Shown piece after piece: positions 1 to 64,000 of a DNA stretch of 64,000 bases. Below the pieces are notes generated by a model, which was given only the letters and a program-made list of their open reading frames with translations, made no database searches and was not told the DNA's origin. This DNA is from Aliarcobacter faecis (GTDB taxonomy: Bacteria; Campylobacterota; Campylobacteria; Campylobacterales; Arcobacteraceae). Position 1 is the first letter of the stretch. The number at the start of each line of letters is the position of its first letter. The position numbers were made by a program, and so were the translations under genes. The stretch is from NCBI RefSeq assembly GCF_013201705.1, contig NZ_CP053837.1, positions 2,108,001-2,172,000 on the forward strand, in the 5' to 3' direction.

Positions 1-1
1 T

Positions 2-436
2 ACTACAGCTTTTGCTTCATTTGCTATGAGTAAAACAAATCCAAACTCTAAAGGAATGCTAGGTTCAACTGATTCTGAAACTGGATATTCTGTTTGGTTA
101 GGTATAAATACTCCTTGCCCAATTCTACCAGATAGTGCAAAAATTGGATTTGAATGGAATAAAGGGAGTAAATATTGGAGATCTATGACTTATGGTGAAG
201 ATACTTATGCTGGAAGTAAAATAGCAGCTCGTGGTCAAGCCTTTGAGGTTTATAGAACTCAGAAATTAACTGACGCTTTAAGTTTTGGAGTAAGCTATGT
301 ATATATAGATTATGATTATACAGGTTCAAACTCTTTCTTTGGATATGATGGAACACCAACTCCTATTTCTAAAGCTGACGGAAGTGCAGTTAAAGAAGCT
401 AGAGATCTTAGAGCATATGTAAGATATAAATTTTAA
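2..436 (+). CDS. C-terminal end of an outer-membrane porin-like protein (DUF3373-type), partial
   Basis: The reading frame is open from the left edge, so this is the C-terminal ~144 residues of a gene that begins outside the window; the first internal ATG at 26 is not its start. The visible part alternates polar and aromatic residues in short strands (for example SFGVSYVYIDYDY) and ends in RYKF, with the terminal phenylalanine typical of outer-membrane beta-barrels. The sequence resembles the C-terminus of DUF3373-family proteins common in Campylobacterota; that family call is from memory and is less certain than the barrel call. A hairpin terminator follows directly. Confidence 0.6.
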   Translation, partial: TTAFASFAMSKTNPNSKGMLGSTDSETGYSVWLGINTPCPILPDSAKIGFEWNKGSKYWRSMTYGEDTYAGSKIAARGQAFEVYRTQKLTDALSFGVSYVYIDYDYTGSNSFFGYDGTPTPISKADGSAVKEARDLRAYVRYKF

Positions 437-438
437 AT

Positions 439-464
439 AAAAAGGTGATTACTTCACCTTTTTA
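439..464. terminator. Two-way terminator between porin gene and hypothetical gene
   Basis: AAAAGGTGA and TCACCTTTT form a stem with a short loop, flanked by A and T runs on the two sides, so it can serve both the plus-strand porin gene and the convergent minus-strand gene. Confidence 0.7.
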
Positions 465-977
465 TCTTAAATTATATTTATCAAAATTAAAAATAACTTT
501 TTCAGCTAATTCAATCATTTTTATATTTAAACCTTTAAACTCCAAATTTTTTATGTTTACAAGAAATTTATCATAAACTTGAAAATATGGATATAAAATA
601 AAATAGATATACTCTTTTGAAGTCGATTCCTTATTTAACTCTTTAAACCATAAAGTAAGTAATGAGAAATAAAGCATTGAAGGATTAAATTCTTCATTTA
701 ATTTAAGATTTTTTGATACTTCTTTATTTATAAAATCATAACAGCTTAAAATAGCTTTTATTCTAAAATTTTTACGATTTCTTATATAATAATCTTGAGA
801 AAAAGTTATTTTTTCAATTTCCTTTAATATAGTAAGCCCTATATTATTAAATTCAACTAAAATATCTCTATCTAATCCATACTCTTTTATATCATTATTA
901 TCTTTATAAGACAAGATTAAATCTTTACAAAAGAGTAATAAAGCTTCTGTTTTTATTTTTGAAATATTTATAACCAT
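462..977 (-). CDS. Hypothetical protein, 171 aa
   Basis: I do not recognise this protein. It is predicted to be soluble and mainly helical, rich in Lys, Ile, Leu and aromatic residues, with no signal peptide, membrane segment or recognisable catalytic motif. It is a single-gene unit transcribed towards the porin gene and divergent from thrS, and the ~110 bases between its start and thrS must hold promoters for both. The amino-acid usage is that of a normal gene here, and no competing frame is plausible. Confidence 0.75.
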   Translation of the reverse strand: MVINISKIKTEALLLFCKDLILSYKDNNDIKEYGLDRDILVEFNNIGLTILKEIEKITFSQDYYIRNRKNFRIKAILSCYDFINKEVSKNLKLNEEFNPSMLYFSLLTLWFKELNKESTSKEYIYFILYPYFQVYDKFLVNIKNLEFKGLNIKMIELAEKVIFNFDKYNLR

Positions 978-1042
978 TTCAAATTGTAACTAAATTTTGT
1001 TAAATTTGATTATATTTTTATTATTTTTAAGTTGTATTGAGA

Positions 1043-1048
1043 TAGAAT
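1043..1048 (+). promoter_or_regulatory. Possible -10 element for thrS
   Basis: TAGAAT lies about 40 bases upstream of the thrS start in the divergent gap, preceded by a T-rich stretch as is common for sigma70 promoters of Campylobacterota. The match is imperfect. Confidence 0.35.
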
Positions 1049-1088
1049 AAAGGCAATTTTATTAAATTTTTTAGAAAAAAGGAAATTA

Positions 1089-2897
1089 TTGGAACCTATT
1101 GGAGTACTAAAAGATGGTCAAATTTATGACCTTCAAACTGCAGAGGCTTTAAATATTAGCGGAGATACAATTAAAGCCGACGACTCAAGTGAATCTTTAG
1201 AGATTTTAAGACACTCAACTGCTCACCTTATGGCTCAAGCTATAAAAGAACTATATCCTGAAGCAAAATTCTTTGTTGGTCCAGTCGTAAATGAAGGATT
1301 TTACTACGATTTTAAAATAAATAGTAAAATCTCTGATGAAGATTTACCAAAAATCGAAAAGAAGATGAAAGAGTTAGCTGATAGAAAACTAGCTATTACT
1401 AGACATGAAACAACTAGAGAAGAGTTTTATGAAGAGTTTAAAAATGATGAGCTAAAACAAGCTGTTTTAAAAAATATCAAAGATGAAGTAATCACTGTTT
1501 ATAAACAAGGTGATTTCAAAGATTTATGTAGAGGTCCTCACTTACCAAATACTAGAATGATTAGAAGCTTCAAACTAACTAGAGTTGCTGGAGCATATTT
1601 GGGTGGAGATGAAAAAAATGAGATGATAACTAGAATTTATGGAATCTCATTTTTTGATAAAAAAGCTTTAAATGATTATGTAACAATGATTGAAGAAGCA
1701 AAAAAAAGAGACCATAGAAAACTAGGAACTGAGCTTGAACTATTTACATTTAATGATGATGTAGGTGCAGGTCTTCCTTTATGGTTACCAAATGGTTCAA
1801 GACTTAGAAGTAAATTAGAACATCTTTTATATAAAGCTCATAGAATAAGAGGTTATGAGCCAGTACGAGGTCCAGAAATATTAAAAGCAGAAATGTGGAA
1901 AATATCTGGGCACTATGATAATTATAAAGAGAATATGTATTTTACAACTATTGATGAACAAGAATATGGTATAAAGCCAATGAACTGTGTTGGACATATT
2001 CAGATTTTTAAAAATGGTTTAGTTTCATATAAAGATTTACCTAAAAAACTCTTTGAATATGGAGTTGTTCATAGACATGAGATGAGTGGAGCAATGCACG
2101 GATTATTTAGAGTAAGAGAGTTTACTCAAGATGATTCACATATTTTCTGTACTCAAAATCAAATTAAAGAAGTAATCTTTGAAGTTTTAGAGTTTGTTGA
2201 TAGTCTTTTAAAACTATTTGATTTTAAATATGAGATTGAAGTGTCTACAAAACCTGAAAAAGCTATTGGTGATGATATATTTTGGGAAAAAACAACAAAA
2301 GGGATAATGGATGCCCTTAATGAAAAAAGTATCTCTTATGGTATTGATGAGGGTGGTGGAGCATTCTATGGACCAAAAATTGATATAAAAATTCTCGATG
2401 CCATTGGAAGAAAATGGCAATGTGGAACAGTTCAAGTTGATATGAATTTACCTTCAAGATTTAAAGTTGAATATATTAATGAAAAAGGTGAAAAAGAGCA
2501 ACCAGTTATGATTCATAGAGCAATTTTGGGTTCTTTTGAGAGATTTATAGGAATTTTAACAGAACACTGTGCTGGAGAATTTCCATTTGCAATTGCTCCA
2601 ACACAAGTAATTTTTGTACCAATTGCAGATACTCATGTAGCTTATGCAAAAGAGCTTCAAAAAGAGTTGCTTGAAAATGATATTGACTCTAAAATCTATG
2701 ATATGAATGAAAGTTTAAACAAAAGAATAAGAATGGCAGAAAAACAAAGAGTGCCAATGATTGTAGTTCTTGGAGATGAAGAAGTTTCAAATAGTATGAT
2801 AGCTTTAAGGGATAGAAGAAAAAGAGAACAATCGAATTTAAGTAAAGATGAATTCATAGAAAATTTAAAAAATATACTAAAAGGAAGTAAAATTTGA
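1089..2897 (+). CDS. thrS: Threonyl-tRNA synthetase
   Basis: Charges tRNA-Thr with threonine in the cytoplasm. The 602-residue product starts at TTG, preceded by AAAGGAAA; it lacks most of the N-terminal TGS domain found in the ~640-residue E. coli enzyme, as usual in Campylobacterota. The editing domain is present (HSTAH, His42 and His46, with Cys147 in CRGPH). The class II catalytic core shows motif 2 around RVREF and the zinc ligands Cys300, His351 and His476. Its stop overlaps the infC start by four bases, so the two genes are translationally coupled. Confidence 0.97.
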
Positions 2898-3421
2898 GTA
2901 GAGATAATAAAAAATCAGATGTAATCATGAATGAAGATATCACAGCAAAAGAACTAAGATGTACAAGTGATTCAGGGGATAATTATGGCATTATTCCAAC
3001 TGCACAAGCTTTAGCTTTAGCTGATGAATCTGGTCTTGATTTAGTTTTAATAGCTCCTGATGCAAATCCACCAGTTGCAAAAATTATGGATTATAGTAAA
3101 TTTAAGTACCAACAAGAGAAAAAGAAAAAAGAAGCGAAAAAGAATCAAAAAGTTATAGTTATAAAAGAGATAAAACTTTCTATAAAAATTGCTGAAAATG
3201 ATATCAACTATAAAGTAAAACATGCTATAGAGTTTTTAGAAGATGGAAACCACGTAAAATTTAGAGTTTTCCTAAAAGGAAGAGAGATGTCAAATCCTGA
3301 AGCTGGAGTTGAAGTTTTAAATAGAGTTTGGGCAATGATTGAAGATGTTGCAATAATGGATAAAGAACCAAAACTAGAAGGAAGATATGTAAATCTTCTA
3401 GTTACTCCAAAAAAAGATTAA
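2894..3421 (+). CDS. infC: Translation initiation factor IF-3
   Basis: Binds the 30S subunit and checks start-codon selection. The 175-residue protein has the two IF-3 domains joined by the lysine-rich linker near residues 75-85 ([16 protein letters not shown]), with the N-terminal signature [19 protein letters not shown]. The start is TTG inside the thrS stop overlap, preceded by AAGGAAG, not the rare ATT used by E. coli infC. A perfect 10-bp hairpin follows the gene. Confidence 0.96.
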
Positions 3422-3434
3422 TCTACTCAAAAAA

Positions 3435-3461
3435 CATAAAAGAGAATTTCCCTCTTTTATG
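3435..3461 (+). terminator. Hairpin after infC
   Basis: CATAAAAGAG and CTCTTTTATG form a perfect 10-bp stem with a 7-base loop. There is no T-run after it, so it may be an mRNA end-stabilising or weak termination structure. Confidence 0.5.
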
Positions 3462-3500
3462 CTAATATAAACTTTAAACTTTTATTAATAATTTTTTAAG

Positions 3501-3506
3501 TATAAT
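3501..3506 (+). promoter_or_regulatory. -10 element (TATAAT) for rpmI-rplT
   Basis: A consensus TATAAT sits 50 bases upstream of rpmI, after a T-rich run. Together with the hairpin after infC it indicates that rpmI-rplT can be transcribed on its own. Confidence 0.65.
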
Positions 3507-3556
3507 CCAAAACTTTTTCACTATGAAAATGCAAATTTATATGAAAGGATTTCTTT

Positions 3557-3754
3557 ATGCCAAAAATGAAAAGCGTTAAAGGTGCTGTTAAAAGATTTAA
3601 AGTAAAGAAAAATGGAACTATCAAAAGAGGTTCTGCTTTTAGAAGCCACATTTTAACTAAAAAAACTCAAAAAAGAAAAAGAAATTTAAGAGGACCACAA
3701 ACTGTACATAGTACAAATGTTGCTGGAATTCTTTCAACGTTGTGTAAAGCGTAA
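3557..3754 (+). CDS. rpmI: 50S ribosomal protein L35
   Basis: Structural protein of the large ribosomal subunit. The 65-residue, strongly basic product has the family start [20 protein letters not shown] and the HSTNV motif near the C-terminus, at the usual length. It has an AAAGGA ribosome binding site and its own -10 element. It precedes rplT in the conserved infC-rpmI-rplT order. Confidence 0.96.
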
Positions 3755-3851
3755 TTACTAAAATTTAGTAATTTTGTCCCTCCATTTATAAATGGACAAG
3801 TTCAGCAAAGGCTGACACCTTATTAAAAATAATGGTAAAGAAAGGAAAAAT
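3755..3851 (+). promoter_or_regulatory. Structured rpmI-rplT intergenic leader
   Basis: The 97-base gap contains two nested or adjacent hairpins: TCCATTTATAAATGGA (extended by GTCC/GGAC) and TCAGC-AAAG-GCTGA. In other bacteria L20 represses its own operon by binding mRNA structures that mimic its 23S site. Whether this gap does so is inference. Confidence 0.35.
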
Positions 3852-4208
3852 ATGCCAAGAGTAAAAACTGGTGTTGTAAGAAGAAGAAGACACAAAAAAG
3901 TATTAAAACTAGCTAGAGGATTCTTTAGTGCTAGAAGAAAACATTTTAGAAAAGCTAAAGAGCAATTAGAAAGAAGTCTTGTATATGCTTATAGAGATAG
4001 AAGACAGAAAAAAAGAGATATTAGAAAACTATGGATTATTAGAATCAATGCAGCTTGTAGATTAAATGATATTAACTACTCAAGATTTATAAATGGTTTA
4101 AGATTATCAGGTATTGAACTTGATAGAAAAATCTTAGCAAACCTTGCTATGAATGATTCAGCTGCATTTGCATCTTTAGTAGCATCTGCTAAAGCAGCAC
4201 TTAAATAA
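3852..4208 (+). CDS. rplT: 50S ribosomal protein L20
   Basis: Early-assembly protein of the large subunit that binds 23S rRNA. The product is 118 residues, with the very basic N-terminal helix ([21 protein letters not shown]) and globular C-terminal part ([15 protein letters not shown]) of the family at full length. The RBS is AAAGGAAA. It is followed at 18 bases by a strong two-way terminator, which ends the translation cluster. Confidence 0.97.
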
Positions 4209-4225
4209 TAAATTTGCAAACAATC

Positions 4226-4262
4226 AAAAAAGGGGAAGATTTTAAAATCTTCCCCTTTTTTT
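4226..4262. terminator. Strong two-way terminator after rplT
   Basis: A long perfect palindrome (AAAAAGGGGAAGATTTT with its complement) runs into T-runs on both strands between rplT (plus) and the convergent rhodanese gene (minus). Confidence 0.9.
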
Positions 4263-4280
4263 ATACCTTTATAAATAAGC

Positions 4281-5468
4281 CTATTCTAAAGGCTCATTTA
4301 CATCTATTTTACACTTATTACCTTCACAAACAATATTTGCATCAAAGTAAAAAATCTCAGATACATCTAAATTTGCTTTTTTCAAGTTTGTCCAAGCTTC
4401 AAGAGATCTTGAACCTGCACTACAATGAAATACTACTGTTTTACCTTTTGGTAATTTTGCATATAGTTCTTCTGGTTTAAATTGGTCAGCTTGAATATTT
4501 ATTGAACCCTCTATATGACCTTTATCATAATCTTTTTTAGGCAATACATTTACAATTTGAATATTTGCTGGAACTTTATTTTCTACTATTAAAGCTTTAA
4601 ACCATTCTCCATCAACTGTTCCTTCATCACTTCCTAATTTAACACCATTTGAACTAAACTCTTTTTTAGCTTCTTTTGGTTTATCTTCAACTTTTTTACT
4701 ATTTGAAGTTGTTCCTAAACCAGCCTCTTTCCAAGCAGGTAATCCTCCTGCATATACAAATACATTTTTATAGCCCAAATTATATAACTTTTCTGCAACA
4801 ATATTTGATTTCTCACAAGAGTACCCTGCACAAAATGTTACAATTTTTTCATCTTTATTTATTGGAAATCTTCCTACTAATTTATCTAAACTTGTATCAG
4901 GAATAGAGATACTTCCAGGTATTGTCTCTTGAAAATATTTTGTACTAGGTCTTGCATCAACTAATAAGGCACTATTGTTCTCTTGATATGTTTTTATTAC
5001 AGCTATTCCTACTTCTAAATAGTTTTTAGTTGCCCATTCAGGCTCTCCTCCACTATAAATTTTTACATTCTTATGCCCTTTATCTTTTAGCATTTTTGCA
5101 ACAATTGGGCTTTTTTCACAAGAATATCCAGCACAAAAAACTATTAATTCTTTATCTTTTGGTAGATCTATAATTTGTTTATATCCAGTCTCAAATGTAC
5201 TATCAGTAATATTTAAACTCGATGGTATAGTACCCTTTATATATTTTGCTTCTGGTCTTGCATCAATCAAAATTGACTCTGTTGCACCTCTATTTCCAGA
5301 CCCTAATTTTGATTTTACATAATCATAATTAACTTGTTCCAAGTTATTTTTAACTATTAATTCCATAATAGCTGGTGTTGGTTTTGTTAAATTTACTGAC
5401 TCATTTGCATAAACTGTTCCAAAAGTTAAAATTGATGCTACAACTAAACTACTAAATATTTTACTAAT
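4281..5468 (-). CDS. Periplasmic triple-rhodanese sulfurtransferase with non-canonical start
   Basis: Three rhodanese domains in tandem should move sulfane sulfur between thiols in the periplasm. Active-site cysteines are in two identical CAGYSCEKS loops and a third CSAGSRS loop (about residues 112, 213 and 349 of 395). The first in-frame ATG lies at 5366, but 34 further in-frame codons upstream encode a clear signal peptide (ISKIFSSLVVASILTFGTVYA, split here before Asn22). The only start next to the AAAAGGGGA ribosome binding site is ATT at 5466-5468 (or ATA just before), overlapping the upstream stop by one base. The start is therefore inferred. It is the third gene of the sulfide:quinone oxidoreductase operon. 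Confidence 0.85.
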   Translation of the reverse strand: MSKIFSSLVVASILTFGTVYANESVNLTKPTPAIMELIVKNNLEQVNYDYVKSKLGSGNRGATESILIDARPEAKYIKGTIPSSLNITDSTFETGYKQIIDLPKDKELIVFCAGYSCEKSPIVAKMLKDKGHKNVKIYSGGEPEWATKNYLEVGIAVIKTYQENNSALLVDARPSTKYFQETIPGSISIPDTSLDKLVGRFPINKDEKIVTFCAGYSCEKSNIVAEKLYNLGYKNVFVYAGGLPAWKEAGLGTTSNSKKVEDKPKEAKKEFSSNGVKLGSDEGTVDGEWFKALIVENKVPANIQIVNVLPKKDYDKGHIEGSINIQADQFKPEELYAKLPKGKTVVFHCSAGSRSLEAWTNLKKANLDVSEIFYFDANIVCEGNKCKIDVNEPLE

Positions 5469-5691
5469 TATTTCCCCTTTTTAAGATTTTAAAAAATACC
5501 CTTGGTATTAAAAAAACTATATATACTAAAAATGTAAATATTAATGGATGATAAATTCCTAAACCATAAGCACCTGAATTTGGGAGTGCTAAAATATGTG
5601 AAATTGGATGAGTTAAAAACTCTTCATAGTGCATTAATATTGATAAAATTACTAAAATTACTAAAAATATTTTTAACTCTTTTTTAAACAT
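5464..5691 (-). CDS. Small two-helix membrane protein in the sulfide operon
   Basis: I do not recognise this 75-residue protein. It has two hydrophobic segments (about residues 7-22 and 50-68) joined by a short loop that contains HPISHILALPNSGAYGLG, and a basic C-terminus. It sits between the oxidoreductase (one base downstream of its stop) and the rhodanese gene (whose start overlaps its stop), so all three are translationally coupled. A role as membrane anchor or partner of the oxidoreductase is only inferred from position. Confidence 0.75.
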   Translation of the reverse strand: MFKKELKIFLVILVILSILMHYEEFLTHPISHILALPNSGAYGLGIYHPLIFTFLVYIVFLIPRVFFKILKRGNN

Positions 5692-5692
5692 C

Positions 5693-7162
5693 TTATGCTT
5701 TTCCGCTTAACATTCCATACATTGTCATTGGTTTAAGTAGATAAACTTTCATTAACCACCAAATCCATCTCTCTTGTACTGGATCCAAAGGAAAAGATGG
5801 AGTTGGTTTTGCACTCCAATCAAACTCAGCGAGCATAACTTTACCAATATCAGTTATTAAAGGACAAACTGTATATCCCCCATATTTTTCAGTTGGTTCT
5901 TTGCCTTCCATAACCAAAATTAAATTATCAACTAAAACTTTATACTGTTTTCTCACACTTCCACCTGTTTTACCCATAGGAACGGCTGCAATATCTCCTA
6001 TTGAGAAGATATTTTTATATTTAACATGTTGTAAAGTCTCTTTATTAACTGGTACCCAACCTTTAGCTGATCCAATAGCTGAATTTCCTATCTCATCAGG
6101 TGCTTTTTGCGGAGGAGTTATATGTAAAAAATCAAAAGGTACTTCAACATTTAAATGCTTTTTAATCTTATCATACTCTTTTAATTCCTCATCATATTCA
6201 CCCTGCTCTTCCCAATGCTTATCAAAAGTTGCAATTTTCTTAGAAATATCAACAGCTATTAAATTATGGTTAAAATTCCATTTCATATCTCTTGCAATAA
6301 ACTGTTTTTCAATAGCATCTGCATACTCTTTTACACCAAATAATTTCCCTCCATCATCATAATATGTTAATGTTGCATTTGCTCTAGCTTTTGCTTCATT
6401 TAATCTTGAATTTAATAGATACATAACTTTTTTAGGAGCACCTCCACATTTTATAGCAGTATTTGGGGCTGTAAAAACTGCCTTTACCTTATCTTTCTTA
6501 GCTTTTTCAATAAACTTTTGAGTCTGTTCCCACATATGGGCAGAACTATCAATATTATAAACAGTTGTTACTCCACTATCCCCAAAAGCTTTTAGGATTT
6601 TACTTGCATCTCCTACACTATAAGCATCTCCAACCTCTTCTAATCCTTTAATTACTCCATAATCAAGAGTAATTCCAGCAGCAACTATTAAATAATCATA
6701 ATCAATAACTTCTTTACTTGATAATATTAATTTATTTGCTTCTGGATTAAAATCAACTGCTTTATCTTGAATCCATTTAACACCTTTTGGCATATAATCT
6801 TTTGTTTCATATAGTAGTTCATTTTTTGATTTATAAACTCCACTTGCCACAAGAGTAGCTCCTGGTTGATATGAAACAGATTTTGGGTTTGGTTCAATTA
6901 TTGTAATATCTGCATCTTTCAATGCACTCATAAGTCTAGCTGCTGTTGAAACTCCAGCTAATCCACCACCAACTATTACTATTTTACCTTTTGCTTCACT
7001 ACTTGCTTTTGCAATAGTTGCAGCTTGTGCTTGGCTTCCACCTGCTAAATATGCAGCTCCACCTAGACCAGCTAGTTTAAAGGCGTCTCTTCTTGAAATC
7101 CCTGCTTTTTTTATCTCTGAATTTACAATTTCGATAGCTTTTTTTAACTCATTTTTATTCAT
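5693..7162 (-). CDS. sqr: Type II sulfide:quinone oxidoreductase with Tat signal
   Basis: A flavoprotein that oxidises sulfide and passes electrons to quinone. The N-terminus has a twin-arginine signal (SRRDAFKLAGLGG, Arg pair about 25). The FAD fold follows (VIVGGGLAG) and two redox cysteines are at the positions expected for the animal/bacterial type II enzyme (KCGGAPKK about 239, GYTVCPL about 433). The stretches HITPP and GWVPVNKETLQH also match that type; an acidic insertion lies near 320-340. The ATG at 7162 has AAGGA at six-base spacing, while the ATG at 7168 abuts it. A Tat signal means the enzyme works on the periplasmic face. Confidence 0.88.
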   Translation of the reverse strand: MNKNELKKAIEIVNSEIKKAGISRRDAFKLAGLGGAAYLAGGSQAQAATIAKASSEAKGKIVIVGGGLAGVSTAARLMSALKDADITIIEPNPKSVSYQPGATLVASGVYKSKNELLYETKDYMPKGVKWIQDKAVDFNPEANKLILSSKEVIDYDYLIVAAGITLDYGVIKGLEEVGDAYSVGDASKILKAFGDSGVTTVYNIDSSAHMWEQTQKFIEKAKKDKVKAVFTAPNTAIKCGGAPKKVMYLLNSRLNEAKARANATLTYYDDGGKLFGVKEYADAIEKQFIARDMKWNFNHNLIAVDISKKIATFDKHWEEQGEYDEELKEYDKIKKHLNVEVPFDFLHITPPQKAPDEIGNSAIGSAKGWVPVNKETLQHVKYKNIFSIGDIAAVPMGKTGGSVRKQYKVLVDNLILVMEGKEPTEKYGGYTVCPLITDIGKVMLAEFDWSAKPTPSFPLDPVQERWIWWLMKVYLLKPMTMYGMLSGKA

Positions 7163-7207
7163 AGCCATTCCTTTTAAAAAAATACCTTAGATAGTAACAA
7201 AATACTC

Positions 7208-7237
7208 ATAATAATTCACTTATTTTAATAAGTTCAA
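7208..7237 (-). promoter_or_regulatory. Promoter with spacer palindrome for the sulfide operon
   Basis: On the minus strand TTGAAC and TATTAT are 18 bases apart, about 45 bases upstream of the gene. The spacer contains the palindrome ACTTATT-TT-AATAAGT (7218-7233), in the place where a repressor would block RNA polymerase. Confidence 0.5.
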
Positions 7238-7257
7238 GTTTTATAAATATTATTAGT

Positions 7258-7842
7258 TTAATTTATAATTTTAAGTGCTTTTTTATACTCTGCTTTATCA
7301 TTTAAATTTAGAAATTCCTCTTCATTCTCAAAATATAAATTTTGAGTTCTTGAGTTTTTAATTAAATAGTTTATCTTATGAATATCACTCTTTATCATAT
7401 CTTCTATCAGAGTTAAAGTAGTTTTAGAAAATACACCACAAAGGTTATGAGTACCAAAAGATGTTTGTGCAATAGTTATATCAAAATTATTTGAAGAATT
7501 TATTAATTTTTCTATAATTTCAAGAGTTATAAATGGAGTATCAACTGTAATTATGAAAACTTTTTCATTTTCTAAAGTTTTTATAATAGTTTGCAAAGCT
7601 AAAATAGGAGAATAAATATCAATGTTTTCATCTATAATTAACTCTTTCTTATCCTGTAGAAAAGAAAATTTATCTAATTTTGAAGAAATATAAATATTTT
7701 GAAAATATGGTTTTAATCTATTATATTGAAACTCTATTAAAGAGCTTGAGGAACCAAAAGGAAGAAGAGATTTATCTTCTCCCATTCTTTGACTTTTTCC
7801 ACCACTTAAAATAATACAAGGTATAGAAAATTTATCTATCAT
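7258..7842 (-). CDS. mobA: Molybdenum cofactor guanylyltransferase
   Basis: Adds GMP to molybdopterin to make the guanine dinucleotide form used by formate dehydrogenase and related enzymes. The 194-residue protein opens with the nucleotidyltransferase signature IILSGGKSQRMGEDKSLLPFG (the GG-x-S-x-RMG-x-DK loop), with a metal-binding TVDTPF near residue 100. It lies about 65 bases downstream of leuC on the same strand. The cysteine-poor, Lys/Ile-rich sequence is ordinary for this genome. Confidence 0.9.
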   Translation of the reverse strand: MIDKFSIPCIILSGGKSQRMGEDKSLLPFGSSSSLIEFQYNRLKPYFQNIYISSKLDKFSFLQDKKELIIDENIDIYSPILALQTIIKTLENEKVFIITVDTPFITLEIIEKLINSSNNFDITIAQTSFGTHNLCGVFSKTTLTLIEDMIKSDIHKINYLIKNSRTQNLYFENEEEFLNLNDKAEYKKALKIIN

Positions 7843-7908
7843 TTCTTAGCTCTTTAAAGAAGAGTTTAGCACTTTCTATTTTAAATAGAAAATGGTTTAT
7901 TATAATTT

Positions 7909-9189
7909 TTATAAACTTCTTGGGTCTGTAATATATCCAGAAATTGCACTAGCTGCTGCAACTGCACTATTTGCTAAATAGATTTTTGAACTTCTACTTC
8001 CCATTCTTCCAACAAAGTTTCTATTTGTTGTAGAGATACATACTTCACCATCTCCTAAAATCCCCATATATCCACCTAAACAGGCTCCACATGTTGGATT
8101 TGAAACAACTGCTCCAGCATCAACTAAAATATCAATATATCCTAGTTTTGTAGCTTCTCTTAAGATTTTCTGAGTTCCAGGAGTTAAAATAAGTCTTACA
8201 TGCCTTGCTACTTTTTTATCTTTTAATATTTCAGCTGCAACTTTAAAATCACTTAATCTTCCATTTGTACATGAACCTATAAATACTTGATCAACTCTTA
8301 TATTATCGCTAACTGCTTGTGAAACTGAATGCCCATTTGATGGTAAATATGGATATGCAATTACAGGTTCTAGTTTTTCTACATCAATAACAATCTCTTG
8401 ACAATATGTAGCATCCTCATCACTATAATGAATTTTTGGCTCTGCTCTAAGTCCGCTATTCTCTTTTGATACTCTATCTAAAAACTCTTTTGTAACCTCA
8501 TCATAAGCTACAATTCCATTCTTAGCTCCAGCCTCAATAGCCATATTACAAAGACTAAATCTATCATCCATTGATAAATATTTTATTGTATCTCCTGTAA
8601 ACTCTAAAGCCTTATATAAAGCTCCATCAACTCCAAGTATTCTAATAATTTCTAAAATTAAATCTTTTCCAGTTACAAAAGAGGCTGGTTTCCCTTTAAA
8701 AACTACTTTTATAGTTTCAGGTACTTTAAACCAATTCCCACCAGTGATCATTCCAAAAGATATATCTGTACTTCCCATTCCTGTACTAAATGCCCCTAAA
8801 GCACCATGGGTACATGTATGGCTATCTGCTCCAATTATCACATCTCCAGGTAATACAAGACCTTTTTCAGGTAAAAGTGCATGCTCTATCCCCATATCTT
8901 TTTCATCAAAAAAGTTTTTAAGATTATGTTTCATAGCAAAATCTCTTGAAATTTTTGCTTGATTTGCACTTGCTATATCTTTTGCAGGTATAAAGTGATC
9001 TAAAACTATTGCAAAGCCATCTGGATTTGCTAATTTTTCAAAACCACCCTCTTCAAATGCACGAATTGAAATAGGTGTTGTAATATCATTTCCAATTACC
9101 ATATCAATTGGACTTCTTACAATTTCTCCTGCATAAACTTTTTTGCCTACATGTTCACTAAAAATTTTTTCTGTAATTGTTTGACCCAT
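7909..9189 (-). CDS. leuC: 3-isopropylmalate dehydratase large subunit
   Basis: Isomerises 2- to 3-isopropylmalate in leucine synthesis, together with a small subunit not in the window. The 426-residue aconitase-superfamily protein has the [4Fe-4S] ligands in GSCTNGR and TCGACLGG and the substrate motif DSHTCTHGALGAF. The length and sequence fit the shorter, homoaconitase-like LeuC form; homoaconitase itself is an alternative but less likely in this group. The start ATG has AGGAAAAA before it. It stands apart from lspA by about 60 bases. Confidence 0.9.
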   Translation of the reverse strand: MGQTITEKIFSEHVGKKVYAGEIVRSPIDMVIGNDITTPISIRAFEEGGFEKLANPDGFAIVLDHFIPAKDIASANQAKISRDFAMKHNLKNFFDEKDMGIEHALLPEKGLVLPGDVIIGADSHTCTHGALGAFSTGMGSTDISFGMITGGNWFKVPETIKVVFKGKPASFVTGKDLILEIIRILGVDGALYKALEFTGDTIKYLSMDDRFSLCNMAIEAGAKNGIVAYDEVTKEFLDRVSKENSGLRAEPKIHYSDEDATYCQEIVIDVEKLEPVIAYPYLPSNGHSVSQAVSDNIRVDQVFIGSCTNGRLSDFKVAAEILKDKKVARHVRLILTPGTQKILREATKLGYIDILVDAGAVVSNPTCGACLGGYMGILGDGEVCISTTNRNFVGRMGSRSSKIYLANSAVAAASAISGYITDPRSL

Positions 9190-9248
9190 ATTTTTTCCTA
9201 AATTTCTTATTTTTTTAAAAATTTTGCCTAGATTATAGCTAAATTTAT

Positions 9249-9719
9249 TTAAGCTTTATCTTTTAATTTTTTCTCTCTTCTACTATCTTTTATCTGCATA
9301 ATTATGATTATAACAACAGCTAAATCTATTATCACATCTGCAAAATTAAAAATTGCAAACTCAAATATATAGTGCCAATAGAAATAATCAACTACTGCTC
9401 CATAAGTAAATCTATCTAAGATATTTGATAATCCTCCAGCATATAAAAGAGCTATTGGAATATAGTATTTGTAAAATACCTCTTTGTTTTTAATTAAATA
9501 TATTGTTCCTATTAAAACTATAAAAAGTTGAATATATTTTAAATATTCAGCCAAAAAAGTAAACATAGAAAAAGCAACACCATAGTTATATGCAAGTTTT
9601 AAACTCATAATACTACCATTTGCATCCCAAGCTAAATTTGCAAAACCATATTTAACAACTTGATCTATTATAAAAATAACTACAAAAATTGTAGTTGCAA
9701 TTTTCAACTCTTTTTTCAT
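9249..9719 (-). CDS. lspA: Lipoprotein signal peptidase II
   Basis: Cleaves lipoprotein signal peptides in the inner membrane. The 156-residue protein has four hydrophobic segments and both catalytic aspartate motifs, NILDRF (about 113) and FNFADVIID (about 140). Its start overlaps the glmM stop by four bases, so it is coupled to glmM. It ends with a basic cytoplasmic tail. Confidence 0.95.
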
Positions 9720-11050
9720 AAAGCTTTTTTAAAAAATTCAATTAAACTTGCCATTGAACTCTCTACATCTTTTTTATTTTTTCCCTCAAGTAAAAGTCTA
9801 ATTTTATTCTCTGTTCCAGAATATCTAATCAAATCCCTAATACCTTTTTCTCTAATTGGTTTTAATATCTCTTCTAAACCTTTTATCTCTTTTAAGGGTA
9901 TTTTCTCATTTACTTTCATATTATGTAAAAGTTGAGGATATAAAGTAAATGGATTTAAAGCTTCACTTGCCTTTTTTTTACTTTTAATGATCATTGCTAA
10001 AACTTGTAAAGCTGAAGCTAAACCATCACCAGTTTTTGCTACATCAGAAAAAATTATATGTCCACTTTGTTCTCCACCAAAATTTAGATTATTCTCTTTC
10101 ATAACTTCAAGTACATATTTATCTCCAACATCACTTCTTAAAAGTTCTATTCCATTTAAATTTAAATAATCTTCCAAAGCTTTATTTGACATAACTGTAG
10201 CTACACAAGCATTACCTTTTAAAAGATTCTCACCTTTTAGATATACACTTAAAGCTCCAAGTAGTTTATCTCCATCAACTATTTTACCTTTTTCATCAAC
10301 AACAACCAATCTATCTGCATCTCCATCAAGAGCAAGTCCAATATCAGCCCTATAATCTTGTACAAGTTTTGCAACATTTTCAGGATGCATTGCTCCACAA
10401 TTATCATTTATATTAAAACCATTTGGTTTATTATTAATTGTAATAACATCTGCTCCAAGCTCTTCAAGTATTGTAGGTGCAACTTTATATGCTGCTCCAT
10501 TTGCACAATCAAGTACAATTCTAAGCCCTCTTAATGTTAAGTCTTTAGGAAAAGATGATTTGATAACAACAATATATCTACCAATAACATCATCTATTCT
10601 TTTTGAAGAACCAATATCTCTTCCTGTTGCTTGAGAAGCAATTAATGATTCTGTACCTTTAAAAATTTTTTCAATCTCTTTTTCATCATCAACATTTAAT
10701 TTATTTCCATGATTATCAAAAAACTTGATTCCATTATCTTCAAAGGGATTATGAGAAGCACTTATCATAATTCCAGCATCACATCTCATACTTTCAGTTA
10801 AATATGCAATTGCAGGAGTTGGCATAGGACCAATTTGAATAACATCATAACCAACAGATGTTAATCCACTAACAAGTGCATTTTCTATCATATATCCACT
10901 TCTTCTTGTATCTTTTCCTACAAGAATTTTATTTGTTGTTGAATGTTTTCTAAAATGTGTACCTGAAGCCTGTGCAAGTTTTACAACAGTAATTACATCT
11001 AAAAATTCTCCAGCCTTTCCTCTAACACCGTCTGTTCCAAATAGTTTCAT
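9716..11050 (-). CDS. glmM: Phosphoglucosamine mutase
   Basis: Converts glucosamine-6-phosphate to glucosamine-1-phosphate for UDP-GlcNAc synthesis. The 444-residue protein has all family motifs: the phosphoserine loop [12 protein letters not shown] (about 97), metal-binding DGDADR (about 240), the sugar-binding GGEQSGH (about 325) and the phosphate-binding [10 protein letters not shown] near the C-terminus. It is first in a glmM-lspA unit and diverges from rpsT. Confidence 0.97.
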
Positions 11051-11132
11051 TAAATCTTCCTAAAATTAAACTCTATTTAAGTTATTTTAGATAGTATTCT
11101 ATCCTTTAAAATTTTACAAAGAGGTTAAAAAA

Positions 11133-11393
11133 ATGGCAAATCACAAATCTTCTGAGAAGAGAGCTAGACAAACATTAGTAAAAACTATAAGAAATAGATT
11201 TTACAAAACAAGAATTAAAAACATCACAAAAGATGTATTAAGTGCAGTTGAAAGTGCTGATAAAACAAAAGCTGTTGAAGCTATGAAAATTGCAAACAAA
11301 TATCTACACCACTGCGTATCTAAAGGTATTTTAGCAAAAGGTACTGCTTCTAGAAGAGTAAGTAGATTACAATTAAAAGTTAATGCTATATAA
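11133..11393 (+). CDS. rpsT: 30S ribosomal protein S20
   Basis: Primary 16S rRNA-binding protein of the small subunit. The 86-residue basic product starts [13 protein letters not shown] and consists of helices as in the family, ending [15 protein letters not shown]. An AGAGG site precedes the start and prfA follows after 15 bases, so the two are co-transcribed. Confidence 0.97.
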
Positions 11394-11408
11394 TTTATTA
11401 AGTATTAA

Positions 11409-12476
11409 ATGTTAAAAAATAAACTTCAACCATTCATTGCTAGATTTGAGGAGATTACAAATCTTTTAATGTCTCCTGATATTACTAGTGATATTAAAAG
11501 GATGACCTCTTTATCAAAAGAGCAATCAAATATAGAACCAATAGTAAATAAAGCAAAAGAGTATATAAAAGTTCTTGAAGATATAGAAGAGAACAAACTT
11601 ATACTTGATGATGCTGAACTTGGTGATTTAGCTAAAGAAGAGCTAAAAGAGCTAGAAGTAAAAAAACCACTTTTAGAAGATGAGATAAAATTTCTTATGA
11701 TTCCAAAAGATCCAAATGATGATAGAAATATCTATTTGGAACTAAGAGCTGGAACTGGTGGAGATGAAGCTGCTTTATTTGTTGGTGATTTATTTCGTGG
11801 TTACCTTAGATATGCTGAAAACAATGACTGGAAAGTTGAAATAATGAGTTCAAGTGATAGTGAAGCAGGTGGTTACAAAGAGATAGTAATCTTAGTAAAA
11901 GGTGACCATGTTTATTCAAAACTAAAATTTGAAGGTGGAACTCATAGAGTTCAAAGAGTTCCTGCAACAGAGTCTCAAGGAAGGGTTCATACATCAGCAA
12001 TTACAGTTGCTGTAATGCCTGAAGTTGATGATGTTGAAGTTGAAATTGATCCAAATGATTTAAAAATAGATGTTATGAGAGCTAGTGGAAATGGTGGTCA
12101 ATCTGTAAATACTACGGATTCTGCTGTAAGAATCACTCATATTCCATCAGGGATTGTTGTAACCAACCAAGACCAAAAATCTCAACACAAAAATAAAGAT
12201 AGAGCTATGAAAGTTCTAAAAGCTAAACTTTTTGAAATTGAGATGGAAAAAAAGATGGAAGCTGAAGGTGCAAACCGAAAAGAGCAAGTTGGAACTGGAG
12301 ATAGAAGTGGAAGAATAAGAACATATAATTTTCCACAAAACAGAATCAGTGATCACAGAATTAACTTAACTCTTTATAGACTTGAAAACATTTTAGAGGA
12401 TGGCTTGTTTGATGAAGTAATTGATCCTCTTATTGCTGATCATCAATCAAGACTAATTGAAGCAAATGGGCTATAA
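11409..12476 (+). CDS. prfA: Peptide chain release factor 1
   Basis: Terminates translation at UAA and UAG. The 355-residue protein carries the codon-reading PAT motif (185-187) that separates RF1 from RF2, and the hydrolysis motif GGQ (229-231) within [10 protein letters not shown]. Length is typical. It is co-directional with rpsT, and a short GC-rich stem with a T-run overlaps its stop codon. Confidence 0.97.
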
Positions 12477-12506
12477 AAAGCCTTTTTGTTTAGAAAAATA
12501 GATTAC

Positions 12507-13520
12507 CTATCTAAATAATTTTAAAATCTCAACAACTTTAGAAGCATATCCCCATTCATTATCATACCAAAGAAGAAGCTTTATCATATTATTCTTAACT
12601 TCTAAATATCTATGATCAACTATTGTTGTATATTTTTCCTTTTTAAAATCACTTGAAACAAGGGCTTCAAAATTATTTAAAACTATTGGAAATTTTTGAT
12701 TTTTTTCAAAATCTATAAAAAGATTTTTTATTTCATCTTTTGTTGAAGCTTGTTTTGTAAAAAGTGTTACATTTATAGCTCCAACTGTATCTGTTGGAAC
12801 TCTTAAAGAGTTTGAAGATATAAGCTCACTATTAAACTTTTCTATTACATAAGAACAAGCTTTTATAGTTGTAGTATGACTAGGAATTATATTTTGAGTA
12901 GATGATCTTCCAAATTCAAAATTTAAATCAACATCTCTAGTATCACTTTTCACATAATTACCATCAAGAACTCTTTGATGATTTAATAAAGGGTGAATAG
13001 TTACTATATCTCCAAAAATTATCTCTTTTTTTTCATCTATAAGTTTCAAAGCTGGAAGTAAAGAAGTAGCATTACAAGAGCTAGTAGAAATAACTTTATG
13101 AATATTTATATCCAGTTTATTTTCATTTACACCTAAAATCAGATTTATATGGGCATCTTTATTTGGATGAGTTAAAAATATAGCTTTAAGTGGAAGTTTT
13201 TCTAAAGATTTTATATCCTCTTTTTTACCACTTGCATCAATGATAATATCAATACCTTTTAAATCAATATCCATTAAAGAACTATAATTTAAGATTTTTA
13301 TTTTTGATTTAGAGTTTTGGATATAGCTATTTTCAACAATTCTAAATTTATCTTCAAGTTTTCCATAAGTTGAATCATAATTTATAGAATAAACAATATT
13401 ATTTATATATGGATTTATATCATTTATAGCAACTATTTCAAAATCTTTATTTTCTAAAAGCTGTTTTAAAATAGCCTTTCCTATTCTTCCTGCACCATTT
13501 ATTAAAACTTTTAAATTCAT
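12507..13520 (-). CDS. gap: Glyceraldehyde-3-phosphate dehydrogenase-like protein with altered active-site motif
   Basis: Type I GAPDH fold: NAD-binding INGAGRIG at the N-terminus, catalytic Cys149, and the C-terminal YDNEWGYASKVV signature. It would oxidise or, in gluconeogenesis, reduce triose phosphates in the cytoplasm. The active-site motif reads SCNATS where the family normally has SCTTNC, so the phosphate-contacting threonine is replaced. The 337-residue length is normal. It is last in a run of minus-strand genes behind marR, yceI, dioxygenase and pirin, about 50 bases after pirin. Erythrose-4-phosphate dehydrogenase is a less likely alternative. Confidence 0.82.
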   Translation of the reverse strand: MNLKVLINGAGRIGKAILKQLLENKDFEIVAINDINPYINNIVYSINYDSTYGKLEDKFRIVENSYIQNSKSKIKILNYSSLMDIDLKGIDIIIDASGKKEDIKSLEKLPLKAIFLTHPNKDAHINLILGVNENKLDINIHKVISTSSCNATSLLPALKLIDEKKEIIFGDIVTIHPLLNHQRVLDGNYVKSDTRDVDLNFEFGRSSTQNIIPSHTTTIKACSYVIEKFNSELISSNSLRVPTDTVGAINVTLFTKQASTKDEIKNLFIDFEKNQKFPIVLNNFEALVSSDFKKEKYTTIVDHRYLEVKNNMIKLLLWYDNEWGYASKVVEILKLFR

Positions 13521-13570
13521 AAACTTCTTTCATTTTTATTAATTTTTTTGAAAGTATAGTTAAAACTAGA

Positions 13571-14263
13571 TTATTTCTTCATTTCTATAAATAGAATATG
13601 GTTTTTTAAAATAGGATTAATAATAAGTTTATTTTCATCAACTAGCTCCATAGCATCACCATCTTCTAAAACTATTCCATTTATATTTGCTTTACCCTCT
13701 ATTTGTACAAAATAAACTTGTCTATTCTCATTTATCTCAAACTCTAAAGGCTTGTCAAGTTCACTTACATATATATTTACATCTTGATAAATTTTTATAG
13801 GGCTAGTTCCATTTTGAGAAGATACAATATTTAAAAATTTATTATCTCTATCTTCGGCTTTATATTTATGAGAACCATAAAGTCTTGGGAGTCCTTTTTG
13901 TGGTGGAAAAATCCAAATTTGAAGAAGTCTTAAATCTTCATTGGCTTCATTTCTTTCACTATGATAAATACCATCTCCAGCACTAAGATATTGAACTTCT
14001 CCTCTTTTTAAAGTTTCACTATTTCCCATAGAGTCTTTATGAGTTATCTCTCCATTTACTATATACGAAATAATCTCCATATTAGCATGAGGATGTGTAT
14101 CAAAACCACTTTTAGCATGAACTATATCATCATTTAAAACTCTTAAAACTCCAAAATGTATATTTTCAGGGTTTCTATACTCTGCAAAACTAAAATGGAA
14201 ACAACTCTCTAACCAACCAAGATTAGATTTTCCCATACTCTCTTTTGGCAACTTTTTTATCAT
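13571..14263 (-). CDS. Pirin family protein
   Basis: Bicupin protein of the pirin/YhhW type; some members are quercetin dioxygenases, others are redox-linked regulators. The 230-residue product has the N-terminal cupin metal site FDTHPHANMEII with a later histidine in GDGIYHSERN, and the family stretch LRLLQIWIFPP. It follows the extradiol dioxygenase by 14 bases in the MarR-headed gene set, which suggests a role with quinones or other aromatic electrophiles. The true substrate cannot be told from the sequence. Confidence 0.88.
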   Translation of the reverse strand: MIKKLPKESMGKSNLGWLESCFHFSFAEYRNPENIHFGVLRVLNDDIVHAKSGFDTHPHANMEIISYIVNGEITHKDSMGNSETLKRGEVQYLSAGDGIYHSERNEANEDLRLLQIWIFPPQKGLPRLYGSHKYKAEDRDNKFLNIVSSQNGTSPIKIYQDVNIYVSELDKPLEFEINENRQVYFVQIEGKANINGIVLEDGDAMELVDENKLIINPILKNHILFIEMKK

Positions 14264-14277
14264 TTTTGCTCCTTTTT

Positions 14278-15039
14278 CTAATCAAAAATAAAACTCTCCA
14301 TTGAAATATTTGAATATAATATTTCACTATTAAATGATTTTCCACATTTATTTATAGCATTTCCAAAAGCTATAAATAAAGGTAAAATATGCTCTGTTGA
14401 AGGGTGATTCTTATAAAAATTCTGATCTTTATCTATATTTATTAGCTTCTCTTTATCACCATTTTCTATAATATCTTTTATCTTTTCATTAAACTCTTTT
14501 GCATAAGTTTTCATCTCTGGGTTATAACTCATATCTCTTAAATTATGAGTTATACCTCCACTAAAAATAAATAGAGCCTCTTCCTTAAAAATTTTTAACT
14601 TTTCTCCTAGATTTATTAGTTCAGAAAGTGAATAAGATATAGGAATACTTAGTTGTAGTACTGGTATTTCAAGTTTTTCATACATCAAAGATAAAACACT
14701 CCAAACACCATGGTCAAAACTATTTCTATTTTCATCTATACTTATATCAATATTCTCATTTCTTAATTTTTCTATTAAGTTATTTGTTAAATCTTTATTA
14801 CTTGCTATTTCATACTTTACTTTATAAAGTTCTTCTTCAAAACCATAAAAATCATACATTATACTATTTGCATTTGGATTTATTACTTTTAAATTTTTAG
14901 TTACATAGTGAGCAGATACAATTATAATATACTTTGGAATATCCAAAGTTTTACTAATATTTTGGATATTCTTTTTAGAATTTAGATCACTAAGAACTAT
15001 ATTTGGAGCTCCATGTGAAATAAATAGTGTTGGGTTCAT
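14278..15039 (-). CDS. Extradiol ring-cleavage dioxygenase (YgiD/DODA class III)
   Basis: Non-haem metal enzyme of the LigB class III superfamily related to E. coli YgiD (4,5-DOPA extradiol dioxygenase). The 253-residue protein has the expected metal and active-site histidines: FISHGAPN near the start, VSAHYVT about 42, FDHGVWSVL about 110 and SGGITHNLRD about 165. It lies 20 bases downstream of yceI in the MarR-headed cluster. Substrates are probably catechol-like compounds, but this is not determined by sequence. Confidence 0.87.
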   Translation of the reverse strand: MNPTLFISHGAPNIVLSDLNSKKNIQNISKTLDIPKYIIIVSAHYVTKNLKVINPNANSIMYDFYGFEEELYKVKYEIASNKDLTNNLIEKLRNENIDISIDENRNSFDHGVWSVLSLMYEKLEIPVLQLSIPISYSLSELINLGEKLKIFKEEALFIFSGGITHNLRDMSYNPEMKTYAKEFNEKIKDIIENGDKEKLINIDKDQNFYKNHPSTEHILPLFIAFGNAINKCGKSFNSEILYSNISMESFIFD

Positions 15040-15059
15040 TATTTAAAATTTAGCTAAAA

Positions 15060-15611
15060 TTAATTAGCTAAATTTCCTTCAATATCAATATTTAATCTTA
15101 CTTCATCACTAACAGCAACTCCACCTGTTTCTAAAACTTTATTCCAAGTTACACCAAATTCACTTCTATTGATTTTTCCAGTTAATGTAAATCCTGCTTT
15201 TTTACCTAAAGCTCCTCCATTTTCAAGATTTAATTTAATATTTTTTGTAACACCTTTTATTGTTAAATCTCCATAAACTACATCTTTTTCAATTTTTGTT
15301 GATTTAAAAGTAATTTTTGGGAACTTTGCAATATCTAAAATATCATCTGCTTTTAGATGAGCATCTCTTTTTTCATCAGCAGTATCAATTGAAGACACAA
15401 GAAGTTCTCCTTCAACTTTTAGTAAAGTATTCGCTTTTTCATCATACTCAAAAGTTCCACTAATATCTTTGATTTTTCCAACAACATTTGAAACCATCAT
15501 ATGTTTTACAGTAAATCCTGCAGTTGAATGTGATGTATCAACTTTATACTCTCCTGCAAAAAGTGTTGAGCAAAGTGCAATTGATAATAAGCCTAATTTT
15601 AAATTTTTCAT
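15060..15611 (-). CDS. YceI family periplasmic protein
   Basis: Lipocalin-like beta-barrel that binds polyisoprenoid or other lipophilic molecules in the periplasm. The 183-residue protein has a signal peptide (MKNLKLGLLSIALCSTLFAG) followed by the family hallmark EYKVDTSHSTAGFTVKHM and GTFEYDEKANTL. Its start overlaps the marR stop by four bases, so it is coupled to the regulator. A paralogue lies at 16265-16852. Confidence 0.93.
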   Translation of the reverse strand: MKNLKLGLLSIALCSTLFAGEYKVDTSHSTAGFTVKHMMVSNVVGKIKDISGTFEYDEKANTLLKVEGELLVSSIDTADEKRDAHLKADDILDIAKFPKITFKSTKIEKDVVYGDLTIKGVTKNIKLNLENGGALGKKAGFTLTGKINRSEFGVTWNKVLETGGVAVSDEVRLNIDIEGNLAN

Positions 15612-16093
15612 AATTCTTCCTTTTTATTTGAATTGTATATTTTGTTTAATAAATTATATAAAGTATTAAGTTCTTCATCATTTAAGATTTTCATAAAATC
15701 AAAAAGATTTTCGGCATGTTTTGGAAATACTTTTTCAATAATAGCTATTCCATCTTCTGTAATTGATAAAATTGAAGCTCTAGTATCCTTTGGATCTTTT
15801 ATAGATGTTATTAAATTATCTCTTTTTAGATTTTTTATAACAACTGTAGTATTTCCTGGTGTACTTGAAGTTAGCTTTGTAATAGAACCAATATTTAAAT
15901 CACCTAAATGATATAAAACTTCTAATACTTTAAATTGATTAAATGTCAGATTATTTTTTGATAGATAGTTCTCAGTTAAATTATTTACCAAATGAAAAGT
16001 TCTATCTAACCTAACGACAGTTTTCATTGATTTATCTACTCTTGTACCATAAGATTTTACTTTTAATGAATCTCTTTTTTCTTCAAAGCTCAT
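15608..16093 (-). CDS. MarR family transcriptional regulator
   Basis: Winged-helix dimeric DNA-binding protein that usually represses its own operon and releases DNA on binding small phenolic or oxidising compounds. The 161-residue product shows the MarR core: NNLTFNQFKVLEVLYHLGDLN, the recognition helix near STPGNTTVVIKNL, and the wing KDPKDTRASILSITEDG. No conserved redox cysteine is present, so ligand binding is likelier than thiol sensing. It heads the yceI-dioxygenase-pirin set, and its promoter holds a 12-bp palindrome. Confidence 0.92.
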   Translation of the reverse strand: MSFEEKRDSLKVKSYGTRVDKSMKTVVRLDRTFHLVNNLTENYLSKNNLTFNQFKVLEVLYHLGDLNIGSITKLTSSTPGNTTVVIKNLKRDNLITSIKDPKDTRASILSITEDGIAIIEKVFPKHAENLFDFMKILNDEELNTLYNLLNKIYNSNKKEEL

Positions 16094-16147
16094 TTGGAAA
16101 TTTCCTTTTTAATATAAATAAATCAATTTTGTAAGACTATTTAAAAC

Positions 16148-16175
16148 TTTAGATAGATTTTATAATTTATCTAAA
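16148..16175 (-). promoter_or_regulatory. Inverted repeat in marR 5' leader
   Basis: TTTAGATA and TATCTAAA form 8-bp arms 12 bases apart, between the marR promoter and its start codon. It could be a second operator or an mRNA hairpin. Confidence 0.35.
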
Positions 16176-16233
16176 ACTTTAAAAAAGAGCAATATTTACA
16201 ACTTGTTTTTTTAAGTAGAATTACTCTGAAGAA

Positions 16234-16262
16234 ATTATAGTACTAATTAGTAATAAAGTCAA
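16234..16262 (-). promoter_or_regulatory. marR promoter with palindromic operator
   Basis: On the minus strand TTGACT and TATAAT are 17 bases apart, close to the sigma70 consensus. The spacer contains the perfect 12-bp palindrome TACTAATTAGTA (16241-16252), a classic site for an autoregulating MarR dimer. The predicted leader is about 130 bases. Confidence 0.75.
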
Positions 16263-16264
16263 GA

Positions 16265-16852
16265 CTATTTTTTTGTTTTTTCAATAATCTTCGTAAAATT
16301 AAGCTTTTGTTCCTTATTTGCTTCTAAATTTATTTCAATAAATATATCATTATCTGTTACACTACTTCCAATATCTAGTAATTCATCCCAAGTTAAATCA
16401 AAATAGCTTCTTTTTATTTTTCCACTTAATTTTAAATAGATTTTTCCAAAAAATTCTCCACTATTTTCAAAATCAAGTTCTATATTTTTTGTAACATCTC
16501 TAATAGTCAAATCTCCAAAAATTCTATCTTGTTCTATTTTTGTTGCAACAAATTTCATCTTTGGAAACTTTTTTATATCAAATATTTTATCAGATATTAA
16601 AGTAGTTAAATTATCTTTTGATGTACTAAGAGAATCTAGCTCTATCTCTCCTTTTAGTGAAGTTAAGAGAGATTTCTTCTCATCAAAACTAAATTCTCCA
16701 ATTATATTATCAAACTCCCCTTTTATCTCTTGAGTTTTTAAATATTTTATAGAAAAATCAGCTGTTGAGCTATTAGAATCAATTTTATAACTGCTAGCAA
16801 ATAAAAATGTTGAAAGAGCTAGTGTTGAAAAAGATAATTTTATTAATTTCAT
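16265..16852 (-). CDS. YceI family periplasmic protein, second copy
   Basis: Paralogue of the YceI protein at 15060-15611: signal peptide (LIKLSFSTLALSTFLFA) then SYKIDSNSSTADFSIKYLKT. At 195 residues it is slightly longer, with an added lysine-rich C-terminus (TKIIEKTKK). It is more diverged in the barrel than the first copy. The marR promoter begins immediately behind its stop codon. Its own promoter shares the TAATTAGT element with marR. Confidence 0.9.
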   Translation of the reverse strand: MKLIKLSFSTLALSTFLFASSYKIDSNSSTADFSIKYLKTQEIKGEFDNIIGEFSFDEKKSLLTSLKGEIELDSLSTSKDNLTTLISDKIFDIKKFPKMKFVATKIEQDRIFGDLTIRDVTKNIELDFENSGEFFGKIYLKLSGKIKRSYFDLTWDELLDIGSSVTDNDIFIEINLEANKEQKLNFTKIIEKTKK

Positions 16853-16879
16853 TTTGTCCCTTTTAAAAATTGTCGCGTA

Positions 16880-16893
16880 ATTATAACTAATTA
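16880..16893 (-). promoter_or_regulatory. -10 element and TAATTAGT box upstream of second yceI
   Basis: On the minus strand TAATTAGT directly precedes TATAAT. The same octamer precedes the -10 element of the marR promoter, so this may be a weaker site for the same regulator. Confidence 0.4.
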
Positions 16894-16980
16894 AACATAT
16901 TTTTAACCATTTAATAATCTTTTTTTAGCTAAAATGTTCTGTTTTACTGAAATTTAAAAAATTAATTAAGGATAAATATT

Positions 16981-18087
16981 ATGTTATTAACACCAGGTCC
17001 AACTCCTGTACCAGAATTTGCAAGAAAAGCGATGAGTGATATTACAATACACCATAGAACAAAAGAGTTTGAAGCTATTTTTGAAAAAACTAGAAATCTT
17101 TTACTTGAACTTTATGATATGCCAGAAGTTTTAATGCTAGCTTCTAGTGGAACAGGAGCTATGGAAGCTTGTGTTACAAACCTTACTAGAAAAAAAGCTC
17201 TTACAATTAACTCTGGAAAATTTGGAGAGAGATTTGGAAAAATCTGCAAAGCTTTTAATATAGATTATGTAGAGTTAAAAAATGAATGGGATACTCCTGT
17301 TAGTGTTGAAGATATTAAAAATACTATAAAAAATGATTCAAATATTGATGCTATTTTTATTCAAGTTTGTGAAAGTGCTGGTGGATTAAGACATAATATT
17401 GAGCAAATTGCTAGTGTAGTAAAAAAGCTAAATCCAGAGATTATGGTAGTTGCAGATGGAATAACTGCTTTGGGTGTAGAAAAAATTGATACTACAAATA
17501 TAGATGCACTTATTACTGGAAGCCAAAAAGCATTTATGCTACCTCCTGGTCTAGCTATGATTGGTTTATCTGCAAAAGCAGTTACAAAAATAGAAGAAAA
17601 GCCAACGGGTTACTACTTCAATCTTGCTAGTGAAATAAAAAACCAAAAGAAAAATACAACTGCTTATACAGCAGCTACAACTTTAATTATTGGTTTAGGT
17701 GCAATATTAGAAAAGTTTAAAGATATTGGATTTGGAAATTTATATAAACAAACTGCTTTAAGAGCAAAAGCTACACAAGAAGCTTTAAAAGCTATTGGAT
17801 TTAAAATTTATCCAAAAAATCCAGCAAATGCTATGACAACTGTTTATACAGAACAATCAAATGAGATTAGAAAAATTCTAAAAAACAGATACAATGTTGA
17901 TATTGCTGGTGGACAAGACCATTTAGCTGGAAAGATTTTTAGAATAAACCATATGGGATTGATTGAAGATTTTGAAGCTGCTTGGGCAGTTAATGCAACA
18001 GAACTTGTACTAGATGAGTTAGGAATTAGAACATTTGATGGAACTGCAAACAGAGTTTTTGCACAAACATTTTATAAAGGAAATTAA
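16981..18087 (+). CDS. Class V pyridoxal-phosphate aminotransferase
   Basis: Fold type I PLP enzyme of the serine-pyruvate/alanine-glyoxylate aminotransferase group, also annotated as soluble hydrogenase small-subunit-like in this phylum. The 368-residue protein begins MLLTPGPTPVP, has the cofactor-binding ASSGTGAME about 54 and VADGITALG about 158, and the Schiff-base lysine in GSQKAF about 183. The exact substrate is uncertain. It begins a plus-strand run with hisZ and purA and is separated from the latter two by only a few bases, so it is probably in one operon. Confidence 0.88.
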   Translation: MLLTPGPTPVPEFARKAMSDITIHHRTKEFEAIFEKTRNLLLELYDMPEVLMLASSGTGAMEACVTNLTRKKALTINSGKFGERFGKICKAFNIDYVELKNEWDTPVSVEDIKNTIKNDSNIDAIFIQVCESAGGLRHNIEQIASVVKKLNPEIMVVADGITALGVEKIDTTNIDALITGSQKAFMLPPGLAMIGLSAKAVTKIEEKPTGYYFNLASEIKNQKKNTTAYTAATTLIIGLGAILEKFKDIGFGNLYKQTALRAKATQEALKAIGFKIYPKNPANAMTTVYTEQSNEIRKILKNRYNVDIAGGQDHLAGKIFRINHMGLIEDFEAAWAVNATELVLDELGIRTFDGTANRVFAQTFYKGN

Positions 18088-18093
18088 TCAAAA

Positions 18094-20192
<2,099 letters not shown>

Positions 20193-20194
20193 TC

Positions 20195-20746
20195 ATGAGA
20201 TTAAAATTACACCATACACCATATGTTTCAAGAAGAATTACAAGAGATTTAATCTCTTGTGATTTTATTGAAGTAAGAAAAGAAAAAGCTAGTATCGAAG
20301 AACAAGTTGAAAGAATTTTGGATGAAGATATAGAAAAAGAGCATAATTTAGATGAAAAAGTAGAAGAAATTTTAGATGCTCAAACTGAAGAGATTGAGTA
20401 TCTAAATGCAGATAGAAGACAACTTTTTTGGATGACGAAAAAAAGACTTGCAAATGACTTTGGAGTTATCTTAAACAATGAAGATAGGTTTTCTGATATT
20501 GCTCACAAAATATTAGATTATCTATGGGAGGAGGATTATATACATTTTACTTGTTCAGATAACCAAATAAAAAATATAATATTTGGTTCTTTGGATGATT
20601 TTATTAAAGGATTTGAAAAGGCAGATAGTGAGGTTTTAGCTAAACTTAGAAACTATAAGAGAAAACTAATTCCAGGGACGGAGGACTATGATTTGGTGTA
20701 TCATAGGCTTTATGAAGAAGAGTTAATAAAAAGAGGATTAATTTAA
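20195..20746 (+). CDS. DUF507 family protein
   Basis: Conserved protein of unknown function, recognisable by the start MRLKLHHTPYVSRRITRDLI. The 183-residue product is cytoplasmic, with a long acidic coiled region (about 30-70) rich in EE/EK and a basic C-terminus. It lies two bases after purA and its stop overlaps the carA-like start by one base (TAATG). The purA-DUF507-carA proximity is conserved in related genomes, but I know of no assigned role. Confidence 0.85.
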   Translation: MRLKLHHTPYVSRRITRDLISCDFIEVRKEKASIEEQVERILDEDIEKEHNLDEKVEEILDAQTEEIEYLNADRRQLFWMTKKRLANDFGVILNNEDRFSDIAHKILDYLWEEDYIHFTCSDNQIKNIIFGSLDDFIKGFEKADSEVLAKLRNYKRKLIPGTEDYDLVYHRLYEEELIKRGLI

Positions 20747-21840
20747 TGCAAAAAGTATATATTTATTTAGAAAATGGGACATTTTTAGAAGGGTGCTCTT
20801 TTGGTGCAAATAAAACTGCAATAGGAAAATTAGTTTATAACAATGCAACATTTGGTTATCAAGAGATAATTACAGACCCTAGTAATGCTGGTCTTTTTAT
20901 AAATTTTATGGCTGTTGAAATAGGAAATAGTGGTACAAATAAAGAAGATATGGAAAGCTCTAAAGCACATGCTGTTGGAGTAATTGTAAGAAATTACCAT
21001 GATGCTTACTCAAACTATAGAGCAGAAATGAGTTTAGCAGATTTTCTAAAATCTGAAAATATTATAGGAATTTGTGATATTGATACAAGATATTTGACAA
21101 AAATAGCTAGAGATGAAGGAAGTATGATGATGATTGCTTCAACAGAAATCTCTTCAAAAGATGAATTAGCAAAACTTCTAAAAGAAGCAAAAAAATATGA
21201 TGAAATTAACTTTTTAGAAGAAATTTCAACAAAAGATAGTTATATTCATAAATCTGGTGCTTGGAACAGTGAAACTGGAGAGTTTAATAAAGCAAATATG
21301 AGTGATAAAAAAGTAGTAGTTTATGACTTTGGAGTAAAAAAATCATTTTTAAATGAGCTTGTTGAATCAGGACTTGAAGTTGAAGTTATTCCATATAATA
21401 CAAAAGCAGATAAAATTATTGAGAAATTTAATAATAATGAAATAGGTGGAGTTGTATTAAGTAGTGGTGCTGGAAATCCAAATCTTTATACTAACGAAGT
21501 AGAAAATATTAAAAAATTACTTTTAGCTAATCTTCCTATTTTTGCTATTGGATTAGGTCATTACCTTTTAGCACTTGCAAGTGGTGCAAAATTAGAAAAA
21601 ATAAACTCTATAAAATCAGGTAGTCATCCAATAAGAGGTGAAAAAACTGTAGAAATGTACTCTTTAAATACACAATATGCTATAAAAGATTTTAAAGAGT
21701 TAGCAGATTCTACTTATATAAATGTATTTACAAATAATACAGTTGCTTTAAGATATAAAAACAGAGATATTTTAAGTAGTGAATTCACACCTATTTCAAA
21801 CTCACCAATTTACAAAGAATTTGCCTCTTTAGTAAAATAA
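20746..21840 (+). CDS. carA: Carbamoyl-phosphate synthase small subunit homologue with lost glutaminase site
   Basis: CarA normally hydrolyses glutamine and sends ammonia through a tunnel to CarB for carbamoyl phosphate (arginine and pyrimidine synthesis). The N-terminal CarA domain is well kept (GYQEIITDPS, IDTRYLT, VVYDFGVKKS). The class I amidotransferase domain is not. The nucleophile loop GICLGHQ reads AIGLGHY, giving Gly in place of Cys269. The catalytic HPE reads TPI (348-350), NGPGDP reads SGAGNP, and the QNHG loop reads LNTQ. The frame is intact at the usual 364 residues, so this is a degenerate but not broken gene. Glutamine hydrolysis is not expected. Confidence 0.85.
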   Translation: MQKVYIYLENGTFLEGCSFGANKTAIGKLVYNNATFGYQEIITDPSNAGLFINFMAVEIGNSGTNKEDMESSKAHAVGVIVRNYHDAYSNYRAEMSLADFLKSENIIGICDIDTRYLTKIARDEGSMMMIASTEISSKDELAKLLKEAKKYDEINFLEEISTKDSYIHKSGAWNSETGEFNKANMSDKKVVVYDFGVKKSFLNELVESGLEVEVIPYNTKADKIIEKFNNNEIGGVVLSSGAGNPNLYTNEVENIKKLLLANLPIFAIGLGHYLLALASGAKLEKINSIKSGSHPIRGEKTVEMYSLNTQYAIKDFKELADSTYINVFTNNTVALRYKNRDILSSEFTPISNSPIYKEFASLVK

Positions 21841-21844
21841 ATAT

Positions 21845-21869
21845 AAAACCATCATTTGATGGTTTTATT
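21845..21869 (+). terminator. Terminator after carA
   Basis: AAACCATC and GATGGTTT form a stem around a short loop, followed by TTATT, ten bases after the carA stop. Confidence 0.6.
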
Positions 21870-21957
21870 CCAAATAAAATCATTTAAAAAAATAGCTTTA
21901 ACAATAATTATATTAAAGTAAGATAAAATATATCTCAAAATTATATTAGGGAAAAAT

Positions 21958-22452
21958 ATGAAAGAAAAAAACCTTTTCAATAGAGTTCTAAATTATATTT
22001 ATAACACATCAAAACAACCTATTTTATTAAAAGATATGTTAGTAGCTTCTGTACAATTTAACAATGGAATGGAAGTTGATAGTTCAAGGCTTGGATTTAG
22101 ATTAAGACTTACAAGAGCTTATATAGTTTATATTGCTTTAGTTTTAGCTATTATTGTTCCCATTTCACTTTTAACTCACAAATCTTTAGCAAAGATAGAT
22201 TCTCATATCTCAATAGTTGGTGGTATGGTAATAACAGCTCTAATATTTATGGGATTTAATTATTTTATGGATTTATTAAAAACTAGTATGACAAAAGCAA
22301 CTATAAAAAAAGCTTGGAGCTTACACTTTCCATTTTTTGCTTATGAAGAGTATTCAACAAAGGTAAATGAGATTTTTGAGAATGCAATGAGAGAAGAGGT
22401 TTCAAAAAGAGATTTACAAAAATATATTTTAGATAGATTAGCCAAAATTTAG
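21958..22452 (+). CDS. Conserved membrane protein of unknown function
   Basis: I do not recognise a named family. The 164-residue protein has a soluble N-terminus of about 50 residues, two membrane helices (about 58-76 and 84-103) and a charged C-terminal part rich in Lys and Glu. It has its own unit between the carA terminator and the convergent dacA gene; the RBS is AGGGAAAAAT. No catalytic motif is visible. Confidence 0.75.
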   Translation: MKEKNLFNRVLNYIYNTSKQPILLKDMLVASVQFNNGMEVDSSRLGFRLRLTRAYIVYIALVLAIIVPISLLTHKSLAKIDSHISIVGGMVITALIFMGFNYFMDLLKTSMTKATIKKAWSLHFPFFAYEEYSTKVNEIFENAMREEVSKRDLQKYILDRLAKI

Positions 22453-22459
22453 GCTAAAT

Positions 22460-23272
22460 CTATCTCTTATTTAAAACTGTATCCAGAGCTAGTTTTGTAT
22501 TTTCCCATCTATTTTGAGAGTTAAGCATAACTAAAAGAATATCTTTTTTACCATCTTTTGCTCTAGCAATTAAACAAGGTCCTGCTTTACTTGTATAACC
22601 AGTTTTTACACCTACCATATATTTCTCTTTTGGTAGAAGTTTATTACTTGTATGTGCTGTATAAGTTCTTTTCGTATTTATTGCTTTAAAAGCATAATTC
22701 TCTTTTTTAACTATATCGTTAAAAGTTTTATTTTTAATAGCATATTCTGTAAGTTTTAATAAATCACTTGCTGTTGTTTTATGATTTGGAGCATCAAAGC
22801 CACAAGGGTTTTCAAAATTTGTATTTTTCATTCCCAAAAGCTTTGCCTTTTTATTCATCATATTTACAAAAACTTGTTTATTTCCATTACCTAAATAAAT
22901 TGCTATGGCATTTGCTGCATCATTTGCCGATTTTATCATAGCTGCATTTACTAAATCTCGTAAATAGAACTTCTCCCCAACCTTAAAATTTAAAATTGTT
23001 GGTTCAACATTTTTCATCTCTTTTGTAATAGTAACTACACTATCCATTTTTCCACTTTCTATTGCTAAAATAGAAGTCATAATTTTTGTAAGACTAGCTG
23101 GTCGCACTTGTTGATTTGCATCTTTTTGAAAAATTAACTCTTTTTTAGTCAAATCTTTTACAATGATTGAGTCTAAATCTTTTTCAATTTTTTGGAAAAT
23201 TTGCTTATCATTATATGAAAAAGCAAAAACAGGAATAATAAGCAAAGAGATAGCTGATTTTAATAATTTCAT
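22460..23272 (-). CDS. dacA: D-alanyl-D-alanine carboxypeptidase (PBP5/6 type)
   Basis: Serine peptidase that trims the terminal D-alanine from peptidoglycan stem peptides in the periplasm. The 270-residue protein has a signal peptide (MKLLKSAISLLIIPVFAFS) and the three penicillin-binding motifs: SLTK (60-63), SAN (115-117) and KTG (223-225). It lacks the C-terminal beta domain and amphipathic anchor of E. coli PBP5, as is common in short DacA/DacF forms. It is convergent with the membrane-protein gene and lies 46 bases behind the mnmC-type gene. Confidence 0.92.
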   Translation of the reverse strand: MKLLKSAISLLIIPVFAFSYNDKQIFQKIEKDLDSIIVKDLTKKELIFQKDANQQVRPASLTKIMTSILAIESGKMDSVVTITKEMKNVEPTILNFKVGEKFYLRDLVNAAMIKSANDAANAIAIYLGNGNKQVFVNMMNKKAKLLGMKNTNFENPCGFDAPNHKTTASDLLKLTEYAIKNKTFNDIVKKENYAFKAINTKRTYTAHTSNKLLPKEKYMVGVKTGYTSKAGPCLIARAKDGKKDILLVMLNSQNRWENTKLALDTVLNKR

Positions 23273-23318
23273 TTAGTACCTTAATTAGTTATATATTGTG
23301 ATTATATAATAAAATTAT

Positions 23319-24062
23319 TTAATTATCATATAAAACTTTTGCATTTGGGTTTCTTAGTTTTTTTAATTCCATATCGATATATTTTCCAATATTTTCTTGT
23401 CGCTGTTTAAAAGCAATAGTTATTTTTCTTTTTGTCGCTTTTAACTCATATATTGTAAATCCTGCTTCGTATAAAGAAAGTCTTATATTTGTAGATATTG
23501 CATAAGTTGTAAGAATTGAATTTACTTTGGAAATTCTATAAATTTCATCAAAATACTCTTTTGTCCAAAGTTCAGAATTTACTTCACTTGAAAAAGCATC
23601 TTGATAAACTATATGAAAGAAATCTTTTGGGATTTTTTTTAAATACTCTCTTGCATCACCAATAAAAATTTCAATATTTAATTTTTCACTACTATATTTT
23701 TGATTAATTGATAGTTCATTTATAATATTTCTTAAATTAGTAAACTCTTTGGGATAGGAAAAATTTTTCAAAAATTTTACCAAATCAAAATCTAATTCAG
23801 GTGAATAGATATTTAATTTTATATCTAACCCATTTTTTAAAATATAGTATATTGTAGCAAGAGTGTTATAACCAATACCAAAACAAATATCTAAAATATT
23901 CAACTCTTTTTTATCTTGATGATAATTAAATGCAGGAATTATATGTTTATTTAATGATTCATTTAGTCCACCATCTTCAGTATTATGAAAATGTTGATTA
24001 TATTTTAACGAAAAAAGTGTATTTGAACCATCTTGTGTGGTTACTAAAATATCATCTTGCAT
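23319..24062 (-). CDS. mnmC2: MnmC-type tRNA methyltransferase domain protein
   Basis: Stand-alone version of the N-terminal methyltransferase domain of MnmC (DUF752), which completes methylaminomethyl-2-thiouridine at the tRNA wobble position. The 247-residue protein has the substrate-side start TQDGSNTLFSLKYNQHFHN, SAM motif ILDICFGIGYNT about 56 and the family VYQDAFSS about 156. The FAD-dependent oxidase half of E. coli MnmC is absent. Its start abuts the stop of the preceding gene, so they are co-translated. Confidence 0.85.
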   Translation of the reverse strand: MQDDILVTTQDGSNTLFSLKYNQHFHNTEDGGLNESLNKHIIPAFNYHQDKKELNILDICFGIGYNTLATIYYILKNGLDIKLNIYSPELDFDLVKFLKNFSYPKEFTNLRNIINELSINQKYSSEKLNIEIFIGDAREYLKKIPKDFFHIVYQDAFSSEVNSELWTKEYFDEIYRISKVNSILTTYAISTNIRLSLYEAGFTIYELKATKRKITIAFKQRQENIGKYIDMELKKLRNPNAKVLYDN

Positions 24063-24503
24063 CTATAAGCCATATCCCCAATGATGCATTTTTTTTGCAG
24101 TAAAAATTAAAACATCATCAAAAAGCTCTATTGTATTTGGTGCTTGAAAACCAATATTTTCTAACATATCCAAAATTTCATATCGATTATCATTTGAAGT
24201 TTTTTCTAAAATTATTATATTTCCAGAATTTTCTAAAGCTTTATAGTGTGATTTCAAAATCTCTTCTTGATTTTTACAATAATATAAAATATTACTTAAA
24301 ACAACATATTCAAAAACTCTAGCAACACTTAGTTTTGCACTATTTTCATTGCTAAAAGAGATATATTTTATCTTACCTTGATTTTGCTCTTTTATCTCTT
24401 CTAAAGTATTATTAATCAAATCTAAATTATTATCTATATGTAAAATAGAGATATTTATATAATTACTAAATAAACCTTTAAAAAGTTCTAGTTTTTCTTG
24501 CAA
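24063..24503 (-). CDS. Truncated methyltransferase-like protein next to luxS
   Basis: I do not recognise a named family. The second half resembles the post-motif part of a class I SAM methyltransferase (FEYVVLSNILYYCKNQEEIL, then GNIIILEKT), but no glycine-rich SAM loop is visible in the 146 residues. It may be a degenerate enzyme or a partner subunit. It starts at TTG two bases after the luxS stop with AGGAAAC ahead, and ends one base before the MnmC-type gene, so it is translated together with both. Confidence 0.65.
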   Translation of the reverse strand: MQEKLELFKGLFSNYINISILHIDNNLDLINNTLEEIKEQNQGKIKYISFSNENSAKLSVARVFEYVVLSNILYYCKNQEEILKSHYKALENSGNIIILEKTSNDNRYEILDMLENIGFQAPNTIELFDDVLIFTAKKMHHWGYGL

Positions 24504-24505
24504 GT

Positions 24506-25021
24506 TTAGTTTCCTAAACTTGCTAATTTATCTTCACTTAAAAATAGTTTTTCATTTGACATTACACCAATATCAGATTTTAAAATATCTCTTGCAATAT
24601 CTTTTGCTTCATCAAGTGAGTGCATTGCACATGTTCCACATTGAAAAATATTTAGTTCTGGAATATCACTTTGTTTTTCAACTTTTAAAACATCTTCCAT
24701 AGCTTTTTTCCAAGCACTTGCTACCTCTTTTTCACTAGGAGTTCCTATTAAACTCATATAAAATCCTGTTCTACATCCCATAGGAGAAACATCTATAATC
24801 TCAACTGTTGGAGAGTTTAAGTGATTTCTTATAAATCCTGCAAATAAATGCTCCAAAGTATGAGTACCTTTCTCACTCATCATTTTTTCATTTGGTACAC
24901 AAAACCTTAAATCAAAAACTGTAATATTATCTCCTTTTGGAGTTTTCATAATTTTTGCAACTCTAACTGCAGGTGCTGGCATAATAGTATGATCAACTCT
25001 AAAACTATCTAATAATGGCAT
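24506..25021 (-). CDS. luxS: S-ribosylhomocysteine lyase
   Basis: Splits S-ribosylhomocysteine to homocysteine and the precursor of autoinducer-2 in the activated methyl cycle. The 171-residue protein has the metal site HTLEH (54-58) and the metal cysteine in [10 protein letters not shown] (about 128), plus the dimer-interface motif [12 protein letters not shown] at the start. It heads a minus-strand unit with two methyltransferase-like genes, which ties SAM recycling with methylation by position. A TATAAT lies about 40 bases upstream. Confidence 0.97.
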
Positions 25022-25060
25022 AAGAAATCCTTTTAAAATATAATTAATAAAATATTGTTG

Positions 25061-25066
25061 ATTATA
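25061..25066 (-). promoter_or_regulatory. -10 element (TATAAT) for luxS
   Basis: Consensus TATAAT on the minus strand, 40 bases upstream of the luxS start, in the region divergent from the lipid-transport operon. Confidence 0.5.
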
Positions 25067-25153
25067 TCCAAAAGCTATTTAGAATATAAAATGAAATACT
25101 TTACAAAATTTAGATATTATATAAATTATTTTATTTATAGTGAAAGAAAAATT

Positions 25154-26266
25154 ATGCAAAATAGTGATTATTTTTTATATGAACAAAATGAAAACAACTA
25201 TTTTTTAAAATTATTAAATATCTGGAACAAAGATACTTTAACAAATATTATAAAAAATATAGACAATCTGAGAATTCCTAAAAATGCGAATTTGACTATT
25301 GATTTTCAAAATATAAAAGAGTGTGATAGTAGTGCAGTTATTTATATAATATCTTTTTTAAAGAATTTTAATGAAGAAAATATTAGCTTTTTAAATTTTG
25401 AGAAATTTGAGAAAATATACAATTTTTATAAATCTCACTATCAAGAAAAAAGTTTAGAAATAAAAAATAAAAACCAAATTTTTATAGATATTGGTAAAAA
25501 AAGCTATGATATTTATAAAGAAGCAAAATATTTCGTAACTTTTATTGGTGAAGTTTTCTATTTTTTTATCTACTCTTTAAAAAATCCAAAAAAAATAAGA
25601 TTTACTGCTATGCTAAAATATATTGAAACTTCAGCACTAAATGCACTTTTAATAGTTGCTATAACTTCTTTTTTGGTAGGAGTAGTAATTGCTTATCAAG
25701 GAGCTGTTCAACTTGAAAAATTTGGAGCAAATATTTTTATTGTTGAGATGATAAGTATAACTATGTTTAGAGAGATAGCTCCTCTTGTAACTGCTATTGT
25801 AATTGCAGGAAGAAGTGCAAGTTCTTATACAGCAGAGATTGGAGCTATGAAAATAACAGAAGAAGTAGATGCTATGAGAACTATGAATTTTGAACCTATC
25901 CTCTTTTTAACTCTTCCTAGAATTTTTGCCTTAGGCTTATCTTTACCACTATTAGTATTTCTTGCTGATATTATAGGAATAATAGGTGGAATGATAATAG
26001 CTTATACTAGTTTAGATGTTAGCTTTGTAGAGTTTATAAATAGGTTATATAATGAAGTGGCATTAAAACATCTTTTAATTGGTGTTTTTAAAGCTATCTT
26101 CTTTGGATTTATAATAGCTATAATTGGCTCTTACAGAGGTTTTCAAGTACAAAGTAATACTACAAGTATAGGAAAATATACAACAATTAGTGTAGTAAAT
26201 GCTATTTTTGTAGTTATTGTAATAGATGCTGTTTTTTCTGTAATATTAACTAATATGGGGATATAA
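25154..26266 (+). CDS. mlaE: MlaE-type ABC permease with N-terminal STAS domain
   Basis: Inner-membrane permease of a lipid transporter that keeps outer-membrane asymmetry. With the ATG at 25154 (after GAAAGAAAAATT) the protein is 370 residues; the longer frame from 25055 has no ribosome site. The first ~110 residues look like a STAS/MlaB-like domain (LTIDFQNIKECDSSAVIYII). The MlaE permease follows, with the family stretches GAVQLEKFGAN, FREIAPLVTAIVIAGR and GAMKITEEVDAM. Fusion of MlaB and MlaE replaces the separate mlaB gene. It is first in the mla operon. Confidence 0.9.
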   Translation: MQNSDYFLYEQNENNYFLKLLNIWNKDTLTNIIKNIDNLRIPKNANLTIDFQNIKECDSSAVIYIISFLKNFNEENISFLNFEKFEKIYNFYKSHYQEKSLEIKNKNQIFIDIGKKSYDIYKEAKYFVTFIGEVFYFFIYSLKNPKKIRFTAMLKYIETSALNALLIVAITSFLVGVVIAYQGAVQLEKFGANIFIVEMISITMFREIAPLVTAIVIAGRSASSYTAEIGAMKITEEVDAMRTMNFEPILFLTLPRIFALGLSLPLLVFLADIIGIIGGMIIAYTSLDVSFVEFINRLYNEVALKHLLIGVFKAIFFGFIIAIIGSYRGFQVQSNTTSIGKYTTISVVNAIFVVIVIDAVFSVILTNMGI

Positions 26267-26267
26267 A

Positions 26268-27005
26268 ATGGAGATTATAAAAGTTTCAAATCTTTATACA
26301 GCCTTTGGAGATAATATTGTTCATGAAAATCTATCTTTTAATGTCAAAGAGGGTGAGATTTTTGGAGTTTTAGGAGGAAGTGGTTCTGGAAAAACTGTTT
26401 TAGTAAAACAAATTGTAATGCTAAATCAAATCCAAAAAGGAGATATAGAGATATTTGGTAAGAATATATCAAACCTAAATTTAAAAGAGATAGAAAAAAT
26501 AAAATTGCAATTCTCATATCTCTTTCAATTTGGAGCTTTATACTCATTCTTAAATGTTATAGATAATATTGCTGTGATGCTAAAAGAGTACACAAATTTA
26601 CCAAAAGATTTGATAGAGAAAATAGCTTATACCTATTTGGATATTGTAGGTCTTCCAAAACATACAGCAACACTTTATCCTAGTGAACTTAGTGGTGGTA
26701 TGAAAAAAAGAGTAGCACTTGCAAGAAGTTTAGCATTACAACCAAAAATTCTATTTTTAGATGAACCTACAAGTGGATTAGACCCAGCTAGTACAAAACA
26801 GGTAAATGAACTACTTTTATATTTAAAAAATAGTTTAAATATTACAATTGTTATAATAACTCATGATTTAGAGACTATAAAAACTGTTCTTGATAGATTT
26901 ATAATAATTAGAAAACAGATAATCTTTGATGGAGATATAAAAGAGGCAATGGCTTCAAATGATAGATTTATAAAAGATTTTTTAACAAATGAAAAGGGGG
27001 CATAA
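26268..27005 (+). CDS. mlaF: MlaF-type ABC transporter ATPase
   Basis: Powers the lipid transporter. The 245-residue protein has Walker A GGSGSGKT (about 36), the signature LSGGMKKRVALARS (about 142), Walker B ILFLDEPTSGLDP (about 163) and the switch histidine in ITHD. It starts one base after mlaE and its stop overlaps the mlaD start by one base (TAATG), so the genes are coupled. Confidence 0.94.
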   Translation: MEIIKVSNLYTAFGDNIVHENLSFNVKEGEIFGVLGGSGSGKTVLVKQIVMLNQIQKGDIEIFGKNISNLNLKEIEKIKLQFSYLFQFGALYSFLNVIDNIAVMLKEYTNLPKDLIEKIAYTYLDIVGLPKHTATLYPSELSGGMKKRVALARSLALQPKILFLDEPTSGLDPASTKQVNELLLYLKNSLNITIVIITHDLETIKTVLDRFIIIRKQIIFDGDIKEAMASNDRFIKDFLTNEKGA

Positions 27006-27919
27006 TGGATACAAAAATTAATTTTTTTAAAATTGGCTTATTTGTAACTATTTTATTTGCAAGTCTAGTTATAGCTATATTCTGGCTTGGAAAATATGGA
27101 ATTGAGAATAAAAAATATGATGAATACTCTATATATTTTTCAGAATCTATTTCTGGATTAAATATTGGCTCATCAATAAAATTTATGGGATATGAAGTAG
27201 GAACTGTAAAAAATATTAAAATAAATCCATATAATTCACAAGAGTTACAAATAGATATAGAAATTCAAAAAAACACTCCTATAAAAGAGGATAATTATGC
27301 AATTTTAGGGAATTTGGGTATTACAGGGCTTAAATATATTGAGTTAAAAGGGGGAAGTAATAGTTCTAAACTTTTAAGTGAAAATCAGTATGGAACAAAG
27401 GTAATACCTTCTAGAAAATCAGCTCTTAATACTTTGGTTGATTCTACTGAAGATATTACAAAAGAGCTTACACTTTTACTACTTCAATTTAGAAAAATAT
27501 TAAGTGAAGATAATTTAGCAAACTTTTCATTACTTTTGGAAAAGAGTCAAAAAAGTATGACAAATATTGAGGATTTTTCATCATATTTAGTAAAAAACCA
27601 AAATAAAATTGATGAACTATTAAATAAAATAAAGAATTTTACAGTAGTGGGAAGTTCATCTTTTAGTAGTGTAAAAGCTTCAGCTGATAATTTTAAGGAA
27701 TTAACAACAAAAATGAAAGATGAGTTTGATAAAGGAACTTTTGATATAAAAGAGATAACTCAAGATAATCTTGATAATCTCTCTTCTGTACTTAAAAGTT
27801 TGGAAGATAATTTAAATCAAACTCAAGATTTAATAAAAAATATAAATGAAAGTCCAAGTGATTTACTGCTTAAACAAAAAACTATAAAATATGGTCCAGG
27901 AGAAAAAGATGAAAAATAG
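27005..27919 (+). CDS. mlaD: MCE-domain lipid-binding protein (MlaD-like)
   Basis: Membrane-anchored periplasmic protein that forms the lipid-binding ring of the transporter. The 304-residue product has one N-terminal membrane helix (about 8-27), an MCE domain at about 38-120 (GLNIGSSIKFMGYEVGTVKNI, TGLKYIELKGG) and a long helical C-terminal part (about 135-290) that may form a tube or coiled coil. It is longer than the ~180-residue E. coli MlaD because of that tail. It overlaps the downstream lipoprotein gene by 11 bases. Confidence 0.92.
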   Translation: MDTKINFFKIGLFVTILFASLVIAIFWLGKYGIENKKYDEYSIYFSESISGLNIGSSIKFMGYEVGTVKNIKINPYNSQELQIDIEIQKNTPIKEDNYAILGNLGITGLKYIELKGGSNSSKLLSENQYGTKVIPSRKSALNTLVDSTEDITKELTLLLLQFRKILSEDNLANFSLLLEKSQKSMTNIEDFSSYLVKNQNKIDELLNKIKNFTVVGSSSFSSVKASADNFKELTTKMKDEFDKGTFDIKEITQDNLDNLSSVLKSLEDNLNQTQDLIKNINESPSDLLLKQKTIKYGPGEKDEK

Positions 27920-28490
27920 TATTTTAATTTTAACGATATTTTTTCTATTTAGTGGATGTGGATTAAAACAAGAAGCTATATCTATAAATCACTATTCAAT
28001 AGATTTTAAAACTGAAAAAAAAGTAAATAAACCAAAACTTAGTTCAATTTTTATAGAAGAACCAAATGTAAATAAAGCTTTTAATCTAACATCAATTTTT
28101 TACACTATAAAGCCATATATGTTTGAAGAGTATGCAAAAAATAGATGGATAAATCTCCCTTCAAATATGATTTATAATCAATTAACTGATTCATTTACTT
28201 CAAGTAATATATTTTCTAATGTTATATTAAAAGATAAAAAAATTGAATATGAATATAGTTTGAAGACAGAAGTTATAAAGCTTTATCAAGTTTTTGAGAA
28301 TGATAAATCTTATGCTATTTTAAAAGTAAATTTTATTTTAATTAAAAATGGACAAATTTTTAAATCATACACTTTTGATAAAAAAATCTTATGTGATGAA
28401 AATAGTGCATACGGTTTTGTAAAAGCTTTAAACATTGGATTTGATGAAGTTATAAATAGTTTATTAAAAGATTTAACTTCTTTACTTTAA
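27909..28490 (+). CDS. ABC transport auxiliary lipoprotein (PqiC-like)
   Basis: The start ATG at 27909 gives a lipoprotein signal with lipobox LFSGC (Cys17) and a 193-residue product. The family, related to PqiC and ABC-type transport auxiliary lipoproteins, supplies the outer-membrane partner for MCE transporters; typical motifs are INHYSIDF and RWINLPSNMIYNQLTDS. It is the last gene of the mla operon and appears to stand in for the soluble carrier MlaC, which is not in the window. Confidence 0.82.
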   Translation: MKNSILILTIFFLFSGCGLKQEAISINHYSIDFKTEKKVNKPKLSSIFIEEPNVNKAFNLTSIFYTIKPYMFEEYAKNRWINLPSNMIYNQLTDSFTSSNIFSNVILKDKKIEYEYSLKTEVIKLYQVFENDKSYAILKVNFILIKNGQIFKSYTFDKKILCDENSAYGFVKALNIGFDEVINSLLKDLTSLL

Positions 28491-28525
28491 AATATTTATA
28501 GCTAATTGCTTTTAAAACTAATTTA

Positions 28526-29560
28526 TTATTTCAATCTCTTTGCAATAATAGGTGCGATATTCATCACAATAAAAAGTCGTACAATATGGTGTAAAGTTAT
28601 ATAAGGAAGATTCGCTCCTACTAAAAGAGCTATTAAATTTATCTCTGTTTGTCCACCTGGAGCAAAACTTAGCATAATATCCAAAGCCTTAAAATCTAAA
28701 GTATAAAAGATAATTGCTATAAAAATAGCTGATAAAATAGCTAAAATAATAAAATGCCCCAAAGTAGCAACAAGTGTTTGATATATTATTTTCAAAGGAA
28801 CACCTTTAAAAGTAAATCCAATAATTACCCCAAAAACTATCTGAATAAACTTTAAAAACTCATCAGGAATAGCCACACTATAAACTCCAGTTGAGTATAA
28901 AATAATACTTAAAATCATAGGTCCCATCAAAAAAGCAGCAGTTAGCTTTAACTTTTTTGCAAATATTGCAGCAAATATTGCAAGAATATATAAAGAGCTA
29001 AACTCAAAGAAATCAATATTTTTCAAAGGAGTGGTTAGTAGTTGGTTACCTCTTATATCTATTTGAAAAATATATTGAATTATAAAAGGTAAAGAAACTA
29101 CTACAAAAAAGAGCCTTGAACTTTGCATTAAAGTTATTTTTGCTGTATTTGCTTTTAGCTCTTCTCCTATTATAACCATCTCTATTACACCACCTGGCAT
29201 AGAGCCTAAATATGAGGTTTTTAAATCATATTTTAAAACTTTATAGTAGTAGAATGTTCCAAAAAATATAACTAAAATTGTAAAAGGAATTACTAATAAT
29301 AAACTTGCAGTATAGTGTGGAATATATTTTAAAATTTCTGGAGTAAAAGCACTTCCAATAGCAAGACCTATTAAAATCCTTGCTGGTGGAGAGAATACTT
29401 TTGGGCTTTTTATTGGTAGTTTTTCAAATCTAATAACAATAGATGTAGCAAAAATACTTCCCAAAAGCCAAGGAAGAGGAAGATGTAAAAAGATAAAAAT
29501 CAATGAACCACAAAGCCCTAAAATTAGGGCTAATAGCATTTGAGAAATATTCTTTATCAT
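28526..29560 (-). CDS. AbrB-family membrane protein
   Basis: Polytopic inner-membrane protein of the AbrB/ammonia monooxygenase-like regulator family (PF05145 type), with a duplicated repeat. The 344 residues give about ten hydrophobic segments, and the family motifs LPLPWLLGSI and SMPGGVIEMVIIGEE occur in the first half, with SFAPGGQTEINLIAL in the second. The transported compound is unknown; the ammonia monooxygenase name is historical. Its start overlaps the HAD phosphatase stop by four bases. Confidence 0.85.
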   Translation of the reverse strand: MIKNISQMLLALILGLCGSLIFIFLHLPLPWLLGSIFATSIVIRFEKLPIKSPKVFSPPARILIGLAIGSAFTPEILKYIPHYTASLLLVIPFTILVIFFGTFYYYKVLKYDLKTSYLGSMPGGVIEMVIIGEELKANTAKITLMQSSRLFFVVVSLPFIIQYIFQIDIRGNQLLTTPLKNIDFFEFSSLYILAIFAAIFAKKLKLTAAFLMGPMILSIILYSTGVYSVAIPDEFLKFIQIVFGVIIGFTFKGVPLKIIYQTLVATLGHFIILAILSAIFIAIIFYTLDFKALDIMLSFAPGGQTEINLIALLVGANLPYITLHHIVRLFIVMNIAPIIAKRLK

Positions 29561-30210
29561 AAAGAAGCTAGATATTTAACAGCTTCAAGAGAATCTTTTT
29601 TTATAATATTAGTATATTTACTTAACTCTTCTTCATTTGAGTAACCACATAAAAGACCAATAGAGTTTATAGAAGCATTTTTTGCAGAGATTAAGTCCAA
29701 TTTTGTATCTCCTATCATAAAAGCTTCATTTTTATTTTTATCATAATTTAAACTATGTAAAGCTTTTAATATTGGCTCTTCATGTGGTTTTGGATTCTCA
29801 ACATCTTCTCTTCCAATAATTACTTCAAAATGTTTTCCTATATCAAAATTATCTAAAATTGGAGTTGAGTAAATCCTTGTTTTTGTAGTAACCACTCCTA
29901 ATTTCGCAAATTTTGAAGCTAAATTTACTGCTTCAAAAGCATTTTCAAGTAAAGTTGTTTGTGCTACTGAAATATCCTTATATCGCATTTTATAACTATC
30001 TACAAAATCCCAAACTACACTTTTAGACACTCCCAAATTTTCAAACATAATATCAAGTGGATAGCCAATTTGTTTTTTTATATCTTCAAGACTTCCCTTA
30101 AAATCAAAACTATGCGTAGAAAAAGCATATAAAAATGTACTTGTAATTGCATCTGTTGAATCTATTAAAGTTCCATCTAAATCAAATAATATAATCATCT
30201 CTTTTGCCAA
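29557..30210 (-). CDS. gph: HAD-family phosphatase (phosphoglycolate phosphatase-like)
   Basis: Cytoplasmic HAD-superfamily hydrolase, subfamily IA, probably acting on 2-phosphoglycolate or another small phosphate ester. The 217-residue protein has motif I FDLDGTLIDS (about 9), motif II VVTTKT (about 106), the lysine in ENPKPHEEP and motif III MIGDTKLDL (about 166). The specific substrate cannot be set from sequence. It lies ten bases after the peptide-binding protein gene and overlaps the AbrB-family gene. Confidence 0.85.
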   Translation of the reverse strand: MAKEMIILFDLDGTLIDSTDAITSTFLYAFSTHSFDFKGSLEDIKKQIGYPLDIMFENLGVSKSVVWDFVDSYKMRYKDISVAQTTLLENAFEAVNLASKFAKLGVVTTKTRIYSTPILDNFDIGKHFEVIIGREDVENPKPHEEPILKALHSLNYDKNKNEAFMIGDTKLDLISAKNASINSIGLLCGYSNEEELSKYTNIIKKDSLEAVKYLASL

Positions 30211-30220
30211 AATTTATTCC

Positions 30221-31723
30221 TTATTCTTCTATTTGCCAATCTTTTTGATTGTGCATTATTCCTATAAATGCAGGTTCTACATTTTTTATTTTTTTGTTTA
30301 TAGCAGTTATTCCATCTGGAATATATAAAAATAGATATGGTAAATCATCACTTATTAGTTTAAAAACCTCTTTATAAATAGTACTTAACTCATCTTTATC
30401 TATAGTACTAATTCCCTGTTCAATTAACTCATCAACTTTATCATTTTTATAACCAACTAGATTAAATCCACCTAATTTATCACTTGAGCTATGCCAAATA
30501 GGATAAGCATCAGGAGTCAAAGGCATAGACCAACCAAGAAGTATAGCTTCAAATTTTCTAGGGTGAACAACTGTATTTAAAAAAGCTTGCCACTCCATAA
30601 CTCTTATTTTCATATTAACACCAGCTTTTTGAAGTTGATATTGTAAAATTTGAGCTGCATTGACTCTTATATCATTCCCTGTATTTGTTACTACTTCAAA
30701 TGTAAAAGGATTCTTTTCATCATATCCAGCTTCTTTTAAAAGTTCTTTTGCTTTTTGTATATCTTGAAGTATAGGATTAACTTCGTTATTGTAAGCATAA
30801 GAATTTGGCATAAAAGGTCCATTACAAACTTGTCCATATCCAAAAAACAAAATATCAACTAACTCTTGTCTATTAATTGCCAAAGATAAAGCTTGCCTAA
30901 CTCTTTTATCTTTAAATTTTTCATCTTTTAAATTCAAGCCCAAATAACTATATGTAAAAGCTGGTTTTTGTATTATTGTGTACTCTTTTTTAAAACTATC
31001 ATCTATTTGTCTATCTACTTGAATTGGATCTAATGTACCAATATCAAGTTTTTTCTCTTTTAAATACAAAAAAGATGTACTTAAATCTGGTAAAAATTTA
31101 TATAAGATTTTATCAATTTCTGGTTTTCCATCAAAGTAATCTTCATTTGCAATAAGTTCTATATCTTGCCCTACTTTAAACTCTTTTAACTTATATGAAC
31201 CTGTACCTATTGGATTTTTATTAAAAGAACTTGTCATAAGATTTTCTTCATCTTTTAAAATATGGTATGGAAGTAATCCTACCATCCAAACTTCCAAAGC
31301 TTTAAAATATGGTTTTTTATACACTATTTCAACTGTTGAATCATCTATTGCTTTTACGCTCTCAATCTCTTGAAAATTTGATTTTATAGAATTAAAAACT
31401 TTTGGATTTATGATTTGTTCATAAGTAAAAATCACATCTTTTGAAGAAAGTTTTACTTTATCATGCCATAAAACATTATCTTTTAATTTCACAATTAATT
31501 TTGTAGGACTTATAAATTCATAACTTGAAGCTAATTCAAGAGTTACATTTCCATCTTTATCATATTTAAAAAGTCCATTAAAAAGCCAATCAGATATTTC
31601 ACTACTAGCACTATCATTTGATAAAATTGGATTTAGCCTACTCGGGCTTGAACTCATAGATAAAGTTAGAGTTGAAGCACTTAACGATATAAAAAAGATT
31701 AGGTTGATTAGTAAAAATTTCAT
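30221..31723 (-). CDS. Periplasmic peptide-binding protein (ABC transporter, family 5)
   Basis: Solute-binding protein of the oligopeptide/nickel family. The 500-residue protein has a signal peptide (MKFLLINLIFFISLSAS) and the family signature around WHDKVKLSSKDVIFTYEQI, with later RQALSLAINRQELVD. No permease or ATPase genes are adjacent, so it is an orphan here; its partners must be encoded elsewhere. Instead it is followed by the HAD phosphatase and AbrB-family genes on the same strand. Confidence 0.88.
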   Translation of the reverse strand: MKFLLINLIFFISLSASTLTLSMSSSPSRLNPILSNDSASSEISDWLFNGLFKYDKDGNVTLELASSYEFISPTKLIVKLKDNVLWHDKVKLSSKDVIFTYEQIINPKVFNSIKSNFQEIESVKAIDDSTVEIVYKKPYFKALEVWMVGLLPYHILKDEENLMTSSFNKNPIGTGSYKLKEFKVGQDIELIANEDYFDGKPEIDKILYKFLPDLSTSFLYLKEKKLDIGTLDPIQVDRQIDDSFKKEYTIIQKPAFTYSYLGLNLKDEKFKDKRVRQALSLAINRQELVDILFFGYGQVCNGPFMPNSYAYNNEVNPILQDIQKAKELLKEAGYDEKNPFTFEVVTNTGNDIRVNAAQILQYQLQKAGVNMKIRVMEWQAFLNTVVHPRKFEAILLGWSMPLTPDAYPIWHSSSDKLGGFNLVGYKNDKVDELIEQGISTIDKDELSTIYKEVFKLISDDLPYLFLYIPDGITAINKKIKNVEPAFIGIMHNQKDWQIEE

Positions 31724-31785
31724 TAGGTATTTTATAGTTTTTTTACAAAAAATCCCATAAATTGGCTTTTAATTTTTATTTGTGA

Positions 31786-31791
31786 TACAAT
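31786..31791 (+). promoter_or_regulatory. -10 element for the thiamin operon
   Basis: TACAAT with an upstream TG lies about 15 bases before the riboswitch, a position consistent with a transcript starting at the riboswitch. Confidence 0.5.
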
Positions 31792-31803
31792 TCATTTTTT
31801 TAT

Positions 31804-31884
31804 TGCAGGGGAACGTAAAAGCGTTGAGAAGGTAAAACCTGACCCTTTGAACCTGATGGTTAATACCAGCGTAGGAAGCGAATT
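31804..31884 (+). promoter_or_regulatory. TPP riboswitch (THI element)
   Basis: The aptamer is clear: GCAGGGGAAC at the 5' side, TTGAGAA, then ACCCTTTGAACCTGAT and GGTTAATACCAGCG with GTAGG at the 3' side. It binds thiamin pyrophosphate and reduces expression of the thiD-thiM-tenA operon when the cofactor is plentiful. It is followed after about 20 bases by a terminator hairpin, which points to transcriptional control. Confidence 0.95.
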
Positions 31885-31906
31885 TTTAAAATTAAAATTT
31901 AATATA

Positions 31907-31940
31907 AAAGGTGCTTTCTAATATGAAAGTACCTTTTTTT
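31907..31940 (+). terminator. Riboswitch-controlled terminator before thiD
   Basis: AAAGGTGCTTTC and GAAAGTACCTTT form a stem followed by nine T residues. It lies between the TPP aptamer and thiD. Confidence 0.85.
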
Positions 31941-31992
31941 TTACCTAAAATAAAAGATATTCAATAAAATAAAAATTTTTTAACAAGGAATT

Positions 31993-32808
31993 ATGATGAG
32001 ACAAAATGAAATTATATTTGCAAATAAAAAAGTTTTAACAATTGCAGGTTCAGATTGTATTGGTGGAGCAGGAATACAAGCAGACCTAAAAACTTTTAGT
32101 GCTTTTGGAAATTATGGTATGAGCGTAGTTACTTCAGTTGTTGCTGAAAATACTTTTAGAGTTATTGATATTCAAGATATAAATCCAAATATTATAGAAA
32201 AACAACTTATTGCAGTTTTTGAAGACATTACTCCTGATGCTATAAAAATTGGAATGTTAGCAAATATAGAAACTATGAAAATAGTAGCAGATTTTTTAAA
32301 AAAACAAAATGTAAAGAATATTGTAATTGACCCCGTAATGTATGCAAAAAATGGTGATGCATTGATGGATATAAAAAATATGAGTAGTTTAATAGAAATT
32401 ATTATCCCCCTTGCAGATGTTCTAACACCAAATATAGCAGAAGCTCAACATTTAGCAAATATGACAATATCTTCAAAAGAGCAGATGAAAGAAGCTGCAA
32501 TAAAAATATATGAAATGGGTTGTAAAAGTGTTTTAATAAAAGGTGGTTACACTTTAGAAGATGCAACAGATATCTTATATGATGGAGTTGAATTTCACTA
32601 CTTTTCATCACCAAAAGTTGATACAAAAAATACACATGGAACTGGTTGTACTTTTTCATCAGCAATTGCTTCAAACTTAGCTTTAGAAATACCTCTAAAA
32701 GAAGCTATTCAAAACTCAAAAGAGTATATCTATAAAGCAATAATAAACTCACCAAATATTGGAAAAGGTAATGGTCCAACAAACCATTTTTTTAAATTTT
32801 TTAAATAG
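31993..32808 (+). CDS. thiD: Hydroxymethylpyrimidine/phosphomethylpyrimidine kinase
   Basis: Phosphorylates the pyrimidine precursor of thiamin twice. The 271-residue ribokinase-fold protein has the start-side motif TIAGSDCIGGAGIQADLKTF, VIDPVMYAKNG about 116 and the anion-hole/catalytic THGTGCTFSSAIA near 216. The second ATG at 31996 has slightly better spacing to AAGGA and could be the real start. It is the first gene behind the TPP riboswitch, eight bases before thiM. Confidence 0.95.
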   Translation: MMRQNEIIFANKKVLTIAGSDCIGGAGIQADLKTFSAFGNYGMSVVTSVVAENTFRVIDIQDINPNIIEKQLIAVFEDITPDAIKIGMLANIETMKIVADFLKKQNVKNIVIDPVMYAKNGDALMDIKNMSSLIEIIIPLADVLTPNIAEAQHLANMTISSKEQMKEAAIKIYEMGCKSVLIKGGYTLEDATDILYDGVEFHYFSSPKVDTKNTHGTGCTFSSAIASNLALEIPLKEAIQNSKEYIYKAIINSPNIGKGNGPTNHFFKFFK

Positions 32809-32816
32809 GAAGAATT

Positions 32817-33638
32817 ATGATAAATGATTTAGTAAATATCTTAAATAGTATAAAGGAAAAAAATCCATTAATTCATCAAATTACAAACTATGTTACAGTA
32901 AATGATTGCGCAAATGTAACTTTAGCAGTTGGAGCAAGTCCTGCTATGGCTGATGATGAGAATGAAGTTGAAGATTTTGTAAATATTGCATCATCACTTT
33001 TAATAAATATTGGAACATTAAATGATGATATAAAAAAATCTATGATTAAAGCTAGTAAAAGAGCCAAAGAGATTGGTGTTCCAGTAGTTTTAGACCCTGT
33101 TGGAGTTGGTGCTTCAAAATTTAGAAAAGATTTTATAGAAGAGCTTTTAAAAGATTCTAAAATATCTTGTATTAGAGGAAATATCTCTGAAATAAAATCT
33201 ATTTTAAATCAAAGTTCCAATACAAAAGGTGCTGATGCTTCAAAAGAAGATATTGAAAATATTAAGAATACAGCAATAATTGCAAAAACATTAGCAAATA
33301 GTTTAAATTTAGTTGTAGCAATTACTGGAGAAACTGATGTTATAAGTGATGGTAAAAGAGTAGTTACTATAAAAAATGGTAGCCACCTTTTGCCACAAAT
33401 TACTGGAACAGGTTGTATGTGTTCCTCTTTAGTTGCTAGTTTTTGTGGAACAAATAAAGAAAAACTATTTGAGGCAACTGTTTTAGCACTTTTGGTTATG
33501 GGAATATCTGGAGAAATTGCCTATGATAAGAGTCAAAATCTTGGGCTTGGAACTTTTCATAAAGAGTTATTTAATGCAATAGGAAATTTTGATGAACAAA
33601 CTCTAAAAGAAAAAGCAAATTTAGAGAATATATTATAA
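32817..33638 (+). CDS. thiM: Hydroxyethylthiazole kinase
   Basis: Phosphorylates the thiazole alcohol in thiamin salvage. The 273-residue protein has the family opening NPLIHQITNYVTVNDCAN, PAMADDENEV (about 43), the VLDPVGVGAS loop (about 91) and the catalytic GTGCMCSS (about 196). It is the second gene of the riboswitch operon. Together with tenA it points to salvage from degraded thiamin rather than complete synthesis from this locus. Confidence 0.96.
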   Translation: MINDLVNILNSIKEKNPLIHQITNYVTVNDCANVTLAVGASPAMADDENEVEDFVNIASSLLINIGTLNDDIKKSMIKASKRAKEIGVPVVLDPVGVGASKFRKDFIEELLKDSKISCIRGNISEIKSILNQSSNTKGADASKEDIENIKNTAIIAKTLANSLNLVVAITGETDVISDGKRVVTIKNGSHLLPQITGTGCMCSSLVASFCGTNKEKLFEATVLALLVMGISGEIAYDKSQNLGLGTFHKELFNAIGNFDEQTLKEKANLENIL

Positions 33639-33652
33639 ATAAAGGATTAAAA

Positions 33653-34327
33653 ATGTCATTTTCAAGAAGTTTAAAACAAAAAGCTATAAAAGTTTGGGAA
33701 GATGGATACAATCACCCATTTGTTCAAGAGTTAGGAGCTGGTACTTTATGTAAAGAGAAGTTTAAATTCTATTTACTACAAGATTATTTATATCTTTTAG
33801 AGTATGCAAAAGTTTTTGCAATGGCTATGGTAAAAGCTGATGATGAAAAAATGTTAAGTAACCTTAGCTCTATTACAAAGGCTACTTTAGTAGATGAGAT
33901 GAAAGTTCATCATTTGTATATGAAAGAGTTTGGAATAAGTGAAGAAGAGGTAAAAAGTGTAAAAGCTAGTTTGTTTAATAGAACATACACTGCAAATATG
34001 CTTGCAACTTCACAAAAAGGTGACTTAGTCGAGACTTTAGCAACTGTTTTCCCTTGTGCTTGGACATATTGTGATTATGCAAACAGATTAAAAGAGCAAT
34101 ATAAAGATAATTTAGAAGATAACTTCTACAAATCTTGGATTGAAACTTATGCAGGAGAAGATTTCGAGAACTCATTTCTTTGGTTTTATGATGCAATTGA
34201 TGAATTAGTAGTAAATAAAACAGCTAAAGAAAAAGAGAAAATAGAAGAAATTTTTATTGCAAGTGTTGAATTTGAATATATGTTTTGGGAAATGGCTTAC
34301 AATAAACAGATGAGTTATGTAAAATAG
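33653..34327 (+). CDS. tenA: Thiaminase II / aminopyrimidine aminohydrolase
   Basis: Hydrolyses aminopyrimidine breakdown products of thiamin to the form used by ThiD. The 224-residue all-helical protein has LLQDYLYLLEYAK (about 41), the catalytic cysteine region ATVFPCAWTYCDYA (about 130) and a C-terminal acidic residue in SVEFEYMFWEMAY. It is the last gene of the thiD-thiM-tenA operon. thiE is not here. Confidence 0.93.
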   Translation: MSFSRSLKQKAIKVWEDGYNHPFVQELGAGTLCKEKFKFYLLQDYLYLLEYAKVFAMAMVKADDEKMLSNLSSITKATLVDEMKVHHLYMKEFGISEEEVKSVKASLFNRTYTANMLATSQKGDLVETLATVFPCAWTYCDYANRLKEQYKDNLEDNFYKSWIETYAGEDFENSFLWFYDAIDELVVNKTAKEKEKIEEIFIASVEFEYMFWEMAYNKQMSYVK

Positions 34328-34331
34328 ATAT

Positions 34332-34360
34332 AAAAAAAGGAGCGACAAAATCGCTCCTTT
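34332..34360 (-). terminator. Terminator for rplM-rpsI, shared with tenA end
   Basis: GGAGCGA and TCGCTCC form a stem around a short loop. On the minus strand it is followed by a run of seven T residues, so it mainly ends the ribosomal-protein transcript; the plus-strand side has only three. Confidence 0.85.
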
Positions 34361-34384
34361 GGGGAAAATAAAGAAAAATACCAA

Positions 34385-34774
34385 TTATCTTTTTGAGAAT
34401 TGTGAAGATTTTCTTGCTTTTTTCTTTCCGTATTTTTTTCTTTCAACAGATCTTGCATCTCTTGTTAATAAACCATGTGGTTTTAAGATAGTTCTAAATT
34501 GCTCATCATAAGCAACTAAAGCTCTTGAGATACCATGTCTTGCAGCATCTGCTTGAGCTGAATAACCACCACCTAAAGTTTTAACAACGATATTTACTGA
34601 TGTCTCTTGTTTTGCTACATGTAATGGTTGCATTACTCTTTTTTTAATTGAATCATGTCCACCAAGCCATTGATCTAAAGTTTGACCATTTACAGTTAAT
34701 TGTCCATTTCCATTCTCTAACCAAACTTTAGCGATTGCTGTTTTTCTTCTTCCAGTTGCATATACTTTTGCCAT
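34385..34774 (-). CDS. rpsI: 30S ribosomal protein S9
   Basis: Small-subunit protein whose C-terminal tail reaches the P-site tRNA. The 129-residue product has [15 protein letters not shown] at the start and ends in the usual basic tail [17 protein letters not shown]. It lies five bases downstream of rplM in the conserved rplM-rpsI pair, and a strong terminator follows. Confidence 0.97.
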
Positions 34775-34779
34775 TACTA

Positions 34780-35199
34780 TTATCCTTTAATTTGAGCAGT
34801 ATGAGGGTGTTCACTTCCTGCATATACTTTTAATTTTTTTAACATAGCTTTACCAAGAGTAGTTTTTGGAAGCATACCTCTAGTAGCTAATTTATACAGT
34901 TTTTCAGGGTTTTTTTCAATCATATCTGACATTTTGTGAGTTTTTGTACTTCCAAAATAACCTGAGTGTGTATAGTAGTTTTTCTCTTCTAATTTAGCAC
35001 CAGTAAATTTAGCTTTACTTGCATTGATTATAATTACATAATCTCCACAATCAACATTTGGTGTAAAACAAGGTTTATTTTTACCTCTTAAAATTGTAGC
35101 AACTTCAGTAATAACTCTTCCGAATACTTTACCTTCTGCATCTACTACAACCCAAGATCTTTCGATTTCGTTGGCTTTTGCCATTTGAGTAAATTTCAT
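34780..35199 (-). CDS. rplM: 50S ribosomal protein L13
   Basis: Early-assembly large-subunit protein. The 139-residue product shows the family motifs [32 protein letters not shown] and [20 protein letters not shown]. The ATG at 35199 has GGGAG at about eight bases, which favours it over the internal ATG five codons on. It heads the rplM-rpsI unit. Confidence 0.97.
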
Positions 35200-35274
35200 T
35201 TATTAACTCCCTTTCTTTAATGAGTTGGAATAATATTTAAGTTATCCTTTTATATAGCTTAAATTAAGTATAAA

Positions 35275-36660
35275 TTAATAATAAATTTTAAAAGTTGAAC
35301 CACTATTAACGATAGAATTAACTTTTAGTTCAAAATTGTGATATTTTAGAATAGATTTTACAATAAAAAGCCCAAGCCCCAAAGAGTTATTCCAATCATT
35401 ACTAGAAGCTCTATAAAATTTTTTATCAATTTTTTCCAAATCCTCTTTGCTAATACCAATACCAAAATCTGTAATACTTAAACAATTTTTTTCTATTTTA
35501 ATCTCTATATCCTTATTAGAGTATTTTAGAGCATTTTCTATAATATTTGAAATAGCAATAGAGAGTAAAGTCTCATCAGCATCAATAAAAACTTCATTTT
35601 TCTCTATATTCATCTCTCTAGTTTTATATTTTATTTTTAAATCACTAACACAATTTTCAATCAAAGATAGAAGATTTACTTTTGTTTTTACTAACTCTTG
35701 CTTTTTTTCTTGAAGTCTTAAAGTAAGCCTTAATTTATCAATAATAGAGGAGAGTTTATTTGAATTAGATTCTATTTTACTTAAAAATTTTAGTTGTACA
35801 TCTTGAGATAAATTTTTATCTTCTATAAGTGTTTGACTATATCCAGAAATTATTGCTATTGGATTTTTAAACTCATGAGAAATAGCAGAAATAATATCAT
35901 CTTTTTGCCTATTGGCAAGTGTTAGTTTTGCTGTATGTTTTGCTTTTTCTTCCTCTTTTTTTAATAACTTTTGTGATACTTTATTTAAAAGTTTTGCTAT
36001 TTTATAAAACTCATAAGTATAGTTTGATTTTAAAAAAATTGGCTTTTTCTTTTTTGTTATATCTTTTAAAAAATATAAAATAGAGTCTGTCTCTTTTTTA
36101 ATCTTTATACTAATAAAATAAGTTGATAAAAAAGCTATTATTAGAAAAAAAGTGATATACATAAAAATTTCAAAAGTTAATTTCATAAAATTATCTTTAA
36201 TTTTATTTGTATAATCAGCCATTCTTATATAGTAAATTTGATTATTTAAGAAAATCTTTTTTGCTATATATAAAAAATCCTTTTCTAAAGTTTCAGAGAC
36301 TCTTCTATCTTTTCCAAGTCCAATATTTTTTGCTTGTATAATTTCAACTCTATTTGAGTGATTTTTTATGCCATCTAAACTTTTATGACTTTCAGCAATT
36401 ACATCTCCATTTTCATCTATTATAGAGATTCTTAAATTTAATTTTGAACTTAATTCTTTAACTAATTTTTTAGTACTATTTATATCTTTTGAGTCCTCTA
36501 GGACAACAGATAAAATATCTATATTTTGAATAAGATTTTCTTCAATTTGATTTATATATAGATTTTTTGCCCAAAAATATGTAATTAGAGTTAAAGTTAT
36601 AAGTATTGCAATAAAGATTGTAAGATAAGTTCGTAAAAAGAGTTGATGAATCTTTAACAA
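35275..36660 (-). CDS. Sensor histidine kinase of the phosphate operon
   Basis: Membrane sensor kinase. The 461-residue protein has two membrane helices (about 10-30 and 160-182) flanking a ~125-residue periplasmic domain, then a linker and the kinase core. The phosphorylated histidine is in ISHEFKNPIAII (about 264), the N box is NIIENALKYS, and the G boxes are DFGIGIS and GLGLFIVKS. It overlaps the regulator gene by seven bases at the end of the pst-phoU operon, which supports a PhoR-like role in phosphate sensing; this is inference from context. Confidence 0.9.
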   Translation of the reverse strand: MLKIHQLFLRTYLTIFIAILITLTLITYFWAKNLYINQIEENLIQNIDILSVVLEDSKDINSTKKLVKELSSKLNLRISIIDENGDVIAESHKSLDGIKNHSNRVEIIQAKNIGLGKDRRVSETLEKDFLYIAKKIFLNNQIYYIRMADYTNKIKDNFMKLTFEIFMYITFFLIIAFLSTYFISIKIKKETDSILYFLKDITKKKKPIFLKSNYTYEFYKIAKLLNKVSQKLLKKEEEKAKHTAKLTLANRQKDDIISAISHEFKNPIAIISGYSQTLIEDKNLSQDVQLKFLSKIESNSNKLSSIIDKLRLTLRLQEKKQELVKTKVNLLSLIENCVSDLKIKYKTREMNIEKNEVFIDADETLLSIAISNIIENALKYSNKDIEIKIEKNCLSITDFGIGISKEDLEKIDKKFYRASSNDWNNSLGLGLFIVKSILKYHNFELKVNSIVNSGSTFKIYY

Positions 36661-37328
36661 AATATATAACCCTCTCCTCGAACTGCTTTTATATAATTTT
36701 TATCTGCATTTGGGTCAATTTTATCTTTTAATCTTTTTATTGCAACATTTACAGTTTTTTCTTGCTTATCTAAAGAGTCTTTCCAAATATGTTCCAATAA
36801 ATACTCTCTACTTAATAAAATATTTTGGTTTTTTAAAAATTCTAAAAGTAAATTATTTTCAAGTTGAGTTAATTCAATCTCTTTATCTTCAATATAAAAC
36901 TTTTTATTTGAAAAATTATATACAATATCTTTTACTTTTAAAATTTCTATCTCTTTTGAAGCTCTTTTTATAACTGCTTTTATTCTAGCAATAAGCTCAT
37001 TTATATTAAAAGGTTTTGTAATATAATCATCAGCATAAGCTTCAAAACCATCTAAAATATCATCTGATTTATCTTTTGCTGTAAGATAAATAACAGGATT
37101 TTGATAGCCACTTGCTCTTAACTCTTTTATAAAAGTTGTACCCTCTATATTTGGAAGGTTTCTATCCATTAAGATTAAATCTATTTTTTCTTCATCTAGT
37201 ATCTGTTTTACTTTAGAAGAGATAGATAAAAAACCTATTGTATCATAGCCCTCTTTTTGTAGAGTAAACTCTAAAAGTTCTAATAAGTCCTCTTCATCTT
37301 CTATTATTAAAACTGTATTATTCTTCAT
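36654..37328 (-). CDS. OmpR/PhoB-family response regulator
   Basis: Two-domain regulator: receiver with acidic pocket EDEED near the start, phospho-aspartate in LILMDRNLP (about 55) and lysine in YLTAKDKS, then a winged-helix DNA-binding domain (TVNVAIKRLKDKIDP). At 224 residues it has the usual length. It overlaps the PsiE-like gene by 11 bases upstream and the kinase downstream. It is likely to bind the 11-bp repeats before pstS and pstC, as PhoB does, but this is inferred. Confidence 0.9.
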   Translation of the reverse strand: MKNNTVLIIEDEEDLLELLEFTLQKEGYDTIGFLSISSKVKQILDEEKIDLILMDRNLPNIEGTTFIKELRASGYQNPVIYLTAKDKSDDILDGFEAYADDYITKPFNINELIARIKAVIKRASKEIEILKVKDIVYNFSNKKFYIEDKEIELTQLENNLLLEFLKNQNILLSREYLLEHIWKDSLDKQEKTVNVAIKRLKDKIDPNADKNYIKAVRGEGYIFC

Positions 37329-37713
37329 TTTGTTTTATTACTTCAACTTTTTTATCTATATTTGGAGAGTATTTAAGAGCTAATATTCTAAATAAGAAAA
37401 AGACAAAAATTACAAATAGTAAAAAGACAATATCAATGTAATCTCTATTTTTATTTGCTGATAAAATAACAACTTCCCTAATTAAAAAGATGATAAAAAT
37501 ATCAAGAACATATCTAAGTCGTAAAGTCTCTTTCTTTATAAAATCAGAAATCATCTTTACAACTTCCATAATTACGATAAACTCTAACATTAAAATAATT
37601 GCTCTATAAAAATCATGCCCAGCAATTAAAATAATAAAGAATATAACCACTGCAATTAAAACTTCAAAGTTTGAACTAAAGTAGTTTGAGATTTTATTTA
37701 TAGCTTTTTTCAT
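37318..37713 (-). CDS. PsiE-like phosphate-starvation membrane protein
   Basis: The 131-residue protein has four hydrophobic segments (about 16-32, 36-50, 70-84 and 92-110) and resembles the phosphate-starvation-inducible PsiE family (AIILMLEFIVIMEVVKMISDF). The biochemical role of PsiE is not known. It lies between phoU and the response regulator on the same strand, which supports a link with the phosphate response. Confidence 0.72.
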   Translation of the reverse strand: MKKAINKISNYFSSNFEVLIAVVIFFIILIAGHDFYRAIILMLEFIVIMEVVKMISDFIKKETLRLRYVLDIFIIFLIREVVILSANKNRDYIDIVFLLFVIFVFFLFRILALKYSPNIDKKVEVIKQNEE

Positions 37714-37738
37714 AGTAAAAAGTATATCATAAAGATTT

Positions 37739-38407
37739 TTATGATTGAACTATATCTCCTCCAACTTGTGCAAATTGTAATAATCTAGCAATAGATACTG
37801 CTCTATCAGCAATTTTTTCCAATCTTCTTAAACTACTTAAAATATCAAAATACTCTTTTGATAAATCTAACTTTTTAGTAATTAGTTTTAAAATATTTTT
37901 CTCTATCATTAAATATAAATCATCTGTTTTACTCTCTTCAACAACAACCCTATGATACTTCTCTTCTATTTGCTTTTCATCTTTTTCATCAATAATTGAA
38001 GTTGCCGTTTGTAAAGATAAAAGAGCTGATTTTAAAAGAGGTATAGTATATTCTAAAATTATTGCTGTATCCAAATCATTTGAATAAGATTTTTTAAACA
38101 TCTTTGCAAAATCTTTTGTATTCGCAGCTGTTCGTACTAACTCATTTGTAATTTTTAAAAAAGAGACTAATCTTCTTAAATCTTTTGCTTCTGGTGAATA
38201 TAAAGCCAAAGTTCCAACAATAATATTATCTATCTCATTTGATTTTAAAAGAATTTTTTTCTCACTAATTTCTACATTACTTAAATCTTCAATCTTTCTA
38301 TCATTTAAAGCTTTTAAACAAATCTCTAAAGCTTCAACTACTCCTAGCCCTATTTTTTGAATCTCTTCTTTTACTTTTACTAATTTTGCTTCATATGGTT
38401 TTAACAT
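37739..38407 (-). CDS. phoU: Phosphate transport regulator PhoU
   Basis: Helical regulator that connects the Pst transporter with its sensor kinase. The 222-residue protein has the two PhoU three-helix repeats with metal-binding acidic segments (YSPEAKDLRRLVSFLKITNELVR in the first, SSLRRLEKIADRAVSIARLL in the second). Its ATG overlaps the pstB stop by one base. Its place next to pstB and upstream of a kinase-regulator pair is the classical Pho arrangement. Confidence 0.93.
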   Translation of the reverse strand: MLKPYEAKLVKVKEEIQKIGLGVVEALEICLKALNDRKIEDLSNVEISEKKILLKSNEIDNIIVGTLALYSPEAKDLRRLVSFLKITNELVRTAANTKDFAKMFKKSYSNDLDTAIILEYTIPLLKSALLSLQTATSIIDEKDEKQIEEKYHRVVVEESKTDDLYLMIEKNILKLITKKLDLSKEYFDILSSLRRLEKIADRAVSIARLLQFAQVGGDIVQS

Positions 38408-39189
38408 TATCCAAATCTCCCTGTTATATAATCTTCTGTTTTTTTATTGTGTGGATTAATAAAAATTGTCTCTGTTATATCGTACTCTATTAGTTTTCCT
38501 AAATGAAAAAAAGCTGTATAATCAGCTACACGTGCTGCTTGTTGCATATTATGAGTTACTGTTATAATTGTATAATCTTGTTTTAATTCAAGCATTAAAG
38601 CTTCTATTTTTTCTGTTGAAATTGGATCAAGTGCAGATGTTGGTTCATCCATCAAAATAATCTCTGGTCTAATTGCAATTGTTCTAGCAATACAAAGTCT
38701 TTGTTGCTGACCTCCTGAAAGTGAAGTTCCAGGGTTTTGTAATTTATCTTTTACTTCATTCCAAAGTCCAGATTTAATTAATGAAGTTTCAACTAATTCA
38801 TCACAATCTTTTCCTTTTCTTGTCAGCCCATGTTTTAATGGTGCATAAGCAACATTATCATAGATTGATTTTGGGAAAGGGTTTGGTTGTTGAAATACCA
38901 TTCCAACTTTTTTTCTAACACTAACCTCATCTACATCTTTATCATAGATATTTTTTTTATCAATTATGATTTTTCCATCTATTTTTACAATAGGAATTAA
39001 ATCATTCATTCTATTGATACATCTTAGAAATGTTGATTTCCCACAACCTGATGGTCCAATTAAAGCTGTAATCTTATTTTGATATAAATTTACATCTATA
39101 TCAAATAAAGCTTGATTTGAACCATAAAATAGATTTAAATTTTTTACATCTATTTTTGATTTAATTTCATTATTTAGTTCTTTTTGCAT
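38407..39189 (-). CDS. pstB: Phosphate ABC transporter ATPase PstB
   Basis: ATPase of the high-affinity phosphate transporter. The 260-residue protein has Walker [10 protein letters not shown] (about 43), the signature [16 protein letters not shown] (about 157) and Walker [13 protein letters not shown], with the switch histidine in VTHNMQQ. The PstB-specific [11 protein letters not shown] and [18 protein letters not shown] are present. Confidence 0.97.
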
Positions 39190-39199
39190 TTTTTTCCTT

Positions 39200-40387
39200 T
39201 TACCATTTTACTTCTAATTTTTTTCGCAAAATTATTGCTATTGCATTTAGTGAAATTAAGATTATCAATAAAACTAAAATTCCTGCGGCTGTTTTTTCTA
39301 TATACATTCCCTCAGGCATTCCAGCCCAGGTAAATAGCTGTGCAGGCATAACTGTTGCCGCTTGTGTAACCATAGTTGGAGCATCTGGAATAAATGCAAT
39401 CATACCTATAATAATCAATGGAGCAGTCTCTCCCATAGCTTGAGCCAAACCAATAATTGAACCTGTCATTATCCCTGGAAATGCAAGTGGCAATACATGG
39501 TCTCTTGTTACTTGAATTTTATTTAATCCTAAACCATATCCAGCTTGTCTAATACTATCTGGAACTGCTCTTAATGCTGCTCTTGAACTAACAATAATAA
39601 TTGGAAGAGTCATAAGAGCAAGAGTTAATCCTCCAACTAAAGGAGAACTTCGTGGAACTCCAAAAAGATTTATAAATATTGCTAATCCTAAAAGCCCAAA
39701 TAATATAGATGGTATTGCAGCAAGGTTATTTATATTGATTTCAATAAATCTTGTAAATTTATTATCTCCTGCGAACTCTTCAAGATAAATTGCAGTCATA
39801 ACTCCAATAGGAAATGCTACAAGCATAGTTATCATTAAAGTTAAAATAGAGCCAACTACACTTGAAAAAATACCTGCATATTCAGGAATTTTAGAATCCC
39901 CATTTGTAAAAAATATTGAGTTAAACTTTTTATCTATTAAACCCTTTGCATATAACTCATCAACTAAAAATTTATCTTTATCTTTTAAATTATGGTTATG
40001 ATTTTTCAGATATTGATCAACTTGACTAGACGCTAAAATCCAAAGATTTTGTGTACTATTCATATATGTTGGATTTTCCTCTACTAACTTTGAAAGATCT
40101 CTAAGAGCTGCTCTTGAAACTAAATTCCTATACTCTAAAGGAACAGCAAGTCTTGCATCTTCTAAGGTTTTTTCATTAAAAGTTATATCTACTTTTATAT
40201 ATGCTATATTAAATGCTGGGATTCCCTTTCCAATCATATCAAAAAGGAAGAAAACTAAAAATGCTATAGAAAAGATTAAAGAAGTTAATGTAAACTTTTT
40301 AAATCTTGCCGCACTTTTATGTCTATATTTTAAAGTTGGATCATAAAATGGATTATCTTGCTTATTTTTCTTTTTTCTTTTTATCAT
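39200..40387 (-). CDS. pstA: Phosphate ABC transporter permease PstA
   Basis: Inner-membrane permease. At 395 residues it is about 100 longer than E. coli PstA because of a large soluble insertion (about 70-165) between the first helix and the permease core; such long forms are known. The core has the PstA stretches [17 protein letters not shown] and [15 protein letters not shown]. It overlaps pstC by four bases. Confidence 0.94.
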
Positions 40388-41316
40388 AATGTATTCACTT
40401 TATATTTTTCTTTAAATTTTCTTATTAATGACAAGGAAATCATATTTAATATCAAAGTCACAATAAATAACATAAGCCCTAAAGCAAAAGCACTTAAAGT
40501 CTCTGGTGAATTAAATTCAAAATCTCCAACAAGACTATTTACTATTGTAACTGTAACTGTTGTCATATCTTCAAGAGGATTTATAGATAAATTTGGTCGC
40601 AGACCTGCTGCCATAACAACAATCATAGTTTCACCTAAAGCTCTTGAGAGTGCTAAAAGTGAAGCTGAGATAATTCCTGGCATTGCACTAGGAATTACTA
40701 TATTTCTTATAGTTTCTGCTTGAGTCATTCCCAGACCAAAAGCTGCTTTTCTTTGACTATCAGGAACAGCTCTTATAACATCATCTGAAAGTGATGAAAC
40801 TAAAGGAATAATCATAATTCCCATAACAATTCCTGATGCTAAAGCACTATTAAATGTTGCTTCAAGTCCAAAAAAAGCTGCTACTTTTACAACAAATGGA
40901 GCAACTGTAACAGCTGCAAAGAAACCATAAACAACAGTTGGAATACCAGCAAGAACTTCTAAAAGTGGTTTTAAATAGTCTCTTAATTTTGGACTTGCAT
41001 ATTCACTCATGTATATAGCACTTCCAAGCCCTATTGGAATAGCTACAAGTAAAGCTATAATTGTAATTACAAATGTTCCTGCAAATATCGGCAATGCTCC
41101 AAATTGGCTATTAGCAACTCCTGGACTCCAAGTAGTACCAGTTAAAAAGTACCAAAAGCTTCGTAACTTAAAAAACTCTATTGATTCAAATAAAATTGAA
41201 AATAAAATTCCAAAAGTTGTCAAAATAGAGATACCAGCTGCAAAAATAAGTGTATATTTTATAAGCTTTTCATTTATTTCTCTTCGTTTTTTTTGTGATT
41301 GAAAACTACTCAACAA
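40384..41316 (-). CDS. pstC: Phosphate ABC transporter permease PstC
   Basis: Partner permease of PstA. The 310-residue protein has six hydrophobic segments, and the family motifs SEYASPKLRDYLKPLLEVLAG and AVPDSQRKAAFGLGMT are present with LSRALGETMIV near the end. It begins a block separated from pstS by a terminator and has its own Pho-box-like site upstream. Confidence 0.95.
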   Translation of the reverse strand: MLSSFQSQKKRREINEKLIKYTLIFAAGISILTTFGILFSILFESIEFFKLRSFWYFLTGTTWSPGVANSQFGALPIFAGTFVITIIALLVAIPIGLGSAIYMSEYASPKLRDYLKPLLEVLAGIPTVVYGFFAAVTVAPFVVKVAAFFGLEATFNSALASGIVMGIMIIPLVSSLSDDVIRAVPDSQRKAAFGLGMTQAETIRNIVIPSAMPGIISASLLALSRALGETMIVVMAAGLRPNLSINPLEDMTTVTVTIVNSLVGDFEFNSPETLSAFALGLMLFIVTLILNMISLSLIRKFKEKYKVNTL

Positions 41317-41355
41317 AATTGACCTTTGTATTGAATTTTTAAAAGTTTAAATAAA

Positions 41356-41377
41356 TTTAATTACATCTCGATTACAA
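41356..41377 (-). promoter_or_regulatory. Pho-box-like repeat upstream of pstC
   Basis: On the minus strand TTGTAATCGAG is followed directly by ATGTAATTAAA: two 11-bp units with a shared TGTAAT core, the spacing used by PhoB-type regulators. It lies about 40-60 bases upstream of pstC. Confidence 0.5.
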
Positions 41378-41429
41378 ATACTAAAAATATTAATTTATAT
41401 TTATGTTAGTAATAAAATATTAGACAGTA

Positions 41430-41463
41430 AATAAAAAGAGGTTATTTTCCTCTTTTTATTTTA
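41430..41463 (-). terminator. Terminator after pstS
   Basis: AATAAAAAGAGG and CCTCTTTTTATT form a long stem followed by T-rich sequence on the minus strand. Readthrough or the separate pstC site would set the downstream level, leaving the binding protein in excess. Confidence 0.75.
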
Positions 41464-41466
41464 TGA

Positions 41467-42522
41467 TTAGTGTTTTAAATCTTCTACTTTTAATTTTTCA
41501 CTATTTAAAACTTTTTCTCTAGCTTTTGCTCTTACTTCATCAGTTAAAGGGATAAGTCCAATTTCTGTTAAGATTCCATCTTTACCAATCATTTTTTCAG
41601 ATACAAAAAGTTTTGTATATTGGCTTAAAGCAGGAACATCTTTTAAATGTTCATTTTTAATATAAAAATACATAGATCTAGCAACTGGATATTTAGCACT
41701 TGAAATAGTTTCAACAGTTGGTAAAATCTCATCAATACTAAGAGCTACTACTTTATCTTTATTTTCTTCTAAAAAAGAGTATCCAAAAATACCAATAGCA
41801 GACTCATTTTTTGTAAGTTTTTGAACAATAAGGTTATCATTTTCACCAGATTCTACATAAACACCATCTGTTCTAAGTTCAGAATATGCTTTATATTTTT
41901 TATTTGAAACTTCATCTTTCTTAAACAAATCTGTATAAACTGCTTTTTTCTCAAATACATTTTGAAGAACTAACTCTTCAAATGAATCTCTAGTTCCTGA
42001 TGATTTTGGTGGTCCATAAACAATAATTTCTCTAGAAGGTAGACTAGAATCAATATCTGACCACTTTTTATATGGATTATCTATTAAAGATTTACCATCT
42101 TTTGAAGGAACCTCTTTTGCAACTGCTAAAGCTAACTGCTCTTTTGTTACATTAAAACTTTTCACTTTTGATGATTGTGCAATAGCAATACCATCAAATC
42201 CTATTATTGCTTCAGTAATATCTGTTACACCATTTTCTTTACAAGTTTCAAACTCTTTTTCTTTCATTTTTCTTGAAGCATTTACAATATCTGGACTGTT
42301 TATATCAACTCCAGCACAAAATAGTTTTATTCCTCCACCTGTTCCTGTTGATTCAACAACAGGAGTTGGAAATTTTGTTGTGGCTCCAAACTCTTCAGCT
42401 ACACTTGATGAAAAAGGATAAACTGTTGATGAACCAACAATTTTAATTTGATCTCTTGCACTTAAAGATGATACCAATAATGTACTTGCTATTAAAGCAA
42501 TATATGATTTTTTTAAATTCAT
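41467..42522 (-). CDS. pstS: Periplasmic phosphate-binding protein PstS
   Basis: Captures phosphate for the transporter. The 351-residue protein has a signal peptide (LKKSYIALIASTLLVSSLSA) and the PstS hallmarks IVGSSTVYPFSSSVAEEF, ESTGTGGGIKLFCAG and the phosphate loop PPKSSGTRDSF (about 176). It heads the operon, with a Pho-box-like site about 45 bases upstream and a terminator behind it. Confidence 0.95.
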   Translation of the reverse strand: MNLKKSYIALIASTLLVSSLSARDQIKIVGSSTVYPFSSSVAEEFGATTKFPTPVVESTGTGGGIKLFCAGVDINSPDIVNASRKMKEKEFETCKENGVTDITEAIIGFDGIAIAQSSKVKSFNVTKEQLALAVAKEVPSKDGKSLIDNPYKKWSDIDSSLPSREIIVYGPPKSSGTRDSFEELVLQNVFEKKAVYTDLFKKDEVSNKKYKAYSELRTDGVYVESGENDNLIVQKLTKNESAIGIFGYSFLEENKDKVVALSIDEILPTVETISSAKYPVARSMYFYIKNEHLKDVPALSQYTKLFVSEKMIGKDGILTEIGLIPLTDEVRAKAREKVLNSEKLKVEDLKH

Positions 42523-42564
42523 TTTTTCTCCGATAAATTTATTTACCTTGGAATTTTAATAGTG

Positions 42565-42586
42565 CTTGATTACAGTTTGGTTACTT
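42565..42586 (-). promoter_or_regulatory. Pho-box-like repeat upstream of pstS
   Basis: On the minus strand AAGTAACCAAA is followed by CTGTAATCAAG: two 11-bp units sharing a GTAA-C-A core. The second unit matches the first unit before pstC in 9 of 11 positions. Confidence 0.55.
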
Positions 42587-42642
42587 GTAGTTTGATAAGT
42601 TTATATTTGTTAGTAAATCTTTTTTTATTTATATTTTATATT

Positions 42643-42675
42643 AAAAAAGAATAGAGAGATTAATCCTCTATTCTT
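42643..42675 (-). terminator. Terminator overlapping the hom stop codon
   Basis: AGAATAGAG and CTCTATTCT form a stem that includes the end of hom and is followed by TTTTT on the minus strand, upstream of the pstS promoter. Confidence 0.8.
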
Positions 42676-43922
42676 ATCATTGCAGGTTTTTTAAGAACTA
42701 CTTGAGAGTGTTCAAGTTCATTTATAGCTTTTAAAATATCTTTTTCTATACAAGTGTGAGTTGTTAAAAGTAAGTTTGCTTTTTCATCTTTCTTAGATTT
42801 TTGCATCATATTTTCTATTGATATTGAATTGTCCCCAAAAACTTTAGCAACTTTTGCTAAAGTTCCAGATTTATCGGCAACTTCAAGTCTTAAATAATAT
42901 TTTGTTCTTATTTCATCTTTTGGCATTAAAGTTGGTCTTTTCCCTATTTGCTTTTCAAAACCAAGCATAGCAGAACCTTTTCCTCTTCTAGCTATATCTA
43001 TTATATTTGCAATAACTGCACTAGCAGTTGCATCCCCACCTGCTCCTGCTCCATAATACATAGTCTCTCCAACTTTATCTCCAACAACAGAAATACCATT
43101 CATAACACCATCAACTTTTGCTATCATCTTCTCTTGAGGAATTAATACAGGATGAACTCTTAGTTCTATTTGATTTTCTACTTTTTTTGCAATTCCAAGA
43201 AGCTTAATGTTATACTCAAACTCTTTTGCAAACTCAATATCTGTTTTACTTATATTTTGGATACCTTCGATTAAAATCTCTTCAGGTTTTACATCAATTC
43301 CATAAGCAATAGAACCAAGAATTAATAACTTATGTGCCGTATCAAATCCACCAACATCAAAAGTAGGATCAGCTTCAGCATATCCTAAATCTTGAGCCTC
43401 TTTTAATATTACATCATAAGCTATACTTTCATTTATCATCTTTGTAAGCATATAGTTACAAGTTCCGTTCATAATTCCTTGAATCGATTTTATATTATTT
43501 GCACTAAGACCATCTCTTAAAGCGTTTATTATTGGAATTCCTCCAGCAACTGCTGCTTCAAACTCAAATGGTGTATCACTTGCAAGCTCTTGAAGTTCAT
43601 ATCTATGATATGCCAAAAGTGCTTTATTTGCAGTAACCACTGATTTACCATTTTCTAAAGCTTTTTTTACTATCTCATAAGGCTTTTCGATTCCACCCAT
43701 TAACTCAACTACAATATCAATACTTTCATCTTCAAGAACTCTTGATACATCAGTAGTTAATTCAATATCTACATCTCTTTTTTTGTTTAAATTTGAAACC
43801 ACTCCAATAGTAGGAACAATCTCAATCCCAGCTCTTGCAGTAATAATATTTTTATTATCTCTTAAAATATTTGCAACACTAGTTCCAACAGTTCCTACTC
43901 CAATAATTCCAACTTTTAACAT
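42660..43922 (-). CDS. hom: Homoserine dehydrogenase
   Basis: Reduces aspartate semialdehyde to homoserine for threonine and methionine synthesis. The 420-residue protein has the NAD(P) fold GIIGVGTVGTSV, the catalytic region GIMNGTCNYML (about 149) and LGYAEADPTFDVGG, and a C-terminal ACT domain (about 348-415) that normally senses threonine. Its AAAAGG ribosome site lies in the 3' arm of a 12-bp hairpin. It is the last gene of the rpmE-rsmI-rlmB-alaA-hom run. Confidence 0.95.
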   Translation of the reverse strand: MLKVGIIGVGTVGTSVANILRDNKNIITARAGIEIVPTIGVVSNLNKKRDVDIELTTDVSRVLEDESIDIVVELMGGIEKPYEIVKKALENGKSVVTANKALLAYHRYELQELASDTPFEFEAAVAGGIPIINALRDGLSANNIKSIQGIMNGTCNYMLTKMINESIAYDVILKEAQDLGYAEADPTFDVGGFDTAHKLLILGSIAYGIDVKPEEILIEGIQNISKTDIEFAKEFEYNIKLLGIAKKVENQIELRVHPVLIPQEKMIAKVDGVMNGISVVGDKVGETMYYGAGAGGDATASAVIANIIDIARRGKGSAMLGFEKQIGKRPTLMPKDEIRTKYYLRLEVADKSGTLAKVAKVFGDNSISIENMMQKSKKDEKANLLLTTHTCIEKDILKAINELEHSQVVLKKPAMIRIED

Positions 43923-43931
43923 ATCAATTAT

Positions 43932-43962
43932 CCTTTTAAATGGTTCCCATTTAAAAGGAACC
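43932..43962 (-). promoter_or_regulatory. Alternative hairpins that cover the hom ribosome binding site
   Basis: On the minus strand CCTTTTAAATGG pairs perfectly with CCATTTAAAAGG around a 3-base loop; the second arm contains the AAAAGG site of hom. An overlapping hairpin, GGTTCC with GGAACC, uses the same bases and excludes the first. The two could switch translation. Confidence 0.5.
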
Positions 43963-43980
43963 TTGTTTTTTCATATTTGT

Positions 43981-44076
43981 CTACTTTTTTAGCGAAGATT
44001 TAAAATCTTCTAAAAAGTAGCTTGTTCTTTAGAACTCTCTGTGAGAAAAATTCTAAAGGGCTTTGAGAACAAAGCC
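43981..44076. repeat. Cluster of three adjacent hairpins between alaA and hom
   Basis: Three hairpins stand almost end to end: CTACTTTTTTA...TAAAAAGTAG with inner palindrome GAAGATTTAAAATCTTC (43981-44020), CTTTAGAA/TTCTAAAG (44027-44058) and GGCTTTG-AGAA-CAAAGCC (44059-44076). None ends in a proper T-run, so simple termination does not explain them. Confidence 0.55.
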
Positions 44077-44083
44077 TTATTTA

Positions 44084-45292
44084 TTATAATGTTTTTAAAT
44101 ATCTCTTTATATTTTTTGCAGCTTGTCTAATTCTTTTTTCATTTTCAATTAGAGCTATTCTTACATATTGATCCCCATAATGTCCAAATCCAATACCAGG
44201 ACTAACAGCCACTTGAGCTTCTCTTAATAATTGTTTAGAGAACTCTAAACTTCCTAAATGTCTTGCTTTTTCAGGAATTTTTGCCCAAATAAACATAGAA
44301 GCATTTGGTTTATCCATAACCCAACCAGCTTCAGCAAAAGATTTAAGCATAACATCTCTTCTTTTTTCATATTTAGAAACTATCTCATCAACACACTCTT
44401 GTGGTCCATCAAGAGCAACAGTTGCAGCTATTTGAATAGGAGCAAACATTCCATAATCAAGCCAAGATTTAATTCTTTTTAAAGCACCTACAAGTTTTTC
44501 ATTTCCAACTATAAATCCAACTCTCCATCCAGCCATATTGTATGATTTACTTAAAGTAAAACACTCAACAGCAACATCTAAAGCACCTTCTGCTTGGAAA
44601 ATTGAAGGAGTTTTATATCCATCAAAAGTAATATCAGCATAAGCAATATCAGAGATTATATAAAATCTCTCTTTTTTAGCCATCGTTACAAGTTTTGTAT
44701 AAAACTCTGGTGTTACAGTTGCACAACTTGGATTGTGTGGGAAGTTTACAACTACATATTTTACTTTTGGAATAGATTCATCTATTGTTTTTTGTAAATT
44801 TTTAAAGAAAAGCTCTTCATCTACTTTAAACTCATTGTCAAACACTAATTCAAATTTATGTATTGCTGCTCCATTTAACATAAAAGCATAAGAGTGGATA
44901 GGATAAGTAGGATCAGGAACAACAGCAACATCTCCAACATTTACTATTGCTTGTACCAAATGTACATATCCCTCTTTTGAACCCATTGTTGCACAAGCAT
45001 GTTTATCTGGATCTAAAAAATCAACTCCATATTTTCTTTTATACCAATTACAAATTGCAAGTCTTAATTTATATATTCCAATACTTGCACTATAACCATA
45101 ATTCTTTGGTTTAGTTGATGCTTCTTTTAACTTATCAACTATATGTTTTGGTGTAGGACCATCAGGATTTCCCATAGAAAAATCTATTATATCTTCACCT
45201 TTTCTTCTAGCTTCCATTTTTATAGCATTTACTTCTGCAAATACATAGTTTGGAAGCCTTTTCATTCTCTCAAATTCAATTTCTGGAAACAT
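44084..45292 (-). CDS. alaA: AlaA-type aminotransferase
   Basis: Fold type I PLP aminotransferase that makes alanine from pyruvate or acts on related keto acids. The start is the ATG at 45292 behind AAGGAGTAATAAA, giving 402 residues; a longer frame from 45322 would overlap the upstream gene. Conserved points are DFSMGNPDGPTP (about 36), VVNFPHNPSCATV (about 183) and the cofactor lysine in TLSKSYNMAGWRVGF (about 244). It is followed by the hairpin cluster and hom. Confidence 0.9.
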   Translation of the reverse strand: MFPEIEFERMKRLPNYVFAEVNAIKMEARRKGEDIIDFSMGNPDGPTPKHIVDKLKEASTKPKNYGYSASIGIYKLRLAICNWYKRKYGVDFLDPDKHACATMGSKEGYVHLVQAIVNVGDVAVVPDPTYPIHSYAFMLNGAAIHKFELVFDNEFKVDEELFFKNLQKTIDESIPKVKYVVVNFPHNPSCATVTPEFYTKLVTMAKKERFYIISDIAYADITFDGYKTPSIFQAEGALDVAVECFTLSKSYNMAGWRVGFIVGNEKLVGALKRIKSWLDYGMFAPIQIAATVALDGPQECVDEIVSKYEKRRDVMLKSFAEAGWVMDKPNASMFIWAKIPEKARHLGSLEFSKQLLREAQVAVSPGIGFGHYGDQYVRIALIENEKRIRQAAKNIKRYLKTL

Positions 45293-45296
45293 TTTA

Positions 45297-46103
45297 TTAC
45301 TCCTTAGTAACAGTAAGCCCATTTTTAATATTTGTTAGGGCATAAAAATCATCTATTTTCATAAACTTAGCACCATTTGGAACTACTAGTTTTAAACTCT
45401 TTTCTAAACTCTCTTTTTCAACTACTTCAATAGCATTAAAACCTTTATCATAAAAGGTAACCAGTGGATACCAACTATTACCAGCATTTGAAGTAATATT
45501 TACTCTATACATACTTCCAAGCTCTATAAAATAAGGTTTTGAAGCTCTTTTTAAAACTACTTCATTTTGAGTAGTTAAATTCTCTGCTTTATATATTGAA
45601 GCGTTGCTTGAGTCAATATAATAACTCAACTTATTTCCCTCTTTTTTTATATCAACAACTCTACAGTTTGCACTTTTAAGTTCATTAGATATTTTAAGAG
45701 GGTTAATGGCGGCTGCAGTTTGTACTTTTATACTCCATTGTAGTTGATTATCAATTGTTGTTTGACTTTTTGTTGTATAGTTTTGAATTCCAACTACCTT
45801 TAGAATATCATTCATATTTTTAAAAGATATTTTAGGATTTGTATTAAAGTTAAAAGTTATTTCTGTTCCTGAACTTATATTTGAAACAACTTTCAAAAGA
45901 TTATTTTTTTCAAGTTCTTCTGATATTTTTGAATAATCCAATTTTCCATCTGTATAGAAATCTTGTTCATTTTTAAAGATATGATTTATCAAGTTTTTGT
46001 GAGTATTATAATCACTACTTCCTAAAATTCCTAAAACTGCTTGATTTATATCTGCATTTAAACTTACACATAAAACTGCACTTAATAGTAATTTTTTCAT
46101 CAT
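45297..46103 (-). CDS. Conserved periplasmic protein of unknown function
   Basis: The 268-residue protein has a short signal peptide (MMKKLLLSAVLCVSLNA) and no catalytic motif I recognise. It contains a WSIKVQT repeat-like region (about 125) and a mainly beta C-terminal half. A protein of the same kind sits between alaA and rlmB in Campylobacter jejuni, as I recall. It lies 13 bases after rlmB and 4 bases before the alaA start, so it is part of the operon. Confidence 0.78.
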   Translation of the reverse strand: MMKKLLLSAVLCVSLNADINQAVLGILGSSDYNTHKNLINHIFKNEQDFYTDGKLDYSKISEELEKNNLLKVVSNISSGTEITFNFNTNPKISFKNMNDILKVVGIQNYTTKSQTTIDNQLQWSIKVQTAAAINPLKISNELKSANCRVVDIKKEGNKLSYYIDSSNASIYKAENLTTQNEVVLKRASKPYFIELGSMYRVNITSNAGNSWYPLVTFYDKGFNAIEVVEKESLEKSLKLVVPNGAKFMKIDDFYALTNIKNGLTVTKE

Positions 46104-46116
46104 ATCCCTTTCTTAT

Positions 46117-46806
46117 TTATCTTTTTAAATTATAAATTAAAATTGCCGCTGCTGAACTTACATTTAATGAATCAAACTCTTGTTCCATTTTGATTGATAC
46201 CTTTAAATCTAGTTTTTTTGCAACTTTTGGACTAATTCCTTCACCCTCATTTCCTAAAAATAAGGCAACTTTATCAGTTTTTTCTATTTTCCCATATTTT
46301 TTAAGGTCAACTCCATCCATTGTTGCACCAATTAGAGTAAACCCGGCATCTATTAATTCACTTGCTAAATCTATACTTCTTGGATGAAGGCAAAAAGGTA
46401 AATCCAATAATGCTCCCGCACTTGTTCTTATAGTTCCAGAATTATTTATAGTTTTTATATTTGAAGCAATCATTCCTTGAACTCCTAATGAGTAAGCTGT
46501 TCTTGCGATTGCTCCGATATTTCCAACATCTGTAAGACCATCTAAAACCACAATAAAATTCATATTTTTCATCTCTTTTAATGGAGTATAATTATAATCG
46601 CTAAGTTTTAAAAGCATACCTTGATGATTTCCACCTTTTGCCAAAGCTTGAGCTTTTTGGTTATCTACTCTATGAATTTTTTTATTTAATTTTGCAAATC
46701 TTGAAAAAAGTTTACTATCAACTTCTTTTGATAAAAAAATCTCTTCTATTAGATTTGAGTGCTTTTCAAGCACATAAAGAACTATTTGTTTTCCGTATAT
46801 TATCAT
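46117..46806 (-). CDS. rlmB: 23S rRNA 2'-O-methyltransferase (TrmH/SpoU family)
   Basis: Methylates a guanosine ribose in 23S rRNA. The 229-residue protein has an N-terminal substrate-binding domain (about 1-75) and a SPOUT knot domain with motif 1 LDGLTDVGNIGAIARTA, motif 2 ALFLGNEGEGIS and motif 3 LNVSSAAAILIYNL. The exact nucleotide is inferred from family similarity to RlmB. It lies 14 bases behind rsmI. Confidence 0.88.
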   Translation of the reverse strand: MIIYGKQIVLYVLEKHSNLIEEIFLSKEVDSKLFSRFAKLNKKIHRVDNQKAQALAKGGNHQGMLLKLSDYNYTPLKEMKNMNFIVVLDGLTDVGNIGAIARTAYSLGVQGMIASNIKTINNSGTIRTSAGALLDLPFCLHPRSIDLASELIDAGFTLIGATMDGVDLKKYGKIEKTDKVALFLGNEGEGISPKVAKKLDLKVSIKMEQEFDSLNVSSAAAILIYNLKR

Positions 46807-46820
46807 TTTTTTCCGTTTAA

Positions 46821-47642
46821 TTAATTTTGAATTTTATCCAATAAATCTTGATAAACCTCTTTTATACTTGTTCCTGTGAGCTTTGCTATTAGCTTTGCTT
46901 TTACTTTCGGAGCAATATCAAGAGGTAATATATCATCTAATTCTAAGTTGAAGCCAATTTTCTCTTTTGCTTCAATCACCACAACCCATTCACCTTTTAT
47001 TTCTATACTTTTCAACTCTTCATACAAACTTTTTGCACTATTTTTGTAAATCTTTTGATGAAGTTTTGATATCTCTTTTACTAAAAATATTGTTCTATTT
47101 GGCTCTTTTTTATTTAATTCTTCAAGAAGTTTTAAAAGTCTATGAGGAGATTCATACAAAATTCCAACTCGACTACTATTTAAAACCTCATCTAATTTTG
47201 AAGCTCTACTTGTACCCTTATGGTCTAAAAATCCAAAAAATGTGAATTCACTACTCGTAAATCCACTCATGGCAAAAGCTGTAACTACTGCATTTGCTCC
47301 AGGAATTACATCATAAGAGATTTCATTTTTAATGCACCAATCAACCAAAGTTGCACCAGGATCACTAATACAAGGCATTCCTGCATCACTACAATAAACA
47401 ACATTTTTAGTAAAAGTATCTTTTGATAAACTATTTATTATCTCTTGTTCATTATGAGAATGAAAAGATTTGAACTCTTTTTGTGAAAAATCTAACTCAT
47501 ATTTCTCAGCTAAAAGATTTAGAAGTTTTTTTGTTACTCTTGTATCTTCACAAAAAATAAGTTCCGCTTCCAATAAAGCCTTTAAAGATCTTTTTGAAAT
47601 ATCTTCAAGATTTCCTATTGGTGTTGGAACTAAGCACAACAT
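46821..47642 (-). CDS. rsmI: 16S rRNA cytidine-1402 2'-O-methyltransferase
   Basis: Methylates 16S rRNA near the decoding centre. The 273-residue tetrapyrrole-methylase fold protein has LVPTPIGNLEDISKRSL at the start, FCEDTRVTKKLL (about 30), SDAGMPCISDPG (about 84) and PGANAVVTAFAMSG (about 118). It lies nine bases after rpmE. Confidence 0.95.
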   Translation of the reverse strand: MLCLVPTPIGNLEDISKRSLKALLEAELIFCEDTRVTKKLLNLLAEKYELDFSQKEFKSFHSHNEQEIINSLSKDTFTKNVVYCSDAGMPCISDPGATLVDWCIKNEISYDVIPGANAVVTAFAMSGFTSSEFTFFGFLDHKGTSRASKLDEVLNSSRVGILYESPHRLLKLLEELNKKEPNRTIFLVKEISKLHQKIYKNSAKSLYEELKSIEIKGEWVVVIEAKEKIGFNLELDDILPLDIAPKVKAKLIAKLTGTSIKEVYQDLLDKIQN

Positions 47643-47651
47643 AAGTTTGTG

Positions 47652-47855
47652 TTATTTTGCCATACTATATTTAGCTTTGAATTTCTCAACTCTTCCAGCA
47701 GCATCAACAAGTTTTTGCTCTCCTGTGAAGAATGGGTGACAAGATGAACAAATATCAACTCTTAAAGCTTCAACATTTGATTTTGTCTCAAAACTATTTC
47801 CGCATGCACAAGAAACTTTACATACTTTGTAATCTGGATGAATATCTTTTTTCAT
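47652..47855 (-). CDS. rpmE: 50S ribosomal protein L31
   Basis: Zinc-containing large-subunit protein. The start is the ATG at 47855 (after AAAAGGAAT), which gives [16 protein letters not shown] and 67 residues; the frame extends nine codons upstream but not as a sensible protein. The zinc ligands are the cysteines of CKVSCACG and DICSSCH, so this is the C+ form. It begins the rpmE-rsmI-rlmB-alaA-hom run. Confidence 0.95.
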
Positions 47856-47934
47856 TCCATTTTCCTTTTTATATTTAAACATCTAAAAAAAGAGCAAGTC
47901 TTTGCAAGTCCTTTAATAGACTTTTGAATTGCGA

Positions 47935-48810
47935 TTATATCGAGAAATACTTAATAATCTCTGAATTTAAGCTAGAAATTATATTTGAAGTTCTATTCTC
48001 AAATTGACCTTTATTAAAAGTATTTTGTCTTTTTGCTAGTTTTATAGTATTTAAAGCTATTTTTTCTTCTAACTCTTGTTTATCCAATTTTCCATCTAAA
48101 TACTCTAATGTTTCAACTATTCCTATACTTACCATACAATTTGGACTTCTTGTATATTTTTTCTCTAAATATATAATCTCATCTATCAGTCCACTATTTA
48201 TCATCTGTTTTGTTCTTAAAGCCACTCTTTTTACAAGTTCTTCTTTCTCCCACAAAATCTCAAATATTTTTAAATCTGGCGCTATTGGACTTTTAGGATT
48301 ATTTTTAAAAAATTGTGTAGGAGTTAAACCACTTTCTTTATATATAGAGTATGCCTTTTCTACTCTATATCTATCATTTACTTCTATTTTTTGCATATAA
48401 TCTTTATCTAAACTATAAAGTAAATCATAAGCTTCATCTAAAGGTATATCAAGTTTTATTTTATTTTCTAATCCACCACTTAAACCATCAGTCAAAGCTT
48501 TTAAATAAAATCCTGTTCCACCAACAATTATTAAATTTTTTCCATTTTTTATAGCAAAATCCTTTGCCTTTTTATATAAATCTAAAAACAAAACTACATC
48601 AAAAGTCTCATTTGGAAAAACTTCATCTATCCCAAAATGGATAATATTTCCTCTTTCTTTTATTGTAGGTTTTGCACTTACAATATCTATCTCTTTATAA
48701 ACACAAAGAGAGTCTAAAGATAAAATTATAGAGTTAGTTTTTTGTGCAATTTCTAAAGATAGTGCTGTTTTACCAGATGCTGTTGTACCTATAATTGCTA
48801 TCTCTTTCAT
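47935..48810 (-). CDS. miaA: tRNA dimethylallyltransferase
   Basis: Adds the isopentenyl group to A37 of tRNAs that read U-starting codons. The 291-residue protein has the P-loop GTTASGKT (about 8), LSLDSLCVYKEIDIVSAKPT (the DSxQxY-like region) and GGTGFYLKALTDG (about 96). Its ATG overlaps the stop of the small lipoprotein gene by four bases. Confidence 0.95.
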   Translation of the reverse strand: MKEIAIIGTTASGKTALSLEIAQKTNSIILSLDSLCVYKEIDIVSAKPTIKERGNIIHFGIDEVFPNETFDVVLFLDLYKKAKDFAIKNGKNLIIVGGTGFYLKALTDGLSGGLENKIKLDIPLDEAYDLLYSLDKDYMQKIEVNDRYRVEKAYSIYKESGLTPTQFFKNNPKSPIAPDLKIFEILWEKEELVKRVALRTKQMINSGLIDEIIYLEKKYTRSPNCMVSIGIVETLEYLDGKLDKQELEEKIALNTIKLAKRQNTFNKGQFENRTSNIISSLNSEIIKYFSI

Positions 48811-48998
48811 TTTATCTTTTTCTCTTTACACTCATCAAGTTCAACTTTTAAACTATTTATCTCCTTCTCTTTTTTTATCAATGTTTTTAAAAGTTCTGTA
48901 ACATCTTGTGAATTTGACTTATCTACACTTTGTTCAACCTTTGTACTACAAGCTGAAAAAAGAAGAGTGAAAAATAGTAAAAATATGTAGTTTTTCAT
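48807..48998 (-). CDS. Small lipoprotein
   Basis: The 63-residue product has a lipoprotein signal with lipobox LFSAC (Cys17) followed by a short charged helical region, probably a coiled coil (LLKTLIKKEKEINSLKVELDECKEKK). I do not know a function. It is coupled to miaA by a four-base overlap and is divergent from the prenyltransferase gene. Confidence 0.75.
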   Translation of the reverse strand: MKNYIFLLFFTLLFSACSTKVEQSVDKSNSQDVTELLKTLIKKEKEINSLKVELDECKEKKIK

Positions 48999-49075
48999 AA
49001 ATTTCTCTTTATTTATTTTTTTTGATTATAACCCAAAAAGCATTAATTTACTCATTATTTGTTAAAATCTCGCCT

Positions 49076-49945
49076 ATGGAAAAATTAATAAAAAAAATAA
49101 AAGATTTTAGTGAGTTAGTTGCGTTTACACACTCTGTTTTTGCATTGCCATTTATATTTATTGCTATGGTTGTATCTTCTACACAAGTAAATGGCTCTCC
49201 TTGGTTTGGTTTTAAACTTTTAATTTTAGGAACATTAGCAGCTGTAACTGCACGAAATTTTGCTATGGGATTTAATCGCTTTATGGATAGAGATATAGAT
49301 GGTCTAAATCCCAGAACAAAAAACCGTCCAAATGTAGATGGACGAATTTCTGCAAAATCAATGTTTGTTTTTTGTTTGGTAAATGCTTTGGCTTTTATTT
49401 TGGTGGCTTATTTTGTAAACAATTTAGCTCTGATTTTATCAATTCCTATTTTAATCATAATTGGTTCATACTCTTATTTTAAAAGGTTCTCATATTTAGC
49501 ACATATTATTTTGGGAATTTCACTCGCTCTTGCTCCTATTGCTGGAGTTGTTGCTGTTAGTGAGAATATTCCTTTTTGGGTAATATTACTAAGTGTTGGT
49601 GTTATGTTTTGGGTTGCTGGATTTGATTTACTCTACTCATTACAAGATATAGATGTAGATAAGAAATTAGGTCTTCATTCTATTCCTTCTATATTTGGAG
49701 CTAAAAAAACAATGCTTTTTTCAAAACTATTTCATAGTTTAACTATTGTTTTTTGGCTTTTATTTGTAATTTACTCAAATGGTTCATATTTTGCCTATTT
49801 TGCTATATTCTTAAGTGCTTTAATGCTCTCTTATGAACACTATTTAGTAAATAAAGATTTTAGAAAAATAGATAAAGCATTTTTTACTGTAAATGGTTAT
49901 TTAGGAATTATCTTTTTTATTTTAATAGTTTTGGATAATGTATAA
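49076..49945 (+). CDS. mqnP: UbiA-family prenyltransferase (menaquinone synthesis)
   Basis: Integral-membrane enzyme that attaches a polyprenyl chain to an aromatic acid. The 289-residue protein starts at the ATG at 49076; the longer frame upstream has no ribosome site. Both diphosphate-binding motifs are present, NRFMDRDIDGLNPRT (about 67) and YSLQDIDVDKK (about 185), with about eight hydrophobic segments. Campylobacterota make menaquinone by the futalosine route, so MqnP is more likely than UbiA proper; sequence alone does not settle it. Confidence 0.85.
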   Translation: MEKLIKKIKDFSELVAFTHSVFALPFIFIAMVVSSTQVNGSPWFGFKLLILGTLAAVTARNFAMGFNRFMDRDIDGLNPRTKNRPNVDGRISAKSMFVFCLVNALAFILVAYFVNNLALILSIPILIIIGSYSYFKRFSYLAHIILGISLALAPIAGVVAVSENIPFWVILLSVGVMFWVAGFDLLYSLQDIDVDKKLGLHSIPSIFGAKKTMLFSKLFHSLTIVFWLLFVIYSNGSYFAYFAIFLSALMLSYEHYLVNKDFRKIDKAFFTVNGYLGIIFFILIVLDNV

Positions 49946-50126
49946 AAGTTATTTTTGCTTGAATTCTTTTTAATTAAGCCATAATTTTTAGTTACGACCC
50001 AAATTACGACCCAATTTATATTAGATTGTACTAGATTATTATAGATGAATACAGATTAATGATTATTTAAAAGGCTTGGTTTTACGGGATTTTATAGATG
50101 AATTTAGATTGATTGAGATTAGTAAA
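49946..50126. other. Gap with direct repeats next to the tRNA-Arg 3' end, possible integration-site remnant
   Basis: No gene is visible. The gap holds a tandem 12-mer, TTACGACCCAAA and TTACGACCCAAT (49992-50015), and an imperfect repeat of about 25 bases starting TTATAGATGAAT at 50039 and 50092. The sequence adjoins the tRNA 3' end, where tyrosine-recombinase elements usually insert. No integrase gene is present in the window. Confidence 0.4.
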
Positions 50127-50203
50127 TGGTACGCCTGGTAGGAGTCGAACCCACAACCCCTCGGGTCGAAACCGAGTATTCTATCCAGTTGAACTACAGA
50201 CGC
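50127..50203 (-). tRNA. tRNA-Arg (anticodon TCG)
   Basis: The minus strand gives GCGTCTG at the 5' side pairing with CAGGCGT before A and an encoded CCA. The anticodon stem CTCGG/CCGAG closes the loop TTTCGAC, with anticodon TCG, and the T arm is GTGGG-TTCGACT-CCTAC. The outermost acceptor pair is G-T. It stands alone between the prenyltransferase gene and the pilus-like locus. Confidence 0.95.
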
Positions 50204-50342
50204 ACCGAAAAATAGAAAAAAATTCTAACAAAAATAGACTTAAAATTTGTTTTTTCATAAATTACAATATCTATTTAACTTAGATAAAAAAATATTTGGA
50301 GACATTTTTCTAAACAATTTTTAAAAATTAAATAAACTTATG

Positions 50343-50348
50343 TATAAT
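50343..50348 (+). promoter_or_regulatory. -10 element (TATAAT) for first pilin-like gene
   Basis: TATAAT lies about 25 bases upstream of the start codon; AAAAGGGAAG forms the ribosome site between them. The 170 bases from the tRNA to this gene hold nothing else that I can identify. Confidence 0.55.
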
Positions 50349-50372
50349 AAGTAAAAAATAAAAAGGGAAGTA

Positions 50373-51044
50373 ATGCCATATTTAGTATCTTCTATAATAG
50401 CTATTGTAGCTGCACTTATAATTTTAATGACAAGATATGAAGCAGATGATAGTGCAATAACAGCAGAAATTGAAAGAGCAAAATCACAATTTCTTGCAGT
50501 TGATGGTTTTGTGAATACTTATATTCAAAGTGGTGGAGATATGAATATAGGAACAATAGATGAATCATACACAAAATTAAATTTTGCAACACTTTATAAG
50601 AATGGAATATTATTAGGGAATATAACTAAAGATGATATTTTGGGTGTAACTTTGAATGATAGTAAATTAGCTGGAGAGGAAACAGATAAAACTAAATTTT
50701 TCCAATCAAAATTACAATTCCCAAAAAGTAATATCACTTGGCAAATAGTTCCTATTGTAAGCGGGGATACAATAAAAGATAGTACAGGGACTGATAAAAA
50801 TATAAGCTCAAGTGCAGGAACTGGATATAAAGTTTTTGTTGACTTTAGTGCTAATTCAACTTTAAAAAGCAAAGATGCTTTTAGTGAAAATTTTTTTGGA
50901 AAAGAGATTTGTGAAAAAGTACTTTTTGGTAGCTTTATAAATAATGCAACATCTATATCTATTACAACAGCTACTTTAAATCAAATTATTACAACAAATG
51001 GAACAAATAAAGATAGTAAATTTGCTTGTGTAGTTTTTAAATAA
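50373..51044 (+). CDS. Pilin-like protein without a normal leader
   Basis: I do not recognise a named family. The 223-residue protein begins with a hydrophobic helix (MPYLVSSIIAIVAALIILM) that continues into a charged helix (AITAEIERAKSQFLAVDGFV) and then a beta-rich head with a Cys pair near the end (ICEKV, FACVV). This resembles type IVb pilins, but there is no charged leader, no Gly at a cleavage position and no Glu at position five. The start is well set by AAAAGGGAAG. It opens the pilus-like locus, with its own promoter. Confidence 0.7.
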   Translation: MPYLVSSIIAIVAALIILMTRYEADDSAITAEIERAKSQFLAVDGFVNTYIQSGGDMNIGTIDESYTKLNFATLYKNGILLGNITKDDILGVTLNDSKLAGEETDKTKFFQSKLQFPKSNITWQIVPIVSGDTIKDSTGTDKNISSSAGTGYKVFVDFSANSTLKSKDAFSENFFGKEICEKVLFGSFINNATSISITTATLNQIITTNGTNKDSKFACVVFK

Positions 51045-51082
51045 ATTATTCTTCAATTATTTATATATAAATAATATTTAGA

Positions 51083-51102
51083 AGCTGGTCTAAAATCCAG
51101 CT
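51083..51102. repeat. Hairpin and repeated motif downstream of first pilin-like gene
   Basis: AGCTGG and CCAGCT form a hairpin around TCTAAAAT. The motif TGGTCTAAAATCCAG recurs with one change at about 52022-52036, behind the next pilin-like gene. The surrounding 224-base gap (51045-51268) otherwise holds the promoter of the next gene. Confidence 0.5.
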
Positions 51103-51223
51103 ATAAATTAATATTCCTAAAACTCAAAATATTTACCTAATAATTTATTGATTAATATCAAATACAATACTTATTTAATACTTTTTAAGAAAATAAAAAG
51201 TTATTTTATGCTAAAAGTTTGAG

Positions 51224-51229
51224 TATAAT
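51224..51229 (+). promoter_or_regulatory. -10 element (TATAAT) for second pilin-like gene
   Basis: TATAAT within GAGTATAATAG, about 40 bases upstream of the start codon, after a T/A-rich stretch. With the hairpins on both sides it makes this gene a separate transcription unit. Confidence 0.6.
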
Positions 51230-51268
51230 AGTTTAAAAACTATAAATTTAAAATTAAAAGGGGTAAAA

Positions 51269-51961
51269 ATGCCACAGTTGATAGCGATGATTATCATTGT
51301 TGTTGGAGCTATGATATATATGTTCCAAACATTTGGAGGAACTGGAGATAAAATCGAAGGTATTGCACAAAAAGCAAGTGTTATTACAGAAGTTAATAAT
51401 ATTAAAAATGGTTTAAAACTAGCTGCTAGAGCTGGAGATGTTAAAGTAGGTACAACTCTACAAGATTTAGCAAAATTAGGTTATTTTCCAGAACAAGTAA
51501 ATGAGCAAATTACAAAAGCTACTGGGAATAATGTAAATACTTATAATGCCATTTCATTTGGTGGACAAACTGATCAAGGAAATCCAGCAATGCAAGTTCT
51601 TTTAGTTGCAAATACTAAAGATATGGTTCCAGGTATTTTTGTTAAATTTCCAAAAAATGGTTCATTAGGTTCAAGTGGAGGATTTTTAGAGTCTCAAGTT
51701 GCAAATGATTTAAAATCTATTGCTATGATTCATAGAAGTGCAAAAGTAGGGACTGATAATGTAACTACAGCAGCAAATACTGTTGCTCAAAATTCTAATG
51801 GTACTGGAATAGAAAAAAGAACTCCTAAAGTTGGAACTGCAACCACAACAAAAAATGATGCGGGTGAGAATGTAACTACATATGTAGATACAGCGGACAA
51901 TGATGATGGTGAATTTATAATCTACTTTAATGACTTTGGTTCAAATGAAGTTATAAAATAA
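51269..51961 (+). CDS. Probable major pilin-like subunit
   Basis: The 230-residue protein begins with a leaderless hydrophobic helix (MPQLIAMIIIVVGAMIYMF) followed by an amphipathic helix (KASVITEVNNIKNGLKLAARA), then a low-charge beta-rich and Gly/Thr/Asn-rich head without cysteines. Strong ribosome site AAAAGGGG, its own promoter and two terminator-like hairpins behind it suggest high, separate expression, as for a major subunit. I do not recognise the family; similarity to type IVb pilins is by architecture only. Confidence 0.7.
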   Translation: MPQLIAMIIIVVGAMIYMFQTFGGTGDKIEGIAQKASVITEVNNIKNGLKLAARAGDVKVGTTLQDLAKLGYFPEQVNEQITKATGNNVNTYNAISFGGQTDQGNPAMQVLLVANTKDMVPGIFVKFPKNGSLGSSGGFLESQVANDLKSIAMIHRSAKVGTDNVTTAANTVAQNSNGTGIEKRTPKVGTATTTKNDAGENVTTYVDTADNDDGEFIIYFNDFGSNEVIK

Positions 51962-51965
51962 TTAT

Positions 51966-52004
51966 ATAAATATTTAGGCAGAATGCCTAAATATTATATT
52001 TTAT
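51966..52004 (+). terminator. Terminator-like hairpin after major pilin-like gene
   Basis: ATATTTAGGCA and TGCCTAAATAT form a perfect 11-bp stem around GAA, followed by TATATTTTATTT. It begins about nine bases after the stop codon. Confidence 0.7.
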
Positions 52005-52054
52005 TTGAAATATAAAAATATTGGACTAAAATCCAGTTTACAAAAATAATAAAA

Positions 52055-52096
52055 ACAAGAACTAAGTTCTATTTCTAGAATTTAGTTCTTATTTTC
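52055..52096 (+). terminator. Second terminator-like hairpin before the pilus operon
   Basis: AAGAACTAA and TTAGTTCTT enclose TTCTA/TAGAA, giving a long near-perfect stem followed by ATTTTC. It ends about 30 bases before the next start codon, so partial readthrough could set the ratio of pilin to machine genes. Confidence 0.6.
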
Positions 52097-52121
52097 TACA
52101 AAAAAAGGTGAGGAGAGTTTA

Positions 52122-52850
52122 ATGCTTGGAAATATTTGGATATCATCTGCTTTAGTTGTTATCATAATATTTTCTACTGGGGCATTATGGAAATCTATTA
52201 GTGATATAAAAGAGGCTAAACAGATACAAGAACATTATGAAATAATAAAAGATATAAAAACTTTAATAGCAAAACAGTATAATAAAAATCCACAAGATAT
52301 AACAAGGGATGAAATTATAGCTCATTTACCAAAGGGTGAAAATTGGGAAAAAGCTTTACTTCTTGATAGATCAAAAGATAGTAATCTTTCAAATAAAGAA
52401 CTTATAAACACTCAAGGGAACATAACAATTAGTGAAGATGAGAAATTGAAACTTTTAGCTTTGAAAGCAAAATTATTAGACAATAGCCAAATGCAAAAAG
52501 ATGGGGTTATCTATAATATTAAAGTTGGAATAGATGAAAAGAATAGTGTTAAATATGATAAAGACATTGAAAAGAGTATAGATATTATTATAAATGTTTT
52601 AGCACAAAATATTTTATATGCAACTACTCCAAATAAAACACAAACTGCAATCAACTCTACAATAGAAGGACTAATTCCTTATGACAAACTATATTTTACA
52701 TTTTTAAAAGACAATGAGACAACTATAAGTGATACTGAATTAAAAACAAGACAATTAAATTTTTTTAAGAAAAAGATAAAGGAACGACTCTATAAAAATG
52801 AGTCTTCAATCGAAACAAGATTGTATAAAGAACTGGAAAGTTTATTATGA
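52122..52850 (+). CDS. Minor pilin-like membrane protein
   Basis: The 242-residue protein has an N-terminal hydrophobic helix (about 5-23, WISSALVVIIIFSTGALW) without a prepilin leader, then a charged helix (KEAKQIQEHYEIIKDIKTLI) and a mostly helical soluble part. The order helix-then-helix-then-head, with NPQDITRDEIIAHLPKG after the second helix, echoes the two pilin-like proteins before it. No named family is recognised. RBS is AAAGGTGAGG, and its stop overlaps the next start by four bases. Confidence 0.65.
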   Translation: MLGNIWISSALVVIIIFSTGALWKSISDIKEAKQIQEHYEIIKDIKTLIAKQYNKNPQDITRDEIIAHLPKGENWEKALLLDRSKDSNLSNKELINTQGNITISEDEKLKLLALKAKLLDNSQMQKDGVIYNIKVGIDEKNSVKYDKDIEKSIDIIINVLAQNILYATTPNKTQTAINSTIEGLIPYDKLYFTFLKDNETTISDTELKTRQLNFFKKKIKERLYKNESSIETRLYKELESLL

Positions 52851-53599
52851 AAAAGGTTTTAGTAATTCTTATTTTATTATCAAATTTTACTTTTGCTTTA
52901 AATTTAAATAATTTTGAGGATAGACAAACTATTTTACTAGATATTAAAAAAGTTATACAAAAAGAGGAATCAATAGCAAGAGCTTACGAAAAATATATTT
53001 TAGATAATTATAATATTCCTGAAAATATAAATGCTTTATATTCTACAAACTATTTATCAGAAACTAATGTTAAATTTATAGAAGATATTTCAAATTTTAC
53101 CTCTTATTTTACTACATTTACAATTTCTTCAAATCAAATTTCTTATGCTTTATTAGATACTTTAAAAAATGATACAGAAATAAAAAATCTATATGAAAGT
53201 AATACTTTTAGAACAAAAACATATTTTAAAAATAATAAAATTAACTTTATTTTAGAAGATGCTTTTGCAAAACATTTATATGATTTAATTAAAACTAATA
53301 ATGGTGCTATTACGAACTGTCCAACTACAGTTTTTACTACAGCTATAAACTGTAAAGAGAATAATCATATTTATATAAAACTTACAAAAAAATTAGAAAA
53401 TAGTGTTGTTGTACCAGATAAATACTTAATTGCATATCATATTGATAAATTTAAAACTGGTCCTATTATAATCACAGATGATACTTCAAAACATATAACA
53501 GAATCTATATTTAATTCTATTCCTAAAGGTGCTTTACTTTATGATAAAAATGGAGTTAAATACCTAAAAACAATCTCTAGTATAGAGGTTTTAAAATGA
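52847..53599 (+). CDS. Exported protein of the pilus-locus paralogue family, copy 1
   Basis: The 250-residue protein has a signal peptide (MKKVLVILILLSNFTFA) and a module shared with the three related genes in this locus: helix VIQKEESIARAYEKYIL, then NIPENINALYSTNYL, then a stretch with FRTKTYF and a Cys pair (NCPTTVFTTAINC). Here the module is the whole protein. No function is known; the shared module is probably a subunit or tip component of the fibre. It is coupled to both neighbours by four-base overlaps. Confidence 0.7.
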   Translation: MKKVLVILILLSNFTFALNLNNFEDRQTILLDIKKVIQKEESIARAYEKYILDNYNIPENINALYSTNYLSETNVKFIEDISNFTSYFTTFTISSNQISYALLDTLKNDTEIKNLYESNTFRTKTYFKNNKINFILEDAFAKHLYDLIKTNNGAITNCPTTVFTTAINCKENNHIYIKLTKKLENSVVVPDKYLIAYHIDKFKTGPIIITDDTSKHITESIFNSIPKGALLYDKNGVKYLKTISSIEVLK

Positions 53600-54354
53600 T
53601 TAGAAGTGTTATAGTTTTATTTATTCTATTTATTTATTCTTATGCAAATGAGAATTTAATCGCCCAAAAACAAAATACTTTATATGTCCAGAATTTAATT
53701 GAGATTGAAGAAAAAATAGCACAAAATTTTGAGAAATATCTTTTAACTGAATTTCAAATCCCCTCTATAAATAATTTAATAAATAATAATTATTTAGGTA
53801 GTAATTTCTCAATTCAAAATAGAATGGGGAGTAATATAGATTTCAAAGATGCTTCAAATTTACAAATAAAATATGCAATAATAAAAAATGAATTTATAAA
53901 TTCTGAAGATTATTTAATTTTACTCTATAATAGAGATTTATATAGAGATTATACAACAGTAAATTTTCAATTAACTGATGATGCTAAAATTGATTTAACA
54001 AAATCTTATGTTGAATTTAAACTAAAATCTCCTGAAGCAATCACAATTTACAATATATTAAAATCAGGTGCTACAATAGAAAAAAACTGCTCAGCTACTT
54101 TAGTCAGCAAATATTGTAATAATGATAAAACTTCTATTAGATGGTATAATTCTAGTTCTAATTGGATTGAATATAGTAAAAAAGAGTTTAACAATGGAAA
54201 TATAACTATAAGTAGTGAAAGTATTATTACTTCTGATGTTGATAAATTAAGAAATCTAAAAATTGGTAGTTATATTTTCATAAAAGATAAAACAAAAAAT
54301 GTAAAATTAATTAATGATTTATCAGATAATTTACAAATTCTTAAGGTGGATTAA
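53596..54354 (+). CDS. Exported protein of the pilus-locus paralogue family, copy 2
   Basis: The 252-residue protein has a signal peptide (MIRSVIVLFILFIYSYA) and the same order as copy 1: helix IEIEEKIAQNFEKYLL, QIPSINNLINNNYLGSNF, and a Cys pair (KNCSATLVSKYC) followed by IRWYNSSSNW. The same WY/SW segment recurs in the larger copy 3 (ISWYEYYYEGNGSW). No function is known. Its TAA stop is directly followed, in the same frame, by the start region of copy 3. Confidence 0.7.
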   Translation: MIRSVIVLFILFIYSYANENLIAQKQNTLYVQNLIEIEEKIAQNFEKYLLTEFQIPSINNLINNNYLGSNFSIQNRMGSNIDFKDASNLQIKYAIIKNEFINSEDYLILLYNRDLYRDYTTVNFQLTDDAKIDLTKSYVEFKLKSPEAITIYNILKSGATIEKNCSATLVSKYCNNDKTSIRWYNSSSNWIEYSKKEFNNGNITISSESIITSDVDKLRNLKIGSYIFIKDKTKNVKLINDLSDNLQILKVD

Positions 54355-57261
54355 ATCAAAACTCTAATTTCAATATTAATTTCTATAAGCTTTGCTTTTT
54401 CATCTAGCCAAAATATATCTTTAATAAATGACTTAAAAAGTGTAATTCAAAAAGAAGAGTATTTATCTTTGGCAATAAATAAATACATTTTGCAAAATGG
54501 GAAAATTCCAAAAAAAAGTGATAATTCTTTAGATTGGGATAAACTTATGACAAGTGATTATTTAGGAACAAATTTTAATAAATATAATCCTATAACAAAA
54601 CAAAATATAGTAGTAACTTTTGATTCAAATAATATTGCCTTTATAAAAGGTGTTTTTTTAGATGATAAAAATTATACAAGTGAACTTAACTATTTATACA
54701 ATTTTTATATAAACAAAATTTTTAGAGTAAATACTATTCCTCCCAAAGATAATACAAAAGCTGAATTAGTAAAAGGTTCTCAAGTTCTATATAGCAAAAT
54801 CCAAAATGAAATAGTAAATATAATAAATGAAAATAAGAATAAAATATTTTTACCTACTCAAGATTGTGAAATTGGAAATTACTACTATGAGTTAAAAAGT
54901 GAAAGTTTAATATATAAATATTGCAAAACAGCAATTTCATCAATTGAAATTTATCAAGCAGCACCTATTTATCTAGATAATTTAGATGATTTAAAATATA
55001 TAAGAGTAGGTATAGGAGAAAAAGCTTATATTAAAGATGGTATTTCATGGTATGAATATTACTATGAAGGAAATGGTTCTTGGATACCTCTTGGAACAGG
55101 AAGGACTACTGGGCAGATAAATGATCAGCTTAGTATAGAAGATAGAATTTTATCATATATTCCTGATGCTAAAGATTTAGTTTTAAGACGAGATGGGGGA
55201 TGTATGCTTGCAAATGGTGATATTTTTTGTTGGGGAAATAATAGATATAAAAAAGTAGGAATTGAGAACTACGGGCAATTAGATACTACAATAAAACCTG
55301 ATTATGTAAATACTCCTGTTATGCTAAAAGTTCAAATAGAAGATTCTGTTCAAAATAATAAAAGATGGTATAACAATCCATATAGAATAAAATTTGAGAA
55401 AATGGCTATGAATAGTACAAATGTTTGTGGAATTTCGCCAATATTCAACTATTTTGAAGGTACTCAAAAAAAGTTTGGAGGAGATCTATACTGTAATGGT
55501 CAAATAACACCCTTATATTTTGAAAATATTTCTACAGGAAGTAATGAAACTTCAATATTAGGTAAAAATAAATTTTTTGGATGGGGGAAAAGTGATAAAA
55601 CTGATGACCCACCCAAATTAATAAAAATTTCTGAAGATGGTGGACCTATTGAAAAGAATTCTTTAGGAGAAGAATTAACCATAACAAGAGATGAAATATA
55701 TCTAACGGATATTGTAATGGTAGAAGATACTATTGCTGTTTTATCTGATGATGGGAAAATATATACTATTGGAAAAAACTATAATGGAGCACTAGGAATT
55801 GGAAGTGATGATAAGTTTATAATTCAATCTACACCTAAAGAAGTAAAAAATAATGATGTTTTATTTAAAAAAATATTCGCATTAAGAGATATTGCAACTT
55901 TTGGAGCAATAGACAGTAATAACTACTTTTATATTTGGGGAGAAAGACCAAATGGAAAAGTTTATTATGAACCAACAATTGTAAGTAATTCATTAAAATT
56001 CAACCCTGATGGTATTTTTACAAATAGTAAAGATTTTCTTTTAAAAGCAGTAAATAATAGTTTTTATAGAACAAAAAATAATATAGATTTAGTCCCTATT
56101 TCAGCAATACCTAGTACGGCAATAAGTGCTTCTATTTACGATAACAATTCCACAGAACTTTATATTTATGTAAATGAAAATATGGTTTTAGAAGGAAATA
56201 ATGATTTTTTAGTTTGTAAAGAGTCTAATAGTTCAAATTGTGATACAACAGATACAGCAATTTTTAAAACAGCTTTAAATGAACTAAATAGTATTACAAA
56301 TAGATTTAATGGAAAAGATTATGCAAATTTTGCAAATGTTTCCATTTATAGATTAGATACTGTAAAAGCTGAAACATTTGAGGATTTTGAAAATAAGAGT
56401 ACTACAGGGTGGAGTAGAAATACAATAACTACTATTCCTAATAATGGTGATTTAACAAAAGTTCCAGCAACAACCTTTTTAGGACGTTTCCCAACAAATT
56501 CTCCTTGTACAGGAAATCCTTGTAGCGATGAAAGTCCATTTAGCGTTACGAAAACATATACCTTTTCTCAATATCCAAATCATGAAGTTGAAATAGAATT
56601 TGATTTTTATGAAATTGGAAGTTGGGATGGAGAAAGATTTGAAATATATGCAAATGGGGTACTATTAGCTCAAGATCATTTTATATGGGATGGGCATGCT
56701 TTTATGAAAGATAGTAATGTAACAGGTATATATTTACAAGATAATATATCTTTAATATCTGGACATAATTATAATCAAACTTACAAATATAAATTAAAAT
56801 CAAAATTGAATAATGCTGGACAATTACAATTAGAATTTAAAACTAGCTTAGAATTTCAAGGAAATAATACAGAAACAAATCAAAGTGATTATCAAAAAAA
56901 ACCTCCTTTATATGGAAATTATTGGTCTAAATTTGATGAAGGTCTCTCTAATGAATCCTGGGGAATTGATAATATACGAATAAAAGTAAAAGAAACAAAT
57001 AAAATATTTGTTTGTTCAATGACAAGTATGGGGAGTGCTTCACAAATGTATTGTTGGGGAAATATTGGAAGAGGTGTACCAATTTTAAGTACTTCTTTGT
57101 ATGATGTTGCTAAAATATCTACTATAAATAAGTTATTTGTTACTCAAGAAAGTGAAAAGACAAGTCAAATGGCATTTGATAAATTCAATGATTCTGGTAA
57201 TTTATTTTTAAAATACCCAACATATATTGGTGGATTTGATTATCCATTTTACTTTAAATAA
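54355..57261 (+). CDS. Large RCC1-like surface protein, copy 3, with ATC start
   Basis: Probable pilus-associated adhesin of 968 residues. The first conventional codon (TTG, 54469) would remove the signal peptide; the frame is open back to 54355, giving KTLISILISISFAFS after ATC, with AAGGTGG five bases upstream. The start is therefore inferred to be ATC. Order: signal peptide, the family module (about 20-250, Cys171 and Cys190), RCC1-like repeats (GGCMLANGDIFCWGNN about 282, IAVLSDDGKIYTIGKN about 460), a jelly-roll-like domain (FEDFENKSTTGW to SWGIDNIRIKV, about 675-880) and a last MYCWGNIGRG. Ligand unknown. Confidence 0.75.
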   Translation: MKTLISILISISFAFSSSQNISLINDLKSVIQKEEYLSLAINKYILQNGKIPKKSDNSLDWDKLMTSDYLGTNFNKYNPITKQNIVVTFDSNNIAFIKGVFLDDKNYTSELNYLYNFYINKIFRVNTIPPKDNTKAELVKGSQVLYSKIQNEIVNIINENKNKIFLPTQDCEIGNYYYELKSESLIYKYCKTAISSIEIYQAAPIYLDNLDDLKYIRVGIGEKAYIKDGISWYEYYYEGNGSWIPLGTGRTTGQINDQLSIEDRILSYIPDAKDLVLRRDGGCMLANGDIFCWGNNRYKKVGIENYGQLDTTIKPDYVNTPVMLKVQIEDSVQNNKRWYNNPYRIKFEKMAMNSTNVCGISPIFNYFEGTQKKFGGDLYCNGQITPLYFENISTGSNETSILGKNKFFGWGKSDKTDDPPKLIKISEDGGPIEKNSLGEELTITRDEIYLTDIVMVEDTIAVLSDDGKIYTIGKNYNGALGIGSDDKFIIQSTPKEVKNNDVLFKKIFALRDIATFGAIDSNNYFYIWGERPNGKVYYEPTIVSNSLKFNPDGIFTNSKDFLLKAVNNSFYRTKNNIDLVPISAIPSTAISASIYDNNSTELYIYVNENMVLEGNNDFLVCKESNSSNCDTTDTAIFKTALNELNSITNRFNGKDYANFANVSIYRLDTVKAETFEDFENKSTTGWSRNTITTIPNNGDLTKVPATTFLGRFPTNSPCTGNPCSDESPFSVTKTYTFSQYPNHEVEIEFDFYEIGSWDGERFEIYANGVLLAQDHFIWDGHAFMKDSNVTGIYLQDNISLISGHNYNQTYKYKLKSKLNNAGQLQLEFKTSLEFQGNNTETNQSDYQKKPPLYGNYWSKFDEGLSNESWGIDNIRIKVKETNKIFVCSMTSMGSASQMYCWGNIGRGVPILSTSLYDVAKISTINKLFVTQESEKTSQMAFDKFNDSGNLFLKYPTYIGGFDYPFYFK

Positions 57262-57270
57262 GGAAGAGAT

Positions 57271-58938
57271 TTGAGAGAGTTTAAAAATTTAATTACAATT
57301 TCTACAGCTATTCTACTGTTTTCTGGTTGTAGTCCCAAAAGTTTTCACAATGAGATGATAGAAAGCACTAAGAAATCTTTAGATAAAAAAGATTATAACA
57401 GTATCAAACAATCCTACTCTGATAGTTTGATAGATGAGATAGATATACAAAAAGCATATATCTCTGTAATAGATGATAAATCTTTAGGTGATATATTAAA
57501 AGAGCTTGAACAAATAGATGGAAACTTATACTTTTTAAAAAGTAGTGATATCTTAGTTCCAAAAAGTAGAATAAAAATATCAAGTTTTGAAGATTTAAAC
57601 AACTACTTAAATGCTGTTTTAGACAAAACTCTTACAGTTGAACAAAATGGACAGATGTATTTAGTAAAAATCTTAAATTCTAGTGAGAGAAAAAAAAGAT
57701 CAATTAAATCAATTCCTTTTAACCTTGAAGGGCAAATTACTGTAGAGGAATTAATAAGACTTATAACTGTAGAGTCTGGTTATGAGGTAAATATTGGAAG
57801 TTTTATAGAAAATAGAAATGATTTCCAAAATAGTATTGTGCAAATAAGTTCAAGAGATTTGCAAGATGCACTAAATTCATTAGCACAATCAAAAGATGTA
57901 TATGTAGATATAGATTATGATAAAGAAGCTATAAATATAAGTAGATATAAAGATGTAGTTATTGAACTTAATATTCCACTTTTAGATATGAGTTCATCTA
58001 GCCAAACTTCAAATCAAGAGACAAGTGGAGGAGAGAGTAAAATAGAAAATAAATCTCAAATTGTACTTTATGAAGAACTAGATAAAATGCTAAAAAATAT
58101 TATCTCAACCGATAAAATTTCATCTTATCATATAGATAAAGCAAGTGGTTTAATTTTTTTAAAATCTACAAAAAGTATAGAAAATGCTGTACGAACTTTG
58201 GCAAAAGCTTACGAAGCTAGTTTTGCAAAAGAGGCTATTATCGAGTTTGAAAGAATTGAAGTTTTATTAAATAAAAGTAGATCTTTTGGTATTTTAGGAG
58301 CTGATTTTGCAAAAACTGGAGATGGAACTTCTTGGAATGTAGGACCACTTTCAGCTGAAAGTACAGGAGCTTTAGGATTTGAAACTATAAATCCAACAAG
58401 AACCCTAAGAATGCTTGCTGATTCTAAAAATGATATTGGGAAAATGCTAAATTATAGTAAAAATATGATTGTTCTAAAAAATAATATTCCATCTGTTCAA
58501 GCTATTACTGATAATACTGATTATGTTGAAAAAATTGAAACAACAAGAGATGCGGATACAAAAGAGAGAACATCTGATGTTACAGTAAATACTTTAAAAG
58601 AGGGAACAAGTATCACTGCTATGGCAAAAATATCAAGAGATAAAATATTTTTAAATATAGCACCAACAATTAAAAAACTAATTACATTTAAAGAAGTAAG
58701 TATTGATGGAACAACTATTCAACTTCCTCAATACAATGACCAAAGTTATAATGTCTCAAAAGAGGTTAAATTAGGAGAGACTTCTATTGTTGGGTCTATC
58801 ATAGTTCATGATGATGCAAAAAATTATCAAGGTATAGTTCCAATAGAGAGCTTTGCAATAGGTGGAACAGACTCAAAATCTTATGTAAGACGAGAGATTG
58901 TTTATGTAATTACTTTAAAAGAGATAAAAGGTTTCTAA
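57271..58938 (+). CDS. Type IVb pilus-like lipoprotein secretin
   Basis: Outer-membrane channel of the machine, similar in plan to PilN/BfpB lipoprotein secretins. The 555-residue protein starts at TTG after AAGGAAGAG, with a lipoprotein signal (lipobox LFSGC, about residue 20). N-terminal domains include FNLEGQITVEELIRLITVES (STN-like, about 150). The C-terminal secretin domain includes EAIIEFERIEVLLNKSRSFG, KNNIPSVQAI and LNIAPTI, and closes with a REIVYVITLKE strand. It lies nine bases after copy 3. Confidence 0.88.
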   Translation: MREFKNLITISTAILLFSGCSPKSFHNEMIESTKKSLDKKDYNSIKQSYSDSLIDEIDIQKAYISVIDDKSLGDILKELEQIDGNLYFLKSSDILVPKSRIKISSFEDLNNYLNAVLDKTLTVEQNGQMYLVKILNSSERKKRSIKSIPFNLEGQITVEELIRLITVESGYEVNIGSFIENRNDFQNSIVQISSRDLQDALNSLAQSKDVYVDIDYDKEAINISRYKDVVIELNIPLLDMSSSSQTSNQETSGGESKIENKSQIVLYEELDKMLKNIISTDKISSYHIDKASGLIFLKSTKSIENAVRTLAKAYEASFAKEAIIEFERIEVLLNKSRSFGILGADFAKTGDGTSWNVGPLSAESTGALGFETINPTRTLRMLADSKNDIGKMLNYSKNMIVLKNNIPSVQAITDNTDYVEKIETTRDADTKERTSDVTVNTLKEGTSITAMAKISRDKIFLNIAPTIKKLITFKEVSIDGTTIQLPQYNDQSYNVSKEVKLGETSIVGSIIVHDDAKNYQGIVPIESFAIGGTDSKSYVRREIVYVITLKEIKGF

Positions 58939-58941
58939 AAT

Positions 58942-59958
58942 ATGCAACTATTTGCCGATCCATATGAACAGTTTTTATTAGACTATCTTGTAACAAAATT
59001 AGAAAATGGTTCAAATACAAGGAGAGCCTTAATTCTTTATAGCGAACAAATAAGCAAAGAAACAAAGTTTAAAAAAAGACTTCTTGCGGCAATTAAAGAT
59101 ATGGAAATAGGAAAACAAAATCTTGAAGGGATTTTATTTAAACATAAATTTTTAAATAGTTTTCAATTTTCACTAGTTGTAAATAGCACAAATACATTAG
59201 ATGGGTTAAAACTTGTATTGTCTTTTAAAAAAGCAAACTCAAATCTAATAGTAAAGATGATAAATCCTATTTTTGTTCCTCTAGTTATTATTATTGGAAC
59301 ATTTTATGGGCTTATAAAATATCTTGATATTTTACAACTAGATTTAATACTTTTAAGAAAATTAAACCCTGATGTTGAACAATTTTTAGGAATTCCAAAA
59401 TATTTTACCTATGATTTTGCATATATTGGATTAGCTATATCTATAATTATTACAGCATTTATATTTTTTGGATATTTATATACTGAAAAATATAAGCCAG
59501 GGTGGTTATATAAAGTTTTTAAAACTCAAGCCTACTCTGATGGTAGGTTTATGTTTAGAATTTTAAATGGTATGCTTAGTGCTGGTATTTCATTTCATAA
59601 AACATCTTTAATTTTATCAAAAGATTATTTTAAAGAGGGACTTAGACCATTTTTTAGAGATTTAGCAATTATGATTAATAAAAATAAAAAGCTTTATGTA
59701 ATGTTTGAGAAATATAATTTTCCACCACTTATTACTGCTGATATAAAATTATCTGAACTAAGTAAAACAAGTTTTTCTGAAGTTACAAAAGCTTTATACC
59801 AAACTTGTGATACTATGTATGAAAAACAGATAGATTATATGATTTTACAGTGGAAGTTTTTCTTCTGGTTAATTGCAATGTTAATTACTGTTGTTATTGG
59901 TTCTGATATTATTAACTTAGTTATTAGTACATTTACATTTAAAACTTTATATCAATAA
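58942..59958 (+). CDS. GspF/PilC-like inner-membrane platform protein
   Basis: Polytopic platform of a type IV pilus or type II secretion-like machine, more like the short PilR/BfpE form. The 338-residue protein has an N-terminal cytoplasmic helical domain (about 1-100), membrane segments at about 112-132, 157-176 and 307-328, and a second GspF-like half with GRFMFRILNGMLSAGISFHKT. It lies three bases after the secretin and ten before the ATPase gene. The call rests on motif and context. Confidence 0.85.
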   Translation: MQLFADPYEQFLLDYLVTKLENGSNTRRALILYSEQISKETKFKKRLLAAIKDMEIGKQNLEGILFKHKFLNSFQFSLVVNSTNTLDGLKLVLSFKKANSNLIVKMINPIFVPLVIIIGTFYGLIKYLDILQLDLILLRKLNPDVEQFLGIPKYFTYDFAYIGLAISIIITAFIFFGYLYTEKYKPGWLYKVFKTQAYSDGRFMFRILNGMLSAGISFHKTSLILSKDYFKEGLRPFFRDLAIMINKNKKLYVMFEKYNFPPLITADIKLSELSKTSFSEVTKALYQTCDTMYEKQIDYMILQWKFFFWLIAMLITVVIGSDIINLVISTFTFKTLYQ

Positions 59959-59968
59959 GAGGCTTAAA

Positions 59969-61666
59969 ATGTTAAGTAAATTTTCCATCAATCTAAAAAA
60001 GCCAAATTTTAAATTTCTAAAAAATAGTAAAAAGTTTCAATTTAATAAAGAATCATTAGAAAAGATTTTTAGAGACTTTGATTATAAAGCTTATTTAACT
60101 AAATATAAAAATAGATTTAATGAACTATTAGGAAAAGAGTCTGATAATACAAATCATCTAGGAAATATGATTGAGGCTATGATACAGACAAAATATAAGT
60201 TGAAAGGTGGATTTTCTGATTTAATAGCAAACGAAGCAAAATATGAGAGTTTTGTAAGAAGTTTAGGTTATGAATATTTTGATAGTTATACAGAGCTTCT
60301 TAAAGTATATAAAGATACTTCAAGTTTTTTAGATGATAAAAAACAAGAACTTTGTGCAAATATGTATATTATAACTCTGGAAGATATAAAAAATAAAAAT
60401 AAAGTTTTAGGAATTAGAGATGTTGTAAATTTAGATTTTGAAGTATTAAGTAAATTCTATTTTACAAAAGTTGTAGTTCTTGGAGAGGGTGTTTTATCTT
60501 CAGTATTTGGAGAAGATAGAGAGATTATCTTTAATTCCAATGCTGATACAGAAAATGATGAAGAGATAAATAAATACTTTGATAAGATGATGGGGCAAGC
60601 AATACTTTTAGGAGCATCTGATATACATATTCAAAAAACTAGTCGTTATGCCTCTTTATGGTTTAGAATAGATGGTATAAAAGTTGATATGGGAACTATG
60701 CCTATAGCCATTGCAAAAACAATAAAAAGAAGATTAGTAACTATGGCTGACCAAGAAGACTCTGATTATGAGTCAATAAATGGGGTTATCAACTATGATT
60801 ATGCAAAAAAGAATATCAAATTTAGAATTGGATTAATCAACTCAAAGTTAAACTTCTCTTTAGTTATGAGGATGATTGGTGGTAAAGGTGTAGTTTCTCA
60901 TAATCTTTCTGGACTTAACTATCCAGAAGAGACTATAAAAATATTAAATAATCTTTCAAAATATGCAAATGGAATGATTCTTATAACAGGACAAGTTGGA
61001 AGTGGGAAAACTCATCTAATGTATGCCCTACTTCAACAACTAGCAAAACAGCAACAATATGTTATTACTATCGAAGACCCTGTTGAGTATGTTGATGAGT
61101 CATTTTTCCAAATCGATTTATCAGAGTTTGCAAGTGCTAGTGATGAGTTTAAATATGGTTACCCTGAAGCTGTTGTTGATATCCTAAGGCAAGATTCAAA
61201 TATTATCCTTATTGGAGAGACTAGAGAACCTCAAACCGCACAACAACTTGTAAATGCTTCAAACTTAGGACAGCTTGTATTTTCAACAATGCACACCAAC
61301 TCTGCACCTGCAACAGTTTCAAGGATGACAAGTTCACTAGGAATAAATGAAGGGGATATAATAGATAATTTAAGAGGAATTGTATCTCAAAGACTTGTTA
61401 GAAAACTTTGTAAATTCTGTAGTGTTCCTGATAATACTGGTGGATATAAAAAAGTTGGTTGTGATGAATGTAGTCATACTGGATTTAAAGGTAGGGTCCC
61501 TATTGCTGAAGTTGTAAGATTTAAATTAGGTCATGGTGGGGATTTCCAAAATCCAGCAGAATATATGACTGTTGAAAAAGCTGCAATGGCACAATATTAT
61601 GCAGGATTTATAACTCATGAAGATGCAACTGCAATTATAAGAGGGGAAGAAGTATGGTACGATTAG
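59969..61666 (+). CDS. GspE/PilB-like assembly ATPase
   Basis: Cytoplasmic hexameric ATPase that powers fibre extension. The 565-residue protein has an N-terminal domain of about 200 residues and the catalytic core: Walker A GQVGSGKTH (341-349), Asp box ITIEDPVEY (about 367), Walker B IILIGE (412-417) and His box MHTNSA. A Cys4 zinc site, CKFC and CDEC (481-501), marks it as an extension ATPase, not PilT. No retraction ATPase is in the window. It overlaps the next gene by 13 bases. Confidence 0.93.
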   Translation: MLSKFSINLKKPNFKFLKNSKKFQFNKESLEKIFRDFDYKAYLTKYKNRFNELLGKESDNTNHLGNMIEAMIQTKYKLKGGFSDLIANEAKYESFVRSLGYEYFDSYTELLKVYKDTSSFLDDKKQELCANMYIITLEDIKNKNKVLGIRDVVNLDFEVLSKFYFTKVVVLGEGVLSSVFGEDREIIFNSNADTENDEEINKYFDKMMGQAILLGASDIHIQKTSRYASLWFRIDGIKVDMGTMPIAIAKTIKRRLVTMADQEDSDYESINGVINYDYAKKNIKFRIGLINSKLNFSLVMRMIGGKGVVSHNLSGLNYPEETIKILNNLSKYANGMILITGQVGSGKTHLMYALLQQLAKQQQYVITIEDPVEYVDESFFQIDLSEFASASDEFKYGYPEAVVDILRQDSNIILIGETREPQTAQQLVNASNLGQLVFSTMHTNSAPATVSRMTSSLGINEGDIIDNLRGIVSQRLVRKLCKFCSVPDNTGGYKKVGCDECSHTGFKGRVPIAEVVRFKLGHGGDFQNPAEYMTVEKAAMAQYYAGFITHEDATAIIRGEEVWYD

Positions 61667-62403
61667 CAATTACTGATTTTGCTTCAAAAGAGGAGAGTGA
61701 ATATTTTTACGTAAATGAAGAGTATGAAACTTCTCAAAATATGTTTACATATTCAGCATTTAAAAGATATAGTGCCTATTTACCGAAAGAAGATACAAGT
61801 AAATTTTATTCTTTAAATCTCTTATCAAAGAAATATTTAGAAAAAAATAGATTTTTAATCCATATTGCAGATGAAGAGTTTATAATTTTATTTAATCATA
61901 AAACAATTTATAGTGCAAAAATAAATCCAAGCTTTATTACAGATGATATGATTAAATCTATACTAATTACTAAACATATTACTATGCTAAGTAGTGGAGG
62001 AGAACTTGATAAATTTTATTATGTAATTAATTCAAAATTTAGAGCTGCTTTAGAAATAATTTTAAAACAAAATATTAAAAATGAAAAGAAACAAGTTATT
62101 GCTCAATCTTTAGGAGATATTGAAGATTTAGTTGCCTCTTTAAAAGATTTAGATACTCCACAATCTCATACAACTAAACTATCTATTTTAGCTCTTTTAC
62201 TTGGTGGAAGTTTTTGGTTAAGTTTTTTTGGACTTAGCATAATAAAAGATAAATATCTTCAAATAGAACCTCTTGAACCACTAAAACAAGAACTTAATTT
62301 TGAAAATAGTTTTAAAACAAGGCAATTAAAAACTCTAAGTGATGTACAAAAGGAATATAATAAACTAACAGAGTGTATCACATACAAAGAGGATTTAAAA
62401 TGA
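61654..62403 (+). CDS. Single-pass membrane assembly protein (PilO/PilL-like by position)
   Basis: The 249-residue protein has a soluble part of about 180 residues, one membrane helix (about 184-202, ILALLLGGSFWLSFFGLSI) and a short periplasmic tail. It has the topology of GspL- or R64 PilO-type proteins that connect the ATPase with the inner-membrane complex, but there is no decisive family motif. The start overlaps the ATPase end by 13 bases, and its stop overlaps the next start (ATGA). Confidence 0.65.
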   Translation: MVRLAITDFASKEESEYFYVNEEYETSQNMFTYSAFKRYSAYLPKEDTSKFYSLNLLSKKYLEKNRFLIHIADEEFIILFNHKTIYSAKINPSFITDDMIKSILITKHITMLSSGGELDKFYYVINSKFRAALEIILKQNIKNEKKQVIAQSLGDIEDLVASLKDLDTPQSHTTKLSILALLLGGSFWLSFFGLSIIKDKYLQIEPLEPLKQELNFENSFKTRQLKTLSDVQKEYNKLTECITYKEDLK

Positions 62404-62891
62404 TAAGTATTAGTAATAGCACTTTAAAAAAAGTTTCGAAAACTATAGTTTTAGGAATAATTACTTATACACTATTTTTTATGACCTCAACAGTTATAGA
62501 ATATTATCACTCATATAAAGATAAAGAACGACTTACAAATGAATTACAAATAAAAAGAGATGAAACAACTGCTTTAAAACAGGAAATAAATAATCTAAAA
62601 GAGAAGATAAAAATAATTCAAGAGAGTTATATAAAAGAAGATGAAATAAAAATTAGAGTTAGTGAAATCTTTGATAGGGTATCTTTACTTGACTATCAAT
62701 TAAAACTTATAGATGTAAAAAATGAGTGTATAGATAGACATATTATCATTGCTAGATTATATGCAAATAGCGAAAATGGTTTTAAAGTAGGTGAAGGGAT
62801 TTTTAACTATCTTGGAGAGACTATTAGAAGTGAACAAGATGAAAATCTATATTTTATAAACTATATCTCAAGACCAAGGGATATAAAATGA
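62400..62891 (+). CDS. Single-pass membrane coiled-coil protein (GspM/PilP-like by position)
   Basis: With the ATG at 62400 (AGAGGA upstream) the protein is 163 residues: a membrane helix near 14-34, a coiled coil at about 45-80 (rich in Lys and Glu) and a small beta domain at the C-terminus. The topology is that of the inner-membrane alignment proteins of pilus and type II secretion machines. No named family is recognised. ATGA overlaps couple it to both neighbours. Confidence 0.65.
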   Translation: MISISNSTLKKVSKTIVLGIITYTLFFMTSTVIEYYHSYKDKERLTNELQIKRDETTALKQEINNLKEKIKIIQESYIKEDEIKIRVSEIFDRVSLLDYQLKLIDVKNECIDRHIIIARLYANSENGFKVGEGIFNYLGETIRSEQDENLYFINYISRPRDIK

Positions 62892-64000
62892 GAATTTTTT
62901 TAATTTTGTATCTCCTAGTTTTTAATCTATTTGCAAATAATTATATAGATTCAATAACTCTAACAAAAATAAAAAAACTTGTACAAAAAGAAGAAGAAAT
63001 TGCTCTTGCTTATAAAAATTATATTTTAGAAAAAGGTATAAATCCTTCAAATCTAAATGATTTAAAAACAACAAATTATTTACCAAAGGGTTTTAATACA
63101 ATAAATCCTTTTGGTAAACAAATTTCTCTTATGATTAATAATTCAACACCCACAAATAAAAAAGATGATATTCACAAGATAGAAGGCTTTAAATCAACAG
63201 ATCCTCTACTTAAATCAAATTTATATGATTATTACTATTCAAATAAATATAGAACTAATACAAAAGCTCCTTTAACTATAAATAATAGTGATATTGAAAT
63301 TATTTTATCACCAAAAGAAAAATTCATATATGAAAATAGTTCAAATATTACAACTACTATTCCAAATAATTCAACTAAAACTCCAAAAAATAAATATTAT
63401 TTAGACAATAATGGTGTTTTACATTGGTATGATAGTAATGGAAATTATAAATTTTCTTATGATAAAGAGCTACTTCTTGATCAAAGTGTAACTTTATTTA
63501 ATACAGATGGTACCATAAATAGTGATTATAAAGATTTAGTAAAAGATATAGAATTTATAGGAATGACCATATTACATAAAAAAGACCAAATAGCAGAAGA
63601 ACATATAAATATAAGTTCAAATAATATAATAAAAGTAAATAAACAAAATAGAGATATAGGAAAAACAATTATTCAATTTAGTAGAAGAGCTGGTGGAATG
63701 ATTGTAAATGGAGATATATATACTTGGGGAAATAATGGAAATAAAATAACTGGTATAAATTTAGGATATTCTGGTAATAAATTATCAAATGCTTATCCCG
63801 TAATCACTGGTTTAGTTCCAGTTAGAGCAAAAATGTATGATACAGAAATATATATAGAAGAAACAAATAATAATACAAATAAAGCTACTTGTAAATCACC
63901 TATTGGAAGTGGAACTATAAATTGTAAATATACATCATCTAATTGTGATAACCCTACTGGAAATGGATCTCTTCTTTGTAAAGATATAGGTAGTAAGTAT
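62888..64000 (+). CDS. RCC1-like surface protein of the paralogue family, copy 4, partial
   Basis: The frame is open for 371 codons to the right edge, so this is a truncated view of a longer gene. It has a signal peptide (MRIFLILYLLVFNLFA), the family helix KKLVQKEEEIALAYKNYILE, then NDLKTTNYLPKGFN. An RCC1-like unit (GGMIVNGDIYTWGNN, about 277) corresponds to GGCMLANGDIFCWGNN of copy 3. The last visible part has several cysteines (TCKSP, NCKYTSSNC, LLCKD). It starts in an ATGA overlap with the preceding gene. Confidence 0.8.
   Translation, partial: MRIFLILYLLVFNLFANNYIDSITLTKIKKLVQKEEEIALAYKNYILEKGINPSNLNDLKTTNYLPKGFNTINPFGKQISLMINNSTPTNKKDDIHKIEGFKSTDPLLKSNLYDYYYSNKYRTNTKAPLTINNSDIEIILSPKEKFIYENSSNITTTIPNNSTKTPKNKYYLDNNGVLHWYDSNGNYKFSYDKELLLDQSVTLFNTDGTINSDYKDLVKDIEFIGMTILHKKDQIAEEHINISSNNIIKVNKQNRDIGKTIIQFSRRAGGMIVNGDIYTWGNNGNKITGINLGYSGNKLSNAYPVITGLVPVRAKMYDTEIYIEETNNNTNKATCKSPIGSGTINCKYTSSNCDNPTGNGSLLCKDIGSKY

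Follow-up and report, generated by a model that had tools for sequence, protein, structure and literature searches.

A divergent type IVb-pilus-like locus with leaderless pilins in Aliarcobacter faecis

Cleavage of a leader by a prepilin peptidase is treated as a defining step in the biogenesis of type IV filaments. What, then, is made by a locus that encodes a pilus machine together with pilins devoid of a leader? Such a locus lies at the end of a 64,000-nucleotide stretch of the Aliarcobacter faecis genome (hereafter, the window). A preliminary description had seen in it a divergent locus resembling that of a type IVb pilus, with unusual pilins and exported paralogues, possibly running past the window, and a candidate for an undescribed surface-fibre or secretion system; it proposed HMM searches of the ATPase and secretin, gene-order comparison in Arcobacter-group genomes and structure prediction for the pilins. 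We ran the searches and the comparison, and modelled PilA2. The first reading is supported by these tests, and the locus indeed extends beyond the window, comprising 14 genes from 50373 to about 67426. No named system is matched at full length. The system lies inside the type IV filament superfamily, with the refinement that its pilins PilA1 and PilA2 are leaderless. We consider it likely that its product is a type IVb-like pilus of leaderless PilA2, probably unable to retract, with an exported propeller tip.

All named genes are open at the coordinates given below in the list of open reading frames (ORFs), and those from pilA1 to rccB lie on the + strand. A secretin lipoprotein, a GspF-like platform, an extension ATPase and two single-pass membrane proteins are encoded together, as had been described. 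The ATPase (59969–61666) matches PF00437 with E 1.7e-66, as expected of a GspE/PilB-type assembly ATPase of the type IV filament superfamily. The platform protein (58942–59958; mean column identity of 83% in an alignment of 24) matches PF00482 weakly (E 0.0042; 17.5 bits versus a cut-off of 25.2), and its profile matches the GspF proteins of three other machines; both point to a GspF/PilC platform. For the secretin (57271–58938), the best NCBIfam match was MshL (TIGR02519, E 3.3e-14), followed under its own cut-off by TIGR02520 (26.7 bits). Pfam gave a sub-threshold Secretin_N_2 (E 0.055) only, and a profile search of the PDB returned BfpB (9u5s, E 5e-4) beside two unrelated ubiquitin-activating enzymes (E 4.2e-4). 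Residue Cys20, within a lipobox recognised by eye, is invariant (24/24). The protein thus resembles the lipoprotein secretins of the PilN/BfpB/TcpC kind, as in type IVb systems, with model scores under cut-off and BfpB tied with unrelated enzymes.

The first single-pass protein, mem1 (61654–62403; alignment of 25), has by eye a cytoplasmic domain and one membrane helix; no convincing Pfam family was found for it, and its role may be GspL/PilN-like. For mem2 (62400–62891; alignment of 23), with a membrane helix and a coiled coil by eye, a GspM/PilO-like role may be supposed. Its start is read as ATG 62400 from the starts of its relatives, where the ORF list has GTG 62373; searches with the sequence from 62403 on gave DivIC under cut-off (26.9 versus 28.9 bits), and its profile found weak or unrelated matches only in the PDB. 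Two genes follow rccB beyond the window: an SH3 protein (65247–66341), whose profile matches bacterial SH3 domains in the PDB, and a conserved cytoplasmic protein (66350–67426) with a histidine-kinase-like look by eye, without Pfam support. No PilT-like retraction ATPase of the type IVa kind was found in the genome, in agreement with the preliminary description: PF00437 exceeded its cut-off at two places only, in the locus ATPase and in a GspE-like gene beside a GspF-like gene.

If the machine genes are recognisable, the subunits are not, and here too the preliminary description held: Pfam and NCBIfam yielded no convincing family for PilA1, PilA2, Pil3, sp1 or sp2. It had also counted three pilin-like proteins and four signal-peptide proteins with a common module, and this count was confirmed. 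The third pilin-like protein, Pil3 (52122–52850), resembles a minor pilin; its N-terminal membrane helix follows a three-residue stub (MLG here), and most rows of an alignment of 22 have at most a stub, with G, S or A as its last residue. The four others, sp1 (52847–53599), sp2 (53596–54354), rccA (54355–57261) and rccB (62888–65266, of which 62888–64000 within the window), have Sec-type signals, judged by eye. Profile comparison with hhalign joins the modules of sp1 and sp2 (probability 99.9) and of sp2 and rccB (99.3), while that of rccA was compared by eye in the alignment only. The product of rccA continues into RCC1-type repeats (PF00415, E 8.6e-9) and a conserved C-terminus, KYPTYIGGFDYPFYFK, and that of rccB into a propeller of the RCC1 superfamily. 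The start of rccA is most likely not TTG 54469 but ATC 54355, right after the sp2 stop and behind AAGGTGG, and the rare codons ATC or ATT probably begin the gene in some genomes. Of the papers listed on AUC start codons, none was clearly relevant.

One relative, G049, is instructive. Its module-bearing proteins are encoded on a contig other than that of the locus, pilA1 and pilA2 are still beside the machine, where the tip genes are absent, and the exported module stands behind a membrane helix. Because of this last arrangement, sp1, sp2, rccA and rccB may be pilin relatives in which a Sec signal has taken the place of the transmembrane half-helix; profile comparison did not link the module to PilA1 or Pil3. 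Across 19 of the 25 genomes carrying the locus (G006, G014, G016, G049, G051 and G075, with broken, cut or incomplete loci, were omitted), Pil3, sp1, sp2 and rccA co-vary as a group and rccB only partly, which suggests that Pil3 and the four exported proteins form a tip complex.

Could the same genes encode a type II-like secretion machine instead, with PilA1 and PilA2 as a short pseudopilus and sp1, sp2, rccA and rccB as secreted substrates? The exported proteins do carry signals like those of type II substrates, the lack of a retraction ATPase would suit such a machine, and type IVb pili are known to secrete proteins such as CofJ and TcpF. However, the NCBIfam matches of the secretin are nearest to the MshL and PilN models, with no GspD model listed. 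The distances of PilA2 are unlinked to those of the machine (19 genomes), as for an exposed, fast-changing pilin head, and the module behind a helix in G049 is more in keeping with part of a filament than with free cargo. We regard a secretion machine as possible, though unlikely.

What is new lies in the subunits PilA1 (50373–51044) and PilA2 (51269–51961), the latter being the probable major one. PilA1 starts MPYLVSS, with the Shine–Dalgarno sequence AGGGA 4 nt upstream, and PilA2 starts MPQLIAMIII, with AAGGGG 5 nt upstream. In alignments of 23, residue 2 of both is Pro, Ala or Gly throughout, with ATG as the start codon, or TTG in 2/23 pilA1 genes. Type IVb prepilins have a leader of 15–30 residues, cut by prepilin peptidase; PilA1 and PilA2 have none, and neither a charged leader nor Gly at -1 or Glu at +5 precedes or marks their hydrophobic helix. 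A class III leader (Gly-1 and Glu+5) was found in 0/657 ORFs of 24 loci, as against 10 ORFs in four related machines (L101–L104). Of the papers listed in the literature searches, none was seen to report leaderless type IV pilins.

An ordinary type IVb pilus, in which a distant A24 peptidase cuts PilA1 and PilA2 at an unusual site or after an overlooked upstream start, has to be weighed against this. As the preliminary description had stated, no prepilin peptidase is present in the locus; the single A24 match in the genome is a protein of 169 aa encoded at another place on this contig, and all 25 carriers have such a peptidase. The locus probably uses rare start codons (rccA), 3/23 pilA1 genes have an in-frame upstream TTG (in the alignment, the pilA1 rows of G029, G049 and G090 were trimmed from an upstream TTG to the conserved start), and the Pil3 stub might be acceptable to a prepilin peptidase. 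On the other hand, in-frame stops occur within three codons upstream of eight pilA1 or pilA2 genes, none of 23 pilA2 genes has an in-frame upstream ATG, GTG or TTG, and the Shine–Dalgarno sequences are spaced for the starts in use. Nearly all genomes of the family have an A24 peptidase, whether they carry the locus or not (101/104), and of the A24 matches listed, none falls within the stretches fetched for the locus. We judge this alternative unlikely. A reduced PilD as the cause of leaderless pilins was also considered and rejected: A24 peptidases occur in all carriers, and short frames (164–199 aa, most being about 250–275) in carriers and non-carriers alike.

Are these proteins pilins at all? 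The AlphaFold2 model of PilA2 (pLDDT 84.4; helix 2–55 followed by a sheet) shows the type IV pilin arrangement of a long N-terminal helix and a beta sheet, and the best seven of 19 VIA-align rows were all type IV pilins, led by ETEC and Salmonella type IVb pilins. PilA1 is homologous to PilA2 (hhalign probability 91.7, E 7.9e-7) and keeps a C-terminal cysteine pair, C180 and C219. Families found from sequence were unconvincing for 23 PilA1, 23 PilA2 and 22 sp2 proteins in Pfam (one PilA2 member matched Pilin at E 0.12) and for the three profiles in the PDB (pilin 6xxd at E 2.3 for PilA1). It is very improbable that the two are no filament subunits but static proteins of the surface or periplasm, anchored in the membrane, with the machine acting on something else: plain Foldseek gave no significant pilin match for the PilA2 model and Glu5 is missing, but the first helix is nearly invariant and the head variable, the best VIA rows are pilins, and both genes sit within a full pilus machine and stay beside it in G049.

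How might the type IVb-like pilus that we favour be built? PilA1 and PilA2 would be inserted with the N-terminus inward and lose Met1 to methionine aminopeptidase, which may replace prepilin peptidase here, so that they would be ready for assembly. Where ordinary pilins have an N-methylated Phe1, the secondary amine of Pro1 may serve instead. Driven by the GspE-type ATPase, the GspF platform would assemble PilA2 into a filament that passes out by way of the lipoprotein secretin, with mem1, mem2 and the SH3 protein keeping the machine in line. Pil3, sp1, sp2, rccA and rccB would form the tip; bearing a Sec signal in place of the half-helix, the exported proteins would join from the periplasm, with the propellers of rccA and rccB as likely adhesins. 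Two hairpins with T-rich tails 3' of pilA2 (51969–51995 and 52057–52090, + strand), possible partial terminators, might, together with the rare ATC or ATT with which rccA starts in some genomes, hold the tip proteins at low levels compared with PilA2. They are two of four terminator-like sites on both strands of 13.8 kb (shuffles 2.5, sd 1.9), and the count by itself is unremarkable; stem-loops are predicted in 20/22 of the intergenic regions between pilA2 and pil3, a figure without shuffle control. A promoter scan was set aside, since shuffled sequence gave more sites.

Known systems resemble the locus in different respects. Type IVb pili (CFA/III Cof, Tcp, Bfp and the plasmid R64 thin pilus) share the lipoprotein secretin, GspE ATPase, GspF and pilin heads, and in CofB/CofJ a minor pilin has associated secreted tip proteins; they differ in the prepilin leader, and we know of no exported pilin-like tip proteins with RCC1 propellers in the named type IVb systems. 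The MSHA pilus contributes the best secretin match, but at 52.6 bits this is far below the MshL cut-off of 250.2, and its pilin family was not found for the locus pilins in Pfam or NCBIfam. Type II secretion and competence pseudopili share the logic of ATPase and GspF; this genome has a separate GspE/GspF pair, and a search with the locus GspF profile up to E 100 did not find the GspF of that pair. Relatives were sought in samples of 398 and 397 genomes, in the latter scoring at most five candidates per genome among the matches listed, and some may thus be missed. The nearest GspF and secretin found were those of L101 (G173), L102 (G043) and L103 (G051), chosen from GspF profile matches, L104 being chosen for its ATPase. 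By eye, L101–L103 have similar gene sets, Sec-exported proteins included; unlike the locus, they encode prepilins with a K/R leader, Gly or Ala at -1 and Glu at +5, and no pilA1 or pilA2 HMM match was found in them. Profile comparison, run with a control, did not link PilA1 or PilA2 to their pilins. Since the nearest related machines found keep ordinary prepilins, the leader was probably lost.

Is the locus a stable possession? An orthologous ATPase was found in 25/104 Arcobacteraceae genomes searched, and all 14 genes stand in the same order in 21 of these carriers, the window included (20/24 related loci fetched), which is conservation far beyond chance. Decay in most genomes, which the preliminary description had considered, is not what we observed: it is exceptional, with the ATPase frame broken in G006 and gspF interrupted in G014. 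Outside the carriers, G001 keeps pilA1 alone in the 20 kb read. The alignments leave out pilA2 of G075 (cut), mem2 of G090, mem2 of G051 (which was not found), the SH3 protein of G015 (short), GspF of G014 (interrupted) and the sequences of genes absent or cut in their loci. Six genomes from three genera, among them that of the window, have the locus downstream of ubiA, with a 267-aa ORF in between in one of them; on the ubiA side, ARAGORN places a tRNA-Arg(TCG) at 50127–50203 on the - strand. Related machines with canonical prepilins do occur on plasmids, and the lengths of the L101 products form the same series as on a Caminibacter pacificus plasmid. For the window, we reject a mobile element, given the shared ubiA neighbour and the lack of any plasmid match found for PilA2.

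It is tempting to suppose that type IV pilins have here escaped prepilin peptidase: nothing of the leader is left but the initiator Met, the mature end is produced by methionine aminopeptidase, an N-terminal Pro replaces the chemistry of N-methyl-Phe and Glu5, and a second set of pilin relatives has traded the transmembrane half-helix for a Sec signal, by which a tip with propellers arrives from the periplasm. Towards this fuller account we lean only slightly. If true, a conserved and mostly intact locus with leaderless subunits would show that leader cleavage can be lost, and would open the question of the true purpose of the leader, of Glu5 and of N-methylation. A second route to the pilus tip would be given by the exported half-pilins, and the related machines with ordinary prepilins would offer the natural comparison.

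The preliminary description took this locus for a divergent type IVb-pilus-like system that might run past the window. It is indeed real and conserved, with no name in the libraries searched, and its last gene stops at 67426, beyond the window end. By ORF reading, fourteen genes lie on the forward strand from 50373 to 67426, counted from the window start, in the 2.45 Mb genome of A. faecis (window: contig 1, 2108001-2172000), in the order pilA1, pilA2, pil3, sp1, sp2, rccA, secretin, gspF, ATPase, mem1, mem2, rccB, an SH3 protein and a conserved cytoplasmic protein, the gene names being coined here. By eye, the last of these (L002:4350-5426) ends with a degenerate GHKL-ATPase-like stretch, a resemblance without Pfam support.

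Pfam places the ATPase clearly in the T2SSE family. The secretin resembles MshL and, at a lower score, the type IVb pilus secretin PilN. No named pilus-type model reached its cut-off: both secretin matches fall below it, and the ATPase scores near-equally, far under the cut-offs, with TfpB, GspE and PilB. Among PDB entries, the secretin profile found BfpB, tied with two unrelated enzymes. GspF is weakly recognised by Pfam yet, among the families that were aligned (a set without the ATPase), is the best conserved, with a mean column identity of 83% over 24 rows. The membrane proteins mem1 and mem2 and the SH3 protein matched no pilus family in Pfam-type searches; we infer that they are the alignment proteins of the machine. 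A genome-wide PF00437 search gave two proteins over cut-off, the locus ATPase and a GspE-like one elsewhere that adjoins a GspF-like gene. No PilT was thus found, in keeping with the earlier remark that no retraction ATPase is visible.

Scanning named genomes with the ATPase returned five loci, the nearest in Arcobacter vandammei (92%), followed by two Aliarcobacter metagenome assemblies and two others at 82-83%. The search of 104 Arcobacteraceae genomes found ATPase orthologs in 25 of them (identity 49-100%), matches below this set reaching at most 37%. PilA1 occurs in 26, the additional genome being G001, where pilA1 (L130:7546-8169) lies near a ubiA-purM-coaE region, is unaccompanied by the remaining locus genes across the 20 kb read, and is probably a deletion relic. 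Across a sample of 398 genomes from the order, the PilA2 profile matched in 13, every one Arcobacteraceae. The fourteen-gene order is identical in the window and in 20 of 24 fetched loci; of the remaining four, G016 and G075 are cut by contig ends, and G049 and G051 differ. Among order-keeping loci, frames are broken in the ATPase of G006 (L068) and in gspF of G014 (L059). The element interrupting the latter is a 400-aa ORF, and in G094 the ATPase match was reported to contain a single stop. Six genomes, from three genera, have ubiA upstream of the locus, so that the distribution is best explained by vertical descent and repeated loss.

PilA1 (from 50373) and PilA2 (51269..51961), homologous by profile comparison, are encoded without a leader. 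The PilA2 N-terminus reads MPQLIAM in 22 of 23 aligned sequences (MPLLIAA in G051), and PilA1 starts with MPY, MAY, MGY or MPL; the start codon is ATG, except for TTG in two pilA1 genes. All 46 starts have a Shine-Dalgarno (SD)-like match 4-11 nt ahead of them, whereas the background rate for ATGs on the same strand of the same loci is 7.2%. This control speaks for the leaderless reading, and an in-frame upstream TTG in three of 23 pilA1 genes and in the G001 relic counts against it, the two together leaving its likelihood as it was; none of the 23 pilA2 genes has an upstream in-frame ATG, GTG or TTG. In eight pilA1/pilA2 genes an in-frame stop lies at most three codons upstream, so that an ordinary leader is impossible there whatever the start codon, a point of weight given the sign from rccA that the locus uses rare start codons.

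The predicted PilA2 structure is a single helix (residues 2-55) followed by a sheet. Foldseek alone found nothing significant for this model; on structural realignment the top seven were type IV pilins, with an ETEC and a Salmonella Typhi pilin of the IVb type in the lead. Residue 1 of the ETEC pilin paired with PilA2 residue 3, which places the start codon about at the prepilin peptidase cut site. At residue 2, every one of the 46 aligned PilA1/PilA2 sequences has Pro, Ala or Gly (three, pilA1 of G029, G049 and G090, trimmed from the upstream TTG to the conserved start). These residues permit methionine aminopeptidase action, and because they are invariably found we propose that this enzyme would act on the N-terminus. 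An invariant Cys pair near the PilA1 C-terminus recalls the D-region of type IV pilins. The minor-pilin-like Pil3 carries a three-residue stub in most rows, although in three of 22 the open frame extends beyond it on the upstream side; whether cleaved or left intact, either state is compatible with this stub.

A GspF profile search (E 1e-8, 397 sampled genomes of the phylum) found, besides the leaderless loci, machines in G173 (L101) and G043 (L102) and a second copy in G051 (L103), whose secretins the locus secretin profile also matched; four other GspF proteins tested were unmatched at E 100. These machines have one, two and two canonical prepilin ORFs, respectively, and a control machine chosen by its ATPase (L104) has five, while the same pattern occurs in none of 657 ORFs of the 24 loci. 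Because the nearest related machines found have canonical prepilins, the simplest reading is leader loss in the Arcobacteraceae lineage, even though profile comparison gave no link between PilA1/PilA2 and the pilins of those machines. L101 shows the same series of product lengths as a Caminibacter pacificus plasmid (L113). More distant matches to the secretin occur on plasmids, six from Aeromonas and one from Shewanella, and in the Aeromonas record examined annotated prepilins adjoin the match. The plasmid machines (L113; L114 and L115 from Aeromonas and Shewanella) are mostly annotated as hypothetical proteins. As for prepilin peptidase, A. faecis has a single A24 match of 169 aa (contig 1, 161428, L003) and no PF06750 match. 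Many genomes of the genus have an A24 frame of 164-199 aa, most others one of about 250-275 aa, and the short frame does not track presence of the locus.

The exported proteins sp1, sp2 and rccB (N-terminus) have one module in common by profile comparison, which rccA (54355..57261) carries by alignment. On another contig of G049, two proteins (L129:235-1842, 5769-7400) bear the module after a hydrophobic helix that has no charged residues at its start, matching rccB (prob 95.2, E 2.8e-8) and, weakly, sp2 and sp1. The exported proteins are probably pilin relatives in which a Sec signal replaced the membrane half-helix, although profile comparison gave the module no direct link to PilA1 or Pil3. 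The C-termini of the two G049 proteins look by eye like a formylglycine-enzyme/C-type-lectin fold, and no Pfam family was found for them. A C-terminal motif, [KQN][YF]P.[YF]I..F[ND][YF].., ends the window's rccA and rccB and 21/21 and 22/23 fetched copies, and is absent from the G051 copies; the C-terminal part of rccB (to 65266) is an RCC1/UVR8-like propeller. Directly after the sp2 stop (window 54355), rccA apparently starts with ATC in seven of 22 genomes and ATT in one (the window, L048, L051, L052, L053, L054, L057 and L058; several species), with ATG at that position in five others (G021, G090, G092, G094 and G099). Its SD overlaps the sp2 end, and no ATG, GTG or TTG start retains the entire signal peptide. 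ATC and ATT are very rare bacterial start codons, for which infC is a precedent.

Compared with G028, the window shows 93-95% identity in the three machine proteins (secretin, GspF, ATPase) and just 37-48% in pil3, sp1, sp2, rccA and rccB; compared with G002, the values are 71-85% and 64-75%. Once machine distance is regressed out, strong co-variation links pil3, sp1, sp2 and rccA, and rccB co-varies with rccA and sp2 despite the five genes between rccA and rccB, moderately with sp1 and below significance with pil3. PilA2 distances tracked those of no other gene. This pattern is expected of a tip cassette that has been swapped and of a major pilin that is exposed and changes fast. The window has two hairpins downstream of pilA2 (51969-52090), and prediction gave stem-loops of changed sequence between pilA2 and pil3 in 20 of 22 genomes, a count made with no shuffle control; they are possibly partial terminators or mRNA stabilisers. 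Together with the ATC/ATT start of rccA, they would reduce tip protein relative to PilA2.

Our account of how this pilus would be assembled, processed and used is drawn from sequence and model evidence. We ascribe to it the way of working of a type IVb pilus, from which it departs in the strict sense by the missing leader of its pilins. The locus is real and conserved, a variant form of the type IVb pilus whose pilins are leaderless and whose exported proteins are probably half-pilins.
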